Shown here in pieces: positions 1 to 60,040 of a DNA stretch of 60,040 bases (positions are counted from its first letter, which is position 1; every line of letters starts with the position of its first letter). The stretch is from the NCBI GenBank assembly GCA_019689975.1, contig JADGGK010000010.1:1-60040 (forward strand), written 5' to 3'. The translations under genes and the position numbers were made by a program. This DNA comes from Pseudolabrys sp. GTDB taxonomy: Bacteria; Pseudomonadota; Alphaproteobacteria; Rhizobiales; Xanthobacteraceae. The notes below the pieces were generated by a model that saw only the letters and a program-made list of their open reading frames with translations, had not been told where the DNA came from and made no database searches.

Positions 1-176
1 GGGGCGCGCATTGCGCATGAGGCGCCGGACGATCCGGCTTCGTCCGCATCGGGAGCGACGGGGCGGGGGCGTGATCCTTGTTCGCGCGGCGCCGGGATCG
101 GGCGGCAGTCCCAGTCCGGACGGATGGCGTCTGCCGCATCTTGGCCGCACGAGGAGCGCAGATTATCTTGCGCGTC

Positions 177-785
177 ATGCCTATGCGATTCCGCAGCCTG
201 TTGTTTGCCGCCGTGCTCGTCACGGGCACGGCCGTGTCGACGCGGGCGGAGAACAAGTGGATCGAGCCGCCCGCGAAATTGCCGGCGCCGCAGCGCGGCG
301 ACCGCGCGCACAATCTCGATTTTCTCTTCCAGGCACTCAAGGTGGCGCCCGACGACGAGACCGCGCGCGCGATCGAGGGCCGCATCTGGGCGCTGTGGGC
401 GGTTTCGCGCAGCGACACCGTCAATCTCTTGATGACGCGCGTGCGCAAGGCGATCGAGGACAAGGACCTCGACCTTGCGCTCAAGCTGCTCGATGCGGTG
501 ATCGCCATCAGGCCGGATTACGTCGAAGGCTGGAACCGGCGCGCTACCCTCTATTACATGAAGCGGGATTATGGTCGCGCGCTCGCGGATATTTCCGAAG
601 TCTTGAAGCGCGAACCGCGCCATTTCGGCGCCTGGTCCGGGCTCGGTTTCATCCTGCAGGACATCGGCAATAACAGGCAGGCGCTCGAGGCCTATCGCCG
701 CGCCCTGGGAGTCTATCCGCGCCTCGAGCGTATCCCCGACCTGGTCAAGAAGCTGGAGGAGGAGGTCGAGGGGCGGGATATCTGA
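177..785 (+). CDS. Exported tetratricopeptide-repeat protein
   Basis: The chosen ATG gives about 202 residues starting with a signal peptide (MPMRF, a hydrophobic stretch, then a likely cleavage after STRA). An upstream in-frame start at 78 would bury this signal, so it was not used. The mature part is helical. Around residues 95-190 it holds TPR-like repeats: the alternation of 'AIRPDYVEGWNRRA', 'MKRDYGRALADI' and 'REPRHFGAWSGLG' shows the usual W/G/A/P spacing. TPR proteins of this kind act in the periplasm as protein-protein scaffolds; the partner cannot be told from the sequence. It stands alone, about 195 bases before mipZ. Confidence 0.8.
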   Translation: MPMRFRSLLFAAVLVTGTAVSTRAENKWIEPPAKLPAPQRGDRAHNLDFLFQALKVAPDDETARAIEGRIWALWAVSRSDTVNLLMTRVRKAIEDKDLDLALKLLDAVIAIRPDYVEGWNRRATLYYMKRDYGRALADISEVLKREPRHFGAWSGLGFILQDIGNNRQALEAYRRALGVYPRLERIPDLVKKLEEEVEGRDI

Positions 786-980
786 TTCCGGCACGCAAGT
801 TCCGGGCAACGCACCGGGCCATGCCGATCGCCAACCGATACGCCGGGAACCGCGGGCGAATAAAAATAAAATGCATGCCGCGGCGCGTTTCGTGTGGCGC
901 GCCGTCGACGAATCAGCCCTAATAGAGTCGGGCGGAAGTGCCGCGTTTTGTTGGCGTGAACGGATCCTTGGAGGGAACCC

Positions 981-1853
981 ATGTCGATTGAACGCTCGAC
1001 GCGAGCAGGCTCTGCGCGTGTGATCGTTGTGGCCAACGAAAAAGGCGGATCGGGCAAATCCACCGTCGCGATGCATCTCGCCGTCGGTTTGATGAAATCG
1101 GGACTGCGCGTTGCGACCGTCGACCTCGATGCGCGGCAGAGGAGCCTTACCGCCTATATCGAAAACCGGCGTATCTGGGCGGGGCATATCGGTCGGGATC
1201 TCGGGTTCCCCACGCATGTTTGTCTTGAGTCGCGCACGGATGCCCTTGCCGGGGCGCAGCCGGCGGACGGCGACGCTTTGATCGATACCGTCCGCACGCT
1301 GGGACAGGACCACGACTTCATCATACTCGATACGCCGGGCCACGACGGCGAGCTGATGCGGCGCGCCCACGCGGTCGCCGACACGGTGGTCACGCCGCTC
1401 AACGACAGTTTCGTCGACTTCGATGTGCTCGGCGCCATCGACCCGGTGACCTTCGGGATCACCGGCATCCGGCATTATGCCCGCATCGTCGACGAGGCCC
1501 GGCGCGAGCGTCGGCTGCGCGACGGCGTCGCCTTCGACTGGATCGTGACCAGGAACCGTCTTTCCGCAGTCGGTTCCCGCAACAAGCGGCTGATGGGCGA
1601 ATGTCTGCGGCTGCTTGCGGAGAAGCTCGATTTTCGATGTGTCGACGGCCTCGGCGAGCGGGTCATCTTCCGCGAATTCTACCCGCGCGGGTTGACCGCG
1701 CTGGACGATCTCGATGAAGCGACGCTCGGCACCCGTCCGACGATGTCGCATGTCACGGCCCGGCTCGAGATCGAGGGCCTCCTCAACGCGGTGCGGCTCG
1801 GCGCCGTTGTGGCGAGCGAGGATCTCGAACGGCGCAGCCGCGACGCGGCATGA
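981..1853 (+). CDS. mipZ: Division-plane positioning ATPase MipZ
   Basis: A 290-residue ParA/MinD-type P-loop ATPase with the deviant Walker A motif K-G-G-S-G-K-S-T at residues 21-28. It has the MipZ-type continuations 'DLDARQRSLTAYIENR' and 'VVTPLNDSFVDFDVLGAIDP', which separate it from ParA and MinD. The Walker B-like segment is 'FIILDTPGHDGEL'. In Caulobacter, MipZ dimers form a gradient from the ParB/parS poles and inhibit FtsZ, placing the division site at midcell. The start follows GGAGGG at about 970. No parAB genes are adjacent, as is usual for mipZ. Identification is firm; the cellular role is by homology. Confidence 0.95.
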   Translation: MSIERSTRAGSARVIVVANEKGGSGKSTVAMHLAVGLMKSGLRVATVDLDARQRSLTAYIENRRIWAGHIGRDLGFPTHVCLESRTDALAGAQPADGDALIDTVRTLGQDHDFIILDTPGHDGELMRRAHAVADTVVTPLNDSFVDFDVLGAIDPVTFGITGIRHYARIVDEARRERRLRDGVAFDWIVTRNRLSAVGSRNKRLMGECLRLLAEKLDFRCVDGLGERVIFREFYPRGLTALDDLDEATLGTRPTMSHVTARLEIEGLLNAVRLGAVVASEDLERRSRDAA

Positions 1854-1865
1854 TTTTCGGGATGA

Positions 1866-1893
1866 CCGGAGCGGCGGCCGCCGCGCGCTCCGG
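1866..1893 (+). terminator. Stem-loop after mipZ, possible terminator
   Basis: CCGGAGCG (1866-1873) and CGCTCCGG (1886-1893) are exact inverted arms around a GC-rich 12-base loop, 13 bases after the mipZ stop. There is no T-tract, so intrinsic termination is uncertain. Confidence 0.35.
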
Positions 1894-2044
1894 CGGAACT
1901 TGATCCCGCGCGCCTTTTTCCCCGGCGCGGGCTTAAGGGGCGACATGGCCGGGCCGTTGCCGGTGTCCGACCCTTGAACCGGGCCGGATTCGCCCTAAGT
2001 CCTTTGCCAGTCTGGCAGCCGCCAGCTCCGTCTGCTGACAAGGA

Positions 2045-2070
2045 GGAACTTTCTGCCGCGGATGGCCGTC
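2045..2070 (+). promoter_or_regulatory. Candidate EcfG-type general-stress promoter
   Basis: GGAAC (2045-2049) is followed after 17 bases by CGTC (2067-2070). The alphaproteobacterial EcfG consensus is GGAAC-N16-17-CGTT, so one base of the -10 element differs. It lies about 125 bases before the glycosyltransferase start. Such storage-polysaccharide genes are often in the general stress regulon, which fits but does not prove the call. Confidence 0.3.
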
Positions 2071-2194
2071 CGACGGCTGGTGATGGGCGTGTGCCGAGCC
2101 TTCTCGGGCGCGGACGCCGTCCGGGCAATGACGCGGCGCAACGGCCGATGGGCATGTGCCGCGCGGCTTCGCTCGATCGAGGAGAGGTTGCACA

Positions 2195-3295
2195 ATGAAA
2201 ATTGCCCAGATCGCCCCGCTTGCCGAAAGCGTTCCGCCCAAGCTCTACGGGGGAACGGAACGGGTCGTCTCCTATCTCACCGAAGAATTGGTGCGGCAGG
2301 GACATGAGGTGACGCTGTTTGCCAGCGGCGATTCAAAGACGGCGGCCGAACTGGTCCGTTGTTCGGAGCTCGCGCTGCGCCTCAATCCCGCGGTCAAGGA
2401 TCCGTTGCCCTATACGCTCATGATGCTCGACGAAGTCCGCGCCCGCGCGGACGAATTCGACGTCCTGCATTTCCACACCGACCTCATCCATTTTCCGCTA
2501 TTCCGCGATCTCGCGCACCGGACCGTCACCACCCTGCACGGGCGTCTCGATCTGCCCGATCTCAAGCCGTTCTTTACGGCGTTTTCCGATATGCCGCTGG
2601 TGTCGATTTCGAAGGACCAGCGGCGGCCGATGCCCAAGCGCGTGAACTGGGTGGGCAACGTGCCGCACGGGCTGCCGCCGCAGCTGCTGCCGTTCCAGCG
2701 CGATTCGAGCGGCGCCTATCTGGCATTTCTCGGCCGCATTTCTCCGGAGAAGAGGCCGGACCGCGCCATCGAAATTGCGGTCAGGGCCGGCCTGCCGCTC
2801 AAGATCGCGGCCAAGATCGACAAGGTCGACAAGGACTACTGGGACAGCGTCATCGCCCCCATGGTGCGCGACCACAAATCCGTCGAGTTCATCGGCGAGA
2901 TCGACGAACGTCAGAAAGCGGATTTTCTGGGGAATGCGCGCGCCCTGTTGTTCCCTGTTGACTGGCCGGAGCCGTTCGGTCTTGTCATGATCGAAGCGAT
3001 GGCGTGCGGCACGCCGGTGGTCGCTTTCCGTCGCGGCTCGGTACCCGAGGTGGTCGATGAGGGTGTTACCGGATTCATCGTCCATGACGTCCGCGAGGCG
3101 GTCGCCGCGATCGAGCGGCTGCCGGAACTGGACCGCCAGCGGGTACGCAAACAGTTCGAGCGTCGGTTCACCGTCGAGCGCATGGCAGCCGACTATCTGG
3201 CGATCTACGGCAGTCTGCCCGGCGTCCGGGCGGATCAGCGTCGTCGGCGTCGCCTGAGCGAGGAGGAGGATATGCGCGCGCAAGCCGCCGGTTGA
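2195..3295 (+). CDS. Family GT4 glycosyltransferase
   Basis: 366 residues from the ATG at 2195, preceded by GGAGAGG. The N-terminus 'MKIAQIAPLAESVPPKLYGG' is the glycine-rich donor/acceptor face of GT4 enzymes. 'LGRISPEKRPDRAIEIA' around the middle and the E-x7-E signature in 'MIEAMACGTPVVAF' followed by 'GSVPEVVDEGVTGFIV' bind the nucleotide-sugar in GT-B folds. No signal or membrane helix is seen, so it is cytoplasmic. It lies directly before a glycogen-debranching-like enzyme with essentially no gap, suggesting one transcript and a joint role in making or remodelling a glucan or compatible solute. The acceptor and product are unknown. Confidence 0.9.
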   Translation: MKIAQIAPLAESVPPKLYGGTERVVSYLTEELVRQGHEVTLFASGDSKTAAELVRCSELALRLNPAVKDPLPYTLMMLDEVRARADEFDVLHFHTDLIHFPLFRDLAHRTVTTLHGRLDLPDLKPFFTAFSDMPLVSISKDQRRPMPKRVNWVGNVPHGLPPQLLPFQRDSSGAYLAFLGRISPEKRPDRAIEIAVRAGLPLKIAAKIDKVDKDYWDSVIAPMVRDHKSVEFIGEIDERQKADFLGNARALLFPVDWPEPFGLVMIEAMACGTPVVAFRRGSVPEVVDEGVTGFIVHDVREAVAAIERLPELDRQRVRKQFERRFTVERMAADYLAIYGSLPGVRADQRRRRRLSEEEDMRAQAAG

Positions 3296-3309
3296 GAGAC
3301 CAGGACGCG

Positions 3310-5526
3310 ATGACGCCAATCGCCGCCGACGCAGGCGAGGAACCCTCGCACCCCGAGGCGGAGGTGCTGCAGCCTGCGCCGTTCGTCATACCGGCGGCCG
3401 CCTCGCTGCATGAGCGGCGGCCGCGCACCCTCAAGCACGGTGACACCTTCGCCTTGTTCGACCACAACGGCGACGCTCTGTTCGCGCCGGGCAGCCCCGA
3501 GGGCATTTATCACCGCGACACGCGGCATCTTTCGCATCTCTACCTGACGATTTTCGGCGCGCGGCCGATCCTGCTCAGCTCGACGGTGCGCGACGACAAC
3601 GCGGTGCTGACCTGCGATCTCACCAATCCCGATCTCTACGATCGCGATAATCGTCTGGCGCTCGACCACGACCTCATTCACATCCGCCGTCTGCGTTTTC
3701 TATGGAACGCGACCTGTTTCGAGCGTCTGTTGATCCGCAATTTCCACGAGCGGACATGTACGATCCGCCTCGAGCTCGCCTTCGCCGCCGACTTCGCCGA
3801 TCTTTTCGAGGTGCGGGGAGCGCGACGTGCCCGGCGCGGAGAATTGCATCCGCCGGAAATTGGCAAGGCCGCCGTGACCTTGAGCTATACCGGCCTCGAC
3901 GGCCTGCGCCGTTCGACCAGCATCCGGTTCGAACCGGCCCCGGCGCAGCTCGCGGCGGATCGAGCCGTGTTCGAACTCAGCCTTGCGCCGCGCAAGATCT
4001 GCCCGATTTTCATGGAGATCCGTTGTCAGAACGGGAGCGAGGGGCAGCACACGCGCCACAATTTCTTCGGTGCTCTGCGCGAGGCGCGGCGCGCGCTGCG
4101 CCTGTCCTCGTCGCGGGCGACCGCCATCACCACGTCCAACGAGCTGTTCAACGAGGCGATCCGCCGCAGCGTGTCAGATCTTTACATGCTGATGACCGAC
4201 CTGCCGCAGGGACCCTTTCCCTATGCCGGCATTCCCTGGTTCAGCACCGTCTTCGGACGCGACTCGTTGATCACCGCCTGGTCGCTTCTGTGGATCGATC
4301 CGCATATCGCGCGCGGCGTGCTCGAATATCTGGCGTGCCATCAGGCGACGTCCGTCGATCACGCGGCGGATGCCGAGCCGGGAAAGATTCTGCATGAGGT
4401 AAGACGCGGCGAAATGGCCGAGCTCGGCGAGGTGCCGTTCCGCCATTATTACGGCAGCGTCGATTCGACGCCGCTGTTCGTGTTGCTGGCCGGCGCTTAT
4501 CTGAGGCGCACCGGCGATCTCGATACGATCCGCGGCCTGTGGCCGCATATTGAAGCGGCGCTGCGCTGGATCGAGACCTATGGCGACGCGGACCAGGACG
4601 GCTTCGTCGAGTATTACCGTCGCACGCCGGACGGGCTCGCCAACCAGGGCTGGAAGGACAGCCGCGATTCCGTCTTCCATGCGGACGGACGCCTTGCGCG
4701 CGGTCCGATCGCGCTGGTCGAGGTGCAGGCCTATGTCTACGGTGCCTGGCAGGCGGCCGCCGACATCGCCCGTGCATTGGGAGACCACGCGCGCGCCGAC
4801 GCGTTGAGCAACAAGGCGGCGCTGCTCCGCGAGCGTTTCGACGCGGCCTTCTTCGACGAAGAGCTCGGAACCTACGTACTGGCGCTCGACGGCGACAAGA
4901 AACCCTGTCGCGTGCGGACCTCGAATGCCGGCCACGCTTTGTTCACCGGCATCGCCCGTCCGGAACGGGCAAAGGCCGTGGTCGACACATTGATGGCGGC
5001 CTCCTCCTTTTCGGGCTGGGGCATCCGGACGCTCGATTCGGGGGAGAAACGTTTCAACCCGATGAGCTACCACAACGGTTCGGTATGGCCGCACGACAAC
5101 GCGTTGATCACCGCGGGCTTCGCGCGTTACGGGTTTCGTCGCGAGGTGGCGCGCACTTTCACCGGCCTGTTCGAAGCCTCCAATTACGTGGATCTGCGGC
5201 GCCTGCCGGAACTGTTTTGCGGCTTCCCGCGCCAGCGCACGCGCGGGCCGACGCTCTATCCCGTCGCCTGCTCGCCGCAGGCCTGGGCGGCGGCGGCGCC
5301 GATCTCGATGCTCCAATCCTGCCTCGGGATCGGATTCGATCCCGCCGCATGCACGGTCACGTTCGATTCGCCGTTTCTGCCGCCGTTCCTCGACACGGTA
5401 TTGCTGCGCCGACTGAGCGTGCCGGGAGGCACGATCGACGTGAAGCTGCGGAGCACGGGCGCGCGGGAAGTGATCGTCGAGGCGGTCGAACGGCAGGGCA
5501 ATGTGCGGCTCGTCACGACGAGCTAA
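3310..5526 (+). CDS. Amylo-alpha-1,6-glucosidase / glycogen-debranching family protein
   Basis: 738 residues, the usual size of bacterial COG3408 proteins. An N-terminal beta-sandwich debranching domain (about residues 30-230, with 'GIYHRDTRHLSHL' as landmark) is followed by an (alpha/alpha)6 glucosidase domain containing 'IPWFSTVFGRDSLITAW', 'GWKDSRDSVFHADG' and 'NGSVWPHDNALI', whose acidic residues line the active site in this family. The ATG at 3310 is taken; an in-frame TTG at 3292 overlaps the glycosyltransferase stop and is an alternative. The family cleaves alpha-1,6 branches or related linkages. It is probably co-expressed with the upstream GT4 gene. The exact substrate is not established. 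Confidence 0.88.
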   Translation: MTPIAADAGEEPSHPEAEVLQPAPFVIPAAASLHERRPRTLKHGDTFALFDHNGDALFAPGSPEGIYHRDTRHLSHLYLTIFGARPILLSSTVRDDNAVLTCDLTNPDLYDRDNRLALDHDLIHIRRLRFLWNATCFERLLIRNFHERTCTIRLELAFAADFADLFEVRGARRARRGELHPPEIGKAAVTLSYTGLDGLRRSTSIRFEPAPAQLAADRAVFELSLAPRKICPIFMEIRCQNGSEGQHTRHNFFGALREARRALRLSSSRATAITTSNELFNEAIRRSVSDLYMLMTDLPQGPFPYAGIPWFSTVFGRDSLITAWSLLWIDPHIARGVLEYLACHQATSVDHAADAEPGKILHEVRRGEMAELGEVPFRHYYGSVDSTPLFVLLAGAYLRRTGDLDTIRGLWPHIEAALRWIETYGDADQDGFVEYYRRTPDGLANQGWKDSRDSVFHADGRLARGPIALVEVQAYVYGAWQAAADIARALGDHARADALSNKAALLRERFDAAFFDEELGTYVLALDGDKKPCRVRTSNAGHALFTGIARPERAKAVVDTLMAASSFSGWGIRTLDSGEKRFNPMSYHNGSVWPHDNALITAGFARYGFRREVARTFTGLFEASNYVDLRRLPELFCGFPRQRTRGPTLYPVACSPQAWAAAAPISMLQSCLGIGFDPAACTVTFDSPFLPPFLDTVLLRRLSVPGGTIDVKLRSTGAREVIVEAVERQGNVRLVTTS

Positions 5527-5530
5527 GGAA

Positions 5531-5550
5531 GGCTCCGATCGGATGGAGCC
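5531..5550 (+). terminator. Stem-loop after the debranching-enzyme gene
   Basis: GGCTCC (5531-5536) and GGAGCC (5545-5550) form a hairpin 4 bases after the stop codon, in the gap between two convergent genes. No T-run follows. Confidence 0.4.
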
Positions 5551-5553
5551 GGC

Positions 5554-5640
5554 GCCCTCCTCGCGCGGGGCCAGACAGAGACGACGAAGCAGTCCCCGGC
5601 GGGCACGATCAATTCCGGATTGATCGCCTGCGCTCGCCAT
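5554..5640. repeat. Degenerate palindromic intergenic repeat, copy A
   Basis: It contains 'GACGAAGCAGTCC' and later 'GCGCTCGCCATGAGG', a worn version of the element seen intact at 11491, 29505 and 35481. It sits between convergent genes. Confidence 0.4.
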
Positions 5641-5675
5641 GAGGGGCCGATTTCGCCGTCGGAACGGATCGCCTC

Positions 5676-6863
5676 TTACGCGGGCAGCGTGGCCCGATCG
5701 GGGCGCGTTTCTGGGACGAGACATAGGACCACGGCCAATCCGATCGCGGCGATCCCGGCGAGGCCGAGGAAAGCGACATGGCCGCCGCAGCGATCGAACA
5801 GATAGCCGCCAAGGCACGTGCTGAGAGAGGCGCCGATCCCGACGGCGCTGCCTGTCAATCCGAGCGCGAAATTAAATCGGCCGCTGGCGCGGGCGATGTC
5901 GGCCACCACCAGCGTGAAAACGACGCCGCCGACCGCCGCGCAGATGCCGTCGAGGGCCTGGATGGCGACGACGGCATAGGGATCGGCGGTGAGCGCGAAA
6001 AGGATCCCGCGCAGCGTCAGCGCGGCAAAACAACACAGCAGCAGGGGTCGTCGGCCCCACGATTGCGCCCAGCGCCCGACCTGCGGACAGATGAGCGCGA
6101 CCACCCCCTGCGGCACGACCATGCAGGCGGCGACGAGAGCGGTTGCCCACCGGCTTTCCTCGATCGCGGCAGCGCCCGCGACGAGCGGGAGCATGGCGGC
6201 GTTGGCAAGATGAAAGAGCAGCACGCAGAGGCCGAATATGAGCAGCCGGCTATCGCGCAGCAACGCGCTGATCGCGAGCGCCTCGCCGCGCGGCCTCGCC
6301 TCGCGCCGCACCGTTGGGCCGGCCGCCTGCGGCCGGACGCCGCGCAGGGCGAGCAGCGCCGGCAGAACCAGCAGCGCCGCCAATACGAAAATCGCGCGGT
6401 CGGAGAACAGATGTCCGCACGCCCCCATCGCCAGCGCGGCAACGCCGTTGCCGATCGAAGCGAACCGCGCATTGCGCCCGATCCGTTCGCCCAAGGCGGC
6501 GTGGCCGACAACGTCGAGGCTGATGGCGGCAAGCGCCGGCCCGACGATGCAACTTGCCGCGGCATGCAGTACCCGTCCGGCAAGCACGATGGGATAGATC
6601 GGCCAGATCGCGAGCACGAGCGAACTCAGACAGATCGCGATCACGGCAAGCCCGGCGAGCAGGCGGCGCGCGCGGATCATGTCCACCGCCAAACCGCCCG
6701 GCATCTGACCGACGAGCGCCACGAGCCCGCCGACGGTGAGGACGAGACCGATCTCCGACTGCGTCCAAGCGTGCGCGGTAAGATAAATCGCCACGAACGG
6801 GCCAAAGCCGGTCTGGATGTCGGCGAGGAAGAAGCTGAACCAGTCGAGTCCACGGCAGCGCAT
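5676..6863 (-). CDS. MFS transporter
   Basis: 395 residues from the ATG at 6863; an ORF extension to 6902 adds a non-hydrophobic leader and was not used. About 12 hydrophobic helices are visible in two halves. The first loop motif 'GGLVALVGQMPGGLAVDMI' followed by 'RARRLLAG' matches the G-x3-D-R/K-x-G-R-R region of the major facilitator superfamily. It acts in the inner membrane as a proton-coupled carrier, probably an exporter by resemblance to drug/sugar efflux members, but the substrate is unknown. It is convergent with the debranching-enzyme gene and is not in an obvious operon. Confidence 0.85.
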   Translation of the reverse strand: MRCRGLDWFSFFLADIQTGFGPFVAIYLTAHAWTQSEIGLVLTVGGLVALVGQMPGGLAVDMIRARRLLAGLAVIAICLSSLVLAIWPIYPIVLAGRVLHAAASCIVGPALAAISLDVVGHAALGERIGRNARFASIGNGVAALAMGACGHLFSDRAIFVLAALLVLPALLALRGVRPQAAGPTVRREARPRGEALAISALLRDSRLLIFGLCVLLFHLANAAMLPLVAGAAAIEESRWATALVAACMVVPQGVVALICPQVGRWAQSWGRRPLLLCCFAALTLRGILFALTADPYAVVAIQALDGICAAVGGVVFTLVVADIARASGRFNFALGLTGSAVGIGASLSTCLGGYLFDRCGGHVAFLGLAGIAAIGLAVVLCLVPETRPDRATLPA

Positions 6864-7336
6864 CGCGCTTCGACCCGACGCATTGGTGCAACAATCGGGC
6901 ACGCGGCGGGATTCTTCCGCCGCGGCGTCAAGACCCCATGTCGCCGTATAAGCCAGTGTTCGTCTCCGGCATCATCGGGAACGTGCGACGCCGGGCTGAC
7001 CTGCAAGCTACTCCCCGCGGCCACGAAAACTGTGAACGTTCCCCCGAATCTCGTGCCATCCAGTAGATCAAACATGGCCGTTTTTGGGAAGGCGACGGCG
7101 TGAGGATATTTGTTGCGGGAGATGCGTTCGAGCGTTCGGTTCCCTTGCCGACCACAGATGCGCGCGGTGCGACGAAACTTGCGGTCAACGCGGCTTACGT
7201 CGTCCCGACGTGACGCGGGCGACGATGAGGTCGCGATCGCGACCGAGCGCGCCCGCCAGTGACGGCCGCGACTTGCGGGAGGTCCTGCGCGCAGGCTCGC
7301 CTTGCGGATCGGCCAGCCGACCGAATGGCCTTCCGT
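6864..7336. other. 473-base gap between the MFS and pyruvate kinase genes
   Basis: Apart from the stem-loop at 6902-6924, I see no gene. The only open frames (for example 6928-7188 on the minus strand) have no recognisable family, no ribosome binding site and shadow-like composition. Confidence 0.5.
6902..6924 (-). promoter_or_regulatory. Stem-loop in the leader of the MFS gene
   Basis: CGCGGCGG (6902-6909) and CCGCCGCG (6917-6924) are exact inverted arms with a 7-base loop, 39 bases upstream of the MFS start. It could be a leader hairpin; nothing else supports a function. Confidence 0.3.
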
Positions 7337-8770
7337 CTAATCGCCGGCGGCCTCCCGTCCGACATAGGCGATGCGCAGCATGTTCGTTGCGCCCGGCGTG
7401 CCGAAGGGAATGCCGGCGACGATGATGACGCGCTGACCCGCCTTGGCGAAACCTTCTTTGAAGGCGATGCGGCAGGCGCGGTCGACCATGTCGTCGACGT
7501 CGTGGGCGTCCTCGGTCACCACGCAATGCACGCCCCACACCACGGCCAGACGCCGGCCGGTGGCAATGTTCGGCGAAAGCGCGACGATGGGCGGCCGCGG
7601 ACGCTCGCGGCCCACCCGGAGCGCGGTCGAGCCCGACGCGGTCCAGCAGATGACGGCGGCGAGATCGAGCGTATCGGCGATATGACGCGCGGCGTCGGCG
7701 ATGGCGTCGGCGCCTGTCGGCTCCGGCACGGCGCGTTGCGCGTCGAGGATGCCGCGATAGGTCGGATCGCGTTCCACTTCTTCCGCGATGCGGTTCATGG
7801 TGGCGACCGCCTGCACCGGATATTGCCCCGCCGCCGATTCGGCTGACAGCATCACCGCATCGGCGCCTTCGAAAATTGCGGTGGCGACGTCGGAAACCTC
7901 GGCCCGGGTTGGCACCGGCGAATTGATCATCGATTCCAACATTTGCGTGGCCACCACGATCGGTTTGCCGGTGACGCGGGCAAGCCGCGTCATCTGTTTC
8001 TGTACGCCCGGCACCTTCTCGAGCGGCATCTCGACGCCGAGATCGCCGCGCGCCACCATCAGCGCATCGGCGAGATCCATGATCTCGTCGAGCCGCTTCA
8101 CCGCCTGCGGCTTTTCGATTTTGGCCATTACCGCCGCGCGGCCGCGGGTCAACTTCTTTGCTTCCGCGATATCCTCAGGCCGTTGGATGAAGGAGAGCGC
8201 CACCCAATCCACGCCGACCTCGAGCGCGGCCTCGAGATCCGAGCGGTCCTTTTCCGCGAGCGCGGAGAAGGCAACGGTCGTATCGGGCAGGCTCACGCCC
8301 TTGCGATCGGAGAGCTTGCCGCCGACCTCGACCCGGGTGACGAGGCGCCGTGCGTCGGCCTCGGTCACCACCAGTTTGATCTTGCCGTCGTCGATCAGCA
8401 GCGCATGGCCAGGTTGTGCGGCGGCGAAGATCTCCGGATGCGGCAGGTGAACGCGGCTCGCGTCGCCCGGCGCCGGATTGCTGTCGAGGATGAACCGGTC
8501 GCCGCGGTTGACCGTCACCGACCCGTCGCGGAAACTGCCAAGTCGGAGCTTGGGGCCCTGCAGGTCGACCAGAATCCCGATGGGCCGGCCGGTGGTCTGC
8601 TCGATGGCGCGGATGGCGGCGACGAGTTCGCGTAGCCGGTCCTGGCTGGTGTGACTCATATTGATGCGGAAAACGTCCGCGCCGGCTTCGAACAGCCGCG
8701 CCATCATCTCCGGCGTGCCCGAGGCGGGGCCGAGCGTGGCAACGATCTTGGCCCGACGCAGGCGTCTCAT
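7337..8770 (-). CDS. pyk: Pyruvate kinase
   Basis: 477 residues, normal for bacterial pyruvate kinase, which makes pyruvate and ATP from phosphoenolpyruvate and ADP in the last step of glycolysis. The N-terminus 'KIVATLGPASGTPEMM' and 'FRINMSHTSQDRL' are the conserved TIM-barrel entry. 'VMAKIEKPQAVKRLDEIM' holds the catalytic Lys and metal-binding Glu, 'ARGDLGVEMP' supplies a metal-binding Asp, and 'ESMINSPVPTRAEVSDVA' follows. Its ATG overlaps the stop of the upstream DUF1036 gene by four bases (ATGA), so the two are probably translationally coupled. Confidence 0.97.
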   Translation of the reverse strand: MRRLRRAKIVATLGPASGTPEMMARLFEAGADVFRINMSHTSQDRLRELVAAIRAIEQTTGRPIGILVDLQGPKLRLGSFRDGSVTVNRGDRFILDSNPAPGDASRVHLPHPEIFAAAQPGHALLIDDGKIKLVVTEADARRLVTRVEVGGKLSDRKGVSLPDTTVAFSALAEKDRSDLEAALEVGVDWVALSFIQRPEDIAEAKKLTRGRAAVMAKIEKPQAVKRLDEIMDLADALMVARGDLGVEMPLEKVPGVQKQMTRLARVTGKPIVVATQMLESMINSPVPTRAEVSDVATAIFEGADAVMLSAESAAGQYPVQAVATMNRIAEEVERDPTYRGILDAQRAVPEPTGADAIADAARHIADTLDLAAVICWTASGSTALRVGRERPRPPIVALSPNIATGRRLAVVWGVHCVVTEDAHDVDDMVDRACRIAFKEGFAKAGQRVIIVAGIPFGTPGATNMLRIAYVGREAAGD

Positions 8771-9324
8771 TCGGAGGCGCCTCCGGCGGACGGCGCCGGC
8801 GGCGCGGTGGGCAACGGCGTCGCCGGCTCCCGCTGCCCGGGAGCCATCCTGACCGTGGGCGCGAGCGGCGCGAGCGGCCGTTCCGGCGCTGTTTCGGCGC
8901 TGTCGGTCAACTGCACGGTCCAGGAACGCTGCTCTCCGGTGTCGACCTCGAAAAAGCCGGTGCGGTCATAGCCGCGCGCCAGGCAGTTGTCGGTGCCGCG
9001 AATGGTGAATTCCTTTTCGCGCGAGCACATGAATGCCTGTCCCGACCATTCGCCGCCGCGGTCATAATCGACCGCGTAGATGTAATAATAGCGCGCCACC
9101 AACGGCCCTTGCAGCAAGGTTTCGCAGCTGCGCGCCGATATGTTCCACCAGCCTTCCGTGACCCAGCCGTCCTTGTCCTTGTAGCCGATCGCGACGCCGA
9201 CGCGGCTGCCGGTATTGTTGCATAGGCGGAAGTCGGCAAAGGCCGTGCCGGTGACGAGCGGCAGAAGGCAGGCCGTGACCGCGAGCGTCCTGCGCAGGCG
9301 GCGCGGCATGGCGGGATGAGGCAT
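8767..9324 (-). CDS. Exported DUF1036 protein
   Basis: About 185 residues with a signal peptide ending near TAFA, followed by the DUF1036 hallmark 'DFRLCNNTGSRVGVAIGYKD' and 'WVTEGWWNI'. Cysteines in 'NISARSCETLL', 'FMCSREKEF' and 'DNCLARGYD' could form disulfides in the periplasm. The tail after about residue 150 is rich in Pro and Ala. Function is unknown. Its stop overlaps the pyk start, an arrangement I recall from other Rhizobiales. Start choice is uncertain: ATG at 9324, ATG at 9309 and TTG at 9339 are all possible and none has a clear ribosome binding site. Confidence 0.82.
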   Translation of the reverse strand: MPHPAMPRRLRRTLAVTACLLPLVTGTAFADFRLCNNTGSRVGVAIGYKDKDGWVTEGWWNISARSCETLLQGPLVARYYYIYAVDYDRGGEWSGQAFMCSREKEFTIRGTDNCLARGYDRTGFFEVDTGEQRSWTVQLTDSAETAPERPLAPLAPTVRMAPGQREPATPLPTAPPAPSAGGASE

Positions 9325-9378
9325 CGCGATCACGGGCAAACGCCGGACATGGATTCACGGTGGTTTTGGCGTGGGCGC

Positions 9379-10665
9379 TTACGGCCTGTCAACGAGAATG
9401 GCGCGGAAATCGTTGACGTTGGTGTAGGTCGGGCCGGTCATCAGCAGATCCCCGAGAGCGGCGAAGAATCCGGTGGCGTCATTGTCTGCGAGAAAGACGG
9501 CGGGATCGAGGCCGCGCGCTCGCGCGCGTTGCACCGTCTCGCCAGTGACGCAGGCGCCGGCGGGATCGTCGGCGGAGCCGCTGCCCCCGTCGGTCCCGTC
9601 GGTGTCGGCAGCGAGCGCGGCGACCGCCGGCATGCCGTCGAGCGCGATCGCCAGCGCCAGCGCGTATTCCTGGTTGGGGCCGCCGCGGCCCGCTCCGCGC
9701 ACGGTGACGGTGAGCTCGCCGCCGGAAAGGATCGCCGCGCGCTTGCCCTGCGCACGCAGATCGCGCGCAAGCTTGGCGTGCGCAACCGCGACCTCGCGCG
9801 CCTCGCCCTGCAGATCGTCGCCGAGCAGGATGCAATCGTAGCCGGCCGCGCGCGCCTTGGCCGCCGCCGCGCGCAGCGCATCGGCGGGCCGCGCCGCCAG
9901 CTTGAATTGCGCCTGGGCAAACACGCCGTCGCCCGGTTTGGGTGTCTCATTGGCGCCGTCAGCGAGCGCGCGTTCTACCGAGTGCGGCAGCGTCAGCGCA
10001 TATCTAACGACGATTGCCCGCGCGTCGGCGAGCGTCGTCGGATCGGGCACGGTGGGTCCCGAGCCGATCGCGGAGGGATCGTCGCCCGGCACGTCGGAAA
10101 TCGCGATGGTGGCGACCGGCGCGGGAAAGGCATGACATGCGAGGCGTCCGCCTTTGATGCGCGAAAGGTGCTTGCGCACGGTGTTGATCTCGCCGATGGT
10201 GGCACCCGAGCGGATGAGCGCGCGCGTCACGGCCTGTTTGTCGGCGAAAGAGATCCCGCTCGCCGGCGCGATCCAATTGGCCGATGCGCCACCCGAGAGC
10301 AACACCAACACGAGGTCGTCCGCGCCGGCTTCGTCGGCGAGGGCGAGCGCGCGCGCGGCCGCTTCCAGCCCGGCCTCGTCCGGCACCGGATGGCCCGCCT
10401 CGATCATCCGCAGCAGGCCGAGCGGCCGGCCGTAGCCGTGTCGCGCGACGGCAAGCCCGGCGATGCGGCCCGGTTCGACGTGGCAACGGGCGAGATAGTG
10501 CGCTTCCGCGGTTTCCGCCATGGCGCCGGCCGCCTTGCCGGCGGCGAGCACGATCAGTCGCCCGCGCGGCATCGGCGGCAGAAGCGGGGGCAGGCATGTG
10601 GCCGGCTGCGCGGCCGAGACCGCGGCGCGGAACAGGTCCTCGAGCAGGGCGCGCATTTCCTTCAT
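9379..10665 (-). CDS. Glycerate 2-kinase / MOFRL-family protein (once called hydroxypyruvate reductase)
   Basis: 428 residues from the ATG at 10665, the normal size of the DUF4147-MOFRL two-domain family. The N-terminal domain has 'VLAAGKAAGAMAETAE' and 'LVLVLLSGGASANWIAP', the C-terminal MOFRL domain has 'GRGGPNQEYALALA' and 'ALAADTDGTDGGSGSADDPA'. Members phosphorylate glycerate to 2-phosphoglycerate, feeding glyoxylate or tartrate carbon into lower glycolysis. The product enters two steps before the pyruvate kinase encoded nearby. The upstream ORF extension to 10767 overlaps the divergent DUF1244 gene and is unlikely to be translated. Confidence 0.9.
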   Translation of the reverse strand: MKEMRALLEDLFRAAVSAAQPATCLPPLLPPMPRGRLIVLAAGKAAGAMAETAEAHYLARCHVEPGRIAGLAVARHGYGRPLGLLRMIEAGHPVPDEAGLEAAARALALADEAGADDLVLVLLSGGASANWIAPASGISFADKQAVTRALIRSGATIGEINTVRKHLSRIKGGRLACHAFPAPVATIAISDVPGDDPSAIGSGPTVPDPTTLADARAIVVRYALTLPHSVERALADGANETPKPGDGVFAQAQFKLAARPADALRAAAAKARAAGYDCILLGDDLQGEAREVAVAHAKLARDLRAQGKRAAILSGGELTVTVRGAGRGGPNQEYALALAIALDGMPAVAALAADTDGTDGGSGSADDPAGACVTGETVQRARARGLDPAVFLADNDATGFFAALGDLLMTGPTYTNVNDFRAILVDRP

Positions 10666-10748
10666 GGCATCGATTGCGCCGCGTTTCTCCCGCCGTGGCA
10701 AGCCCTCGATCGAACCCCTATCTTTATCCGCATCACCGGAGAGTCGCG

Positions 10749-11048
10749 ATGATGGACGACAAGACACGCATTGAACTTGAGGCCGCGGTGTACCGCCGCC
10801 TCGTTGAGCACCTGCGCGCCCGCGTCGACGTACAGAACATCGACCTGATGAACCTTGCGGGCTTCTGCCGCAACTGTCTCGCCAACTGGATGAAGGAGGC
10901 GGCCGACAGCCGGGGAGTGCCGATGTCGAAGGAGGAAAGCCGCGAAATCGTCTACGGCATGCCCTATGACGAGTGGCGCCGGAAATATCAGAAAGAAGCC
11001 TCCCCGGAACAGAAGGCGGCGTTCGAGAAGTCCCGGCCGCCTCATTGA
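10749..11048 (+). CDS. DUF1244 family protein
   Basis: 99 residues. The conserved core '[20 protein letters not shown]' followed by 'RNCLANW' and '[12 protein letters not shown]' is typical of DUF1244, a small helical cytoplasmic family widespread in proteobacteria with no established biochemical role. The two Cys residues in 'FCRNCL' are part of the family pattern. The start is the first of two adjacent ATGs; the longer frame beginning at 10284 overlaps the divergent glycerate kinase gene and is a shadow. It lies 118 bases before gapR. Confidence 0.9.
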
Positions 11049-11166
11049 ACTTCTCCCGCCTCTACGGCGCGCGGCATGTGGACAGCGTGGATGGTGCCGC
11101 GTCTTGCTTGACCTGCGCGCGGGCAAATCCGAATTCTCTGGTCGGGTGATCGATGAGGAGCGTCCG

Positions 11167-11442
11167 ATGTCCGCCAGTGCCGCCATGGAAAAAGAACAGC
11201 CGGCAACTCGCTTCGCCAAGGAGCAGCTGAAAGCCTTCGTGGAACGAATCGAACGGCTCGAGGAGGAGAAGAAGGCGGCTGCCGACGATATCCGAGACGT
11301 CTATGCCGAGGCCAAGGGCAACGGTTTCGATGTGAAGGCGCTGCGCGCCATCGTGCGGCTGCGCCGGCTCGATCCCGACGAGCGGCGCGAGCAGCAGGAG
11401 GTGCTCGAAACCTACATGCACGCGCTCGGCATGGCGACCTAG
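11167..11442 (+). CDS. gapR: GapR-type DNA-binding protein (DUF2312 / UPF0335)
   Basis: 91 residues, almost entirely helical and highly charged: '[19 protein letters not shown]', then '[20 protein letters not shown]' and '[20 protein letters not shown]'. This is the DUF2312 pattern that includes Caulobacter GapR, a tetrameric protein that encircles overtwisted AT-rich DNA ahead of the replication fork and stimulates topoisomerases. The ATG at 11167 is chosen over an upstream frame start at 10966 that lies inside DUF1244. It is preceded by GAGGAG. Family assignment is strong; the function is transferred by homology. Confidence 0.9.
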
Positions 11443-11833
11443 AATGGCGTCGGCCGATAGGGGCCGCTCTTTGCGGGCGCGGCGTTGACCCGTCATTGCG
11501 AGCTTGGGCGACGGCGAGGGGAAGCCATCCGGACTTGACCATGTGACCCCCGGATTGCTTCGTCGCCCGCCGGGGCTCATCGCAATGACCATGGCGGGTC
11601 AGCTCGCCCCTTTCCGAGCTCCGCGCGATGACGGGGATGGGGTCAAGTCGATCGCGACCCGCTCCGGGCGCGGCCCTCCGCTTGGGCCGCATGGCCCGGC
11701 GAGGGCGCCGCGATTCCTCCGTTTCCTTGAACCATGTGCGGGAGCGCCGTCGGCGAGACCGGTGCCCGGCCTCGGCCCGCGGTGTCAACTTCCGAATATG
11801 TGATAGTTTTGCATCGGCGCGGGGACCGATGCC
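11443..11833. other. 391-base intergenic region holding a palindromic repeat
   Basis: No gene is recognised. The middle part is the palindromic element at 11491-11590. A further fragment, 'GCGCGATGACGGGGATGG' near 11625, looks like a half-copy. The last 60 bases form the leader of the LysR gene. Confidence 0.5.
11491..11590. repeat. Palindromic intergenic repeat, copy B
   Basis: It starts with CGTCATTGCGAG, continues with GAAGCCATCC, and returns in inverted order as GGATTGCTTCGTCG and CTCATCGCAATGAC. The two halves are near reverse complements and would fold into one long stem. The same words recur at the other repeat copies in this window. Confidence 0.75.
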
Positions 11834-12727
11834 TTGGAATTCCGGCAGATACGATATGCCCTTGCGGTCGCCAAGGAGCGCAGCTTCACACAGGCGGCGG
11901 AACGACTGAACGTTTCGCAGTCGGCCGTCAGCGAGCAGATCAAGCTGCTCGAGGAAGAAATCGGTTTTCCCCTTTTCCGCCGCACCTCGCGCGGCGTCGA
12001 ACTCACCGAACCGGGACGCACCTATCTCTACGAGGCCGAGCGGGTGATGGGCGACGTGCTCAGCCTCTCCGACACCGCGCGGCGCCTGCGCGGCGCCCCG
12101 ACCGATGTGATGACCATCGGCATGGGCTCGGGCATGGCGCAGATCTTCATTCCGCGCCTGGCGCGATACCTGTCGACGAGGCTGTCGGGGATGCGGCTGG
12201 AGATCCTCACCGCCCCGACGAAGAACATTTTCCACGACCTGCACGAGGAACGGATCGACGCGGGCATTGCCATCGAATCGGATCCGCAGCGCGTTCCCAC
12301 GGGCATCGTGTTCGAGCATCTGACGCAGGCGGAGATGGCATTGATCGTGCCGCCGTCGCATCGCCTCGCGCGCTCGCGCCGGCCGGTCGAGGTCGCCGCG
12401 CTGGTGAGCGAGCCGCTCATCATGAGCGAGCTGACGATCGGCTATGGGCAGGTGGTGCTATCGCTGTTCGCCGATCAAGGATTGCGCCCGAACATTCTTG
12501 CGGTTGCAGACAACATCGAGACCATCAAGGTGGTGGTGCAGTCGGGCGGCGGCATCGCCATCGTCCCGCGCGCCTGCGTGGCGAACGAGACGGCGCTTGG
12601 GGCCGTTGTCGCGCGACCCCTCACGCCGAGGCCGGCCGTGACCTTGAGTCTCTTTCGCCGCCGCCAGCCGTTGTCGCGGCGCAAGGAATTTTACCTCGCG
12701 GCGGTCCGCGCCATCCTGAAAGGCTGA
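11834..12727 (+). CDS. LysR-family transcriptional regulator of island I
   Basis: 297 residues beginning at a TTG codon (no in-frame ATG is nearby). The N-terminal winged helix-turn-helix is clear: 'FRQIRYALAVAKERSFTQAA' then 'ERLNVSQSAVSEQIKLLEEE'. The C-terminal co-inducer domain (about 90-290) has the periplasmic-binding fold pattern seen in 'VMTIGMGSGMAQIFIPRLAR'. It lies co-directionally before the cyclase/transporter/amidase genes, and the palindrome 10 bases after its stop has LysR-box geometry. I infer it activates that operon in response to the transported compound or a metabolite. Confidence 0.93.
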   Translation: MEFRQIRYALAVAKERSFTQAAERLNVSQSAVSEQIKLLEEEIGFPLFRRTSRGVELTEPGRTYLYEAERVMGDVLSLSDTARRLRGAPTDVMTIGMGSGMAQIFIPRLARYLSTRLSGMRLEILTAPTKNIFHDLHEERIDAGIAIESDPQRVPTGIVFEHLTQAEMALIVPPSHRLARSRRPVEVAALVSEPLIMSELTIGYGQVVLSLFADQGLRPNILAVADNIETIKVVVQSGGGIAIVPRACVANETALGAVVARPLTPRPAVTLSLFRRRQPLSRRKEFYLAAVRAILKG

Positions 12728-12736
12728 GCGTCGGCC

Positions 12737-12751
12737 ATCGGAAATTCCGAT
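12737..12751 (+). promoter_or_regulatory. Candidate LysR operator (T-N11-A palindrome)
   Basis: ATCGGAA-A-TTCCGAT is a perfect 7-base inverted repeat with one central base and contains T-N11-A. Its centre (12744) is about 65 bases before the transcription start inferred from the -35/-10 pair at 12772-12802, the classic position of the LysR recognition site. Confidence 0.55.
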
Positions 12752-12771
12752 AAGGCAATCGCCAAACGGTC

Positions 12772-12802
12772 TTGGACGGGGCCCCGCGCCTGCGCCCATA
12801 CT
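12772..12802 (+). promoter_or_regulatory. Candidate promoter of the island I operon
   Basis: TTGGAC (12772-12777) and CATACT (12797-12802) are separated by 19 bases. The long spacer would make a weak, activator-dependent promoter, matching the LysR-type palindrome upstream. Confidence 0.4.
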
Positions 12803-12858
12803 TTGCCCGGCGGGGCGGCTTGTCGCGTCCCCCGTGCTGTTTTGGACGGAGACCTGCA

Positions 12859-13638
12859 ATGACCATCTACGACCTTTCCCAGCCTTTGAACCAGGACTGC
12901 TCGTTCTGGCCGTTCTATCCTCCGTTCGAGGTCAAGTATTTCAAGCGCAAGGCCGAGCACGGTGTGAACGCCCAATACATCATGACCTCGAATCACATGG
13001 GAACGCATCTCGATGCGCCCCGCCATTTCGTCTCGAACGGCAAGACCATCGACCAGATCCCGATCGAGTGGTGCTACGGGCCGGGCGTCATCGTCGATCT
13101 GAGCGACATGCTGGGGGAACTCGATTTGTTCGGGCCGGACGACATCGAGAAACGCGCGGAGGTGCGGGACGGGGACATCCTGTTCATCCATACGGGATGG
13201 CATCGGTATTCATTTCTGAGCCCCGACGCGGATGAGGAGAAATACATCCACCGGCATCCCGGCCCGCACTACAGCATCTGCGATTGGCTCCTGAAAAAGA
13301 AGATTCGTATCTGGGGCGTGGACATGATTTCCACCGACCATCCGATGAATCTGCCCATCGGGCGTTTTCTCGGCAAAGGAGGTCTTGAGCATTGGCAGCG
13401 CGTGCGCCGCCAATGCGAAGAGAAGTTCGGCAAGGAGAAGATGGACGAGTTGTTCCCGGAAAAGGCCTACCAGCTCACGCATAACGCGTTGTTTCCGCAT
13501 GATTGCATCCACGTTGAAAATCTCGGCGGCGACATCGGATTGAAGCACCTGCACAACAGGCGCATCACGCTCGGCGTCTTTCCTTGGAACTTCAAAGGCG
13601 GCGAGGCGGCCTTCTGCCGTGCCGTCGCCTTCGCGTGA
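12859..13638 (+). CDS. Cyclase-family (PF04199) metal-dependent hydrolase, island I
   Basis: 259 residues. The metal-binding signature is H46-M-G-T-H50-L-D52-A-P-R-H56, the H-x3-H-x-D-x3-H motif of kynurenine formamidase and isatin hydrolase. Those enzymes use divalent metal to open amide or cyclic amide bonds. Later landmarks are 'DILFIHTGWHRY', 'VDMISTDHPMN' and 'HVENLGGDI' with 'FPWNFKGGEA'; the last two are shared with the cyclase at 57160-58002. No signal peptide is seen, so it is cytoplasmic. It is the first gene after the LysR palindrome and heads an operon with an importer and an amidase. The substrate is unknown; an imported cyclic amide, lactone or N-acyl compound is plausible. Confidence 0.88.
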   Translation: MTIYDLSQPLNQDCSFWPFYPPFEVKYFKRKAEHGVNAQYIMTSNHMGTHLDAPRHFVSNGKTIDQIPIEWCYGPGVIVDLSDMLGELDLFGPDDIEKRAEVRDGDILFIHTGWHRYSFLSPDADEEKYIHRHPGPHYSICDWLLKKKIRIWGVDMISTDHPMNLPIGRFLGKGGLEHWQRVRRQCEEKFGKEKMDELFPEKAYQLTHNALFPHDCIHVENLGGDIGLKHLHNRRITLGVFPWNFKGGEAAFCRAVAFA

Positions 13639-13816
13639 CGCGGCCCGGCGGGGACGACGCCGACCATTCGGGCCGCGCCCCGGGGTTGGCAGTTCTTTCC
13701 GGCACCGGTGCCGGCCGTGCGGACGGCCCGCCAAGGTCGGAAATGACGGGTGCCTGGACTTGCCGTGACGTGGAGATTCGCAACCTCGAAGTGACGATTC
13801 GCAACGGAGAAGGACC

Positions 13817-14794
13817 ATGTGTCAATTTCGCAACGGAATGATCGGCGGAATGACCTTCCTTGCCGCCGTCTTCGCACAAGCGGGAAACGCGGGCGCCCTC
13901 GACAAGGTGACGGTCGGCGTGTTCCCGGTGAGCTCGTCCCTGCCTTATTTCGTGGCGGTCGAGCGCGGCTTCTTCAAGGAGCAGAACATCGAGCCGACCA
14001 TGGTCCGGCTCATCGGCGGGCCTCCCAACGTCGCCGCGATGATCAGCAATCAGATCGACGCGAGCGCCGTGCTGGTGACGATCGAAGGGATGAATGCCGA
14101 TCTGAAAAAGCCGGGTGTTGCGATGTATATCTCGCTCAACAGCCAGAACCGGACCTACCAGATGGAGCAATTCGTGGTCCGCACCGGCTATAAGGCCCAA
14201 TCGCTGAAGGATCTGAAGGGGGCGAAAATCATGTCGGCCCCCGGGCCGGCGAATGTCGTCATGGCGAGGGCGGTGCTTGCGGCCAACGGCCTCAAGGAAA
14301 ACGACTACTCCCTTGATCAACTCGACATGGGTCAGCACGTCAACGCCATGAAGGCCGGCACCTTCGACGCCGGCTACACGCTCGAGCCGAATGCTTCGGT
14401 CATGCGCAAGATGGGAATCGCACGGACGCTGGAATCCGGCGTGATCGCCAAGTACATTCTCGGTGACGCGAATGCCAACGCCTATGTGGGCGGCTGCGCG
14501 CTGACGAGCGACTTCATCGCCAGCCGGCCGGATGTCGCCAGACGCTTCGCCGCCGCCTGGGACAAGGCCATCGACTTCATCAACAATCATCCCGATGAGG
14601 CACGCAAGCATCTGCTCAACAATACCTTCACGCCTGCGGATGTCGTGGATACGGTGCCGATGATCAAATACGTGTCCTCCAAAAATCTGACCGCGAAGGA
14701 CAAGGCCGAGTTCCAGAAATTCATCGATTTCTCCGTCAAGACCAAGATCCTGCCGGGGCCGATCGATGCGACCAAATACATCAAGGTGTTCTGA
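13817..14794 (+). CDS. ABC transporter substrate-binding protein, NMT1/THI5-like
   Basis: 325 residues with a signal peptide to about residue 27 (ending near AGNAGA) and then 'KVTVGVFPVSSSLPYFVAVE' and 'RGFFKEQNIEP', the opening of nitrate/sulfonate/pyrimidine-type binding proteins. 'SAPGPANVVMARAVLAANGL' and 'QHVNAMKAGTFDAGYTLEP' line the ligand cleft in this class. The start has a good GGAGAAGG site. It is followed directly by its ATPase and permease. It would capture the island I substrate in the periplasm. NMT1-type proteins bind anything from pyrimidines to aromatic acids and sulfonates, so the ligand cannot be named. Confidence 0.9.
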   Translation: MCQFRNGMIGGMTFLAAVFAQAGNAGALDKVTVGVFPVSSSLPYFVAVERGFFKEQNIEPTMVRLIGGPPNVAAMISNQIDASAVLVTIEGMNADLKKPGVAMYISLNSQNRTYQMEQFVVRTGYKAQSLKDLKGAKIMSAPGPANVVMARAVLAANGLKENDYSLDQLDMGQHVNAMKAGTFDAGYTLEPNASVMRKMGIARTLESGVIAKYILGDANANAYVGGCALTSDFIASRPDVARRFAAAWDKAIDFINNHPDEARKHLLNNTFTPADVVDTVPMIKYVSSKNLTAKDKAEFQKFIDFSVKTKILPGPIDATKYIKVF

Positions 14795-14815
14795 GTGTTC
14801 GCGGGCCGCATCGCC

Positions 14816-15646
14816 ATGGAGCGGCTAGCAACGGGGTCTGCCAGGCTCGCATCGGCGAACGCCGCCGGCGGGACGGCGGGCTCGGCCGCCGCCTTGCCGC
14901 ATGTCACGATCCGCGGGCTCACCAAGCGATTCGACAGGGTGAGCATCTATGAGAACTTCGATCTCGATCTTCCGCGCGGCAAGCTGATCTCGGTGTTCGG
15001 CCCCAACGGCTGCGGCAAAAGCACGCTGATCAATATGATTGCCGGGCTGGTCACCTACGACGCGGGCGAAATCCTTTTCGCGGGCAAGCGCCGCGAGCAG
15101 GTCAAGCTCGGTTACGTGTTCCAGAATTACCGCGAAGCGCTGTTTCCGTGGATGCGCGCATTCGACAATATCGGTTATCCGCTCAAGCTCATGAAGGTGC
15201 CGAAGCCGGAGCGCCGGGCGCGCACCGAACGGCTGGTCGCGCATCTCGACGTCAAGATCGATCTCAACCGCTATCCCTATGAGCTGTCCGGCGGGCAGCA
15301 GCAGCTCGTCTCGATCATGCGCGCGCTGATCGTGGAGCCGGAGATCCTGTTTCTTGACGAACCGTTTTCGGCGCTCGACTACGAGATGACGCTGTTTATG
15401 CGGGAGCAGTTGCAGCGCATCTTTATCGAGACCGGCATGACCATCGTGTTGGTGTCCCATGACCTGGAGGAGGCGGTCTATCTTGCCGACCGCATCCTTC
15501 TGCTCTCGCGCCATCCTGCCCGTATCGCCGATTTCGTCGTCTTCGACAGCGCGCGGCCGCGTTCGGCGGCGACGCTCTCCAGCCGCGAATTCGTGCAGAC
15601 CAAGGCGCATTGCCTCGACGTATTCCAGCGCGAGGTGCGTGGATGA
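14816..15646 (+). CDS. ABC transporter ATPase (nitrate/sulfonate/taurine type)
   Basis: 276 residues from the ATG at 14816; a GTG at 14795 directly after the preceding stop is an alternative. Walker A is 'FGPNGCGKST', the signature is 'LSGGQQQ', Walker B is 'ILFLDEPFSALD', and the switch His is in 'VLVSHDLEEAVYLAD'. This is the SsuB/TauB/NrtD-like class that energises importers with NMT1-type binding proteins. The next gene starts inside its stop codon (ATGA), so translation is coupled. Confidence 0.93.
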   Translation: MERLATGSARLASANAAGGTAGSAAALPHVTIRGLTKRFDRVSIYENFDLDLPRGKLISVFGPNGCGKSTLINMIAGLVTYDAGEILFAGKRREQVKLGYVFQNYREALFPWMRAFDNIGYPLKLMKVPKPERRARTERLVAHLDVKIDLNRYPYELSGGQQQLVSIMRALIVEPEILFLDEPFSALDYEMTLFMREQLQRIFIETGMTIVLVSHDLEEAVYLADRILLLSRHPARIADFVVFDSARPRSAATLSSREFVQTKAHCLDVFQREVRG

Positions 15647-16401
15647 AGCAAAGGCTCGATCCGCTGCTGCCGGTGGTCGGCGTGGTCGGTCTGATCGTCG
15701 CCTGGTATGGCGCCGTGTGGTACGGAATCGTGGATCCAGTGCTGCTGCCGTCGCCCGGCGCCACCTTCCACGCGCTGTGGAGCGGCATGAGCGGAGGAGC
15801 GCTGGGACTGGATTTCGTCAAGACCGTGTGGCGGACGGCCGTGTCGACCGCCATTGCCGCGGTCATCGCGATCCCGCTCGGAATCTTCCTCGGCTCCTCC
15901 GAAAGACTCTACCGCTCGGTGGAATTCGTCATTGATTTCTTTCGCTCCACGCCGGCCTCGGCGATGTTTCCGCTGTTCCTGGTTCTGTTTGGCGTCGGAG
16001 ACAAAACCAAGATATCGGTGGCGGCGTTCGGCGCCGCGCTTGTGATCCTGTTCAATGTCGCCTACGGCGTGATGAACGCGCGCAAGGTCCGGCTTTTGGC
16101 GGCCAAGGTGATGGGGGCGTCACGCCTGCGCGTCCTGCTGGACGTGATGCTGCTTGAATCGCTGCCGCAGACCTTCGTTGGGCTGCGCAATGGCGTGTCG
16201 CTCGCGCTGGTCATCATTGTGGTGGCGGAAATGTTCATCGGCTCGCGCGACGGCCTTGGGCATCGCGTTTTCGAGGCGCAGCAGCTTTTCGACATGCCTG
16301 AAATGTATGCGGCGATCTTTGCCGCAGGCGCGCTCGGCTATGGCCTCAATCTGCTTTTCATCCTGGTCGAACGCCGCTTCGTGCACTGGTCCGGAAAGTA
16401 G
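15643..16401 (+). CDS. ABC transporter permease, SsuC/TauC type
   Basis: 252 residues with about six membrane helices. The EAA-like loop 'KVMGASRLRVLLDVMLLESL' followed by 'PQTFVGLRNGVSLALVIIVV' contacts the ATPase in this class. The start overlaps the ATPase gene by four bases and the amidase gene follows after 4 bases. With the genes at 13817 and 14816 it forms a complete importer. Confidence 0.92.
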   Translation: MKQRLDPLLPVVGVVGLIVAWYGAVWYGIVDPVLLPSPGATFHALWSGMSGGALGLDFVKTVWRTAVSTAIAAVIAIPLGIFLGSSERLYRSVEFVIDFFRSTPASAMFPLFLVLFGVGDKTKISVAAFGAALVILFNVAYGVMNARKVRLLAAKVMGASRLRVLLDVMLLESLPQTFVGLRNGVSLALVIIVVAEMFIGSRDGLGHRVFEAQQLFDMPEMYAAIFAAGALGYGLNLLFILVERRFVHWSGK

Positions 16402-16405
16402 CCGC

Positions 16406-17818
16406 ATGTCCGACGAGACCCTCACGCGCAAGACGGCCGGCGAACTCGCGGAGCTCGTGAAGACGCGCGCCGCAAGTCCGGTGGAAATTCTCGACGCGCA
16501 TCTCAGCGTGATCGCGCGCCTCAACCCGCAGCTCAACGCCATCGTCACTCTGGCGGCGGAGAGCGCGCATGAGGCGGCGCGCGAGGCCGAGCGCCGCGTC
16601 ATGCGCGGGGAGGGGCTCGGCCCGTTGCACGGCTTGCCGGTCGGCATCAAGGACGTGGTGGAGACCGCCGGCATCCGCACCACCTTCGGTTCGCCGCTCT
16701 ACAAGGACCACGTGCCGAACGAGGACGCCGAGGTCGTCCGCCGCCTGAAGCAGGCGGGCGCCATCGTTCTCGCCAAGACCAACACGCCGGAATTCGCGAC
16801 CGGCGCCAACACGGTCAACGAACTGTTCGGCGCGACCCGCAATCCCTGGAACACCGAATTGAGTCCGGCAGGCTCCTCAGGAGGGTCGGCGGTCGCCGTT
16901 GCCACCGGCATGCTGCCGCTTGCGCACGGCACCGATTTCGGCGGCTCGGTCCGCGCGCCGGCGGCGTTTTGCGGCCTCGTCGGCATCCGGCCTACGCCGG
17001 GGCTTACGCCCAACCATCCCATGCCGCTGCCATGGGATCCGGGCCAGGTGCACGGGCCGCTCGCGCGCACGGCCGAGGACGCCGCGCGCATGCTCGACGC
17101 CATGGTGGGGTTCAGCCGGATCTCCCCCATCTCGGTCGCGCCGCCGTGGCCGAGCGCCCTCGCCGCGGTTGTCGCGAGTAGGGACGCGAAAGGCCTGCGT
17201 CTTGCCTATTGTCCCGATATCGCCGGCATCGGCGTCGACACCGAGATCGACACCATCTGCCGCCGTGCGGCCATGGCGCTTGGCGCGGCAGGAGCGGAGG
17301 TTGAGGAGATCGCGTTCGACGCTTCCGAGGGGCTCGAACCCTATTTGACATGGCGCGGCGTGTGGATGGTCGGCCAGCAATTCCTGCGCCTCGATCGGCT
17401 CGAGGAGTTCGGCGCCAATCTGCGCGACAACGTGAAGGCCGGTCTCAAGGTGACGGCGCGTGACCTCGCCGCGGCCGAATGCGCGCGTCAGCGGCTGTTT
17501 CTCCGCTTCCGAGACCTGTTCGAGAGATACGATCTGCTGTTGACGCCAGCCACGCCGATCAAGCCGTTCCCGGTCAGTCAGAATTTTCCCACCGAGGTCA
17601 ACGGCCGCAGGCTCGGTAATTACATTCACTGGATCGCCGGACTGTTCCTCATCACGTTGATGAGCCTGCCGGCGGCGAGCGTCCCCGCCGGCAAGACCAA
17701 GGATGGTCTTCCCGTCGGCCTGCAGATCGTGGGCGCGCGTTTCGAGGAGCCACGCATCCTCGCACTGGCCAAGCTGATCCAGGCCATGCAGCCGATCGGC
17801 TGGCCTCCGGTCGGCTGA
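16406..17818 (+). CDS. Amidase-signature hydrolase
   Basis: 470 residues, normal for the family. The catalytic triad is readable: Lys82 in 'LPVGIKDVVETAG', the cis-Ser in 'SPAGSSGGSAVAVA' (residues 157-158) and the nucleophile Ser181 in 'TDFGGSVRAPAAFCG'. Amidase-signature enzymes hydrolyse C-N bonds of amides, carbamates, allophanate or acyl-hydrazides. Four bases separate it from the permease gene, so it is the last gene of the island I operon. It most likely acts on the product of the cyclase or on the imported compound itself. The substrate cannot be predicted from sequence. Confidence 0.93.
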   Translation: MSDETLTRKTAGELAELVKTRAASPVEILDAHLSVIARLNPQLNAIVTLAAESAHEAAREAERRVMRGEGLGPLHGLPVGIKDVVETAGIRTTFGSPLYKDHVPNEDAEVVRRLKQAGAIVLAKTNTPEFATGANTVNELFGATRNPWNTELSPAGSSGGSAVAVATGMLPLAHGTDFGGSVRAPAAFCGLVGIRPTPGLTPNHPMPLPWDPGQVHGPLARTAEDAARMLDAMVGFSRISPISVAPPWPSALAAVVASRDAKGLRLAYCPDIAGIGVDTEIDTICRRAAMALGAAGAEVEEIAFDASEGLEPYLTWRGVWMVGQQFLRLDRLEEFGANLRDNVKAGLKVTARDLAAAECARQRLFLRFRDLFERYDLLLTPATPIKPFPVSQNFPTEVNGRRLGNYIHWIAGLFLITLMSLPAASVPAGKTKDGLPVGLQIVGARFEEPRILALAKLIQAMQPIGWPPVG

Positions 17819-17820
17819 GG

Positions 17821-17846
17821 GGCGCTGCGCGTCCGCGTCCAGCGCC
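17821..17846. terminator. Stem-loop between convergent amidase and DUF882 genes
   Basis: GGCGCTG (17821-17827) and CAGCGCC (17840-17846) are exact inverted arms with a 12-base loop in the 49-base convergent gap. It could terminate both transcripts, although neither side has a strong T-run. Confidence 0.4.
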
Positions 17847-17867
17847 GCGACCTGCGCCGATCGCGCG

Positions 17868-19382
17868 TCAATCGAGCCAAGCGGTGCGCTGCACGGTGGT
17901 GAACTTGGCGGTGGCCAGGAACACCACCGCGCTTCCGGTGAAGCGCGAGGTCACCATTCCGCCCTGCGGGTCGCTGCCGAAGGTGATGGCGAGCGCCTCT
18001 GTCGGCCTGTGCAACAGGGCGCCGAGCCAACGCAGGTCGGTCTTGCCGACGCGCGTCATGGTCATGAACGAGGCGAGGCTCGGCGTCAGCATGAGCGCGC
18101 GCATCCAGGGGCCGCGCGGGTCCTGGCCGCCGATCGCCATCCCCCATATTGCGGTCGTCGGTCGGCCGGCCGCGCTGTCGGACCGCAGCTCGAGCGCAGG
18201 CGCGCCGCTCGCGCGCGGGGACGGCGACGGCGCAAGCGGCTGCGGCCATGCGGATTGCGGGGCGGACTCGGCGGCATAGGCCGATACGCGGGGGCCGGCG
18301 CTGCCCGTGACGCGAGGCTCGAGCGCGGCAAGCTCGAAGGGAGCAACCCTCGCCACCGCCGCCGATTCCGCCTGCGCGACGAAAGTTTCTCCGCGCGTGC
18401 GCGCCGGCCGTGCGACGGGCAGCGGCACCGCCGGCGGCGATTGGCGCGATCTGGCGGCGAGGCCTGCAAGCTTGAGCGGCGCGCGCGCGGTGCGGGCAAA
18501 GCCGCTCTCGTTGTCGTCGTTGTCGGCGAGGTCGACCTGCTGCCAGCGTTGCTGTGCGAGGAGCGAGGCCACGTGCTCGTCGTGATCGCTGATGAGGCCG
18601 GCCGCCCGTGCGGCTTCCAGCGAGCGCGCGCTCGGCGCGTTGCCGTGCCGTTCGACCTCCGCCAGCGCCAGTCGGTAGCCGGGCAAGGGCTGGCCGTCCG
18701 CGGGAATATGGACGGTGCGACCGTTGGGGAAGATCCTGACGAGTTGTTCGCGCGGCACGCTCGGCCAATGCCGCACCGTACCGGTGTCCATATGCACGAA
18801 TGGCGATCCCGAGGTCGGATAGAAGCCTACTCCGCCGCGCTGCAGCCGCAGGCCGACCTCGCGGATCTTCGCGAGCGGCACGCCGGGGATGGCAAAATCG
18901 ATGGCGTGGCCGAGCGTGTGCTGGCTGAAGCGGGCGACCCCGCTCGAGCGCGCGTGCAGCATGGCATTGGTGCCGGGCGAGCGATAGCCGCAGATCACCT
19001 CGATGGGTTGGCGGGCGCCGACCTCGCGATAGACCTCCCATAGGAGATCATAGAGATGCGGATCCATATGGATCGCCTCACCCTTGCGCCAATCGCGCAT
19101 GAACCAGTCGAGCCGCTTCAACGCGGCCTCGTCGTAGCGGCCGTTGCGCTTGAAGGTGACGGTGATGTCTTCGCCGGTATGAGCGTGATGGAAGGAGAGC
19201 GTGCGGGTGTCGCCTTCGGCGACGGCGTTCTGCAGCGCGTCGCATGCGCCGAACATCGCGAGCCAAGCAAGCCCGAACCGCAGGCTTGCGCGCGCCAGAA
19301 ACGAGGCCACAGCGTTTGCGCGCGCGGGCTTAACCGGCACAGCGATGTTCCGTGAAATGACCCGTCCCGTTGTCCCCGTCAC
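17868..19382 (-). CDS. DUF882 / M15-like (YcbK) exported protein with a long C-terminal extension
   Basis: 504 residues from a GTG start. A hydrophobic export signal lies at about 28-54 (cleavage near AVA). The DUF882 domain (about 56-210) carries 'VICGYRSPGTNAMLH', 'SQHTLGHAIDFAI' and 'SPFVHMDTGTVRHWP', matching the H-x6-D and H-x-D zinc ligands of M15 peptidoglycan peptidases. Most DUF882 proteins are under 250 residues; here another 300 follow, first a low-complexity Ala/Pro/Arg linker, then an ordered block with 'WMRALMLTPSLASFMTM' and 'ALAITFGSDPQGGMVTSRF'. It probably acts on or binds cell-wall peptides in the periplasm. Confidence 0.88.
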   Translation of the reverse strand: MTGTTGRVISRNIAVPVKPARANAVASFLARASLRFGLAWLAMFGACDALQNAVAEGDTRTLSFHHAHTGEDITVTFKRNGRYDEAALKRLDWFMRDWRKGEAIHMDPHLYDLLWEVYREVGARQPIEVICGYRSPGTNAMLHARSSGVARFSQHTLGHAIDFAIPGVPLAKIREVGLRLQRGGVGFYPTSGSPFVHMDTGTVRHWPSVPREQLVRIFPNGRTVHIPADGQPLPGYRLALAEVERHGNAPSARSLEAARAAGLISDHDEHVASLLAQQRWQQVDLADNDDNESGFARTARAPLKLAGLAARSRQSPPAVPLPVARPARTRGETFVAQAESAAVARVAPFELAALEPRVTGSAGPRVSAYAAESAPQSAWPQPLAPSPSPRASGAPALELRSDSAAGRPTTAIWGMAIGGQDPRGPWMRALMLTPSLASFMTMTRVGKTDLRWLGALLHRPTEALAITFGSDPQGGMVTSRFTGSAVVFLATAKFTTVQRTAWLD

Positions 19383-19566
19383 GGTCCCCCCTGGCCGCCC
19401 GTGGCGACGACCCGGCTAGTGTTGTCGCGACCGGTTAACGCCCCCTTAGCGCGGGGCCCCGTGAGCCCGATGACTGCCCGGCGAACATGGCAGAAAATGG
19501 CCGAGCGGTGCATCGCGCGGCGGAACCTGCGGCAAGGTCCGCTGGCTTGCTGCGCGATCCGCCGGG

Positions 19567-21057
19567 CTATCGGCTCGATGCCTGCTGCTCGCCGATCGCG
19601 GCGTTGTCGCCGCGCAGGCCGAGCGCGTCGAGCTTGCGGTAGAGCGTCGAGCGGCCGATCTTGAGCCGCCTCGCCACCTCCGACATTTGTCCGCGATAAT
19701 GCGCGATTGCGAACCGGATGACCTCGCGCTCGATGTCCTCGAGCGGACGCGCCTCGCCCCGCGGATCGACGAGGGAGAGCGTCGAAGGAGCAAGTGTGGT
19801 CGCTGCCGGCTCGGGCCAGGCGGTTGCGATGGCGGGGGGAGACTCGATCGAGGGCGCAAGCGGTGCGGCCTCCGGGCCGACCTGCGCCGCGATTTGCGGG
19901 AGTTCGCGCAGGCCGATCTCCTCGCTCTCGGCGAGCACCACCGCGCGGAAGATCGCGTTTTCGAGCTGACGCACGTTGCCGGGCCAGCGATAGGCGCACA
20001 GGAGCGCCAGGGCCTCCGCATTGATGCTGCGCACGCGCTTGCCTTCCTCCGCCGCGATGCGCGCGAGAAAATGGCGCGCGAGTTCCGGGATGTCCTCCGG
20101 TCGGCGGCGCAGCGGCGGTACGGAAATCGGAAAGACGTGCAGGCGATAGAAGAGATCCTCGCGGAATCGGCCGCTTTTCACGTCGGCGATCAGGTCCCGA
20201 TTGGTGGCCGAGACGATGCGCACGTCGACCTTGATCGACCGGCGCGAGCCCACCGGCTCGACCTCGCCCTCCTGCAGCGCGCGCAGCAGCTTGACCTGCG
20301 CCGCCGGCGGCAGCTCCCCGACCTCGTCGAGGAACAGCGTGCCGCCGTCCGCCTCGACGAACTTGCCGGTATGCCTGTCGGTCGCGCCGGTGAATGCCCC
20401 CTTCTCGTGACCAAAAAGGATCGATTCGATGAGCGTTTCGGGCAACGCGCCGCAATTGACGGCCACGAACGGCTTGGCGCGGCGCGGGCCGCTGCCGTGG
20501 ATCGCGCGCGCGATCAATTCCTTGCCGACGCCGGACTCGCCTTCGACCAGCACCGGTATCGCGGACGCCGCCGCTTTTTCCACCGCTTTGATCACCGGCC
20601 GCATCGCGGGCGAACGGGTGATGATGTCGGCGAAGGTGAGGGTACCCTCACGCCTGCGCTTGAGCCGCTGCAACTCCCCGGCGAGCGCGCGCGCGGCAAG
20701 CGCGTTGCGCAGCGATACCTGCAGGCGCTCGGGGCTGACCGGTTTAACAACGAAGTCGGCCGCGCCCGCGCGCATCGCCGAGACGACGTTGTCGATGCCT
20801 CCATGCGCGGTTTCGACGATGACGGGGACGTCGCAACCCGCCTGCCGCAGCCGCGCCAGCAGGCCGAGCCCGTCGAGATCGGGCATGACGAGGTCGACGA
20901 CCAGCGCGTCGATGCGTTCCTCCGGCGTATCGAGCAGCTTGAGCGCGCTGTCGCCACCCTCCGCGGTGAGCGCGCGATAGCCGAAACGCGTCACCATGGC
21001 GGCGAGCAGCCGACGCTGCACCGGATCGTCGTCGACGATGAGCACGGTTTCGGACAT
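19567..21057 (-). CDS. NtrC-family sigma-54-dependent response regulator
   Basis: 496 residues from the ATG at 21057. The receiver domain (1-120) has acidic pocket D10-D11, phospho-acceptor Asp55 in '[10 protein letters not shown]' and Lys in 'FVVKPVSPE'. The AAA+ domain (about 140-375) has Walker A 'GESGVGKEL', an intact sigma-54-contacting 'GAFTGA' loop and '[14 protein letters not shown]'. The Fis-type helix-turn-helix at the C-terminus is '[20 protein letters not shown]'. It would activate sigma-54 promoters when phosphorylated. No partner kinase is adjacent; the kinase at 33607 is of a different class and is not an obvious partner. Confidence 0.94.
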
Positions 21058-21236
21058 GCAAGATTCTCCACGCGGCGCTGTGCCGAATTGGGGCACTGTC
21101 GTGCGCTTCGCTTAACGGCCTGTTAAATCGCCGGCCGAGCCCCGAGCCGGTGGAAAAATTGCCGCGCCGGAATCGCAAGTGCGGTCGGAAGGCCCTAAAT
21201 AGCGCGGTATTCACCTTCCTCCCCAGGTTTTCCCCG

Positions 21237-23057
21237 ATGGTTTCACGCGCCCACCGAAAGCGTCAGAAGCGTGCCGCCAAGCTCGGCGCGCTGCCGCAAT
21301 GGAACCTTGATGACCTCTATCCGGGCATCGACAGCCCCGAACTCAGGCAGGATCTCGAGAGCGTGCAGGCGCAATGCCTGGACTTCGCCGCCGAGTTCAA
21401 AGGCAAGCTCGCCGCCCTGGCGGCGGGGCCGGAGGCGGGGCAGGCGCTCGCCGCAGCGGTCGGGCGCTATGAGAGGCTCGAGGAACTCGTCGGCCGGCTG
21501 ATGTCATACGCTTCGCTCGTCTATGCCGGCGATACCGCCGATCCCAAGCGCGCCAAGTTCTACGGCGACGTGCAGGAACGCGTCACGGCGGCAACCGTGC
21601 ATCTCCTGTTCTTCACGCTCGAGCTCAATCGCATCGACGACGCCGTGCTCGAGGCCGCCATGCGGGACCCCGCCTTGGGCCATTACCGTCCCTGGCTCGA
21701 TGACCTGCGCAAGGAGAAGCCCTACCAGCTCGAGGATCGTATCGAACAGCTCTTTCATGAGAAGTCGGTCACGAGCTATGCGGCCTGGAACCGGCAGTTC
21801 GACGAGACCATTGCGGCGCTGCGCTTCAAAGTCGGCGACCGATTGCTGACGATCGAGCCCACGCTCAACCTGCTGCAGGATCCAGACGGCAGGAAGCGCC
21901 GCCTGGCGGCGGATGCCCTGGCAAGGACCTTCAAGGCCAATCTGCGCACCTTCGCGCTCATCACCAACACGCTCGCCAAGGACAAGGAGATTTCCGATCG
22001 CTGGCGCGGATTCAAGGACGTCGCCGACTCCCGACATTTGTCCAACCGGATCGAGCGCGAGGTGGTCGAGGCGCTGGTTGACGCCGTGCGCGCGGCCTAT
22101 CCCGATCTGTCGCACCGCTACTATGCATTGAAGGCCAAATGGTTCGGCAGGAAAACGTTGCCGCATTGGGACCGCAATGCGCCCTTGCCCAAGGTCGCGC
22201 AGCGCACCATCCGTTGGGACGACGCGCGCGCCACGGTGCTGGAGGCCTATGGCGATTTCTCGCCGAAAATGGCCGAAGTGGCAGACCGGTTCTTCACCCA
22301 GCGCTGGATCGATGCACCGGTGCGTCCCGGCAAGCAGCCGGGGGCCTTCTCCCATCCGACCGTGCCCTCCGTCCACCCCTATGTCCTGCTCAACTACCAG
22401 GGCAAGCCGCGTGACGTGATGACGCTCGCGCACGAGCTCGGGCACGGCGTGCATCAGGTACTGGCCGCGCCCAACGGCGCCTTGATGGCGCCGACGCCGT
22501 TGACGCTCGCGGAAACGGCAAGCGTGTTCGGCGAGATGCTGACCTTCCGCAAGCTGCTTGCGCGGACAACGGATAAAAAACAGCGCAAGGCGATGCTCGC
22601 GGCCAAGGTGGAAGACATGCTCAACACCGTGGTGCGGCAGATCGCCTTCTACGTGTTCGAACGCAAGGTGCATACCGAGCGGCGCTCCGGCGAGCTGACC
22701 GCGGAACGGATCTGCGACCTATGGATGGAAACGCAAAGCGAGAGCCTTGGTCCCGCGATCGAGCTCAGGGAGGGCTATGAGACTTTCTGGTGCTATATCC
22801 CGCATTTCGTGCATTCGCCGTTCTACGTCTATGCCTACGCCTTTGGCGACTGTCTGGTGAATTCGCTCTACGCCGTCTACGAGAAATCGGCTTCCGGCTT
22901 CGCCGAGCGTTATCTCGAGATGCTCGCCGCCGGCGGCACCAGATCCTATGCGGAACTGCTCGCACCGTTCGGGCTCGATGCGCGCGATCCGAAATTTTGG
23001 CAGGGCGGGCTGGGCGTGATCGCCAGTCTCATCGGGGAGTTGGAGGCGCTGGGATAG
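21237..23057 (+). CDS. pepF: M3B-family oligoendopeptidase (PepF-type)
   Basis: 606 residues from the ATG at 21237; the frame opens at 21150 but the extension lacks similarity. The zinc motif is H-E-L-G-H in 'TLAHELGHGVHQVL', with the third ligand in 'LTLAETASVFGEML' about 25 residues later. 'LPQWNLDDLYPG' at the N-terminus is the PepF entry motif. Enzymes of this family cleave oligopeptides of about 7-17 residues in the cytoplasm. It is divergent from the sigma-54 activator gene. Confidence 0.94.
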   Translation: MVSRAHRKRQKRAAKLGALPQWNLDDLYPGIDSPELRQDLESVQAQCLDFAAEFKGKLAALAAGPEAGQALAAAVGRYERLEELVGRLMSYASLVYAGDTADPKRAKFYGDVQERVTAATVHLLFFTLELNRIDDAVLEAAMRDPALGHYRPWLDDLRKEKPYQLEDRIEQLFHEKSVTSYAAWNRQFDETIAALRFKVGDRLLTIEPTLNLLQDPDGRKRRLAADALARTFKANLRTFALITNTLAKDKEISDRWRGFKDVADSRHLSNRIEREVVEALVDAVRAAYPDLSHRYYALKAKWFGRKTLPHWDRNAPLPKVAQRTIRWDDARATVLEAYGDFSPKMAEVADRFFTQRWIDAPVRPGKQPGAFSHPTVPSVHPYVLLNYQGKPRDVMTLAHELGHGVHQVLAAPNGALMAPTPLTLAETASVFGEMLTFRKLLARTTDKKQRKAMLAAKVEDMLNTVVRQIAFYVFERKVHTERRSGELTAERICDLWMETQSESLGPAIELREGYETFWCYIPHFVHSPFYVYAYAFGDCLVNSLYAVYEKSASGFAERYLEMLAAGGTRSYAELLAPFGLDARDPKFWQGGLGVIASLIGELEALG

Positions 23058-23214
23058 CGCCGGTGTCACTCGGTCCGGCCTGGGTCCGGCCGGAACGATC
23101 CGGCATTGCCCGTCGCCTCTTGCTCCCGTCGGGCCGCGGCCATCACCCGTCGTCGTTCCGCTGCAATCTCGGTTTTCCGGCCTATATTGGCGACAAAGGG
23201 TCCCGTCTGCGGTC

Positions 23215-24600
23215 ATGTCCCCCACCGATCCGGAGAAAAACCGCTTTTCCGCCCGCGCGCGCCGCTATGCGCGGGTCGGCACCAGCGTCGGTGGGATAGC
23301 GGCGCGCATGGCCGGCGGGCGTCTCCTCGGCGGCCGGGGAACGCGTGCGGACAACGCGCTCGCGCTCGCCGCCGCCCTCGGCGGGCTGAAAGGCCCGATC
23401 ATGAAGGCGGCGCAACTCATCGCCACCATTCCCGACGCGCTGCCGCCCGAATACGCCAACGAACTCATCAAGCTGCAAAGCCAGGCGCCGCCCATGGGCT
23501 GGGCTTTCGTGAAGCGTCGCATGCAGGCCGAGCTCGGACCCGAATGGCGGAGCAGGTTTGCGGAGTTCGACCATGAGCCGGCGGCGGCCGCTTCGCTCGG
23601 CCAGGTGCACCGCGCACGCAGCCTTTCCGGCGCGGCGCTCGCCTGCAAGCTGCAATATCCGGACATGCAGTCGGCGGTCGAAGCCGATCTCAAACAGCTC
23701 CGGCTCCTGTTCGCAATCCGCCGGCGTTTCGATCCGGCGATCGATACCTCCGAGATCGCGGTTGAGATCGCCGCGCGCCTGCGCGAGGAGCTCGATTACG
23801 AACGCGAAGCCAAGCATGTCCAGCTCTACCGGATCATGCTCGAGGGCGAGCACCTGATCCGCGTGCCGCGGGTCTGGCGCGATCTTTCCACTCGCCGCCT
23901 GTTGACGCTCGATTGGCTCGACGGTTCGAAGCTGCTTGCGCACCGGAACGATCCGCTTGCGCAGCGCAATCTCCTGGCGACGGCCATGTTCACGGCCTGG
24001 TGGCGGCCGTTTTCACGCTATGCCGTCATTCACGGCGACCCGCATCTCGGCAACTACAGCGTTTTTACCGACGGCAAGGGCGAGCCTGCCGGCATCAATC
24101 TGCTCGATTACGGCTGTATCCGCATTTTCCCGCCGCGTTTTGCCGGCGGCGTTGTCGACCTCTATCATGGATTGTTGCGCGGCGACGACGATCTCGTCGT
24201 GCATGCCTATGAGACCTGGGGCTTCAAGCGGCTCAATCGCGAGCTGATCGAGACGCTCAACATCTGGGCGCGCTTCATTTACGGCCCGCTGCTCGACGAC
24301 CGCGTGCGCACCATCGCCGACGGGGTCAAGCCGTCCGACTATGGCCGCAAGGAGGCCTATCGCGTGCACCAGGCGCTCAAGACCAAGGGGCCGGTGACGG
24401 TGCCGCGCGAGTTCGTGTTCATGGACCGCGCGGCCATTGGGCTGGGCGCCGTGTTTCTCCATCTTGCCGCCGAGTTGAATTTCCACCGGCTATTCAACGC
24501 CGCGATCGAGGATTTCTCCGTCGCCGAGGTGTCGCGGCGCCAGAACGAGGCGCTGGCCGCGGCGGGGCTTGCCGCGCCGGCGCAACGACAGGCTCCGTGA
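23215..24600 (+). CDS. ABC1/UbiB-like atypical kinase
   Basis: 461 residues. The ABC1 family marks are present: an Ala-rich nucleotide loop 'AAAASLGQVHRA', the Lys in 'LACKLQYPD', catalytic loop 'HGDPHLGN' and metal-binding 'LLDYGCIR' in place of DFG. The family's K-x-G-Q motif reads K64-A-A-Q67 here. There is no C-terminal pair of membrane helices as in UbiB, so this is a different subfamily. Members are linked to quinone or lipid metabolism, but the substrate is unknown. It precedes cytochrome oxidase subunit IV and pnt genes, a respiratory neighbourhood that fits a quinone-related role. Confidence 0.9.
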   Translation: MSPTDPEKNRFSARARRYARVGTSVGGIAARMAGGRLLGGRGTRADNALALAAALGGLKGPIMKAAQLIATIPDALPPEYANELIKLQSQAPPMGWAFVKRRMQAELGPEWRSRFAEFDHEPAAAASLGQVHRARSLSGAALACKLQYPDMQSAVEADLKQLRLLFAIRRRFDPAIDTSEIAVEIAARLREELDYEREAKHVQLYRIMLEGEHLIRVPRVWRDLSTRRLLTLDWLDGSKLLAHRNDPLAQRNLLATAMFTAWWRPFSRYAVIHGDPHLGNYSVFTDGKGEPAGINLLDYGCIRIFPPRFAGGVVDLYHGLLRGDDDLVVHAYETWGFKRLNRELIETLNIWARFIYGPLLDDRVRTIADGVKPSDYGRKEAYRVHQALKTKGPVTVPREFVFMDRAAIGLGAVFLHLAAELNFHRLFNAAIEDFSVAEVSRRQNEALAAAGLAAPAQRQAP

Positions 24601-24756
24601 TCGGTTCCGGCACCGCACGCGCGGACCCCTCGGAGCGCCCGGCGGGCGCGGCGAAGCGGTCGCGGGTTGACCGGCGGGCGCCGTTGCCCTTGCGCGGCAA
24701 TTGCGCTAACCCCTGAGGCGCGACCCGCCTTTTGGAGATCCTCGGAGTGACCTGTC

Positions 24757-25050
24757 ATGGCTGACCACGGCACCGTCGATTTTGCCACCGCGACCGGCAA
24801 CGATTATCCGGCGCACGAGGAAAGCTATCGGCGCTTCGTCCATTTCATTTTCGTCGGCATCGTCCATGTCGTGAACATCCTTTTCGGCCTCGCGGTGGGC
24901 GGAATCATGGGGCATTGGGTGCTGGCCCTGCTCGTTTTCGTCATTGCGATCATGGGTGCGATCCCGGGTCTGATCGGCGGCTCGCGCGCATCGAGCTATG
25001 TCGCCTTCGTGCTCTGCTTCCTCATTTTCGCCTTCACCGGCCTGTCGTGA
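24757..25050 (+). CDS. aa3-type cytochrome c oxidase subunit IV
   Basis: 97 residues in the Pfam COX4_pro_2 style. A soluble N-terminus ('HEESYRRFVHFIFVGIVHVV') is followed by three hydrophobic stretches ending 'FLIFAFTGLS'. In alphaproteobacteria this small subunit is an accessory part of the aa3 oxidase in the inner membrane. The catalytic subunits are not in this window. It lies 35 bases before pntAA and is probably co-transcribed with it. Confidence 0.88.
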   Translation: MADHGTVDFATATGNDYPAHEESYRRFVHFIFVGIVHVVNILFGLAVGGIMGHWVLALLVFVIAIMGAIPGLIGGSRASSYVAFVLCFLIFAFTGLS

Positions 25051-25085
25051 GTTAATCGCCGGCGCGGGTCGGACGGGAGGCGCGG

Positions 25086-26213
25086 ATGCGGATAGCGGTC
25101 GCCCGTGAAGTGGACGCGAACGAACCGCGCGTCGCTGCAACGCCCGAGACCGTCAAGAAACTGAGATCGCTGGGCGCCTCGGTCGCCGTCGCGCGCGGCG
25201 CCGGCCTCGCCTCGGGCATTCCCGATGCGGAATTCGAGTCTGCCGGCGCGGAGCTCGGCGCGGAGGTTGGGCGGGACGCCGATATCGTGCTCAAGGTGCG
25301 CCGGCCGACGGAAGAGGAGATGGCCGTCTATCGGAAGGGCGCGCTGGTCATCGCGATGATGGATCCCTACGGCAACGAAGCCGCGCTCGCAGCGATGGCC
25401 CGCGCCGGTCTGGTCGGTTTTGCCATGGAATTGATGCCGCGCATCACCCGCGCGCAATCGATGGACGTGCTGTCGAGCCAGGCCAACCTGGCCGGTTACC
25501 GCGCGGTCATCGATGCGGCGGAACAATACGGCCGCGCGCTGCCGATGATGATGACGGCGGCCGGCACCGTGCCGGCGGCGAAGGTGTTCGTCATGGGCGC
25601 GGGTGTCGCCGGTCTGCAGGCGATCGCCACCGCGCGCCGCCTCGGCGCGGTCGTCACCGCGACGGACGTGCGCCCCGCCGCCAAGGAACAGGTGGAAAGC
25701 CTCGGCGCCAAATTCATCGCGGTCGAGGACGAGGAGTTCAGGCAGGCGGAAACGGCCGCCGGCTACGCCAAGGAAATGTCGAAGGAGTACCAGGTAAAGC
25801 AGGCCGCGCTCGTTGCCGAACACATCAAGAAGCAGGACATCGTGATCACCACCGCGTTGATCCCGGGAAGACCCGCGCCGCGCCTGGTGTCGCAAGCGAT
25901 GGTGGCGTCGATGCGCCCGGGCTCGGTCATCGTCGACCTCGCGGTCGAGCGCGGCGGCAATGTCGAGGGCGTGAGACCCGGCGAAGTCGCGCGCGTGGGC
26001 GAAGTCAAGATCGTCGGCTACCTCAACGTCGCCGGGCGCCTCGCCGCCTCCGCCTCCGCGCTATATGCGCGTAATCTGCTCAACTTCGTCGATATCCTGA
26101 TCGACAAGAAGGAAAAGAAGCTTGCCGTCGACTGGGACGACGAGATCATCAGGGCGACGCTGCTCACGCGCGACGGGGCGGTGGTGCACCCCAATTTCAA
26201 GGCCAAGACGTGA
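25086..26213 (+). CDS. pntAA: NAD(P) transhydrogenase subunit alpha 1 (NAD(H)-binding)
   Basis: 375 residues, typical of the split form in which the alpha chain is two genes. It carries the N-terminal domain ('MRIAVAREVDANEPRVAATP'), the Rossmann motif 'VMGAGVAGLQAIATARRLGA' and 'ITTALIPGRPAPRLV', the NAD(H)-binding domain I. With PntAB and PntB it uses the proton motive force to reduce NADP+ with NADH. A 198-base gap separates it from pntAB. Confidence 0.96.
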   Translation: MRIAVAREVDANEPRVAATPETVKKLRSLGASVAVARGAGLASGIPDAEFESAGAELGAEVGRDADIVLKVRRPTEEEMAVYRKGALVIAMMDPYGNEAALAAMARAGLVGFAMELMPRITRAQSMDVLSSQANLAGYRAVIDAAEQYGRALPMMMTAAGTVPAAKVFVMGAGVAGLQAIATARRLGAVVTATDVRPAAKEQVESLGAKFIAVEDEEFRQAETAAGYAKEMSKEYQVKQAALVAEHIKKQDIVITTALIPGRPAPRLVSQAMVASMRPGSVIVDLAVERGGNVEGVRPGEVARVGEVKIVGYLNVAGRLAASASALYARNLLNFVDILIDKKEKKLAVDWDDEIIRATLLTRDGAVVHPNFKAKT

Positions 26214-26243
26214 TGGTTCCTCGTGCACCACGGATCTTTCCGA

Positions 26244-26267
26244 CCCTTCCCTCCGCAACCGGAAGGG
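26244..26267 (+). promoter_or_regulatory. Stem-loop in the pntAA-pntAB gap
   Basis: CCCTTCC (26244-26250) and GGAAGGG (26261-26267) are exact arms around a 10-base loop, 30 bases after the pntAA stop. No T-run follows, so it may be an mRNA-processing or stability hairpin that sets subunit ratios rather than a terminator. Confidence 0.4.
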
Positions 26268-26411
26268 CGGCAAGCCGCGCGAGCGGAATGCCGCACACGG
26301 GCGGGAATCGTTCGGTGGTCGCCCGCCGCGCTCCGCCCGCCGTCCCGCGGACCTGCCCGGCGCGGGAAGAACCCGCCGGGCGCGCGCAGGCCAGAACCTT
26401 GGGAGACTCGC

Positions 26412-26731
26412 ATGTCTGACATCGCCGCGGCGGTCGATCCCTTCGTCTTCCGCCTGTCGATCTTCGTGCTGGCGGTATTCGTCGGCTACTATGTCGTCTG
26501 GTCGGTCACGCCGGCGCTGCATACGCCGCTGATGTCGGAGACCAACGCGATCTCGTCGGTCATCGTGGTGGGCGCGCTCCTGGCGGTCGGCGTCGGGCTT
26601 GTCGCCGACGACAGCGGCCCCTTATGGGCGCGCGTGCTCGGCTTCTTCGCGCTTACCTTCGCCTCGATCAACATCTTCGGCGGCTTCCTGGTCACCCAGC
26701 GCATGCTCGGCATGTATCAGAAGAAAAAGAA

Positions 26732-26735
<4 letters not shown>
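26412..26735 (+). CDS. pntAB: NAD(P) transhydrogenase subunit alpha 2 (membrane)
   Basis: 107 residues with three membrane helices ('[20 protein letters not shown]', '[15 protein letters not shown]', '[20 protein letters not shown]') and a basic tail KKKK. This is the alpha-chain part of the membrane proton channel. Its stop overlaps the pntB start (ATGA). Confidence 0.95.
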
Positions 26736-28126
<1,391 letters not shown>

Positions 28127-28247
28127 GGCGCGGCGCGACGGGGTGACCGCGCCGCCGCGGGCCGTTTCCGTCTGCTTCTCGTCTTGCCCCGGTGGGAGGC
28201 ATGGGCGAACATGCATGCAGGGGGCTGCGGTCAGGAGCACCGCCGGC

Positions 28248-28277
28248 GCAGGGAACGATCCAGCAGGGAACGATCCA
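28248..28277 (+). repeat. Perfect tandem 15-base duplication upstream of livK
   Basis: GCAGGGAACGATCCA occurs twice back to back (28248-28262 and 28263-28277), ending just before the ribosome binding site of the binding-protein gene at 28301. It may be an operator pair or a recent duplication. Confidence 0.8.
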
Positions 28278-28300
28278 CAGGAGGAGGAGGAGCAGCGACA

Positions 28301-29473
28301 ATGATCAGGCTTGGGAACATCGCCACCGCCGGTTTGACGGCATTGGCGCTGGCCTTCGCGATTGGCGCGGCCGGCGCGAAGGAAAAGGTCAAGGTCGGCT
28401 TCATCGGCCCGCTCACGGGCGGCGTCTCGGCCAACGGCATCGGCGGCCGCAACTCGGCCGATCTCGCGGTCAGGCTGCGCAACGCCGACCCGAAGGCGAA
28501 ATACGAGTACGAGATGGTGGTCTACGACGACGAGTGCAAGCCGAACGTCGCCGTGCAGGTCGCGACCAAGATGGCGGCCGACAGGGACATCATTGCCGGC
28601 GCGACGCACTATTGCTCCGCGGCCGCCATCGCCACGGTGGACACCTACCACAAGTTCGGTTTTCCGGTGATCGTATGGGGCGCGGTGCTGCCCGACATTA
28701 CCTATCGCAACAAGTATCCTGAGATCCATCGCGTCAACGGCACGATGATCAACCAGAATGACGTCAACGCGGAGCTGATCTCCAAACTGGGATTCAAGAC
28801 CGTGGCCGTCATTCACGACACCACCGACTACGGCAAGGGACACAACGAATATTTCAGCAAAGCGCTCGCGCGCATCGGCAAGGCCAGGATCGTCGGCACC
28901 TTCGGCGTGACCGCCGACCAGCAGGACTTCACCGCGGAGCTCACCAAGATCAAGGCGCTCAACCCCGACGTCATCTATTTCGGCGGGCTGACGCCGATCG
29001 GCGTGCGCATCCGCCAGCAAATGGACAAGCTCGGCATCAAGGCGGTATTTGACGGTACTTCGGGCATCGTATCGGATGCGTTCATCCAGGGGCTGGGACC
29101 GCTCGCCGAAGGCACGCTCGCCTTCCGTGAGGGCGCGCCGATTGAGAAGCTCCCCGGCGGCAAGTTCTTCCTGGAAAAATATAAAGAGCAGCATTACGAG
29201 CAGCCGCCGGAAGCCTACGGCGCCTTTGCTTTCGCGGCGATGAACATGATTCTCGACTCGATCGAGAAGGTCGGCCCCGACCGGAAGAAGGTGATCGCCG
29301 ATCTCGGTAACGTGCATGACCGGGACTCGATCGTCGGCAAGATCACCTTCGACGATCACGGGCAGAACACCGTGCCGGTGATCACCAAATACGTGGTGCA
29401 GGACGGCAAGTTCGTCGAATGGGAAGACAGCGACTATGCCACCGGCAAGCGCAAGCTGCCGGGCCAGAGCTAG
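28301..29473 (+). CDS. Branched-chain amino acid-type ABC transporter substrate-binding protein (system 1)
   Basis: 390 residues with a signal peptide to about residue 26 (AIGAAGA), then 'KVKVGFIGPLTGGVSANGIG', the standard opening of type I periplasmic binding proteins of the Liv/HAAT class. 'VVYDDECKPNVAVQVATKM' and 'TVAVIHDTTDYGKGHNEYF' follow the LivJ/K pattern. The start has a very strong GGAGGAGGAGG site. It captures an amino acid or a related carboxylate in the periplasm; family members also bind amides, urea and aromatic acids. Its permeases follow after a 518-base gap. Confidence 0.92.
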   Translation: MIRLGNIATAGLTALALAFAIGAAGAKEKVKVGFIGPLTGGVSANGIGGRNSADLAVRLRNADPKAKYEYEMVVYDDECKPNVAVQVATKMAADRDIIAGATHYCSAAAIATVDTYHKFGFPVIVWGAVLPDITYRNKYPEIHRVNGTMINQNDVNAELISKLGFKTVAVIHDTTDYGKGHNEYFSKALARIGKARIVGTFGVTADQQDFTAELTKIKALNPDVIYFGGLTPIGVRIRQQMDKLGIKAVFDGTSGIVSDAFIQGLGPLAEGTLAFREGAPIEKLPGGKFFLEKYKEQHYEQPPEAYGAFAFAAMNMILDSIEKVGPDRKKVIADLGNVHDRDSIVGKITFDDHGQNTVPVITKYVVQDGKFVEWEDSDYATGKRKLPGQS

Positions 29474-29504
29474 GATCAGACGGCGATCGGAGTGAGCCGG
29501 CGCC

Positions 29505-29590
29505 GCCATGGCGAGGAGCCCCGCATAAGGCGACGAAGCAATCCGGGAGCAGATCAATACCGGATTGCTTCGCTCGGCTCGCAATGACGG
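29505..29590. repeat. Palindromic intergenic repeat, copy C
   Basis: One half has GAGGAGCCCCGC and GCGACGAAGCAATCCGG; the other returns as CCGGATTGCTTCGCTCGGC and TCGCAATGACGG. This is the cleanest inverted pair among the copies and lies inside the split Liv operon. Confidence 0.75.
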
Positions 29591-29948
29591 ACCCTTCTGG
29601 ATCGTTTCGCTGCGCCCGCAATGCACCCGCTCAACGCCCGCGCTCATGGGTCGGTATCGACGAGGTCCGCTTTAGGATCCGCCGCGGCCCGCGCATCGAG
29701 AACTCGCGTGAACCTCGCCCTGACCGTCCCCTGTCCGCCCGCACGGAGGACCGGCGATAGCAATGCAGGGCGCGCGCAACAAGGCGGGAAGGCGGCGCCG
29801 TATCCTCGGTCGGCGGTCCCGGAAACGGAGCCGGGATGGCGACGTCCGGTGACCGGCTCGGCGGCGCCGGTCTTGCGCTGGTCAAGCCAGGAACCTGTGC
29901 CGGGCGTGCGCAGCTTGCGATGCGGCATCGGGTACGGGAAAAAGGGCG

Positions 29949-29974
29949 CGGATCCCGTCCTGAGGCGGGATCCG
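29949..29974 (+). promoter_or_regulatory. Hairpin just upstream of livH (system 1)
   Basis: CGGATCCCG (29949-29957) and CGGGATCCG (29966-29974) are perfect 9-base arms with an 8-base loop, ending 17 bases before the livH ATG. It could protect or process the downstream message, or hinder ribosome loading. Confidence 0.5.
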
Positions 29975-29991
29975 TTGCGACGGCGAACACC

Positions 29992-30912
29992 ATGGATATC
30001 GGCCTCTTCGCCCAATATGTCATGAACGGGCTCATGCTCGGCATGATGTATGCGCTGGTCGCGGTCGGCTTCACGCTTTTCTTCGGCGTGCTCGACGTGA
30101 TCAAGTTCTCGCACGGCGACGTGCTCACCGTCGGCGCCTTCACGGCGCTCGCCACATTCGTGGGTCTGAGCCGGCTTGGGCTCGAATCGCAGTGGTTCGA
30201 CCTCGCCGTCATGCTCGGCGCGGCGACGCTGGCCATGGCTCTGCTCGGCATGCTGATCGCGCGCGTCCTCGTGCTGCCCCTGCGCGGCGCACCGCCGCTC
30301 AACACGCTGCTGATCACCTTGATGCTCGGAACGGTGCTGCGCGAGAGCGTGCGGCTGTTCTACCCGCAGGGTGCCAATCCCAAACCCTTTCCGGCATTGT
30401 TGCCCCGCGGTTCGGTCAATCTCGGCGATTTTCACCTGCGCTTCGACAACGTGATGATGCTCGCGGCGGGCGTCGCGGCGATCGCCGCGCTGCAATACCT
30501 GCTCCACCGCACCAAGCTCGGGCTCGCCATCCGCGCGGTGGCGCAGGACGAGGAGACCGCGCGCACCATGGGCATCAACTTCACCGCCATCGTCCTCGTC
30601 ACTTTCGCCATCGGCTCAGCGCTCGCGGCGTTCGCGGGCGTCATGAACGGACTGTACTATAATGAAATAAACTTCGGCATCGGCCTCTATCTCGGCGTCA
30701 TCGGCTTCTCCGCCGCCATCATCGGCGGGCTCGGCAGCATCTACGGCGCAATTCTGGGCGGCTTCCTCTTTGCCGCGTTGCAGACGGTCGGCACGGTGCT
30801 GCTGCCCTTCGCCAGTGCGTACAAGGACGTGTTCGCCTTCGCGGTCGTCATCGCACTGATGGCATGGCGGCCGACCGGTCTCATCCGCGAGAAGATCAGC
30901 GAGCGCGTGTGA
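29992..30912 (+). CDS. livH: Branched-chain amino acid-type ABC permease LivH (system 1)
   Basis: 306 residues from the ATG at 29992, giving the usual LivH start 'MDIGLFAQYVMNGLMLGMMY'. About eight membrane helices are visible, with 'LDVIKFSHGDVLTVGAF' and 'AIIGGLGSIYGAILGGFLFA' as family landmarks. The coupling region 'KLGLAIRAVAQDEETARTMG' contacts the ATPases. Its stop overlaps the start of livM by one base. The symbol follows the family; amino-acid specificity is unproven. Confidence 0.92.
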   Translation: MDIGLFAQYVMNGLMLGMMYALVAVGFTLFFGVLDVIKFSHGDVLTVGAFTALATFVGLSRLGLESQWFDLAVMLGAATLAMALLGMLIARVLVLPLRGAPPLNTLLITLMLGTVLRESVRLFYPQGANPKPFPALLPRGSVNLGDFHLRFDNVMMLAAGVAAIAALQYLLHRTKLGLAIRAVAQDEETARTMGINFTAIVLVTFAIGSALAAFAGVMNGLYYNEINFGIGLYLGVIGFSAAIIGGLGSIYGAILGGFLFAALQTVGTVLLPFASAYKDVFAFAVVIALMAWRPTGLIREKISERV

Positions 30913-32072
30913 TGGTGGCAGCCGACGAGAAGCGCGCGGATCTTCGGCCGGCGCTCGCCGCGCTCGGCGCGGCGGACGCCTATCTGATCGCGCTGCTCGC
31001 GGTCGAGAGTACGGCCGCCGTCCTCGCGCTGCTGATTGCCGGCGTCGCGGCCGTCATCGTCGCCGCCCGCTTCGGTCTCGTCGGACGTGTCGCCCGTGCG
31101 TTCGCGGCCCATGAAGACACGCTCGGCCTGTTCGCCGTCGCCGCGCTGCTCGTCGTCGCCGCGGTCTTCCATTCCGACCATTTCGTGCTGTTGCTTCTGG
31201 TGACGGTGCTGCTCTATTCGACCGCGGCTCTCGGATTGAACGTGCAGTTCGGCTATGCCGGCGTGCTGAATTTTGCCGGCGCGTCGTTCTTCGGCATTGG
31301 CGCCTATGCCGCCGCGGTGCTCAACACCTTCACCGCCGTCCCGCATCTCGTCGTGCTGGCCATCGGCGGGCTCGCGTCGGCATTGATCGGTTGCCTGCTG
31401 CTGCTTCCGGTCCTGCGGACGCGCGGCCACTATGCCGCCGTCGTGACCATCGCCTTCGCGCTGCTGTTCAAGACGTTCCTCGAAGTCAACGACGTCCTCG
31501 GCGGCCCGCAGGGGATGCCGGTGCCGGGCATGGCGCTCCTCGGCTGGTCGTTCAATGACAACATCGAAATCGGCGGAATCCGGCTCTCCTTCTACATGAG
31601 TTATCTGGTTGCCAGCCTCCTGCTCCTGGTCGCCGCCTTCATCGTCGTGAGGCGCCTCGAGCGTTCCTGGATCGGGCTCAATTTCGATGCCCTGCGGCTC
31701 GACGAAACCGCCGCGAGCTGCTTCGGCCTCGATATCGCGCGCTGGCAGATTACCGCCTTCCTGATCGGCAATTTCATCATCGGGCTCGCCGGCGCCTTGT
31801 TCGGTATGGTCGGCGGTTTCGTCGCGCCCAACAACTATACCTTCGCGGATTCGCTCATTCTCGTCTCGATTTTGCTGCTCGGCGGCATCGGCAATCCGTG
31901 GGGATTGATCGTGGCCACCTTCATCGTGGTGGTGGTGCCGGAAAAGCTGCAGGGAATCCAGGAATACCGTTTCCTGCTCTACGCGCTCATGGTGATCGTC
32001 GTACTGCTTTTTCGTCCCCAAGGCCTGCTGCCGCGGCCGGTGCGGCACTATTTCCCGGGCCGGAAGCCATGA
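30912..32072 (+). CDS. livM: Branched-chain amino acid-type ABC permease LivM (system 1)
   Basis: 386 residues. The core LivM domain runs from about residue 100 ('LNVQFGYAGVLNFAGASFFG', 'IGNPWGLIVATFIVVVVPE'). Ahead of it is an extra segment of roughly 90 residues with two hydrophobic stretches ('LIALLAVESTAAVLALLIAG', 'LGLFAVAALLVVAAVFH'), so the protein is longer than the partner permease of system 2 (340 residues). The ATG overlaps the livH stop and the livG start overlaps its stop (ATGA). Confidence 0.92.
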   Translation: MVAADEKRADLRPALAALGAADAYLIALLAVESTAAVLALLIAGVAAVIVAARFGLVGRVARAFAAHEDTLGLFAVAALLVVAAVFHSDHFVLLLLVTVLLYSTAALGLNVQFGYAGVLNFAGASFFGIGAYAAAVLNTFTAVPHLVVLAIGGLASALIGCLLLLPVLRTRGHYAAVVTIAFALLFKTFLEVNDVLGGPQGMPVPGMALLGWSFNDNIEIGGIRLSFYMSYLVASLLLLVAAFIVVRRLERSWIGLNFDALRLDETAASCFGLDIARWQITAFLIGNFIIGLAGALFGMVGGFVAPNNYTFADSLILVSILLLGGIGNPWGLIVATFIVVVVPEKLQGIQEYRFLLYALMVIVVLLFRPQGLLPRPVRHYFPGRKP

Positions 32073-32842
32073 CGGCGCTGCTGGAAGCGCGCGGTCTCAC
32101 CAAATATTTCGGCGGCGTGCTCGCGCTCGATCACCTCGATCTCGCGGTTGCGCGTAACGAGATTGTCGGCCTCATCGGCCCGAACGGGTCCGGCAAGACG
32201 ACGTTCTTCAATGTCATCACCGGCATCTACCGCGCCGACGCCGGCCGCGCGATTTTCGACGGCCTCGACATCACCGCGGCGTCGGCGCAGGCGGTCTATC
32301 GCGCGGGCATCTCCCGCACTTTTCAGCGCTCGCGGTTGTCCCTGCCGCTGTCGATCTTCGACAACATCATGATCGGCAATCACAAGCATCTCAATCAAAG
32401 TTTATGGTTCAATTTATTCCGACGCGATGATTTCAAGCGCGAATTCGAAGCCGGCTATGCGGCGGCCCGCGAGTTGGTCGACGTGTTCGAACCGCATCTG
32501 GCCGATCGCCTATTCGAGCCGGTGGCCGGCCTGCCGATGATCGACCGCCGCCGGATCGAGATCTGCCGCGCCCTGATCAGTCGGCCCAAGCTTTTATTGC
32601 TCGACGAGCCTTCCGCCGGAATGACACATGACGAGACACGGGCCCTGATGCAGGACATCCTCTCGGTGCGGGCGCGCAACAAGGACCTCGCGATCATCAT
32701 CGTCGAACACGAGATGGGCGTCATCGAGCGGATTACCGATCGCTGTGTCGTGCTGAATTTCGGCCGCAAGATCGCCGAAGGCCCCTACCGTGCGGTGGCC
32801 GAGGATGCCGAGGTGCAGCAGGCCTATCTCGGAGCGACGTGA
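32069..32842 (+). CDS. livG: Liv-type ABC transporter ATPase LivG (system 1), atypical signature motif
   Basis: 257 residues. Walker A 'IGPNGSGKTT' (about residues 37-46), Walker B 'LLLLDEPSAGM' and the switch His in 'IIIVEHEMGVIERI' are intact. At the place of the LSGGQ signature it reads 'VAGLPMIDRRRIEICRAL', with no recognisable S-G-G-Q. The ATPase of system 2 has a similar replacement, so this looks like a subfamily trait rather than decay. It overlaps livM by four bases and livF by one. Confidence 0.92.
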   Translation: MTALLEARGLTKYFGGVLALDHLDLAVARNEIVGLIGPNGSGKTTFFNVITGIYRADAGRAIFDGLDITAASAQAVYRAGISRTFQRSRLSLPLSIFDNIMIGNHKHLNQSLWFNLFRRDDFKREFEAGYAAARELVDVFEPHLADRLFEPVAGLPMIDRRRIEICRALISRPKLLLLDEPSAGMTHDETRALMQDILSVRARNKDLAIIIVEHEMGVIERITDRCVVLNFGRKIAEGPYRAVAEDAEVQQAYLGAT

Positions 32843-33552
32843 TGGCGGGCCTGCTGCGGATCGAAAGCGTGTTCACCGCCTATGATAGGGCCGACGTCCT
32901 GCACGGGGTGTCGCTGACGGTGGAGCCCGGCAGCATCACCTGCCTGCTGGGCGCCAACGGCTCGGGCAAGACCACGCTGGTGCGTTCGATCCTGGGACTG
33001 ACGCCGCCGCGCGCCGGACGCATCATCTTCGATGGGCGCGAGATCACCGCGCTGCCGACCCACAAGATCATCGCCGCCGGGATCGCCTGCATTCCCGAAG
33101 GACGCAAGGTGTTTCCCAAGCTGACGGTGGAGGAGAACCTGCGGGTCGGCGCCTATGGCGAACGCTCGAAGGCGGCCGTCGCCGCGCGCATGGACGAGAT
33201 CATGCGCATTTTCCCGCGGCTCGCCGAGCGCCGCGCCCAGCTTGCCGGAACCATGTCGGGCGGCGAGCAGGCAATGGTATCGATCGGCCGCGGCCTCATG
33301 TGTGCGCCGAAGCTGTTGCTGATCGACGAGCCGTCGCTCGGGCTCTCGCCGCTTTTGGTCAAGGAAAACTTCAACATCATCCGGCATATCAATGCCCGCG
33401 GCATTACGATCCTCCTGGTTGAGCAGAACGTGCACCAGACGCTCGCGATCTCGCACCAGGGTTATGTATTGTCGAAGGGCAAGGTGGTTGCGGCGGGCAG
33501 CCCGGACGAGCTCAAGGACCGGGCCGAGGTACGGGAAGCCTATTTCGGCTGA
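32842..33552 (+). CDS. livF: Liv-type ABC transporter ATPase LivF (system 1)
   Basis: 236 residues. Walker A is 'LGANGSGKTT', the signature is 'MSGGEQAMVSIGRGL', Walker B is 'LLLIDEPSLGLSP', and 'ILLVEQNVHQTLAIS' carries Gln in place of the switch His, as is usual for LivF. The C-terminus 'REAYFG' is typical. The ATG at 32842 overlaps the livG stop (TGATG). Last gene of the first Liv operon. Confidence 0.94.
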   Translation: MAGLLRIESVFTAYDRADVLHGVSLTVEPGSITCLLGANGSGKTTLVRSILGLTPPRAGRIIFDGREITALPTHKIIAAGIACIPEGRKVFPKLTVEENLRVGAYGERSKAAVAARMDEIMRIFPRLAERRAQLAGTMSGGEQAMVSIGRGLMCAPKLLLIDEPSLGLSPLLVKENFNIIRHINARGITILLVEQNVHQTLAISHQGYVLSKGKVVAAGSPDELKDRAEVREAYFG

Positions 33553-33574
33553 GCGCCGCCGCGCGGCGCGGCGT

Positions 33575-33590
33575 CCCGCATGGATGCGGG
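33575..33590. terminator. Stem-loop between convergent livF and the sensor kinase
   Basis: CCCGCA (33575-33580), loop TGGA, TGCGGG (33585-33590), placed in the 54-base convergent gap. A second GC palindrome, GCCGCGCGGC, lies just before it. There is no T-run. Confidence 0.4.
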
Positions 33591-33606
33591 CGGCGTCGAA
33601 CGCCGA

Positions 33607-34680
33607 TCAGGCCGCCCCTTCCGCCGGCAGCGGCACTTCGTAATGGACGCGCACGCCTTCCGGCGCATATTTCACTCGCGTCTTGGCCTGAAGCTGGCCC
33701 GGCATCACCACTCTCAGCAAACGGGTACCGAAGCCGACGCGCGTCGGCTTCGAAACCCGCGGGCCGCCGCTCTCGACCCAGTCGAATACCAGCCGTCGCC
33801 GCGTCGAATTGACCACCCGCCAGGTGATCGCGACCCGGCCGCCATGCACGGAGAGCGCGCCGTATCGCGCCGCATTGGTGGTAAGCTCGTGCACCGCCAT
33901 GCCCAAGGAGAATGCAAGCCGCGGCGTGATCGCAATCGGCGGTCCGTCGAGAACGAGGCGTCGGGGATCGCCGTCGTCGAACGCATCAAGTTCGCTGCGC
34001 AGGATGTCGGAGAAATCGACGCTCTTGCCTTCTTCCGCAAGGAGCAGATGGGTTCGCGCGAGTGCGCCAATGCGCCCGATCAGCGCCGATTTGAACTCTT
34101 CGACGCTTCCGGCGGATCGCGCCGTCGAACTCATGATGGCTTGCACGGTGGCGAGCGTATTCTTGACGCGATGATGCAGCTCGCGCAGCAGAAGTGCCTG
34201 CTGGTTTTCGGTCCGCTTGCGCTCGCTCAGGTCGACCAGCATGTCGATGCCCCCGGTCAACCGGCCGCCGTCGTCGAATAGCGGCGTGGGATGGGGCAAT
34301 AGCGACACCCGGGTTCCGTCGGGTCGTTCCGCCTCGACTTCCATGTTGCGCACCGGCCGCCGCTCCTTGAGCGCTATCGCCATCGGCGATTCGTCATGCG
34401 GCAAAGGCTTCCCGTCCGGCGTGAAGAGCTTCCAGGCGCCGCACCATCGGGTGGCGCCAAGCGGAGGCCGGCGTCCCCACAACTGCGCGGCGGCGTCGTT
34501 GTAATAGGTGAGGCGACCGCCGGCATCGGTCGTGTATACGGCGGCCGGCAAGGCATCGAGCAGTGCGTGGATGGCCGACTTGCTCCCTGCGGCCGCAGGG
34601 CCCGCGGGGTAAGCCGCGCGCGCAGCCGGCGGCTGCGGACTTTTAGGATTATATTCAACTTGCTCGGCCGACGGCTCCAT
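33607..34680 (-). CDS. PAS-domain HWE-family sensor histidine kinase
   Basis: 357 residues from the ATG at 34680, which has GGAGA upstream; the frame extends to 34785 without similarity. A PAS domain spans about 36-150 ('LDALPAAVYTTDAGGRLTYY'). The phospho-acceptor is in 'LLLRELHHRVKNTLATVQAI' (His169/170), and 'AVHELTTNAARYGALS' with the late 'VGFGTRLLRVVMPGQL' marks the HWE/HisKA_2 ATP-binding domain. No membrane helix is seen, so it senses a cytoplasmic cue, often light or redox in this family. No response regulator is adjacent. Confidence 0.92.
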   Translation of the reverse strand: MEPSAEQVEYNPKSPQPPAARAAYPAGPAAAGSKSAIHALLDALPAAVYTTDAGGRLTYYNDAAAQLWGRRPPLGATRWCGAWKLFTPDGKPLPHDESPMAIALKERRPVRNMEVEAERPDGTRVSLLPHPTPLFDDGGRLTGGIDMLVDLSERKRTENQQALLLRELHHRVKNTLATVQAIMSSTARSAGSVEEFKSALIGRIGALARTHLLLAEEGKSVDFSDILRSELDAFDDGDPRRLVLDGPPIAITPRLAFSLGMAVHELTTNAARYGALSVHGGRVAITWRVVNSTRRRLVFDWVESGGPRVSKPTRVGFGTRLLRVVMPGQLQAKTRVKYAPEGVRVHYEVPLPAEGAA

Positions 34681-34839
34681 GGCTGTCGCGTCTCCGCAGC
34701 GCCCCTCGGGGCCCGGGCGAGAATTGATTGGTCCTCGTCTGCTCGTGCTCCCCGGCCGCCTCGTCAACGCCGAAACTCCTGCCAAGTTTCGGCCCGCCCG
34801 CGGTTTTTTTCCGATCTCCTTCCGCCGCCGCCCGGCCGG

Positions 34840-35334
34840 TCAGAGCTGGCGGTGCATGACATAGGCGTCGACCAGGCCGCGCGTGGGATGGCGGAACACG
34901 CCGGGCAGGGTGCCGACGATCGTGAAGCCGCACGAGCGCCACAGCCGCACCGCGCGCTCGTTGGAGGCGATCACGAAATTGAACTGCATGGCGGTGAAAC
35001 CGCGGCGACGCGCCTCCTCGAGGGAATGGGCGCACATCGCGCGCGCAACGCCGCGACCGGTGGCCTGCGGCGCGGTCGCATAGCCGCAATTTGCGACATG
35101 GGCGCCGCCACCCTGATGATTCGGACGCAGATAATAGGTTCCGACCACGGCGGCATCCGCGAGCGCGACGAACACGGCATGGTCGGCCGAGTGCCAATAG
35201 GCGAGCGCATCGGCGCGCGAAATGTCGCGCGGAACCGGATAGGTCTCGCCGGCCCGGAATACGGGCTCGAGGATGGCCCAGATGGCGTCGGCGTCGGCCG
35301 CTGTGGCGGGGCGGATGACGTAGCGCGGCGGCAT
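34840..35334 (-). CDS. GNAT-family N-acetyltransferase
   Basis: 164 residues covering one GNAT domain: 'RPATAADADAIWAILEPVF' (beta1-alpha1), the acetyl-CoA pyrophosphate loop 'QATGRGVARAMCAHSLEEAR' and 'ASNERAVRLWRSCGFTIVGT' at the end. Such enzymes acetylate amines on small molecules or protein N-termini; the substrate is not predictable. It stands between the sensor kinase and a secreted protein gene in the same direction. Confidence 0.9.
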   Translation of the reverse strand: MPPRYVIRPATAADADAIWAILEPVFRAGETYPVPRDISRADALAYWHSADHAVFVALADAAVVGTYYLRPNHQGGGAHVANCGYATAPQATGRGVARAMCAHSLEEARRRGFTAMQFNFVIASNERAVRLWRSCGFTIVGTLPGVFRHPTRGLVDAYVMHRQL

Positions 35335-35480
35335 GGCGGGTTGCCGGATTCCCGGATCTTACCATTGGATCATGGTCGATGCAGAGGCCGCAGCCGGCGC
35401 GGCCGCGGCATCCCCATCCAGCGGTCGGTTGCGGCGCCGCAGCTGCAAGAGCAAAGGCGCCGACCGGATCGAATAGACGC

Positions 35481-35580
35481 GGTCATTGCGAGAAGCCCCG
35501 ATGAGGCGATGACGCAATCGGAGTTGAGCCGTCAGTTCCGGTTTGCTTCGCCCCATTGTGGCGGGCTTACAATGACGAGA
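35481..35580. repeat. Palindromic intergenic repeat, copy D
   Basis: It starts with GGTCATTGCGAGAAGCCCC and GATGACGCAATCGG and returns as GGTTTGCTTCGCCCC and TTACAATGACGAG. Small extra units (CAATGCCACG, GGCAATGACGG) follow up to 35620. Confidence 0.7.
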
Positions 35581-35624
35581 CAATGCCACGCCAACAATGC
35601 CACGCTGGCAATGACGGGTCGCTA

Positions 35625-36176
35625 TCAGCGAAATTCGCGCTGGCCTTTGCGCAGCGTCACGTCGGTCAGCGTGCTGCCGAGCACCGAAATCCGCATGGAA
35701 TAGGTCGTCGGGGAGACCAGCGTCAGCGCGACATGGGCGCGCGGCAGGAACGCGCCGAAATTTGCCGTGAAATTGGCAACGTCGCCGTTGCGACTGCCCG
35801 TGACCGAGCCGGCATAACGCGTCGGCGCTCCCTCGCCGGTGCGGCTCACCTGTTCGACGCTGCCGGTGAAGCGATCGCCCTCGAACGCAACGCTGAACCG
35901 AATGTGCTTGCGCAGGCCGGCATCGCCGCTGCAGTCGATGCTGGCGGACAGATGGGTCGCATCGCTTGCGAGCCGGGCGCGGCAGCGGGTGTTCTGCGCC
36001 GACGCGAACGGTCCGTCGCGGTCGCTGCCGCCGCCGCTCCACAGTCCGGTCAACTGAACGAGCGGCGTCGCGGCGGCGGACGGTTCGGGCGGCCCGGCGA
36101 CGCAGAAGCACAGAAGAATGCCGGCGACGGCACAGCGATCCACGGCAGGAAGATCCGTCGTTCTCGCACTCCTCAA
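35625..36176 (-). CDS. Exported protein of unknown function
   Basis: 183 residues with a hydrophobic N-terminal segment ('VAGILLCFCVAGPPEPSAAA') likely to be a signal peptide. The mature part looks like a single beta-rich domain: 'LTGLWSGGGSDRDGPF', two Cys (in 'NTRCRARL' and 'SIDCSGDAGL') that may pair, and the repeated hydrophobic/polar alternation of a lipocalin-like or beta-sandwich fold. I do not recognise the family. It is followed by repeat copy D. Confidence 0.65.
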   Translation of the reverse strand: MRSARTTDLPAVDRCAVAGILLCFCVAGPPEPSAAATPLVQLTGLWSGGGSDRDGPFASAQNTRCRARLASDATHLSASIDCSGDAGLRKHIRFSVAFEGDRFTGSVEQVSRTGEGAPTRYAGSVTGSRNGDVANFTANFGAFLPRAHVALTLVSPTTYSMRISVLGSTLTDVTLRKGQREFR

Positions 36177-36666
36177 TCAAGAACAACGGCGCGGACAAAA
36201 TATGCCGGCGCTCCGCGTCGGGTTCTCCGCCCTGCCGCCGGGTACCGAAAGGCAAAGATGCACGGAACTCCGCGGCCGTCGCGGCGCGGCGCCGTTCCTG
36301 CTTTACCGGTTGTCTCGATCAGGTTCCGAACGGCGAGTGATGTCGCCGCGCAAGGCCGCGCGAAATTGGGCCTCGCCCGCCCGGAGCCCGGGCTTTGGCC
36401 GAGGTCGCCGCGTCCTGTCCCATTTTTCCGCGACCGTCATGCGGCGCCTTGCGGCCGCGCATGCGCGCCGACCACGCCGAGCGATCCCAATGCCCCGCAA
36501 CGGGGCGGGCAGGCCATCCAGGGGCGGTCCATCAGGACTCGGTCGCTTCGCCCTCGCTTCCCGCGCGGGCTCGCAATCGCGGGCCGGTCTCGACGGCGCG
36601 CCAAGGCTGTTCCGCCGGCGCCGCAGCTCGGCTCGCGATGACGGGGAAAGATCGGGGAAATCTGCT
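36177..36666. other. 490-base intergenic region with degenerate repeat fragments
   Basis: No gene found. Fragments such as TCGCTTCGCCCTCGC near 36541 and CTCGGCTCGCGATGACGGGG near 36631 look like worn pieces of the palindromic element. The part next to 36177 must hold the promoter of the exported-protein gene, but I see no clear -35/-10 pair. Confidence 0.45.
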
Positions 36667-36930
36667 CTAAGGATGAAGGCCGCGCGGGCCGCCGGCGCCG
36701 CCCGAACCCGGGCGCGACTTGGTCGGAAGGAGCCCTTCGCGCTGCATCTTCTTGCGCGCGAGCTTGCGCGCGCGGCGGATCGCTTCCGCCCGTTCCCGTG
36801 CCTTCCGTTCCGAGGGTTTTTCGTAATGGCCGCGCAGCTTCATCTCGCGGAAAATGCCCTCGCGCTGCATCTTCTTCTTGAGCGCCTTCAGGGCTTGGTC
36901 AATATTGTTGTCACGAACCAGGACTTGCAC
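36667..36930 (-). CDS. rpsU: 30S ribosomal protein S21
   Basis: 87 residues starting at a GTG with AGGAG upstream. '[20 protein letters not shown]' and '[20 protein letters not shown]' are diagnostic of bS21, including the basic C-terminal helices. bS21 joins the small subunit near the anti-Shine-Dalgarno end of 16S rRNA and helps initiation. The C-terminal Gly/Pro tail '[15 protein letters not shown]' is an extension often seen in Rhizobiales. Confidence 0.96.
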
Positions 36931-37185
36931 GCTTGCTCCTTCGTTGCGGATCGGTCTTGCTGCGGATCAGTCGAATCTGTTCCGAAACCCGGTCATCGCC
37001 AAGTGTTTCGCGTTGCGCGCCTCTAGCAGAAAAGCCGTTAAGAGTCCATTGTTCCCGCGGCCAGGTACGGGAAGGCCGCTCGGATTCGCGAAACCGCCGC
37101 GACCCTCGGCGCCACACGGCCGGCACAAAGGGCCTGCCCGGTCGTGAGGCCGTCGCCGGGGACGGATCAATCGCCCGCTTCCCGC

Positions 37186-38295
37186 CTACCTCGCCGGCCA
37201 TATCCGGGTGACGTGCCCCATCTTGCGACGCGGGCTTGCCCGCCCCTTGCCGTAGACGTGGACGGCGGTGTTGGGGAGGGTCAGATAGCGTGATGCCTCG
37301 CTCACCTCTTCGCCGATCAGATTGATCATTTCGACCTTGCGTCCGAGCCGCACGGGTCTTGCCAGCGGCCAGCCGGCGATGGCGCGGATGTGCTGCTCGA
37401 ATTGCGACACGGTTGCGCCGTCGATGGTCCAGTGGCCCGAATTGTGCACGCGCGGCGCGATCTCGTTCACCAATACCTGCCGCTTGCCGGCCTTGCGGAC
37501 GACGAACATCTCGACGGCGAGCACGCCCACGTAATCGAACGCCCCGGCGATGCGGGCTGCAATGCGGCTTGCCTCCGCCGCGAGCGCCGGCGTCACGCGG
37601 GCCGGCACGGTCGAGGTCTTCAGGATATGGTCGCGGTGCTCGTTCTCGGTGACTTCGAAACACTCCACGCGCCCGTCGCGCGAACGCGCGGCGATCACCG
37701 AAATCTCGCGCTCGAACGCGATGAAGGCCTCCAGGATGCAGGGCGCGTTGTGCAGCGAGCGCCAGGTCCGGATCGGGTCGACGTTCCGCTCGAGCTTGGC
37801 CTGGCCCTTGCCGTCATAGCCGAACCGGCGCGTCTTGAGCACGGCGGGCAGACCGACCTTGGCGATGCCTTCGGCGAGCTGCGTGGCACTGTGCACCGGC
37901 GCATAGGGCGCCGTGGCAATGCCCAAATCGCGCAGGAAATCCTTTTCGATCAAACGGTCCTGCGTGGTCTCGAGCACCTTGGGATCCGGCAGCACAGGCC
38001 GGCGACGCTCGAGAAACGCGGCGGTCTTGGCCGGAACGTTTTCGAATTCATAGGTGACGACGTCCACCGCTTCGGCGAAGCGGCGCAGGGCCGACGCGTC
38101 CTCATAGGGCGCGCAGGTCGCGCGGCGCGCGACTTCGAAGGCGCAGGAGTCTTTTTCCGGGGCATAGATATGGCAGTTCAGTCCGAGGCGCGCCGCCGCG
38201 AGCGCCAGCATGCGGCCAAGTTGGCCGCCGCCGAGAATACCGATCGTGGCGCCCGGCTTGAGCACGGGTTTCCTGTCGAGCGCGCCCGTCGTCAT
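37186..38295 (-). CDS. purK: N5-carboxyaminoimidazole ribonucleotide synthase
   Basis: 369 residues with the ATP-grasp architecture of PurK: 'GATIGILGGGQLGRMLALAA' at the N-terminus, 'LPAVLKTRRFGYDGKGQAKL' as the ATP-binding loop and 'EMFVVRKAGKRQVLVNEIAP' followed by 'RVHNSGHWT'. It makes N5-CAIR from AIR, ATP and bicarbonate in purine synthesis. It follows purE in the same direction, with a 102-base gap that holds a stem-loop. Confidence 0.96.
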   Translation of the reverse strand: MTTGALDRKPVLKPGATIGILGGGQLGRMLALAAARLGLNCHIYAPEKDSCAFEVARRATCAPYEDASALRRFAEAVDVVTYEFENVPAKTAAFLERRRPVLPDPKVLETTQDRLIEKDFLRDLGIATAPYAPVHSATQLAEGIAKVGLPAVLKTRRFGYDGKGQAKLERNVDPIRTWRSLHNAPCILEAFIAFEREISVIAARSRDGRVECFEVTENEHRDHILKTSTVPARVTPALAAEASRIAARIAGAFDYVGVLAVEMFVVRKAGKRQVLVNEIAPRVHNSGHWTIDGATVSQFEQHIRAIAGWPLARPVRLGRKVEMINLIGEEVSEASRYLTLPNTAVHVYGKGRASPRRKMGHVTRIWPAR

Positions 38296-38358
38296 CGGCG
38301 CGCCCTTGCTTGTTCAGGGATTCGGTCCGCACCGGCCTGGCACGCAACCCTGTGATTT

Positions 38359-38374
38359 CCCCCACGCGCGGGGG
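38359..38374 (-). promoter_or_regulatory. Stem-loop between purE and purK
   Basis: CCCCC (38359-38363) and GGGGG (38370-38374) flank ACGCGC. On the coding strand it reads CCCCCGCGCGTGGGGG followed by AAAT. It could be a processing or stability hairpin in the purEK message. Confidence 0.4.
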
Positions 38375-38397
38375 TGAAGGGAAGGGACGCGGTCATG

Positions 38398-38883
38398 TCA
38401 ATCTTTCGGTCGCTTCGCCACCGACTTCGTCTGCCGGGCGCGCCATTGATCGAGCCGCTTGGCGAGCTTCGCATCCGACAACGCGAGCACGGCCGCCGCG
38501 AGCAGCGCCGCGTTGATCGCGCCCGCCTTTCCGATCGCGAGCGTCCCGACCGGCACGCCGCCCGGCATCTGCAGGATCGACAGCAGCGAATCCTTGCCTT
38601 CGAGCGCATGCGTGTTGATCGGCACGCCGAATACCGGCAGCGGCGTAAGGGCCGCCGTCATGCCGGGGAGGTGGGCGGCGCCGCCGGCGCCGGCAATGAT
38701 CACTTTGAAGCCGGCCGCACGGGCGCCGCGGGCGAACTCGTAGAGTCGTTGCGGGGTGCGGTGGGCGGAAACGATTCTTGCCTGATAGCCGATCTTGAGA
38801 GCGTCAAGCGTCGTGGCCGCGTGTTTCATGGTCGTCCAATCGGACTGGCTTCCCATGATGATCGCGACTGGCGGTGCCGCCAT
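38398..38883 (-). CDS. purE: 5-(carboxyamino)imidazole ribonucleotide mutase
   Basis: 161 residues from the ATG at 38883, which has GGGGAG upstream; the longer frame to 39084 is not credible. '[17 protein letters not shown]' and '[16 protein letters not shown]' contain the catalytic Ser/Asp and His of class I PurE, and '[13 protein letters not shown]' with '[19 protein letters not shown]' are standard. It converts N5-CAIR to CAIR. Probably co-transcribed with purK. Confidence 0.96.
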
Positions 38884-39168
38884 GAATTCTCCCCATCCCG
38901 CGCGACCCGGACGGGCGAAATGCCGGTTGCGGATCCGTCTGGCGCGCCCCGCAACGAAAACGGTTCCCGCCGCGGGGAACCGGCCTTCGCCCCTTCCGCA
39001 TGGGCGCCGTCCAGTTCCTTCGCATTTCTGCGCGGTCGGCAGATCCGATCCCGCCGGCGCGGGACCAATCGCGGGTGCACACACCGAAAGGCTTGCGGAA
39101 GCAGCAAATTATAGGTGCGGCGGCCGAGTCGCAAGCCGCCGCCTACCGCGACCAGCGCGCGGGGATCG

Positions 39169-39381
39169 TCACGCAATGATATCCGGCGTAAGCTGGTCCT
39201 CGATGGCGCGGATCCGGTCGCGCAGCATCAGCTTGCGCTTCTTCAGGCGCTGGACCTGGATCAGATCCGAGCCGGGGGAGGCCGCGAGCGCAGCGATCGC
39301 GGCGTCGAGGTCGCGATGTTCCTGCTGCAGGCGCGCCAACTGTTCCCGCAACGCGCGTTCTTCCTCCGGGGTCATTGCCAC
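39169..39381 (-). CDS. YdcH/DUF465 family small protein (first of two)
   Basis: 70 residues, helical and coiled-coil-like: 'ALREQLARLQQEHRDLDAAI' then 'LIQVQRLKKRKLMLRDRIRA'. The K-K-R-K-L-x-L-[KR]-D signature marks DUF465. Function is unknown. It lies upstream of purE in the same direction and is divergent from a second member at 39599. Confidence 0.85.
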   Translation of the reverse strand: MAMTPEEERALREQLARLQQEHRDLDAAIAALAASPGSDLIQVQRLKKRKLMLRDRIRAIEDQLTPDIIA

Positions 39382-39598
39382 CGCTGGCCCGCTGCGGTCC
39401 GGTCCGATGAAACCAGTGCCGCCACTGTCGGAATTATCGCGTTTTCCACAAGCGTGTTCAAGGCAAACCCGTTAACCATCGGTGGTCAAGGGCTTGGATC
39501 GCCGTTGCGGCGGTCGGGCCGGATCGGGCTGTCGCCAGGCTCGCGACTCTGGGCTACACTTCAACCGGCTTAAGCCATTGATTGAGGAGACATGCCGC

Positions 39599-39784
39599 AT
39601 GTCGCTGCAATCGCACCTTGCGGAACTGGAAAGGAAGCATCGGGCACTCGAAGAGGAAATCAGCGAATGCCTGAGCCATCCCGCGGTCGATGATTTGAAA
39701 ATCGTGGAGCTCAAGCGCAAGAAACTGCAGGTCAAGGACGAAATGGAGCGGTTGCGCCAGGCAAGCGCCGCGGACGTGCATTAA
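39599..39784 (+). CDS. YdcH/DUF465 family small protein (second of two)
   Basis: 61 residues from the ATG at 39599 with GAGGAG ahead. 'LAELERKHRALEEEISECL' and 'LKIVELKRKKLQVKDEMERL' give the same K-K-L-x-[LV]-K-D pattern as its divergent neighbour at 39169. It is a short antiparallel coiled coil of unknown role. Confidence 0.85.
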   Translation: MSLQSHLAELERKHRALEEEISECLSHPAVDDLKIVELKRKKLQVKDEMERLRQASAADVH

Positions 39785-40033
39785 TTCAATTCGGCAACCG
39801 CGCCGATCGCCGTCGCCCCTCGGGCCGTTGGCTCGGACTGTGCGGGCGGCAGGGGACGCATCGGGTCGCGCCCCGCGAGAGGTATGGCATGGATTGCCGT
39901 TTCCGCGCGCTGCGGTCGCCTCGTGCCGGCCGTTTGGCGCCGAGCCGGGGGAGCTCGAGAATGCCGCCGTGCAGCCACATTGTTCTGGCCTGTCTTGAAG
40001 TCGTCTCAGTGCCTCCCGGACGGGTGCTTCTCC

Positions 40034-40333
40034 ATGCCGACGCTCCTTTATCCGATCATCGTCGTTTTCTGCCTCGCTTTGTTCCCGACCGTGCCGGCAC
40101 GGGCCTTCACCTTCGAGAATTCCGACGGCACGGCAGGTAGCTCACAGGGCTTCGTCGACCTCGATACCAAGGCGGTCACCGATCCCGGCAGGTCGGAGGC
40201 GCCGTTCAACCAGAACGGTGAAATCCGGCAGGGCAATTTTTATCTGAAGTTCGGCGATCCGCGTTCGTTCAATCAGCGCTACAATCCCGACCGCATGTTC
40301 GACGCGATCGAACGGCCCGCGGGCGAACGCTGA
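40034..40333 (+). CDS. Small exported protein of unknown function
   Basis: 99 residues from the ATG at 40034, which opens a clear signal peptide (MPTLLYPIIVVFCLALFPTV, cleavage near ARA). The mature 75 residues, 'FTFENSDGTAGSSQGFVDLD', then 'GNFYLKFGDPRSFNQRYNPD', are polar with no Cys. I recall similar short proteins in other Rhizobiales but know of no function. An upstream in-frame start at 39884 would hide the signal peptide. Confidence 0.7.
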   Translation: MPTLLYPIIVVFCLALFPTVPARAFTFENSDGTAGSSQGFVDLDTKAVTDPGRSEAPFNQNGEIRQGNFYLKFGDPRSFNQRYNPDRMFDAIERPAGER

Positions 40334-40738
40334 GCCGAACCGGCGCGCGGCTCGGCAACCGGGGCGCTTGAGGCGGCCTCGGCCGCGCGGACTAGCGGCA
40401 AGGCGTCTCGCGCGAGAGCCGTTATCGGCGATCTCGAGCGGTGACTGCGAGCGCAGCAAAGCCGTCCACAAGCGGCAGTGCCGCCAAAGCATGCATGCTG
40501 CACGCGGTCGGGCAGGCTGCATGTGGTAGGGCAAGGCCCGGATTGCGTCGTCGCCCCTTACGGGGCTCATCGCCATGACACGGCGCGGTCAATCCGATCC
40601 GAGCCCGCTTCACGACGCCGTCGCGCGCGATTTTGCCGCGCCGCTCTTCCCGCGGCGCCGTGCCGGACATTGCGGGCCGTTCTCCCGGCGACTTCCTTGG
40701 CGAAGGCGCGGGCGGGCTTTACCCCGAGAGCTGCGCCG
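40334..40738. other. 405-base region with palindromic repeat copy F
   Basis: It lies between two convergent genes and holds only the two halves of repeat copy F (about 40441-40580). I see no gene in it. Confidence 0.5.
40441..40580. repeat. Palindromic intergenic repeat, copy F (degenerate left half)
   Basis: The left half has GACTGCGAGCGCAGCAAAGCCGTCC (written here in two parts: GACTGCGAGCGC and AGCAAAGCCGTCC). The right half has CCCGGATTGCGTCGTCGCCC and GGGGCTCATCGCCATGAC. The right half is well preserved. Confidence 0.6.
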
Positions 40739-42367
40739 TCAGACCGCCTTCGCCATCTCGCGCAATTTGAACTTCTGGATCTTGCCGGTGCTCGTCTTGG
40801 GGATCTCCGCGAACACCACATAGCGGGGGCATTTGTATGCGGCGAGATGCTGGCGGCACCATTGGATGAGTTCGTCGGCACTCGCGCGCGCCCCCGGCCG
40901 GAGTTCGACGAAGGCGCAGGGAGTCTCTCCCCATTTGTCGTCGGGCTTGGCGACGACCGCGGCGGCGGCGACGGCCGGATGCTTGTAGAGCGCATCCTCC
41001 ACCTCGATCGAGGAAATGTTCTCGCCGCCGGAAATGATGATGTCCTTGGACCGGTCCTTGAGCTGGATGTAGCCGTCCGGGTGCACCACGCCGAGGTCGC
41101 CGGAGTGAAACCAGCCGCCGGCGAAGGCCTTCTCGGTCGCCTTTCTGTTCTTCAGATAGCCCTTCATCACCACGTTGCCGCGGAACATGACCTCGCCCAG
41201 CGACTGTCCGTCGCGAGGCACCGGCCGCATCGTCTCGGGATCGAGCACGTCGAGCGCCTCGAGCGGCAGATAACGGACCCCCTGCCGCGCTTTCTTGGCC
41301 GCCTGTTCGTTCGACGGCAGCGCGTCCCATTCGGCGTGCCAATCGTTCACCACGGCGGGTCCGTAGGTCTCGGTCAGGCCGTAGAGGTGGGTGACGTTGA
41401 AGCCGGCCTGCTTCATGGCGGCAAGCACCGCCTCGGGCGGTGGCGCCGCGGCGGTGAAGAACTCGACCTGGTGCGGCAGCGGCTTCTTCTCGTGCGCCGG
41501 CGCATTGAGCAGCGTGGCCATCACGATCGGCGCGCCGCACAGATGCGTCACCTTGTGGGCGGCAATCAAATCGTAGATTGCCGGCGCGCGCACATAGCGC
41601 AGGCAGACATGGGTGCCGGCCACGATCGAGATCGACCAGGGAAAGCACCAGCCGTTGCAGTGAAACATCGGCAGCGTCCAGAGATAGACCGGGTGCTTGC
41701 CCATGCCGCAGGTCACCACATTGCCGAGCGCGAGCAGATAGGCGCCGCGGTGATGATAGACGACGCCCTTGGGATCGCCGGTGGTCCCGCTGGTGTAATT
41801 GAGCGTGATCGCGTCCCATTCGTCGTCGGGCATTTTCCACGCAAAATCCGGATCGCCGGAGGCGATGAACGCCTCATATTCGAGCTCGCCGATCCGGTCG
41901 CCCGGCCCCGCATATTCCGGATCGTCGTAGTCGATCACGAGCGGCCGGACCGTCGCGCGCGCCAGCGCCTCCCGCATCACCCGGGAATATTCGCGGTCGA
42001 CGATGACGGCCTTGGCCTCGGCGTGATCGAGCGAGAAGGCGATCACGGCGGCGTCGAGGCGCGTGTTGAGCGTATTGAGGACCGCCTGCGCCATCGGCAC
42101 GCCGTAGTGGGCCTCGAGCATCGCCGGCGTGTTGGCGAGCATCGCCGCCACGGTATCGCCGCGCTTGATGCCGCGCCGCGCCAGTGCCGACGCAAGCCTC
42201 CGGCACCGCGCGAAGAACTCCGCGTAATTTCGCCGCAGCGCGCCGTGGATCACCGCGACCCGGTCGGGAAAGACGCTCGCCGCGCGCTCGAGGAAGGTCA
42301 GCGGCGTCAGCGGCTGGTAGTTGGCCGGATTCCGATCAAGATCGATGTCGTAAGGCGTTCTCGCCAT
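40739..42367 (-). CDS. Acyl-CoA synthetase (AMP-binding, DmdB/AlkK-like)
   Basis: 542 residues. The P-loop 'LNYTSGTTGDPKGVVYHHRG', 'HLYGLTETYGPAVVN', the hinge region 'WFHSGDLGVVHPDGYIQLKD' and 'PKTSTGKIQKFKLRE' with the catalytic Lys are all intact. It activates a carboxylic acid as acyl-AMP and transfers it to CoA. The N-terminus 'ANYQPLTPLTFLERAASVFP' is typical of the medium-chain/methylmercaptopropionate ligase branch. It is divergent from prpE. The start has GGGGAG upstream. Confidence 0.92.
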   Translation of the reverse strand: MARTPYDIDLDRNPANYQPLTPLTFLERAASVFPDRVAVIHGALRRNYAEFFARCRRLASALARRGIKRGDTVAAMLANTPAMLEAHYGVPMAQAVLNTLNTRLDAAVIAFSLDHAEAKAVIVDREYSRVMREALARATVRPLVIDYDDPEYAGPGDRIGELEYEAFIASGDPDFAWKMPDDEWDAITLNYTSGTTGDPKGVVYHHRGAYLLALGNVVTCGMGKHPVYLWTLPMFHCNGWCFPWSISIVAGTHVCLRYVRAPAIYDLIAAHKVTHLCGAPIVMATLLNAPAHEKKPLPHQVEFFTAAAPPPEAVLAAMKQAGFNVTHLYGLTETYGPAVVNDWHAEWDALPSNEQAAKKARQGVRYLPLEALDVLDPETMRPVPRDGQSLGEVMFRGNVVMKGYLKNRKATEKAFAGGWFHSGDLGVVHPDGYIQLKDRSKDIIISGGENISSIEVEDALYKHPAVAAAAVVAKPDDKWGETPCAFVELRPGARASADELIQWCRQHLAAYKCPRYVVFAEIPKTSTGKIQKFKLREMAKAV

Positions 42368-42513
42368 CGGGTGCTCCCCCTGCGGCTATCAGGTTACGGA
42401 GCGGACGGGTAGCGATCAATCGCCGCCTGTCGGTGTCGCCGCCGGCGGGCGGGGCGACGCGGCCGCTTGTGCCGGCGCGCGGGCGACGACACAATAGGGT
42501 AAGAGGACGAGCC

Positions 42514-44430
42514 ATGGACGCCCGCCCGAGTCGGTATCACGATGTCTATGCGCGCTGGCAGCGCGATCCCCTAGGCTTCTGGGGGGAAGCCGCCGCGGCG
42601 ATCGACTGGTACGAGCCGCCGAAGAAGGTGTTCGATCCGCAGGCCGGCATCTACGGCCGCTGGTTCACGGGCGGCGTCTGCAACACGTGCTTCAACGCCG
42701 TCGACCGCCACGTGCTTTCCGGCCGCAACAACCAGCCAGCGCTGATTTACGACTCGCCGGTCACCGAGACCCGGCAGACCTTCACTTACGGGCGGCTCCT
42801 GTCGGAGGTGCAACTCCTCGGCGCCATGCTGCGTGATTTCGGCGTGGACAAGGGCGACCGCGTCATCATCTACATGCCGATGGTGCCCGAGGCGGTATTC
42901 GCCATGCTGGCCTGCGCCCGCATCGGGGCGATCCATTCGGTGGTGTTCGGCGGTTTCGCGGCCAAGGAGCTTGCAACCCGCATCGACGACGCCAAACCGA
43001 AAGTGATTCTGTCCGCCTCGTGCGGGCTCGAAGGCACCCGCGTCGTACCCTACAAGCCGCTGCTCGACCAGGCGATCACGCTCGCGCGGCACAAGCCCGA
43101 GGCCTGCCTCATCCTCCAGCGCCCGCAATGCGAAGCGCCGTTGGTCGCCGGGCGCGACCACGACTGGCGCGCGCGGTGGGAGCACGCGGTCAACTATGCC
43201 AAGACATCGGAATGCGTGCCCGTGGCCGCCACCGACCCGCTCTACATCCTCTATACGTCGGGTACCACGGGCGTGCCGAAAGGCGTCGTGCGCGACAACG
43301 GCGGCCATATGGTCGCGCTCAAATGGTCGATGCAGTACCTCTATGGCGTCGATCCGGGGGAGGTTTATTGGGCCGCCTCCGATGTCGGCTGGGTGGTCGG
43401 ACATTCCTACATCGTCTACGCGCCGCTGCTGCACGGCTGCACCACGATCCTTTACGAGGGCAAGCCCGTCGGCACGCCCGACGCCGGTGCCTTCTGGAGG
43501 GTGATTTCCGAACACAAGGCGGTCGCGCTGTTCACCGCGCCGACGGCCTTCCGCGCCATCAAGAAGGAGGATCCCGACGGCGCACTCATTGCGAAATACG
43601 ATTTGTCGCGATTCCGCACTTTGTTCCTTGCGGGCGAGCGCGCCGATCCGCCGACCGTCGCCTGGGCCGAACGCGTGCTGAAGGTCCCGGTGATCGACCA
43701 TTGGTGGCAGACCGAGACCGGCTGGTGCATTGCCGGAAATCCGGTGGGGCTCGGTCAGCTTCCGGTCAAGCACGGGTCGGCCTGTGTGCCGATGCCGGGC
43801 TACACCGTCGACATCGTCGATGATTCGTGCCGGCCGGTTGCGGCGAATACCGTCGGGTCGATCGTGGTCAAGCTGCCGCTGCCGCCCGCCTGCCTGCCCA
43901 CGCTGTGGGGGCAGGACGAGCGCTTCAAGGAAGCATATCTTGCGGAGTTCCCCGGTTACTACAAGACGGCGGATGCCGGCTACAAGGACGAAGACGGCTA
44001 CATCTATGTGATGAGCCGCACCGACGACATCATCAACGTCGCCGGCCACCGGCTCTCCACCGGCGGCATGGAGGAGGTGCTCGCCTCGCATCCCGACGTT
44101 GCCGAATGCGCGGTGCTCGGCGTCAGGGACCCTCTCAAGGGCGAGGTGCCGTGCGGCTTCATCGTGCTCAAGGCCGGCGTCAACCGCCCGCACGAGGAGA
44201 TTGAGAAGGAGGTCGTCGCGCTGGTGCGCGATAAGATCGGGCCGGTCGCCGCGTTCAAGCTTGCCATCACCGTCGCGCGCCTGCCCAAGACGCGCTCGGG
44301 CAAAATTCTCCGCGGCACCATCAAGAAGATCGCCGACGGTGATCCCTGGACCATGCCCGCCACCATCGACGATCCGGCGATATTGGATGAGATCGCCGCG
44401 GCGCTGAAGGAACATGGGCTGGGCGCGTGA
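42514..44430 (+). CDS. prpE: Propionyl-CoA synthetase (acetyl-CoA synthetase-like)
   Basis: 638 residues from the ATG at 42514, with AAGAGGA ahead. 'WYEPPKKVFDPQAGIYGRWF' and 'GGVCNTCFNAVDRHV' are the PrpE-type N-terminus. 'LYTSGTTGVPKGVVRDNGGH', 'WWQTETGWCIAGNP' and 'YVMSRTDDIINVAGHRLSTG' are the adenylation motifs, and the C-terminal 'LPKTRSGKILRGTIKKIADG' holds the catalytic Lys that Pat-type acetylases can modify. It makes propionyl-CoA from propionate, ATP and CoA. Acetate could also be a substrate. Confidence 0.92.
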   Translation: MDARPSRYHDVYARWQRDPLGFWGEAAAAIDWYEPPKKVFDPQAGIYGRWFTGGVCNTCFNAVDRHVLSGRNNQPALIYDSPVTETRQTFTYGRLLSEVQLLGAMLRDFGVDKGDRVIIYMPMVPEAVFAMLACARIGAIHSVVFGGFAAKELATRIDDAKPKVILSASCGLEGTRVVPYKPLLDQAITLARHKPEACLILQRPQCEAPLVAGRDHDWRARWEHAVNYAKTSECVPVAATDPLYILYTSGTTGVPKGVVRDNGGHMVALKWSMQYLYGVDPGEVYWAASDVGWVVGHSYIVYAPLLHGCTTILYEGKPVGTPDAGAFWRVISEHKAVALFTAPTAFRAIKKEDPDGALIAKYDLSRFRTLFLAGERADPPTVAWAERVLKVPVIDHWWQTETGWCIAGNPVGLGQLPVKHGSACVPMPGYTVDIVDDSCRPVAANTVGSIVVKLPLPPACLPTLWGQDERFKEAYLAEFPGYYKTADAGYKDEDGYIYVMSRTDDIINVAGHRLSTGGMEEVLASHPDVAECAVLGVRDPLKGEVPCGFIVLKAGVNRPHEEIEKEVVALVRDKIGPVAAFKLAITVARLPKTRSGKILRGTIKKIADGDPWTMPATIDDPAILDEIAAALKEHGLGA

Positions 44431-44624
44431 CGGCCGTTGCGGTTCCGCGCTCGACGCGCCACGGAAGAAGTTCCCGCCCCGGCCGGGTGGGACCTCGCGC
44501 CGCGGCACCGCCGGCGCATGTCTCGAACCGGGCGCGGCGCGCGTCTCCGGTTCCCGCATGTGACAAATCGATCACACCCGGAATGAAAATCGATCGCCGG
44601 CGCCCGCCGCCGTGATCTCGTCAC

Positions 44625-45176
44625 GTGGCCGCCCCGATCGCCTGGCGGATTGCCGCGATCGGGGACGCAGCCTTGATACGATCCGTCCGGGTTCGCAACC
44701 TTATACGATCGGTTGTTCTCGCGGCCGCCGCCGTGATGCTGGCGGCCTGCGCGCAGCCTGCGGTCGTCGATCAACCGTCGCTGCGCGCCGCAAGCCGGCC
44801 GATGCCGATCGGTGGCGCAAAGACCGAGCCCGCAACGTCGCACCGCGTCGCGGCGATCGCGCACGCCCGGTCGCGCCGGGCAGAGGAGACGCCGCGAACG
44901 TCGTACGGCATGGCGAGCTTCTACGCGGAGGGACAGAAGACGGCGAACGGCGAGAGATTCGATCCGAATGACCTGACCGCCGCCCACCCGACGCTGCCCT
45001 TCGGCACCCGCTTGCGCGTGACGAATCTCGCGACCGGCCGCTCGGTGACGGTCCGCGTCAATGACCGCGGCCCGTTCGTTCCGGGGCGCATCGTCGATGT
45101 CTCCTATTCGGCGGCCGCCAGCCTCGGCATGGTCGGGCAGGGCGTGGCGAAGGTGAAACTCCAGATCGTGCAGTAA
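44625..45176 (+). CDS. rlpA: RlpA-like septal ring lipoprotein
   Basis: 183 residues from a GTG; a TTG at 44673 closer to the signal is an alternative. The lipobox L-A-A-C follows a hydrophobic stretch 'IRSVVLAAAAVM', so it should be an outer-membrane lipoprotein. The double-psi beta-barrel domain has 'GMASFYAEGQKTANGERF', 'LPFGTRLRVTNLATGRSV' and 'VRVNDRGPFVPGRIVDVS', including the Glu, Asp and Arg of RlpA lytic transglycosylases acting on denuded septal glycan. No SPOR domain is present, so septal targeting by that route is missing. Confidence 0.88.
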   Translation: MAAPIAWRIAAIGDAALIRSVRVRNLIRSVVLAAAAVMLAACAQPAVVDQPSLRAASRPMPIGGAKTEPATSHRVAAIAHARSRRAEETPRTSYGMASFYAEGQKTANGERFDPNDLTAAHPTLPFGTRLRVTNLATGRSVTVRVNDRGPFVPGRIVDVSYSAAASLGMVGQGVAKVKLQIVQ

Positions 45177-45183
45177 AACGGGC

Positions 45184-45200
45184 CCGCGGCGGCGCCGCGG
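45184..45200 (+). terminator. Stem-loop after rlpA
   Basis: CCGCGGC (45184-45190), loop GGC, GCCGCGG (45194-45200), 7 bases after the rlpA stop. A compact GC hairpin without a T-run. Confidence 0.4.
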
Positions 45201-45341
45201 CATTCTCGTGCCGGTGCGCGGCCGCTCCTCCGCCCCGACCTGGCGCGGCCTTAGCCTCGGCGGTCGGGTGGGAGACGGCACAACCTATTGACATCCCGCA
45301 TCTAGGCCGACCGCCCGCATTTCACCTATAATCGCGCACGC

Positions 45342-47264
45342 ATGAGCCCGCCGCCGACGAGCCGCTGGGGGCGTTTTCGCGCCCTTACCCCGCGTCAGGT
45401 TTTGATCATAGTGCACGACGTCGTCGCCACGGCGGCGGCGATCGTGCTTACCTTCGCCGTGCGTTTCGAGCAGGCGGAGTTCGTCTCCCGCCTGCCCGCG
45501 CTTAGGTATCTGCCGCTGTTCCTGATCTACGCCGCCGGCATCTATTTCGTGGTCGGCCTGCACCGCAACAAGTGGCGTTTCACCTCGCTGCCCGACCTCT
45601 ACAACATCTTCCGCGCCGCGAGCGTGCTCGCCGTCTCGCTGCTGGTGCTCGACTACGTGCTGCTCGCGCCGAATGTCCTCGGCCATTTCTTCTTCGGCAA
45701 GGTCACCATTCTGCTCTACTGGCTGCTGCAGATGTTCCTGCTCGGCGGCAGCCGGATCGCCTACCGTTACTTCCGCTATACGCGCACGGTTCAACGCGCC
45801 CGTGTCGCCAATGCCGCGCCGACGTTGCTGCTCGGTCACGCCGCCGACGTGGAAGTTCTGCTGCGCGCGATCGAGAGCGGCGCGGCGCGAAGGATCTGGC
45901 CGCTGGGCGTCCTTTCGCCCTCCCATGCCGATCGCGGCCAGTCGATCCGCGGCATCCCGGTGCTCGGCGAGATCGACGATCTCGAACGTATCGTGGCCGA
46001 TCTGGAACGCCACGGCACGCGGGTGACGCGGCTCGTGTTCGCGCCCTCGGCGCTCTCGCCGCAGGCGCGTCCGGAAGCGGTGCTGGTGCGCGCACGCCGG
46101 CTCGGCCTGACCGTCAACAAATTGCCGGCGCTCGACGCCCCGGGCCCGGCGGTTGCGCTCGCTCCGGTTGCGGTCGAAGACCTGTTGCTCCGGCCGAGCG
46201 TCACCATCGACTACCGTCGGCTCGAGCGCTTCGTTGCCGGCAAGTCGGTGGTGGTGACCGGCGGCGGCGGATCGATCGGCGCGGAGATATGCGATCGCGT
46301 CATCGCCTTCGGCGCGGCGCGACTTTTGGTGATCGAGAATTCCGAGCCTGCGCTGCACGCGGTGCAGGAGACGCTCGCCGCCAGATCGGGCGGCACGGAG
46401 TTTTCCGGTCACATCGCCGATATCCGCGATCGCGACCGCATCATGCGTCTGTTCGCGCGGTTCAAACCCGATATCGTCTTCCACGCCGCCGCGCTCAAGC
46501 ACGTGCCGTTGCTCGAACGCGATTGGGAAGAGGCGGTCAAGACCAATGTGTTCGGGTCCGTCAACGTCGCCGACGCGGCGGCGTCGAGCGGCGCCGCCGC
46601 GATGGTGCTGATCTCGACCGACAAGGCGATCGAGCCGGTTTCGGTGCTCGGCGCCACCAAGCGGCTCGCGGAAATGTATTGTCAGGCGCTCGATGCCGAC
46701 TTTGCCCGCCGCAGCGGCGCCATGCGTCTCATCGCGGTACGATTCGGCAATGTGCTGGCCTCGAACGGCTCGGTGGTGCCCAAGTTCAAGGCGCAGATCG
46801 AGGCGGGCGGACCCGTGACCGTCACCCATCCGGACATGGTTCGCTATTTCATGACCATCCGCGAAGCCTGCGACCTCGTGATCACGGCCGCAAGCCACGC
46901 GCTCGGTTCCGCCCGCAGCGAGGTTTCGGTCTACGTGCTCAACATGGGCCAACCGGTGAAGATCGTCGACCTCGCCGAACGCATCATCCGCCTGAGCGGG
47001 CTCGAGCCGGGCCAGGATATCGACATCGTCTATACCGGCATTCGGCCGGGCGAACGTCTGCACGAGGTCCTCTTCGCGCGTGGGGAAGCGAGCGCGGAGA
47101 TCGGCATTCCCGGTATCGTCGCGGCCAAACCGGTGCAGCCCTCGCTCGAGGCCGTGCGCGCCTGGATGGCGATGCTGGAGCAGGGGCTTGCGCGTGGAGA
47201 ACGCGCTGCGATCGACAAGGTGTTGCGCGAAGCCGTGCCTGAGTTCCGCGGCGAAGCCGCTTAA
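45342..47264 (+). CDS. Membrane-bound nucleotide-sugar 4,6-dehydratase/epimerase (CapD/WbpM/PglF type)
   Basis: 640 residues. Four hydrophobic helices occupy about 1-145, then a CoA-binding-like Rossmann domain (about 160-260), then an SDR-type dehydratase domain with 'VVVTGGGGSIGAEICDRV' for NAD and 'LISTDKAIEPVSVLGATKRL', the S/T-D-K catalytic set that replaces the usual Y-x3-K Tyr in this family. Members convert UDP-GlcNAc to 4-keto-6-deoxy sugars for capsule, LPS or protein glycosylation at the inner membrane. A gmhA-type gene follows after 63 bases, consistent with a surface-polysaccharide role. Confidence 0.92.
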   Translation: MSPPPTSRWGRFRALTPRQVLIIVHDVVATAAAIVLTFAVRFEQAEFVSRLPALRYLPLFLIYAAGIYFVVGLHRNKWRFTSLPDLYNIFRAASVLAVSLLVLDYVLLAPNVLGHFFFGKVTILLYWLLQMFLLGGSRIAYRYFRYTRTVQRARVANAAPTLLLGHAADVEVLLRAIESGAARRIWPLGVLSPSHADRGQSIRGIPVLGEIDDLERIVADLERHGTRVTRLVFAPSALSPQARPEAVLVRARRLGLTVNKLPALDAPGPAVALAPVAVEDLLLRPSVTIDYRRLERFVAGKSVVVTGGGGSIGAEICDRVIAFGAARLLVIENSEPALHAVQETLAARSGGTEFSGHIADIRDRDRIMRLFARFKPDIVFHAAALKHVPLLERDWEEAVKTNVFGSVNVADAAASSGAAAMVLISTDKAIEPVSVLGATKRLAEMYCQALDADFARRSGAMRLIAVRFGNVLASNGSVVPKFKAQIEAGGPVTVTHPDMVRYFMTIREACDLVITAASHALGSARSEVSVYVLNMGQPVKIVDLAERIIRLSGLEPGQDIDIVYTGIRPGERLHEVLFARGEASAEIGIPGIVAAKPVQPSLEAVRAWMAMLEQGLARGERAAIDKVLREAVPEFRGEAA

Positions 47265-47327
47265 GCGGGCCGGGAAAGACGGTAACGCGTCGCACGCAAG
47301 AACAGACGCAGGAAAGGGCCGGCAGCC

Positions 47328-47915
47328 GTGGACCTCGCCGCTTATTTCACAGCCGAATTCGCCGAGCACCACGCCGTGGCGCGCGACACGGAAGCGGCAT
47401 TGGCGAATGCCTTCGCGGGGCTTGTGCGCGTCTGCGCCCGCGCGCTGCGCGCCGGCGGCAAGCTTCTGTTCTTCGGCAATGGCGGCAGCGCCGCCGACGC
47501 GCAGCACCTCGCCACGGAACTGACGATCCGTTACAAGGCAGACCGTCCCGCCATCGCCGCCCTGGCGCTCACCACCGACACCTCGGCGCTGACGGCGGCC
47601 GGCAACGATCTCGGCTTCGAGCGTATCTTCGCTCGCCAGATCGAGGCGCTCGGTCGCCAGGGCGACGTCGCCATCGCCATCTCCACCTCGGGTCGGAGCG
47701 CCAACATCCTCGCCGCGCTGCGGCAGGCCCGGGCGCAGCGGCTCGTGACGGCGGCGCTCGCCGGCAAGGGCGGCGGCGACCTTCGAGACCTCGCCGACCA
47801 CCTGCTCGTGGTGCCGTCCGACACCACCGCCCGCATCCAGGAAATGCATATCCTGCTCGGCCAGATGCTGTGCGGCGCTCTGGAGCTGGAACTGGGTGTC
47901 GTCGCTGCCGGCTGA
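47328..47915 (+). CDS. gmhA: Sedoheptulose 7-phosphate isomerase (GmhA-like SIS protein)
   Basis: 195 residues covering one SIS domain. 'LLFFGNGGSAADAQHLATEL', 'AALALTTDTSALTAAGNDLG', 'DVAIAISTSGRSANILAAL' and 'TARIQEMHILLGQMLC' are standard GmhA motifs, including the Glu and His that act in isomerisation. It makes glycero-manno-heptose 7-phosphate for LPS core or other heptosylated glycans. Probably co-transcribed with the dehydratase gene upstream. The other heptose genes are not in this window. Confidence 0.93.
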   Translation: MDLAAYFTAEFAEHHAVARDTEAALANAFAGLVRVCARALRAGGKLLFFGNGGSAADAQHLATELTIRYKADRPAIAALALTTDTSALTAAGNDLGFERIFARQIEALGRQGDVAIAISTSGRSANILAALRQARAQRLVTAALAGKGGGDLRDLADHLLVVPSDTTARIQEMHILLGQMLCGALELELGVVAAG

Positions 47916-47958
47916 CGCCGCGCTCCCGCGACCCGGCGGCCCGCTGCCTTCGGATCTA

Positions 47959-47973
47959 TTTCAAATCGTGAAA
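47959..47973 (+). promoter_or_regulatory. Candidate IclR-type operator
   Basis: TTTCA-AATCG-TGAAA is a perfect 5-base inverted repeat with a 5-base spacer, 78 bases upstream of the IclR gene at 48051. Its length and A/T-rich arms fit IclR-family sites, which are often autoregulatory. Confidence 0.4.
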
Positions 47974-48019
47974 ACGACGCTTCCGGTCGGGAAATCGCCT
48001 TGACTTCGAGGCGTTTGGC

Positions 48020-48046
48020 CGTTTCCCTTGCCGGAAGGGAGAAACG
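48020..48046 (+). promoter_or_regulatory. Imperfect inverted repeat over the IclR ribosome binding site
   Basis: CGTTTC-CCTT and AAGGGAGAAACG pair with one bulge, and the right arm contains the ribosome binding site (GGAAGGGAG) 5 bases before the ATG. It could be a second repressor site or an RNA hairpin that limits translation. Confidence 0.35.
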
Positions 48047-48050
48047 AGCC

Positions 48051-48899
48051 ATGGATGCGAAGATCCTCCGGGGGCCGGGCGCCGGCGCCGGCGCGGCGAC
48101 TGCGGGTGACCGCCACAGTATTCAGTCCGTCGACCGGGCGCTTTATCTCCTGGAGACCATTGCCGACGCCGGCGGGGAAGCGAGCCTCACCGAACTTGCG
48201 CGGCGCACCGGGCTGAATATCTCCACCTGCCATCACCTTCTGGCCACGCTCGTCAAACGCGGCTTCGTGGTCAAGGTGCCGAGCCGCCGCCTTTACGGGC
48301 TCGGCAACCGGATCTTCTACTTGAGCCGCGCCTGCCTGCAGGTCGATCTGCCGCGGCGCGCCGAGCCCTATCTCGACGCGATCAACCGCGCCACCGGGGA
48401 GACCGTGCACCTTGCCGCGCTGCAGGGCGATGCCGTCATCACGCTCGCGGTGCGCGAGGCGCGCCACGCGGTAAGGGTTGGAACCGGGAAGGTGGGCAAG
48501 GTCGAAGCGCCGCACGCGACATCGGTCGGCAAGGCGATACTCGCCTGGCTGCCCGAGGATGAGATCCGGCGCATTCTTGCATCCGGCATGAAGCGCTACA
48601 CCAAGAACACCATTACCGATCTCCCGTCGCTGCTCGAGTCGCTTCGCGCCGTGCGCCGTCGGGGCTATGCGATCGATACCGAGGAATATCTGCCCGGCGT
48701 GATCTGCATCGGCGCCGCCATTCGCGATCAGGCGGGTACGGTGATCGGGGCGATCAGCGCCTCGACCCCGACGATGCGCGCGGATGAAGCGCATCTCGCG
48801 TTGATGCGGGACGAGATTTGCGCCGCCACGCGCTCGCTGTCGGCGGAATTCGGCGCGCCCAATGCCCCGGCCGGTGCCGCGCAGGCGGCCGCCGGCTGA
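48051..48899 (+). CDS. IclR-family transcriptional regulator (island II, left)
   Basis: 282 residues from the ATG at 48051. After a short Gly/Ala-rich leader, the winged helix-turn-helix (about 25-90) reads 'RALYLLETIADAGGEASLTE' then 'LARRTGLNISTCHHLLATLV'. The effector domain (about 100-270) carries 'ETVHLAALQGDAVITLAV', 'HATSVGKAILAWLPEDEIR' and 'GVICIGAAIRDQAGTVIGAI'. IclR proteins commonly control degradation of aromatic or organic acids. The alcohol dehydrogenase gene follows after 32 bases. Confidence 0.93.
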   Translation: MDAKILRGPGAGAGAATAGDRHSIQSVDRALYLLETIADAGGEASLTELARRTGLNISTCHHLLATLVKRGFVVKVPSRRLYGLGNRIFYLSRACLQVDLPRRAEPYLDAINRATGETVHLAALQGDAVITLAVREARHAVRVGTGKVGKVEAPHATSVGKAILAWLPEDEIRRILASGMKRYTKNTITDLPSLLESLRAVRRRGYAIDTEEYLPGVICIGAAIRDQAGTVIGAISASTPTMRADEAHLALMRDEICAATRSLSAEFGAPNAPAGAAQAAAG

Positions 48900-48931
48900 G
48901 CCGTCGATCGCGTCCTCTCGTGGAGGTTCGG

Positions 48932-50101
48932 ATGTATGCACCGCCGGGTGTGAAGACCAACCATAATGAATTCCCCATCCCGGAGCGCATGAGGGCATGG
49001 GTGCTCGGGGCACCCGGTGAGCTCGCCATGACGACCAAACCAACGCCCGTGCCGCGCAGAGCCGAAGTGCTGGTGCGGGTGGACGCGGTGGCGATCTGCG
49101 CCACCGATCTCGACGTCATCTATCACGGACCGCCGGCGCTTATCCAAGGCGGTCTGCCGTTCAACAAGAACTTCACGCCCGGCCACGAATATATGGGCAC
49201 CGTGGTGGCGCTCGGGCCGGGCGTGGACGAATACCGGATCGGCCAGCGCGTGGCGGTCGAAATCCACGCCGGCTGCGGCCAGTGCAAGCGCTGCCGCGAG
49301 GGCATGTATACCTCGTGCCACAACTACGGCCTCAATTACGGCGAGGTCGACAAGGGCCACCGTGCCAATGGTTTTACGACCGACGGCGGCTTCTGCGACT
49401 ATCAGGTCAACAATATCAACACGCTGGTGGCGATCTCCGACACGATGTCGGATGAGGAAGGGACGCTCGTCGTCACCGCCGGCACGGCGATGTATGCCCT
49501 CACCGAACTGGGCGGCCTGGTGGCCGGCGAGAGCGTCTGCGTCACCGGCCCGGGCCCGATCGGGTTGCTGACCGTCGCCGTGGCCAAGGCGCTCGGCGCC
49601 CAGCCGGTAATCCTCACCGGTACGCGCGACAACCGGCTCGAGATCGGGAAAAAGCTGGGCGCCGATCACGTGGTCAACATCCGTCGGACGCCCGACGTGG
49701 TGGCGGAGGTGAGGCGGCTCAACGGCGGCAAGGGTGTCGACTATGTCGTGGAATGTTCGGCGGCGTCCGGCGCGGTCAACGATGCCGTGCACATGGTCAA
49801 CCGCGGCGGCAGGGTATGTCTTGCCGCTTTCGCCCATGAAGAAGTGCCGGTGGATGTCGCCCACATCGTGCGCAACAATATCTACCTCTACGGCATTCGC
49901 GGCGAAGGTCGCAGCGCCACGCACCGCGCCGAGGCCTTTATGCGGCAGAAGCGTTTCGATGCGACCTTGATCCATACCCACACCTTCTCCCTCGACGATT
50001 TGCCGACGGCAATTCGCTACGCCAAGGATCGCGTCGAGGACGCCATCAAGGTAGTGGTCAAGACGAGGCTGAATACCGCGAGCAAGGTCGCGGCGGAATA
50101 A
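48932..50101 (+). CDS. Zinc-dependent MDR-family alcohol dehydrogenase (island II)
   Basis: 389 residues from the ATG at 48932, with GGAGG five bases ahead. Catalytic zinc ligands are in 'AICATDLDVIYH' and 'FTPGHEYMGTVV'; structural zinc is held by the four Cys of 'CGQCKRCREGMYTSC'. The Rossmann motif is 'VCVTGPGPIGLLTVAVAKA'. It oxidises a secondary alcohol or polyol, or reduces the matching ketone, with NAD(P). The extra N-terminal leader 'MYAPPGVKTNHNEF' is not common. It is probably co-transcribed with the IclR gene and converges on the Liv operon of island II. Confidence 0.92.
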   Translation: MYAPPGVKTNHNEFPIPERMRAWVLGAPGELAMTTKPTPVPRRAEVLVRVDAVAICATDLDVIYHGPPALIQGGLPFNKNFTPGHEYMGTVVALGPGVDEYRIGQRVAVEIHAGCGQCKRCREGMYTSCHNYGLNYGEVDKGHRANGFTTDGGFCDYQVNNINTLVAISDTMSDEEGTLVVTAGTAMYALTELGGLVAGESVCVTGPGPIGLLTVAVAKALGAQPVILTGTRDNRLEIGKKLGADHVVNIRRTPDVVAEVRRLNGGKGVDYVVECSAASGAVNDAVHMVNRGGRVCLAAFAHEEVPVDVAHIVRNNIYLYGIRGEGRSATHRAEAFMRQKRFDATLIHTHTFSLDDLPTAIRYAKDRVEDAIKVVVKTRLNTASKVAAE

Positions 50102-50122
50102 CCGCACGAACCGAAATACCGC

Positions 50123-50138
50123 CCGCGCCTTCGCGCGG
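50123..50138. terminator. Stem-loop between convergent dehydrogenase and livM genes
   Basis: CCGCGC (50123-50128), loop CTTC, GCGCGG (50133-50138), located in the 109-base convergent gap. A bidirectional terminator is plausible, without T-runs. Confidence 0.4.
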
Positions 50139-50210
50139 CGACCGGGCGTTGCGGGCGTGCCATGGAGCCGGCGGGCCGGCGTCGCCGCGGCGGTTTTGCG
50201 CGCAAGCCGG

Positions 50211-51233
50211 TTACCGCGCTCGCGCCTTGCCGCTCGGCTCGAGCACGAGGCGTCGCTGCAGCGGCAGCATCTGCCAGCCGAGCCGTTCGACGATGAGGCC
50301 CCAGATACCTTTCGGCGCCGCCAGCATCACCGCGATCGCGACCGTGCCCATCATCATGAGGTAGAGACTGCCGAGATCGGCCAGCGTCTGCCGCAGCAGG
50401 AAGAACACGATGGTTCCGATGATCGGACCTTCGATGCGACCGATGCCGCCGATGACGACGATGAAAATGACGAAGGCCGTCCAGTCGTTGACGCTGAAAG
50501 CGGTGTCCGGCGAGATGCGCAATTTCATCAGGAAGATCAACGCGCCGATCATGGCGGTGCCGAATGCGGTCAGCACGTAGACGGCGAATTTGAGCCGTCG
50601 CACGTCGATGCCGCTGCTCTGCGCGGCGAGTTCATTGTCGCGGACGGCGGTGAGCGCGAGCCCGTGGCGCGAGCGCAGCAGAACGAAGATCGCGACGAGA
50701 ACGGCGACGGCGAGCGCCAATGCCAGCCAATAGATCTCCAGCTCCCGCCACTGCCGCGTCGGCGCCATGGCGAGGACGAGCGAGGCCGGCAGGCTTATGC
50801 CGGAACCGCCGCCGAGCGCCGCGATTTGCGATGCCATCAGGCGGAACACTTCCGCCATCACCCAGGTGCCGATGGCGAAATAGGCCCCGCGCAGGCGGAA
50901 GATCAGCAGGGCGACGGGGATCGATACGAGCGCCGCGACCGGCCCTGCGACCAAGACGGCGGCCAAGGGCGGCACCCCGAATTGGATGCCGAGGGCGAAC
51001 AACAGATAGCCGCCAAGGCCGACGAAGGCCTGCTGACCGACCGAGACGAGCCCGGCATAGCCGGCAAGCAGGTTCCAAAGGCTTGCCAGCGCGACATAGG
51101 TGAACATTTCGGCCAATAGCCTGAGCGTCGCGCGATCGGCCCAGAGCGGCGCCATCGCGAGGGCCGCGAGGCCGAAGCCGGCGAGGGCGACGCCGACGCG
51201 GCTCGAACGCGATGCGTGTTCGACGCGGCTCAT
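50211..51233 (-). CDS. livM: Branched-chain amino acid-type ABC permease LivM (system 2)
   Basis: 340 residues from the ATG at 51233; the frame reads back to 51383 inside livH. About ten helices; 'WNLLAGYAGLVSVGQQAFVG' and 'VIGGIGRIEGPIIGTIVFFL' are LivM landmarks and 'SRHGLALTAVRDNELAAQSS' is the ATPase contact loop. It overlaps livH by four bases (ATGA). Last gene of the leftward island II operon. Confidence 0.93.
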   Translation of the reverse strand: MSRVEHASRSSRVGVALAGFGLAALAMAPLWADRATLRLLAEMFTYVALASLWNLLAGYAGLVSVGQQAFVGLGGYLLFALGIQFGVPPLAAVLVAGPVAALVSIPVALLIFRLRGAYFAIGTWVMAEVFRLMASQIAALGGGSGISLPASLVLAMAPTRQWRELEIYWLALALAVAVLVAIFVLLRSRHGLALTAVRDNELAAQSSGIDVRRLKFAVYVLTAFGTAMIGALIFLMKLRISPDTAFSVNDWTAFVIFIVVIGGIGRIEGPIIGTIVFFLLRQTLADLGSLYLMMMGTVAIAVMLAAPKGIWGLIVERLGWQMLPLQRRLVLEPSGKARAR

Positions 51234-52099
51234 CCCGACACCTTGGGGAACAGTCCCTGCGGGCGGAGCGCCAGGATCACGAGAAACGCGATATGGCCGG
51301 CGAGCAATTGCCAGCCGGGATCGAGCTCGGCGCCGATCGCCTGCGCCACCCCCAGGATGACGCCGCCGGCGAGCGTTCCCCACATATTGCCGAGGCCGCC
51401 GATGATCACGGCCTCGAAGCCGAAGATCAGCCGTGCCGGACCGATCGCCGGATCGAAATTGCTGCGTACCGCGAGAAACACGCCGGCAATTGCGACCACC
51501 GCGAGTGACAGCGCCATGGCCAGGGCAAACACGTGCCGCGTGTTGAGACCCATCAATTGCGCCACCGGCTGATCATCGGAGGTGGCGCGGAAGGCGCGGC
51601 CGAGCGCGGTCTTGTAGAACAGCACCTGCAGCGCGGCGATGACGAGGATCGCCACCGCGAACTGCACAAGCGGGAGATAGCCGACCCATACCCCCGGCAT
51701 CAGCTGCGCGGTCAGCACCTCGATCGCACCGGCCTGCAGTTTGCGGCTGTCGGCGGTGAACAATTCCAGCAGGCCGTTCTGGATGATGACCGAAAGACCG
51801 AAGGTGACAAGCAGGGGCGGCAGGAGGTCCTCGCCGAGGGTGAAATTGAGCAGTCCGCGCTGCAAAGCGTAGCCGACGAGCGCCATAATCGGCACCACGA
51901 GGACGAGCGACGTCAGAGGATCGACTCCGAGCGCCTGCGTCACCATGAGCGACACATAGGCGGCAAGCACGATGAGATCGCCGTGAGCGATGTTCACGAG
52001 TCGCATGACTCCAAAGATCAACGACAGGCCGACGGCGAACATGGCGTAGAGCCCGCCGGTGAGCACGCCCTGCACCACGACATTGAGCCATTCGGTCAT
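51230..52099 (-). CDS. livH: Branched-chain amino acid-type ABC permease LivH (system 2)
   Basis: 289 residues from the ATG at 52099, which has GGAG ten bases upstream; an ATG at 52108 overlapping the livF stop is the alternative. 'VVVQGVLTGGLYAMFAVGLS' and 'LIFGVMRLVNIAHGDLIVLA' are the LivH entry, and 'AVIIGGLGNMWGTLAGGVIL' is the conserved loop near the end. 'ALGRAFRATSDDQPVAQLMG' would contact the ATPases. Confidence 0.93.
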   Translation of the reverse strand: MTEWLNVVVQGVLTGGLYAMFAVGLSLIFGVMRLVNIAHGDLIVLAAYVSLMVTQALGVDPLTSLVLVVPIMALVGYALQRGLLNFTLGEDLLPPLLVTFGLSVIIQNGLLELFTADSRKLQAGAIEVLTAQLMPGVWVGYLPLVQFAVAILVIAALQVLFYKTALGRAFRATSDDQPVAQLMGLNTRHVFALAMALSLAVVAIAGVFLAVRSNFDPAIGPARLIFGFEAVIIGGLGNMWGTLAGGVILGVAQAIGAELDPGWQLLAGHIAFLVILALRPQGLFPKVSG

Positions 52100-52104
52100 C
52101 GGCC

Positions 52105-52809
52105 TCATACTCCGAAATAGGCCGCGCTGATGGTCTCGCGCGTGAGTTCGCGGGTCGCCCCGTGCAGCGCGACGCGACCCTCCTGCAGGCAGTAGGCGCG
52201 AGCGGCCGCCTTCAGCGCCTGGGCGATGTCCTGCTCGACGATGACGAGCGACAGGCCTTCCGCGACGATGCGCGGGATCTGCGCGTAGATGTCGCGCACC
52301 ACGATCGGCGCCAGGCCGAGGCTGATCTCGTCGCAGAGCAGGAGCCTCGGATTGGCCATCAGCGCGCGGCCGATGGCTGCCATCTGCTGCTGCCCGCCCG
52401 AGAGCGCGGTCGCGGGCAGGCGACGGCGCGCGGCAAGCGCGGGGAAGAGGTCGTAGACGCGAGCGAGGGTCCACGGTCCGGGGCGTTTGAGCTGCGCGCC
52501 GATCAGGAGGTTTTCTTCGACCGTGAGCGAGGGAAACAGCCGTCGCCCTTCCGGCACCAGCGCGACGCCGCGCCTGACCACCTCGAATGCCGGGCTGTGC
52601 GTGATCGAGGCACCGGCGAGCCGAATCTCGCCTCGCCGGGGATGCATCAGACCGGCGATGCTTCTGAGCAGCGTGCTCTTGCCCGCGCCATTGGCTCCGA
52701 TGACGGCGACCACCTCGCCGGTCTCGATGCGCAGCGACACGCCGAACAGCGCCTGGAAATCACCATAGAAGACGTCGATGCCGCGCACATCGAGCAGGGG
52801 GTCAGCCAT
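52105..52809 (-). CDS. livF: Liv-type ABC transporter ATPase LivF (system 2)
   Basis: 234 residues. Walker A 'IGANGAGKST', signature 'LSGGQQQMAAIGRAL', Walker B 'LLLCDEISLGLAP' and 'LVIVEQDIAQALKAA' are present, with the usual LivF Gln at the switch position. The C-terminal 'SAAYFGV' is typical. Its start overlaps the end of livG by 8 bases. Confidence 0.94.
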   Translation of the reverse strand: MADPLLDVRGIDVFYGDFQALFGVSLRIETGEVVAVIGANGAGKSTLLRSIAGLMHPRRGEIRLAGASITHSPAFEVVRRGVALVPEGRRLFPSLTVEENLLIGAQLKRPGPWTLARVYDLFPALAARRRLPATALSGGQQQMAAIGRALMANPRLLLCDEISLGLAPIVVRDIYAQIPRIVAEGLSLVIVEQDIAQALKAAARAYCLQEGRVALHGATRELTRETISAAYFGV

Positions 52810-53530
52810 CGGCGGCGATTCCCATGTAAATCTCCGCCACCTGCGAGGAGCGGATCACCTCCCGCGGTTCGCCTGCGGCAATAAATCTGCCGCCGTGCAG
52901 GACGAGCAGGCGATCGATGCTGGCGAGCAGGGCGTGCACGATGTGTTCGATCCACACGATCGAGACGCCGGAAGCGCGCACGTCCTTGATGAGCTCGACC
53001 AGCGCGTGGCATTCGTGCTCGGTCAAGCCGCCGGCGACCTCGTCGAGCAGCAGCACTCGCGGCTTCGTCGCCAGCGCGCGCGCAAGCTCGAGCCGCTTGC
53101 GGTCGAGTAGCGTCAGGCCACCGGCGCTCCGGTTCGCCTTGTCGGCGAGTCCGCAGCGGTCGAGCAGATCGGCCGCGCGGTCATAGACCGCGGCCTCCGG
53201 CTCGCCGGCGCCGAAGGCTGCGGCCACGACGACGTTTTCGAACACCGTCATGCCGACAAAGGGTTGGGGAATCTGGAACGCACGGGCGAGACCCTTGCGG
53301 CAGCGTCGGTCCGGCGACAGGCCGGTAATGTCTTCGCCCGCGAACAGCACGCGTCCGGCATCCGGGGCCAGGGCGCCGGCGGCGATGGCGAAAAGGGTGG
53401 TCTTGCCGGCGCCGTTGGGTCCGATGATGCCGAGCGCTTCGCCCGCATTGAGCGCAAGGGAAATGCCGTCGGCGACGACGACCGCCCCGAATCGCTTGGA
53501 TATGTTGTCGAGCGCCAGCAGCGGAGCCAT
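52802..53530 (-). CDS. livG: Liv-type ABC transporter ATPase LivG (system 2), atypical signature motif
   Basis: 242 residues from the ATG at 53530; the open frame continues to 54406 across the binding-protein gene but is a shadow there. Walker A 'IGPNGAGKTT', Walker B 'VLLLDEVAGGL' and the switch His in 'IVWIEHIVHALLAS' are present. The signature position reads 'SAGGLTLLDRKRLELARAL' rather than LSGGQ, matching the trend in system 1. It lies 8 bases after the binding-protein gene. Confidence 0.92.
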   Translation of the reverse strand: MAPLLALDNISKRFGAVVVADGISLALNAGEALGIIGPNGAGKTTLFAIAAGALAPDAGRVLFAGEDITGLSPDRRCRKGLARAFQIPQPFVGMTVFENVVVAAAFGAGEPEAAVYDRAADLLDRCGLADKANRSAGGLTLLDRKRLELARALATKPRVLLLDEVAGGLTEHECHALVELIKDVRASGVSIVWIEHIVHALLASIDRLLVLHGGRFIAAGEPREVIRSSQVAEIYMGIAADG

Positions 53531-53538
53531 GGCGGTCG

Positions 53539-54816
53539 TCAGGTCAGCGGCTTCAGCTTGCCGCCGACGGGGATCATCGGCGCCGATTCGTTCTCCGCGA
53601 TCACGAGATCGAACTTGCCGTCCGTCTGCCGCACCCATTGGCCGGCGACCAGCGGCGTCTTGGTCACGTTCTTCACCGGCTGCCCGGTCCACTGCACGGG
53701 GCCGACGATCGATTGGTAGCGGGTGGTCGTGATCGCTTCGAGGATCGACCGCGGATCGCTCAGGTTCTTCGCTCGCTTGAGGATGTCGATCGCCACCTCG
53801 AACAGCGCATGCTGATAGCCGATCGGCTGCGTCCACGGCCGGCGGGTGGCGCGCATATAGGCGTCGGTGAGCTGCCGTGCGCTTTGCCCGGTGAGACCGG
53901 ATTTGAAGGGGAAGTTCGGCGTCCACCAGATCTCGGTGGACAGCCCGTCGCCACGCGCGCCCAGCGCTTCGACGGCCGAGGGGAAGAGCAGCGCCTTGCC
54001 GATGGTCACGATTTTGGGCCTGAACCCCTGCTGTGCCGCCTGCGCCCAGAAGGTGGCGAAGTCGGGCGGGATCATGTTGCCCACCACCATCTCGGCGCCC
54101 GCCGCCTTGAACGCCGAGATCTGCGACGTGAAGTCGTTGTTCATGACTTGGTAGCGGCCGGGATCGATCAGCCGGTAGCCGGCCTTGGTCAGCGCCGGCG
54201 GCAGGCCGTGCTGCGGATCGCCCCAGGCATTGCCGTCGGCGTCGTTCGGGAACAGCCCGCCGACCACTTTGTTGGTCGGAAGCTCCGCCCACATCGGCAG
54301 GTAGGAGGCGATGACGTCTTCCAGGCCCCAGAAGAAGTGGTAGGTCCAGGTGAAACCCTTCTTCGGATCGCCCTTGCGTCCGAAGAAATAGGGCTGCCAC
54401 GGGCAATTGGTCGTCACGCAGGGCGTTTCGTTGACCTCGGCCTGATCGGCGACGGGGTTGGTGGTGTCCGGCGCGGCCGAGGCGAGGATCAGGTTGACCT
54501 TGTCGCCGAGGATGAGCTCGGAGGCCACCTCGGCGGCGCGGCTGCCGCTCGACTGGCTGTCCTTGGAGATGATCTCGACCGGATAGGTCTTGCCGTTGTT
54601 CTGCAGGCCTCGGGCGAGAATGCCGCGCACCTGTTCGAGGATGAATGCGTCGGCCTCGCCGAAGCCGGCGAGCGGGCCGGTCTTCGGGCTCACATGGCCG
54701 ATCTTGATGACCGCGGACTGGGCATTGGCCGGCAACAGGCGCAGAACCGCGGGCGCCGCCGCCATGCCGAGGCCGCGCTTCATCAGCGTGCGTCGCGAAA
54801 TCGTCCCCTCGACCAT
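53539..54816 (-). CDS. ABC transporter substrate-binding protein, HAAT/Liv class (system 2)
   Basis: 425 residues from the ATG at 54816, which has GGGAGGAG ahead; the frame extends to 54948 without support. The N-terminus 'SRRTLMKRGLGMAAAPAVLR' is a twin-arginine signal, so the protein is probably exported folded. The mature part begins 'AVIKIGHVSPKTGPLAGFGE' and has 'LILASAAPDTTNPVADQAEV' and 'VVGGLFPNDADGNAWGDPQH'. Many Tat-exported Liv-type binding proteins in this group sit with aromatic or organic acid genes. It would bind the island II substrate. It lies 22 bases after the dehydrogenase gene. Confidence 0.92.
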   Translation of the reverse strand: MVEGTISRRTLMKRGLGMAAAPAVLRLLPANAQSAVIKIGHVSPKTGPLAGFGEADAFILEQVRGILARGLQNNGKTYPVEIISKDSQSSGSRAAEVASELILGDKVNLILASAAPDTTNPVADQAEVNETPCVTTNCPWQPYFFGRKGDPKKGFTWTYHFFWGLEDVIASYLPMWAELPTNKVVGGLFPNDADGNAWGDPQHGLPPALTKAGYRLIDPGRYQVMNNDFTSQISAFKAAGAEMVVGNMIPPDFATFWAQAAQQGFRPKIVTIGKALLFPSAVEALGARGDGLSTEIWWTPNFPFKSGLTGQSARQLTDAYMRATRRPWTQPIGYQHALFEVAIDILKRAKNLSDPRSILEAITTTRYQSIVGPVQWTGQPVKNVTKTPLVAGQWVRQTDGKFDLVIAENESAPMIPVGGKLKPLT

Positions 54817-54838
54817 AGTCTCCTCCCTTCGCTGCGCT

Positions 54839-55753
54839 TCAGGTTTCCTCCGTGCTCGCCCGTCTGAGGTGCCGCAGCACTTTCGATCGGAGAGCGGCCT
54901 GTTGGTCCGGCGTCCATCGACGGAAGCCTTCGCCCGACTTGAAACCAAGGCGGCCTTCCCGCACCAGTCTTTCGAGATAGGGCGAAGGGGCGGGCCGGCT
55001 GTCGATCGCCGGCAGCACCGTGCGATGAATCGCCAGCGTCATGTCCGTGCCGACGAGGTCGGCGTTTTCCAAAGGCCCGAGCACCGCGAGACGACGGCCG
55101 AACGAGTTCTTGATCACCATGTCCACCGTCTCGGCATCGCAGATGCCGTTCTCGACCAGCGCGATCGCCTCGCGCCAGAGCGCGTGCTGCAGGCGATTGC
55201 CGATGAATCCGGGAACGTCCTTTTTCACATGCGCGGGCTTCTTGCCTGCCGCCGCATGCAACGCCATGGTGAAGGCGACGACGGCCGGGCTCGTCCATTG
55301 CGTCTCGATCACCTCGACGAGCGGCACGAGGTAGGGAGGGTTCCACCAGTGCGTGCCGAGGGCGCGCTCGCGGCGCGCGAGGCCTTGCATGATCTGCGAA
55401 ATCGGGATGACCGAGGTGTTGCTGGCCAGGATCGTATCGGGCCCGACGTACCGCTCGATCTCGGCAAACAGCGCCTGCTTGAGGGAAAGATCTTCAGGCA
55501 CGGCCTCCACCACATAGTCGGCCCCGCGCACGGCACGCGCAAGATCGGCGACCGGCGTCACCCGCGCGGCGGCGCCCGTATCCTCGCCGAGATCATTGAG
55601 GTTGGAGAGAATGCGCGCTTTCGCGCTTTCGAGGCTGGTCGCGTCGGAATCGTGGATCGTCACCTCGTGACCGGCAAGCGCGAAAACCTGGGCTATGCCG
55701 TGACCCATCAGGCCGGCGCCGATCACCGCGATTTTTGCCTTGTTCGCGGCCAT
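54839..55753 (-). CDS. 3-hydroxyacyl-CoA dehydrogenase-like NAD enzyme
   Basis: 304 residues from the ATG at 55753, which has GGTGGAG seven bases upstream (an ATG two codons earlier is possible). 'IAVIGAGLMGHGIAQVFALA' is the NAD Rossmann motif, 'ILASNTSVIPISQIMQGLA' and 'GTHWWNPPYLVPLVEVIET' carry the catalytic Ser/His region, and 'DVPGFIGNRLQHALWREAIA' the conserved Asn. The 'HWWNPP' variant replaces the common 'HFFNP', suggesting a substrate other than acyl-CoA, as in carnitine or gulonate dehydrogenases. It would oxidise a beta-hydroxy acid in the island II pathway. Confidence 0.88.
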   Translation of the reverse strand: MAANKAKIAVIGAGLMGHGIAQVFALAGHEVTIHDSDATSLESAKARILSNLNDLGEDTGAAARVTPVADLARAVRGADYVVEAVPEDLSLKQALFAEIERYVGPDTILASNTSVIPISQIMQGLARRERALGTHWWNPPYLVPLVEVIETQWTSPAVVAFTMALHAAAGKKPAHVKKDVPGFIGNRLQHALWREAIALVENGICDAETVDMVIKNSFGRRLAVLGPLENADLVGTDMTLAIHRTVLPAIDSRPAPSPYLERLVREGRLGFKSGEGFRRWTPDQQAALRSKVLRHLRRASTEET

Positions 55754-55898
55754 GGTCATGCTCCACCGTCGCGCAGCGATCCCGACGATCGGATCTCGGT
55801 GCGATGATCTGCCGTGCGGCGCGAATGGTGCCCGGCATTGGCTCGCGCGGTTGGCGCGCGCCGACGAATTCCGCCGCGGGGTGCGTCAAGCTCCATCG

Positions 55899-56702
55899 TC
55901 ATCCCGCGGTGTAGCCGCCGTCGGCATAGAGGATGTGGCCGGTGTAGAAATCGGATGCCTTGGAGGCGAGGAAGAGGAGCGGTCCTGCGAGATCCTCGGG
56001 CTCGCCGAGCCGGCCCTTGGGTACGCGCGCAAGGAAGCCCTTGCGCACGGCTTGAGCCCGTTCGGTGTCTTCGTACATCCACGCCGTGAGCGGCGAGCGG
56101 AATACCGTGGGCCCGAGGGCATTCACGGTGATGCCGCTTTCGCCCCATTCGCAACCGAGCGCCTTGGTGATGCCGTCGACCGCCGCCTTCGACGCGCAAT
56201 AGGCGCTGTAGCCGGCGGGATGGCCGAGCAGACCGCGCGCCGAAGACGTGAGGATCACCTTGCCACCCTGGCCCTGTTTGAGCATCTGCCGGCCGGCTGC
56301 GCGGGCCATCAGCCACGACTGGTTGACGTTGGCGTCCATCACCTCGCGGAAGTCATCGTAGCTCTGGTCGACGATCTTCGATACCTTGTTGAGGCCGGAG
56401 GCGACGACGAGGATGTCGAGCCGGCCGAATTTGTCGACCGCGGCCTTGACGATCTTGTCGCAGTTCTCCTCGCTCGAAGGCCGCAGCGCCACGATTTCAG
56501 TCTTGGCGCCGAGCCGCTCGCACTCGGCCGCGACCTTCTTCAGCTCATCGATCCGGCTCGCGGACAGCACGACATGGGCGCCTGCGCCCGCAAGCGTTCT
56601 CGCCGCGAGCGAACCGAACGCGCCGGTTGCGCCGACGACGATGGCGACCTTGCCGCGGATGTCGAACAAGGATAGCGGGTTTTTCAGAAATTCATCGGAC
56701 AT
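55899..56702 (-). CDS. Short-chain dehydrogenase/reductase
   Basis: 267 residues from the ATG at 56702. The cofactor loop is 'VAIVVGATGAFGSLAARTL' and the catalytic set is Ser153/154 in 'VILTSSARGL' with Tyr168-x3-Lys172 in 'YSAYCASKAAV'. The N-x-A-G element is replaced by 'VVASGLNK'. 'GITVNALGPTVFRSPLT' and 'HILYADGGYTAG' are the normal C-terminal marks. It oxidises or reduces a hydroxyl/keto pair of the island II compound. Gaps of 113 and 145 bases flank it in the otherwise close array. Confidence 0.92.
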   Translation of the reverse strand: MSDEFLKNPLSLFDIRGKVAIVVGATGAFGSLAARTLAGAGAHVVLSASRIDELKKVAAECERLGAKTEIVALRPSSEENCDKIVKAAVDKFGRLDILVVASGLNKVSKIVDQSYDDFREVMDANVNQSWLMARAAGRQMLKQGQGGKVILTSSARGLLGHPAGYSAYCASKAAVDGITKALGCEWGESGITVNALGPTVFRSPLTAWMYEDTERAQAVRKGFLARVPKGRLGEPEDLAGPLLFLASKASDFYTGHILYADGGYTAG

Positions 56703-56815
56703 TCTCTGGCCTCCCCGAACTCGCTGCCGCCGTACGTCGCCCGGCACGTGGCCGAGGCTCAAGCCCAACCGGATCATCGTGCCGCCGGCGCAACGCGCCG
56801 TCGCGACGTGCGATC

Positions 56816-57160
56816 TCACCCCGCGGGCGCCGCGGCGACGGCGACGAGAATGGTGCACACTTCACGGCCGCGGTTGACGATCTCGCGCGTCTCGTTGGGC
56901 GCGATGAACACGGTATCGCCTGGTCGCGCCACTTCCTGCCTGCCGCCGGCGATCACCGTGAGCTCGCCCTTGAGCACGTGGTAGATCTTTTCCGGCGGCG
57001 ACGCGTCGGGGCCGGCGCCGCCGCCGGGCTGGAAGTGCGAGATGCCGAAGATCAGGTTCCGCGAGCCGCCCATCTCCGCGCCGAAGATGCGCAGCGACTC
57101 GTAGTTGCGATGGTGCGGGGCCGCGTAGGGTTTCGCTTCGGCCAGCCTGCGAACGATCAT
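56816..57160 (-). CDS. Small single-domain cupin
   Basis: 114 residues from the ATG at 57160, which overlaps the cyclase stop (TGATG). It is one cupin barrel: 'ISHFQPGGGAGPDASPPEKI' then 'YHVLKGELTVIAGG' and 'ARPGDTVFIAPNETREIVNR'. The metal-binding His pattern of cupin motif 1 is incomplete (G-x5-H-x-H is not seen; only 'EKIYHV' gives one His), so a metal-free or sugar/acid-binding role is possible. It could be a dioxygenase-like accessory, isomerase or sensor of the pathway. Confidence 0.85.
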   Translation of the reverse strand: MIVRRLAEAKPYAAPHHRNYESLRIFGAEMGGSRNLIFGISHFQPGGGAGPDASPPEKIYHVLKGELTVIAGGRQEVARPGDTVFIAPNETREIVNRGREVCTILVAVAAAPAG

Positions 57161-58002
57161 CAGAACCTCCTTCCGCGCTCGATACGATATTTTCCCTCCG
57201 GATCGATGATCGCGACGAGCCGCACGATGCAGCCGTCGCCCCGCTCCCAGTTCCAGGGGAAGAACGCGAAGGTGCAACGCTTGCCGGTCACCTTGTCGAT
57301 GTCACCGCCGACATTCTCGATCCCGAGAATGCCGTTCTTGAACAGGATGCGATGGACCGGCTCCCATTCGGGGAAGTCATCCTTCCAGTTCCGTCCGCCC
57401 GACCACTCGTAATATTCCTTTTCGAGATGCGGATGCAGGGGACCGTTGCGTTGCGGGCCAATGGCGGTCGCGAGCGGATGATCGTTCGCCTGAGTATCGT
57501 GGCCGACCACCTTGACCTTTTTCTCCACGAACCACTCGCCGGCCGAAGGCACGAAGCCGGGCGCGTAGCAGAAATATTCCTCGCTATCCTCGTATTTGTG
57601 GTGCCATCCAGTATTGACGATCACCACGTCGCGCGGCCGCACCGCCTTGCCGCACGCCTTTTCGAGATCGTCGGCGGTGATCGGCTCCCATTTGTTCTTG
57701 GGGATCGACACCACGATGCCGGAGCCGAAGAAATGCGGCAGCGGGACCTCGTCGATGAAGGGGGTGCCCTGGACGACGTGCGCCGGCGCGTCGATATGCG
57801 TGGTATTGTGCATCGAGGTGGTGATGCGTTGCGAGAGCACGCCCGATTTCGCCATATAGTGGATGCGCTCGATCTTGACATCCTCGAAATAGGGCCAGTT
57901 CGGCGATTGATAGCCGAAACGATGGGACAAATTGTAGAATTGCAGTCCCATGCTGTTCTTCAGATTCTCTTCGAGCATCACGCCGCGAATTCGCTTGGCC
58001 AC
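57160..58002 (-). CDS. Cyclase-family (PF04199) metal-dependent hydrolase, island II
   Basis: 280 residues from a GTG that has an ideal AGGAGGAGGAGG site. The metal motif is H65-N-T-T-H69-I-D71-A-P-A-H75; the usual Gly in H-x-G-T-H is Thr here. 'DVVIVNTGWHHKYEDSEEYF', 'HDTQANDHPLATAIG' and 'GIENVGGDI' with 'FAFFPWNWERGDG' match the cyclase of island I in order and spacing, so the two are paralogues of one long subfamily. The family opens amide or lactone bonds with a divalent metal. It is the first enzyme gene after the IclR gene in the leftward array. Confidence 0.88.
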   Translation of the reverse strand: MAKRIRGVMLEENLKNSMGLQFYNLSHRFGYQSPNWPYFEDVKIERIHYMAKSGVLSQRITTSMHNTTHIDAPAHVVQGTPFIDEVPLPHFFGSGIVVSIPKNKWEPITADDLEKACGKAVRPRDVVIVNTGWHHKYEDSEEYFCYAPGFVPSAGEWFVEKKVKVVGHDTQANDHPLATAIGPQRNGPLHPHLEKEYYEWSGGRNWKDDFPEWEPVHRILFKNGILGIENVGGDIDKVTGKRCTFAFFPWNWERGDGCIVRLVAIIDPEGKYRIERGRRF

Positions 58003-58088
58003 GGTTTCCTCCTCCTCCTTTTTGCCGGTCGCATGGTCATTGCCTCGCATCTGGCCTCGTGCCGCATGGCAGGACCGACCGGCTGCGC

Positions 58089-58862
58089 TCAGGTCATCGT
58101 CGATCGGATGCGCTCCTCCAGCGCGTGCTTGGTGGCGATGAGACGCTCGGCGATCATCCCCTCGCGGCCGTTGAAACGCTGCGTCGGCACGGGCACGGAA
58201 ATCGCAACGGCATTGCCGAGCGGGTCGCGCAGCGCCACGCCGGCGGCGCATATCCCGAGCGTATGCTCCTCGCGGTCATAGGCGACCCCGGTGCGACGCA
58301 CCGCCGCGATGTCCTTGAGCAGCGCGTCGAGGCGCACCAGCGTCCTGGGCGTGCGCGACTCATAGACGCGACCGATGAGCTTCTCGATCGCTGCGTCGCT
58401 GAGCTGCGCGAGATAGGCCTTGCCGTTGGCGGTGCAATACAGCGGGAAGGTTTCGCCGACCGCCGAGACCGTGCGCAGACGCTGCGACCCGATCACCTGG
58501 TCGATGAAGACGAGATGATCCTTCTTCACCGTGGATAGGTCGACCGTCTCGCGCAGGTCTTCCGACAGACGTTCGAGATATGGCCGCGCCAGGGCGACGA
58601 AGTCGCTGCGCACCGAGGCGGCAAGCCGCAGGATCGCCGGGCCGAGCCGCACGCGCCCGTTCGGCGTCGCCGCGATGACCAGCTTCTCGCTCTCGAGCGC
58701 GGCGACGATGCGTTGCACGGTCGAGCGCGCAAGTTTCACCCGCTGCGCGATCTGGCCCAGGCTCAAGCCCGCGTTTTCCTCCTCCAGCGCGCGCAGAATG
58801 GTCGCCGCGCGGGCGATCACCTGCACCCGATTCTTGCCGTTGACGACGAGGCGGTCGCTCAT
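58089..58862 (-). CDS. IclR-family transcriptional regulator (island II, right)
   Basis: 257 residues. The helix-turn-helix is 'LSLGQIAQRVKLARSTVQRI' followed by 'VAALESEKLVIAA'. The effector domain has 'ETVDLSTVKKDHLVFIDQVI', 'PLYCTANGKAYLAQLSD' and 'GICAAGVALRDPLGNAVAIS'. It is divergent from the amidohydrolase gene across a 120-base region with a direct repeat, and co-directional with the cyclase gene 86 bases downstream. I infer that it controls both directions. Confidence 0.93.
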   Translation of the reverse strand: MSDRLVVNGKNRVQVIARAATILRALEEENAGLSLGQIAQRVKLARSTVQRIVAALESEKLVIAATPNGRVRLGPAILRLAASVRSDFVALARPYLERLSEDLRETVDLSTVKKDHLVFIDQVIGSQRLRTVSAVGETFPLYCTANGKAYLAQLSDAAIEKLIGRVYESRTPRTLVRLDALLKDIAAVRRTGVAYDREEHTLGICAAGVALRDPLGNAVAISVPVPTQRFNGREGMIAERLIATKHALEERIRSTMT

Positions 58863-58905
58863 GGTGGCCGGCTGCGATCCGTGTCACGCGGCCCCTGCGG
58901 CCGCC

Positions 58906-58934
58906 TTGCAATACGGTACAGAATAGCCCAAAAT
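58906..58934 (+). promoter_or_regulatory. Candidate promoter of the amidohydrolase gene
   Basis: TTGCAA (58906-58911) and CAAAAT (58929-58934) are spaced by 17 bases, 48 bases before the ATG. The -10 match is moderate. Confidence 0.35.
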
Positions 58935-58943
58935 CCGATACAG
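58912..58943 (+). promoter_or_regulatory. Direct repeat, candidate IclR operators
   Basis: TACGGTACAG (58912-58921) and TCCGATACAG (58934-58943) share 8 of 10 bases and start 22 bases apart, two helical turns. The first lies in the promoter spacer, the second just past the -10 element, as expected for repression by the adjacent IclR protein. Confidence 0.4.
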
Positions 58944-58982
58944 TTGGAAGCGCCAAGTTGCGCCGGCCGCGGGGAGGGGTTC

Positions 58983-59927
58983 ATGGTGAAAAAGATCGCG
59001 CTCGAGGAGCATTTTCTCGACCCGGCCACCGAGCCCTATTGGCACCCGACCATGGTGGACGTTGCGCCGGAGAAGAAGGCGCAGCTCTACCGCGCGCTGA
59101 CCGATTTCGACGACGCGCGCCTGGCGATGATGGAGAAGACGGGCATCGCGCATGCGGTGCTCGCGGTCGCGGGTCCCGGGGTGCAGGCGGAGCGCGACAC
59201 CGCCACGGCCGTGCGGGCGGCGCGCGCCGCCAACGATTTCCTCGCCCGACAGGTGCAGAAGCGGCCGGACCGTTATTCAGGCTTCGCTCATCTTGCCATG
59301 CAGGACGCGCGCGCGGCCGCCGACGAGCTCGAACGCTGCGTGCGCGAGCTCAGGTTCCGCGGCGCCATGATCAACGGCCACACCAACGGACGTTATCTCG
59401 ACGACCCGGCCTATGATCCGTTTTGGGAGCGCGCGGCGGATCTGAACGTGCCGATCTATCTGCACCCGGCCGATCCGGTCGCGCCGCTGCCGGCGATTGC
59501 CGGCTACAACGTGCTCGCGCGTCCGATGTGGGGCTGGGGCGTCGAAACTGGCTCGCATGCCTTGCGCATCATCTGCGGCGGCGTGTTCGAGCGCCATCCG
59601 AAGGCGAGACTCGTGCTCGGCCATCTCGGCGAAACGCTGCCGTTCCAGCTCTGGCGCTTCGACAGCCGCTCCGCTCCCTACGGCTGGAGACTGCCCAAAC
59701 CGCCCTCGCAATACCTCAGGGAGAACGTTTGGGTCACAACGTCCGGCATGTACGACCTGCCGCCGCTGCGCTGCTCGCTCGAGGCGCTCGGGCGCGACCG
59801 CGTGATGTTCTCGGCGGATTATCCCTTCGACTGGTCGGGCTGCGAATTCATCGACACGGTGCCGCTCGAGGAAAGCGTGCGGGCCGATGTGGCTTACAAC
59901 AATGCCGCGGCGCTGTTGGGACTTTGA
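58983..59927 (+). CDS. Amidohydrolase of the gamma-resorcylate decarboxylase / ACMSD family
   Basis: 314 residues. Metal and catalytic residues of 2,6-dihydroxybenzoate (gamma-resorcylate) decarboxylase are in register: Glu8 and His10 in 'IALEEHF', His161 in 'VPIYLHPADP', His214 and Glu217 in 'VLGHLGETLPF', and Asp279 in 'VMFSADYPFDW'. 'RCVRELRFRGAMINGHTNGR' and 'YLDDPAYDPFWERAADL' also follow that family. Such enzymes remove CO2 from hydroxybenzoates or related acids without cofactors, using a divalent metal; some relatives are hydrolases. It has GGGGAGGGG upstream and is divergent from the IclR gene. Confidence 0.9.
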   Translation: MVKKIALEEHFLDPATEPYWHPTMVDVAPEKKAQLYRALTDFDDARLAMMEKTGIAHAVLAVAGPGVQAERDTATAVRAARAANDFLARQVQKRPDRYSGFAHLAMQDARAAADELERCVRELRFRGAMINGHTNGRYLDDPAYDPFWERAADLNVPIYLHPADPVAPLPAIAGYNVLARPMWGWGVETGSHALRIICGGVFERHPKARLVLGHLGETLPFQLWRFDSRSAPYGWRLPKPPSQYLRENVWVTTSGMYDLPPLRCSLEALGRDRVMFSADYPFDWSGCEFIDTVPLEESVRADVAYNNAAALLGL

Positions 59928-59951
59928 CCGTCCCTGCGGCGCGGGCTGTGA

Positions 59952-59995
59952 CTGGATTGCTTCGTCGCCCCTTCGGGGCTCCTCGCAATGACGGG
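59952..59995. repeat. Palindromic intergenic repeat, copy G (cut by window end)
   Basis: GGATTGCTTCGTCGCCCC, then GGGGCTCCTCGCAATGACGG, is the standard right half. CGTCATTGTGCGCC at 60006 and CGTCAT at 60035 look like the start of another copy that runs off the window. Confidence 0.7.
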
Positions 59996-60040
59996 TCACA
60001 TTCCCCGTCATTGTGCGCCCGCGCGCATTTTCCCCGTCAT

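Follow-up and report, generated by a model that had tools for sequence, protein, structure and literature searches.

A Pseudolabrys Gene Cluster Probably Serving the Import and Reductive Breakdown of Phloroglucinol-Type Rings

We found that an IclR-controlled operon of the soil bacterium Pseudolabrys sp. quite likely encodes a reductive pathway that degrades phloroglucinol (1,3,5-trihydroxybenzene), or the corresponding carboxylate, without an oxygenase. The gene set as a whole probably serves to take up plant phenolic rings of the phloroglucinol type and to break them down by this reductive route. The window, that is, the whole stretch of 60,040 nucleotides analyzed, is an entire contig, which ends at position 60040, 113 bases beyond the amidohydrolase gene. 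The preliminary description of this DNA knew of no characterized pathway with such a set; however, the cyclase, the SDR and the 3HCDH-like enzyme correspond to three of the four enzymes (PGR-DPGC-TfD-TAL) of the reductive phloroglucinol pathway described in 2023 for Clostridium scatologenes (PMC10470551). The features are as follows.

58983..59927, + strand: AH, amidohydrolase-2 decarboxylase, gamma-resorcylate-decarboxylase-like (PF04909)
58900..58943, no strand: block conserved between the divergent AH and IclR1 genes (window spacer aligned with 32 related ones)
58089..58862, - strand: IclR1, IclR-family regulator, leading gene of the leftward operon (PF01614, PF09339)
57160..58002, - strand: cyclase, dihydrophloroglucinol cyclohydrolase (DPGC)-like (PF04199)
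56816..57160, - strand: small cupin (PF07883)
55899..56702, - strand: SDR, phloroglucinol-reductase (PGR)-like (best solved structure 5g4k/5g4l)
54839..55759, - strand: 3HCDH-family enzyme, 3-hydroxy-5-oxohexanoate dehydrogenase (TfD)-like (PF02737/PF00725)
53539..54816, - strand: LivK, periplasmic binding protein (PF13458)
52802..53530, - strand: LivG, ABC ATPase (PF00005; top NCBIfam LivG, under its cut-off)
52105..52809, - strand: LivF, ABC ATPase (PF00005; top NCBIfam LivF, under its cut-off)
51230..52108, - strand: LivH, ABC permease (PF02653)
50211..51233, - strand: LivM, ABC permease (PF02653)
48932..50101, + strand: zinc-type dehydrogenase, neighbor outside the conserved unit (PF00107/PF08240)
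48051..48899, + strand: IclR2, second IclR regulator, paired with the zinc dehydrogenase (PF01614)

The thirteen genes proved real, in the order and on the strands given earlier, and the family of each was backed by Pfam. The ten leftward genes are joined by overlaps or short gaps: at one extreme LivG and LivF overlap by 8 bases, and at the other the SDR and 3HCDH-like genes stand 139 bases apart. AH diverges from IclR1, and IclR2 and the zinc dehydrogenase converge on LivM. As had been stated, the gene set contains no CoA ligase, ring hydroxylase or ring-cleavage dioxygenase. Base composition did not single the region out as an "island" (GC 0.637-0.678 across the six 2-kb bins of 48001-60000, versus 0.614-0.701 over the whole window), and no tRNA was found.

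In the proposed route, the Liv importer would take up a small aromatic acid, and AH would strip off a carboxylate that lies ortho to hydroxyls, the simplest such reaction being the conversion of 2,4,6-trihydroxybenzoate to phloroglucinol. The SDR would then reduce phloroglucinol to dihydrophloroglucinol, the cyclase would open this to 3-hydroxy-5-oxohexanoate by metal-dependent retro-Claisen C-C hydrolysis, and the 3HCDH-like enzyme would oxidize the product to triacetate (3,5-dioxohexanoate). Triacetate may be converted to acetoacetate and acetoacetyl-CoA by an unlinked enzyme, perhaps the single BKACE of the genome, which also encodes an acetoacetyl-CoA synthetase scoring over its cut-off. 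The reduction, ring-opening and triacetate-forming steps have been demonstrated for the Clostridium enzymes (PMC10470551), and we assign them here because of the homology, residues and gene order shared with those enzymes. The preliminary description had recognized parts for uptake, ring opening, oxidation and decarboxylation, but the likely order is a different one: decarboxylation would come first, followed by reduction, C-C hydrolysis and oxidation, and the SDR, which it took as an oxidizing dehydrogenase, likely reduces instead.

The cyclase gene starts with GTG, with a purine-rich ribosome site ahead, and its product matched PF04199 with 119 bits. Its solved relatives are kynurenine formamidases and isatin hydrolases, both included in this family; with the arylformamidase model, however, it scored 45 bits, where the cut-off is 223. 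The metal-site motif (H65, T68, H69 and H75) was invariant among 18 aligned cyclases. CsDPGC has Trp20-x-Tyr22 where isatin hydrolase has Ile/Leu (PMC10470551), and the window cyclase has W36-P37-Y38 at the place of W20-P21-Y22 in the Acetoanaerobium protein, which served as the alignment reference rather than CsDPGC itself. The Trp-x-Tyr pair was present in 14 of the 18 aligned cyclases, the only exceptions being two from Rhizobium L090 and two paralogues from the own genome, and the identity to the cyclase of the Acetoanaerobium cluster was 37%. In sequence, the cyclase matches DPGC in family, metal motif and Trp-x-Tyr, and it is predicted to carry out the Mn-dependent hydrolysis of dihydrophloroglucinol.

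The best solved structure for the SDR, which is 40% identical to the SDR of the Acetoanaerobium cluster, was 5g4k/5g4l (180 bits; next protein, 149); its title reads SDR only, and we take it to be the PGR of Clostridium BAA-442. The NADPH 2'-phosphate motif of PGRs, TR(S/N) (PMC10470551), was absent from the window SDR, which reads S-A-S-R-I at that place, and the SDRs of relatives read AGN or AGS there, some without Arg. In the 3HCDH-like protein, 45% identical to the enzyme of the Acetoanaerobium cluster, S116, H137 and N188 correspond at a constant offset of 6 to Ser122, His143 and Asn194, the catalytic/stereospecificity residues of CsTfD, and these were invariant across 7 aligned proteins; loss of the CoA-contacting Lys56 and Asn221 is described as a further TfD trait (PMC10470551). 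The top named family, under its cut-off, and the best solved structure of this protein were both 5-formyl-3-hydroxy-2-methylpyridine 4-carboxylate 5-dehydrogenase, with no TfD named there.

A search for a conserved neighborhood, as the preliminary description had proposed, revealed that the gene order is conserved beyond chance among the best 80 of 463 related loci, and the core order IclR-cyclase-cupin-SDR-3HCDH recurs in many genomes. In these 80 loci the flanks extend no further than 10 kb and contigs often stop sooner, and the denominators therefore count only loci with enough contig for the gene in question: the cupin comes after the cyclase in 77/79, the SDR is kept in 73/74 and the 3HCDH-like gene in 66/67, with IclR1 in 51/77, the divergent AH in 56/74 (absent from 18/74), LivK in 35/56 (Liv absent in 21/56), LivM in 25/45 and a linked BKACE in 12/42. 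The zinc dehydrogenase and IclR2 occurred in only 2/80 and 1/80 of the same best loci, and they therefore lie outside the conserved unit, contrary to their earlier inclusion as members. Titles of related loci include palsa, bog and lake isolates, culturable carriers include Rhodoplanes elegans DSM 11907 and R. tepidamans DSM 9987, and the distribution of DPGC is patchy, with 32 of 149 family genomes carrying it. The cupin was also found in 8/8 plasmid-record loci and 16/16 further loci, persisting in rearranged clusters, and its predicted structure (pLDDT 91) has a TM1459-like fold. The main text of PMC10470551 does not name a cupin; here the protein is a constant partner of DPGC and probably a participant in the core pathway. 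The Liv/HAAT importer is complete, comprising a binding protein (PF13458), two ATPases (2x PF00005) and two permeases (2x PF02653); the predicted-structure model of LivK gave no pointer to a ligand.

The two best solved structures for AH were gamma-resorcylate decarboxylases (222.6 and 213.7 bits), and its residues E8, H10, H161, H214 and D279, which fit the Glu/His/His/Asp site of the amidohydrolase-2 fold and presumably include the metal ligands, were invariant among 30 aligned homologues. The block at 58900..58943 is, from its conservation, a probable shared promoter/operator of AH and IclR1. AH might instead simply decarboxylate gamma-resorcylate (2,6-dihydroxybenzoate), or act on another substrate, sharing only the promoter region with an operon that takes free phloroglucinol. 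Its nearest solved relatives fit this explanation, as do the clusters without AH and its lower identity (52-66% among 29 homologues, versus 80-92% for most cyclases). However, the product resorcinol would have no downstream gene, the unit containing neither a hydroxylase nor a ring dioxygenase, and AH is divergent in most of the best loci with room, so that we regard a separate role for AH as unlikely.

No TAL (BKACE) gene was found anywhere in the 60-kb contig, and the locus, which has three of the four enzymes, is therefore classed as working like the phloroglucinol pathway rather than as a complete example of it. The one BKACE of the genome, with 58% identity to a linked BKACE, sits by itself on a different contig; its clade is also present in 6/6 DPGC-negative congeners tested. 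CsTAL is marked by Trp16 in place of Kce Glu14 (PMC10470551). This Trp was missing from the own BKACE (TGSIHTPT) and from linked alphaproteobacterial BKACEs, and the Acetoanaerobium BKACE reads TGAWPT in the TAL Trp region. A BKACE linked with the core order was found in Pacificitalea, Aminobacter MSH1, R. wittichii RW1 and N. pentaromativorans. One explanation is that the same chemistry acts on another ring, a substituted phloroglucinol or polyhydroxybenzene giving a cyclic 1,3-dione, in which case the product would not be triacetate and TAL would be unneeded. The missing TAL, a TAL Trp unconserved even in linked BKACEs, the absent TR(S/N) and the modest identity to the clostridial-type cyclase are consistent with this. 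However, the Trp-x-Tyr pair and the TfD catalytic residues are retained, and the linked BKACE, in the same order in most other groups, is what a pathway needs that first turns a hydroxyacid into a ketoacid and then cleaves the latter; we consider another ring rather improbable. The original reading, an undescribed lactone, lactam, amide or cyclic imide route with decarboxylation last, suits the solved relatives of the cyclase but is very hard to reconcile with the low arylformamidase score, the DPGC-type residues and the gene context, and lactams, amides and imides are not indicated as substrates.

Taken together, the core order, Trp-x-Tyr, the TfD residues, the 5g4k/5g4l match, the kinship of AH, the spacer and the acetoacetyl-CoA synthetase count for the phloroglucinol reading; the lack of TAL in the window, the BKACE clade, the missing CsTAL Trp, the absent TR(S/N), the best named family of the 3HCDH-like protein, the Liv absences and the unindicated LivK ligand count against it. 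A bolder and doubtful extension is that soil Alphaproteobacteria of this family possess a five-part route in which the cupin is a true enzyme and 2,4,6-trihydroxybenzoate (the flavonoid A ring) enters via a dedicated importer and decarboxylase, a large subgroup cleaving triacetate without the published TAL. Flavonoid and tannin breakdown converge on phloroglucinol, and an oxygenase-free route in soil, peat and freshwater Alphaproteobacteria would broaden the range of organisms known to act in polyphenol turnover. Two questions can now be tested directly, namely the role of the constant cupin and triacetate cleavage where TAL is not linked.

With respect to known systems, AH resembles the gamma-resorcylate decarboxylases (3s4t/4qro, 2dvt) in its full-length match and acid/histidine site, but it adjoins a reductive phloroglucinol-type operon instead of resorcinol genes, its activity being predicted. 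Pacificitalea pDY25-C, Aminobacter pUSP2 and Sinorhizobium BG8 pEMPC1 share IclR, the cyclase (76-79%), the cupin, the SDR, the 3HCDH-like enzyme and Liv with the window; they carry a BKACE, whereas the window cluster does not, AH was not found in their examined stretches, and the first two also have an MBL-fold hydrolase. In the anaerobe Acetoanaerobium noterae the genes run cupin-SDR-3HCDH-cyclase-BKACE, with identities of 34-45%, and make up the set characterized in C. scatologenes, and Mesorhizobium loti and Bradyrhizobium were already listed among the cluster carriers (PMC10470551). The C. scatologenes pathway, as described there, has in common with the window a Trp-x-Tyr cyclase, an SDR and a Ser/His/Asn 3HCDH-like enzyme, encoded in a single operon that also holds regulator and transporter genes, but that transporter is of the major-facilitator type in place of the Liv ABC importer, and here TAL is missing from the cluster, a divergent decarboxylase is added and TR(S/N) is not seen. 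Relative to the Clostridium route as published, the window cluster stands out by an importer of its own, a decarboxylase in front and the absence of the known last enzyme from the cluster.

All thirteen genes named in the preliminary description were found at their positions, ten of them in a single leftward run, and a Pfam family was found for each:

48051-48899 (+), second IclR regulator
48932-50101 (+), zinc dehydrogenase
50211-54816 (-), LivM, LivH, LivF, LivG and LivK
54839-55759 (-), 3HCDH-like dehydrogenase
55899-56702 (-), SDR
56816-57160 (-), cupin
57160-58002 (-), cyclase
58089-58862 (-), first IclR regulator
58983-59927 (+), amidohydrolase

The source genome (3.57 Mb, 201 contigs) is rated 98.87% complete, and the window is its entire 60,040-base contig C19, so that the readable sequence stops after the amidohydrolase. 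A search with the cyclase, using one genome per species, gave 463 related stretches. Among the best 80 of these, counting only loci with room on the contig, the gene order is kept, as the preliminary description had proposed to check: the cupin follows the cyclase in 77 of 79 loci, and the SDR is present in 73/74, the 3HCDH-like gene in 66/67, the divergent amidohydrolase in 56/74, the first IclR gene in 51/77, LivK in 35/56, LivG in 28/52 and LivM in 25/45. The zinc dehydrogenase and the second IclR gene occur in at least two and at least one of the best 80 loci, respectively; these are lower bounds, because no flank extended beyond 10 kb and many covered less. The cluster is a genuine, conserved catabolic operon. 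The cyclase occurs in 32 of 149 family genomes (E up to 1e-100), 21 of 297 genomes of the order (1e-80), 8 of 397 of the phylum (1e-50) and three of nine listed genomes of the genus.

The cyclase, SDR, 3HCDH-like protein and BKACE correspond to four Clostridium scatologenes enzymes (DPGC, PGR, TfD and TAL), which Zhou and colleagues expressed and assayed (PMC10470551). In the window cyclase, W36-P37-Y38 aligns with the Trp20-x-Tyr22 pair given for CsDPGC in that paper (PMC10470551). W-P-Y is found in 14 of 18 aligned cyclases, the exceptions being both cyclases of a Rhizobium locus (L090) and two own-genome paralogues. Likewise, S116, H137 and N188 of the 3HCDH-like protein match Ser122, His143 and Asn194 of CsTfD as reported there, and are invariant in seven aligned proteins (PMC10470551). 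The best-named model for the 3HCDH-like protein is pyridine-carboxylate dehydrogenase (NF042925; 233 bits, far under the cut-off of 500), which is also its best solved relative. The PGR motif TR(S/N) was not found in the window SDR, and the Trp of CsTAL is absent from the own-genome BKACE and the linked alphaproteobacterial BKACEs (both marks as given in PMC10470551), which is evidence against identity with the published enzymes.

Several cyclase variants were also observed. The cyclase of Rhizorhabdus wittichii RW1 (L087, about 15170) has Asn in place of the others' Asp in the H-I-D-A-P-A-H motif. L090 (11201-17148), L133 and L136 hold two adjacent cyclases lacking W-P-Y, with SDR, 3HCDH-like and cupin genes and, in L090, a fumarylacetoacetase-annotated gene; they perhaps represent a sister pathway for a different ring. 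Within the window, a second small unit (11834-17818) contains a LysR regulator, then the gene given below, an NMT1-type binding protein, an ABC ATPase and permease, and lastly an amidase-like frame recognized by eye:

12862-13638, another cyclase-family gene, 33% to DPGC, with W-P-F, not W-P-Y

For the last step, a linked BKACE gene is present in 12 of 42 loci with room among the best 80 of 463, and the single BKACE of the own genome is isolated on contig C188. BKACE (PF05853, E up to 1e-40) occurs in 128 of 149 family genomes, including, on reading the rows by hand, all 32 cyclase carriers; therefore, 96 of 117 genomes without the cyclase also carry it. When a linked BKACE was used as query against these 32 carriers, 15 had a match of at least 71%, 16 had a best match of only 47-61% (own genome, 58%), and one (G105) gave nothing at 1e-60. 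Among these 16 are three single-contig genomes with a completeness rating of 100% (G034, G062 and G071). A tree of 34 BKACEs places the own-genome BKACE within a clade of ten (support 100/99), six of which come from cyclase-less congeners. In genome G002, BKACE and cyclase lie on different contigs, yet its BKACE groups with the linked ones (95/93), and thus a TAL-type gene can sit elsewhere; the window's genome shows none. In this genome, either the general BKACE performs the TAL step or another enzyme does. The products could be used, since the genome has an acetoacetyl-CoA synthetase (1034 bits; cut-off 521) and four CoA-transferase matches at two places. The window also holds pyridine nucleotide transhydrogenase genes (25086-28126), a possible source of NADPH, and after them another Liv-type ABC set, which includes a binding protein of its own (28301-33552).

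The best matches of the amidohydrolase are gamma-resorcylate decarboxylases (222.6 and 213.7 bits), and E8, H10, H161, H214 and D279 are kept in all 30 aligned homologues, chosen from 63. The substrate linking this enzyme to the operon would be 2,4,6-trihydroxybenzoate. The 120-base spacer between the amidohydrolase and the first IclR gene includes a block (58900-58943) common to 33 aligned spacers, for which kinship alone may account in part. The LivK structure model (pLDDT 81) gives no pointer to a ligand. Other clusters have different front ends (MBL-fold hydrolases, a CocE-type hydrolase), a pattern consistent with several feeders supplying one shared hub. A D-2-hydroxyacid dehydrogenase is a frequent neighbour of the amidohydrolase (family in 23 loci, e.g., L048 7163-8119), and a second amidohydrolase lies at the far end of the operon in 12 related loci (e.g., L011 17556-18560).

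The same core followed by a BKACE gene was found in plasmid records of Pacificitalea, Aminobacter MSH1, R. wittichii RW1 and Novosphingobium pentaromativorans. Hydroxyquinol/intradiol dioxygenase and maleylacetate reductase genes were seen near the core on RW1 pSWIT02 (L087 8689-13527) and Aminobacter pUSP2 (L086 4620-6609). As a stand-in for the C. scatologenes sequences, we used the cluster of another member of Clostridia, Acetoanaerobium noterae, which is arranged as cupin-SDR-3HCDH-cyclase-BKACE. Identities to the window proteins are 39% (cupin), 40% (SDR), 45% (3HCDH-like) and 37% (cyclase), and 34% for the own-genome BKACE. The preliminary description knew of no characterised pathway with such a set; this did not hold, as the four-enzyme C. 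scatologenes route covers the central chemistry (PMC10470551). Judged by sequence likeness, the operon's predicted central chemistry is already known from that organism, and the same source had already predicted it in rhizobia (PMC10470551). Three features are new: the importer-decarboxylase arrangement, the cupin as a constant partner and a subgroup that lacks a TAL-type BKACE.
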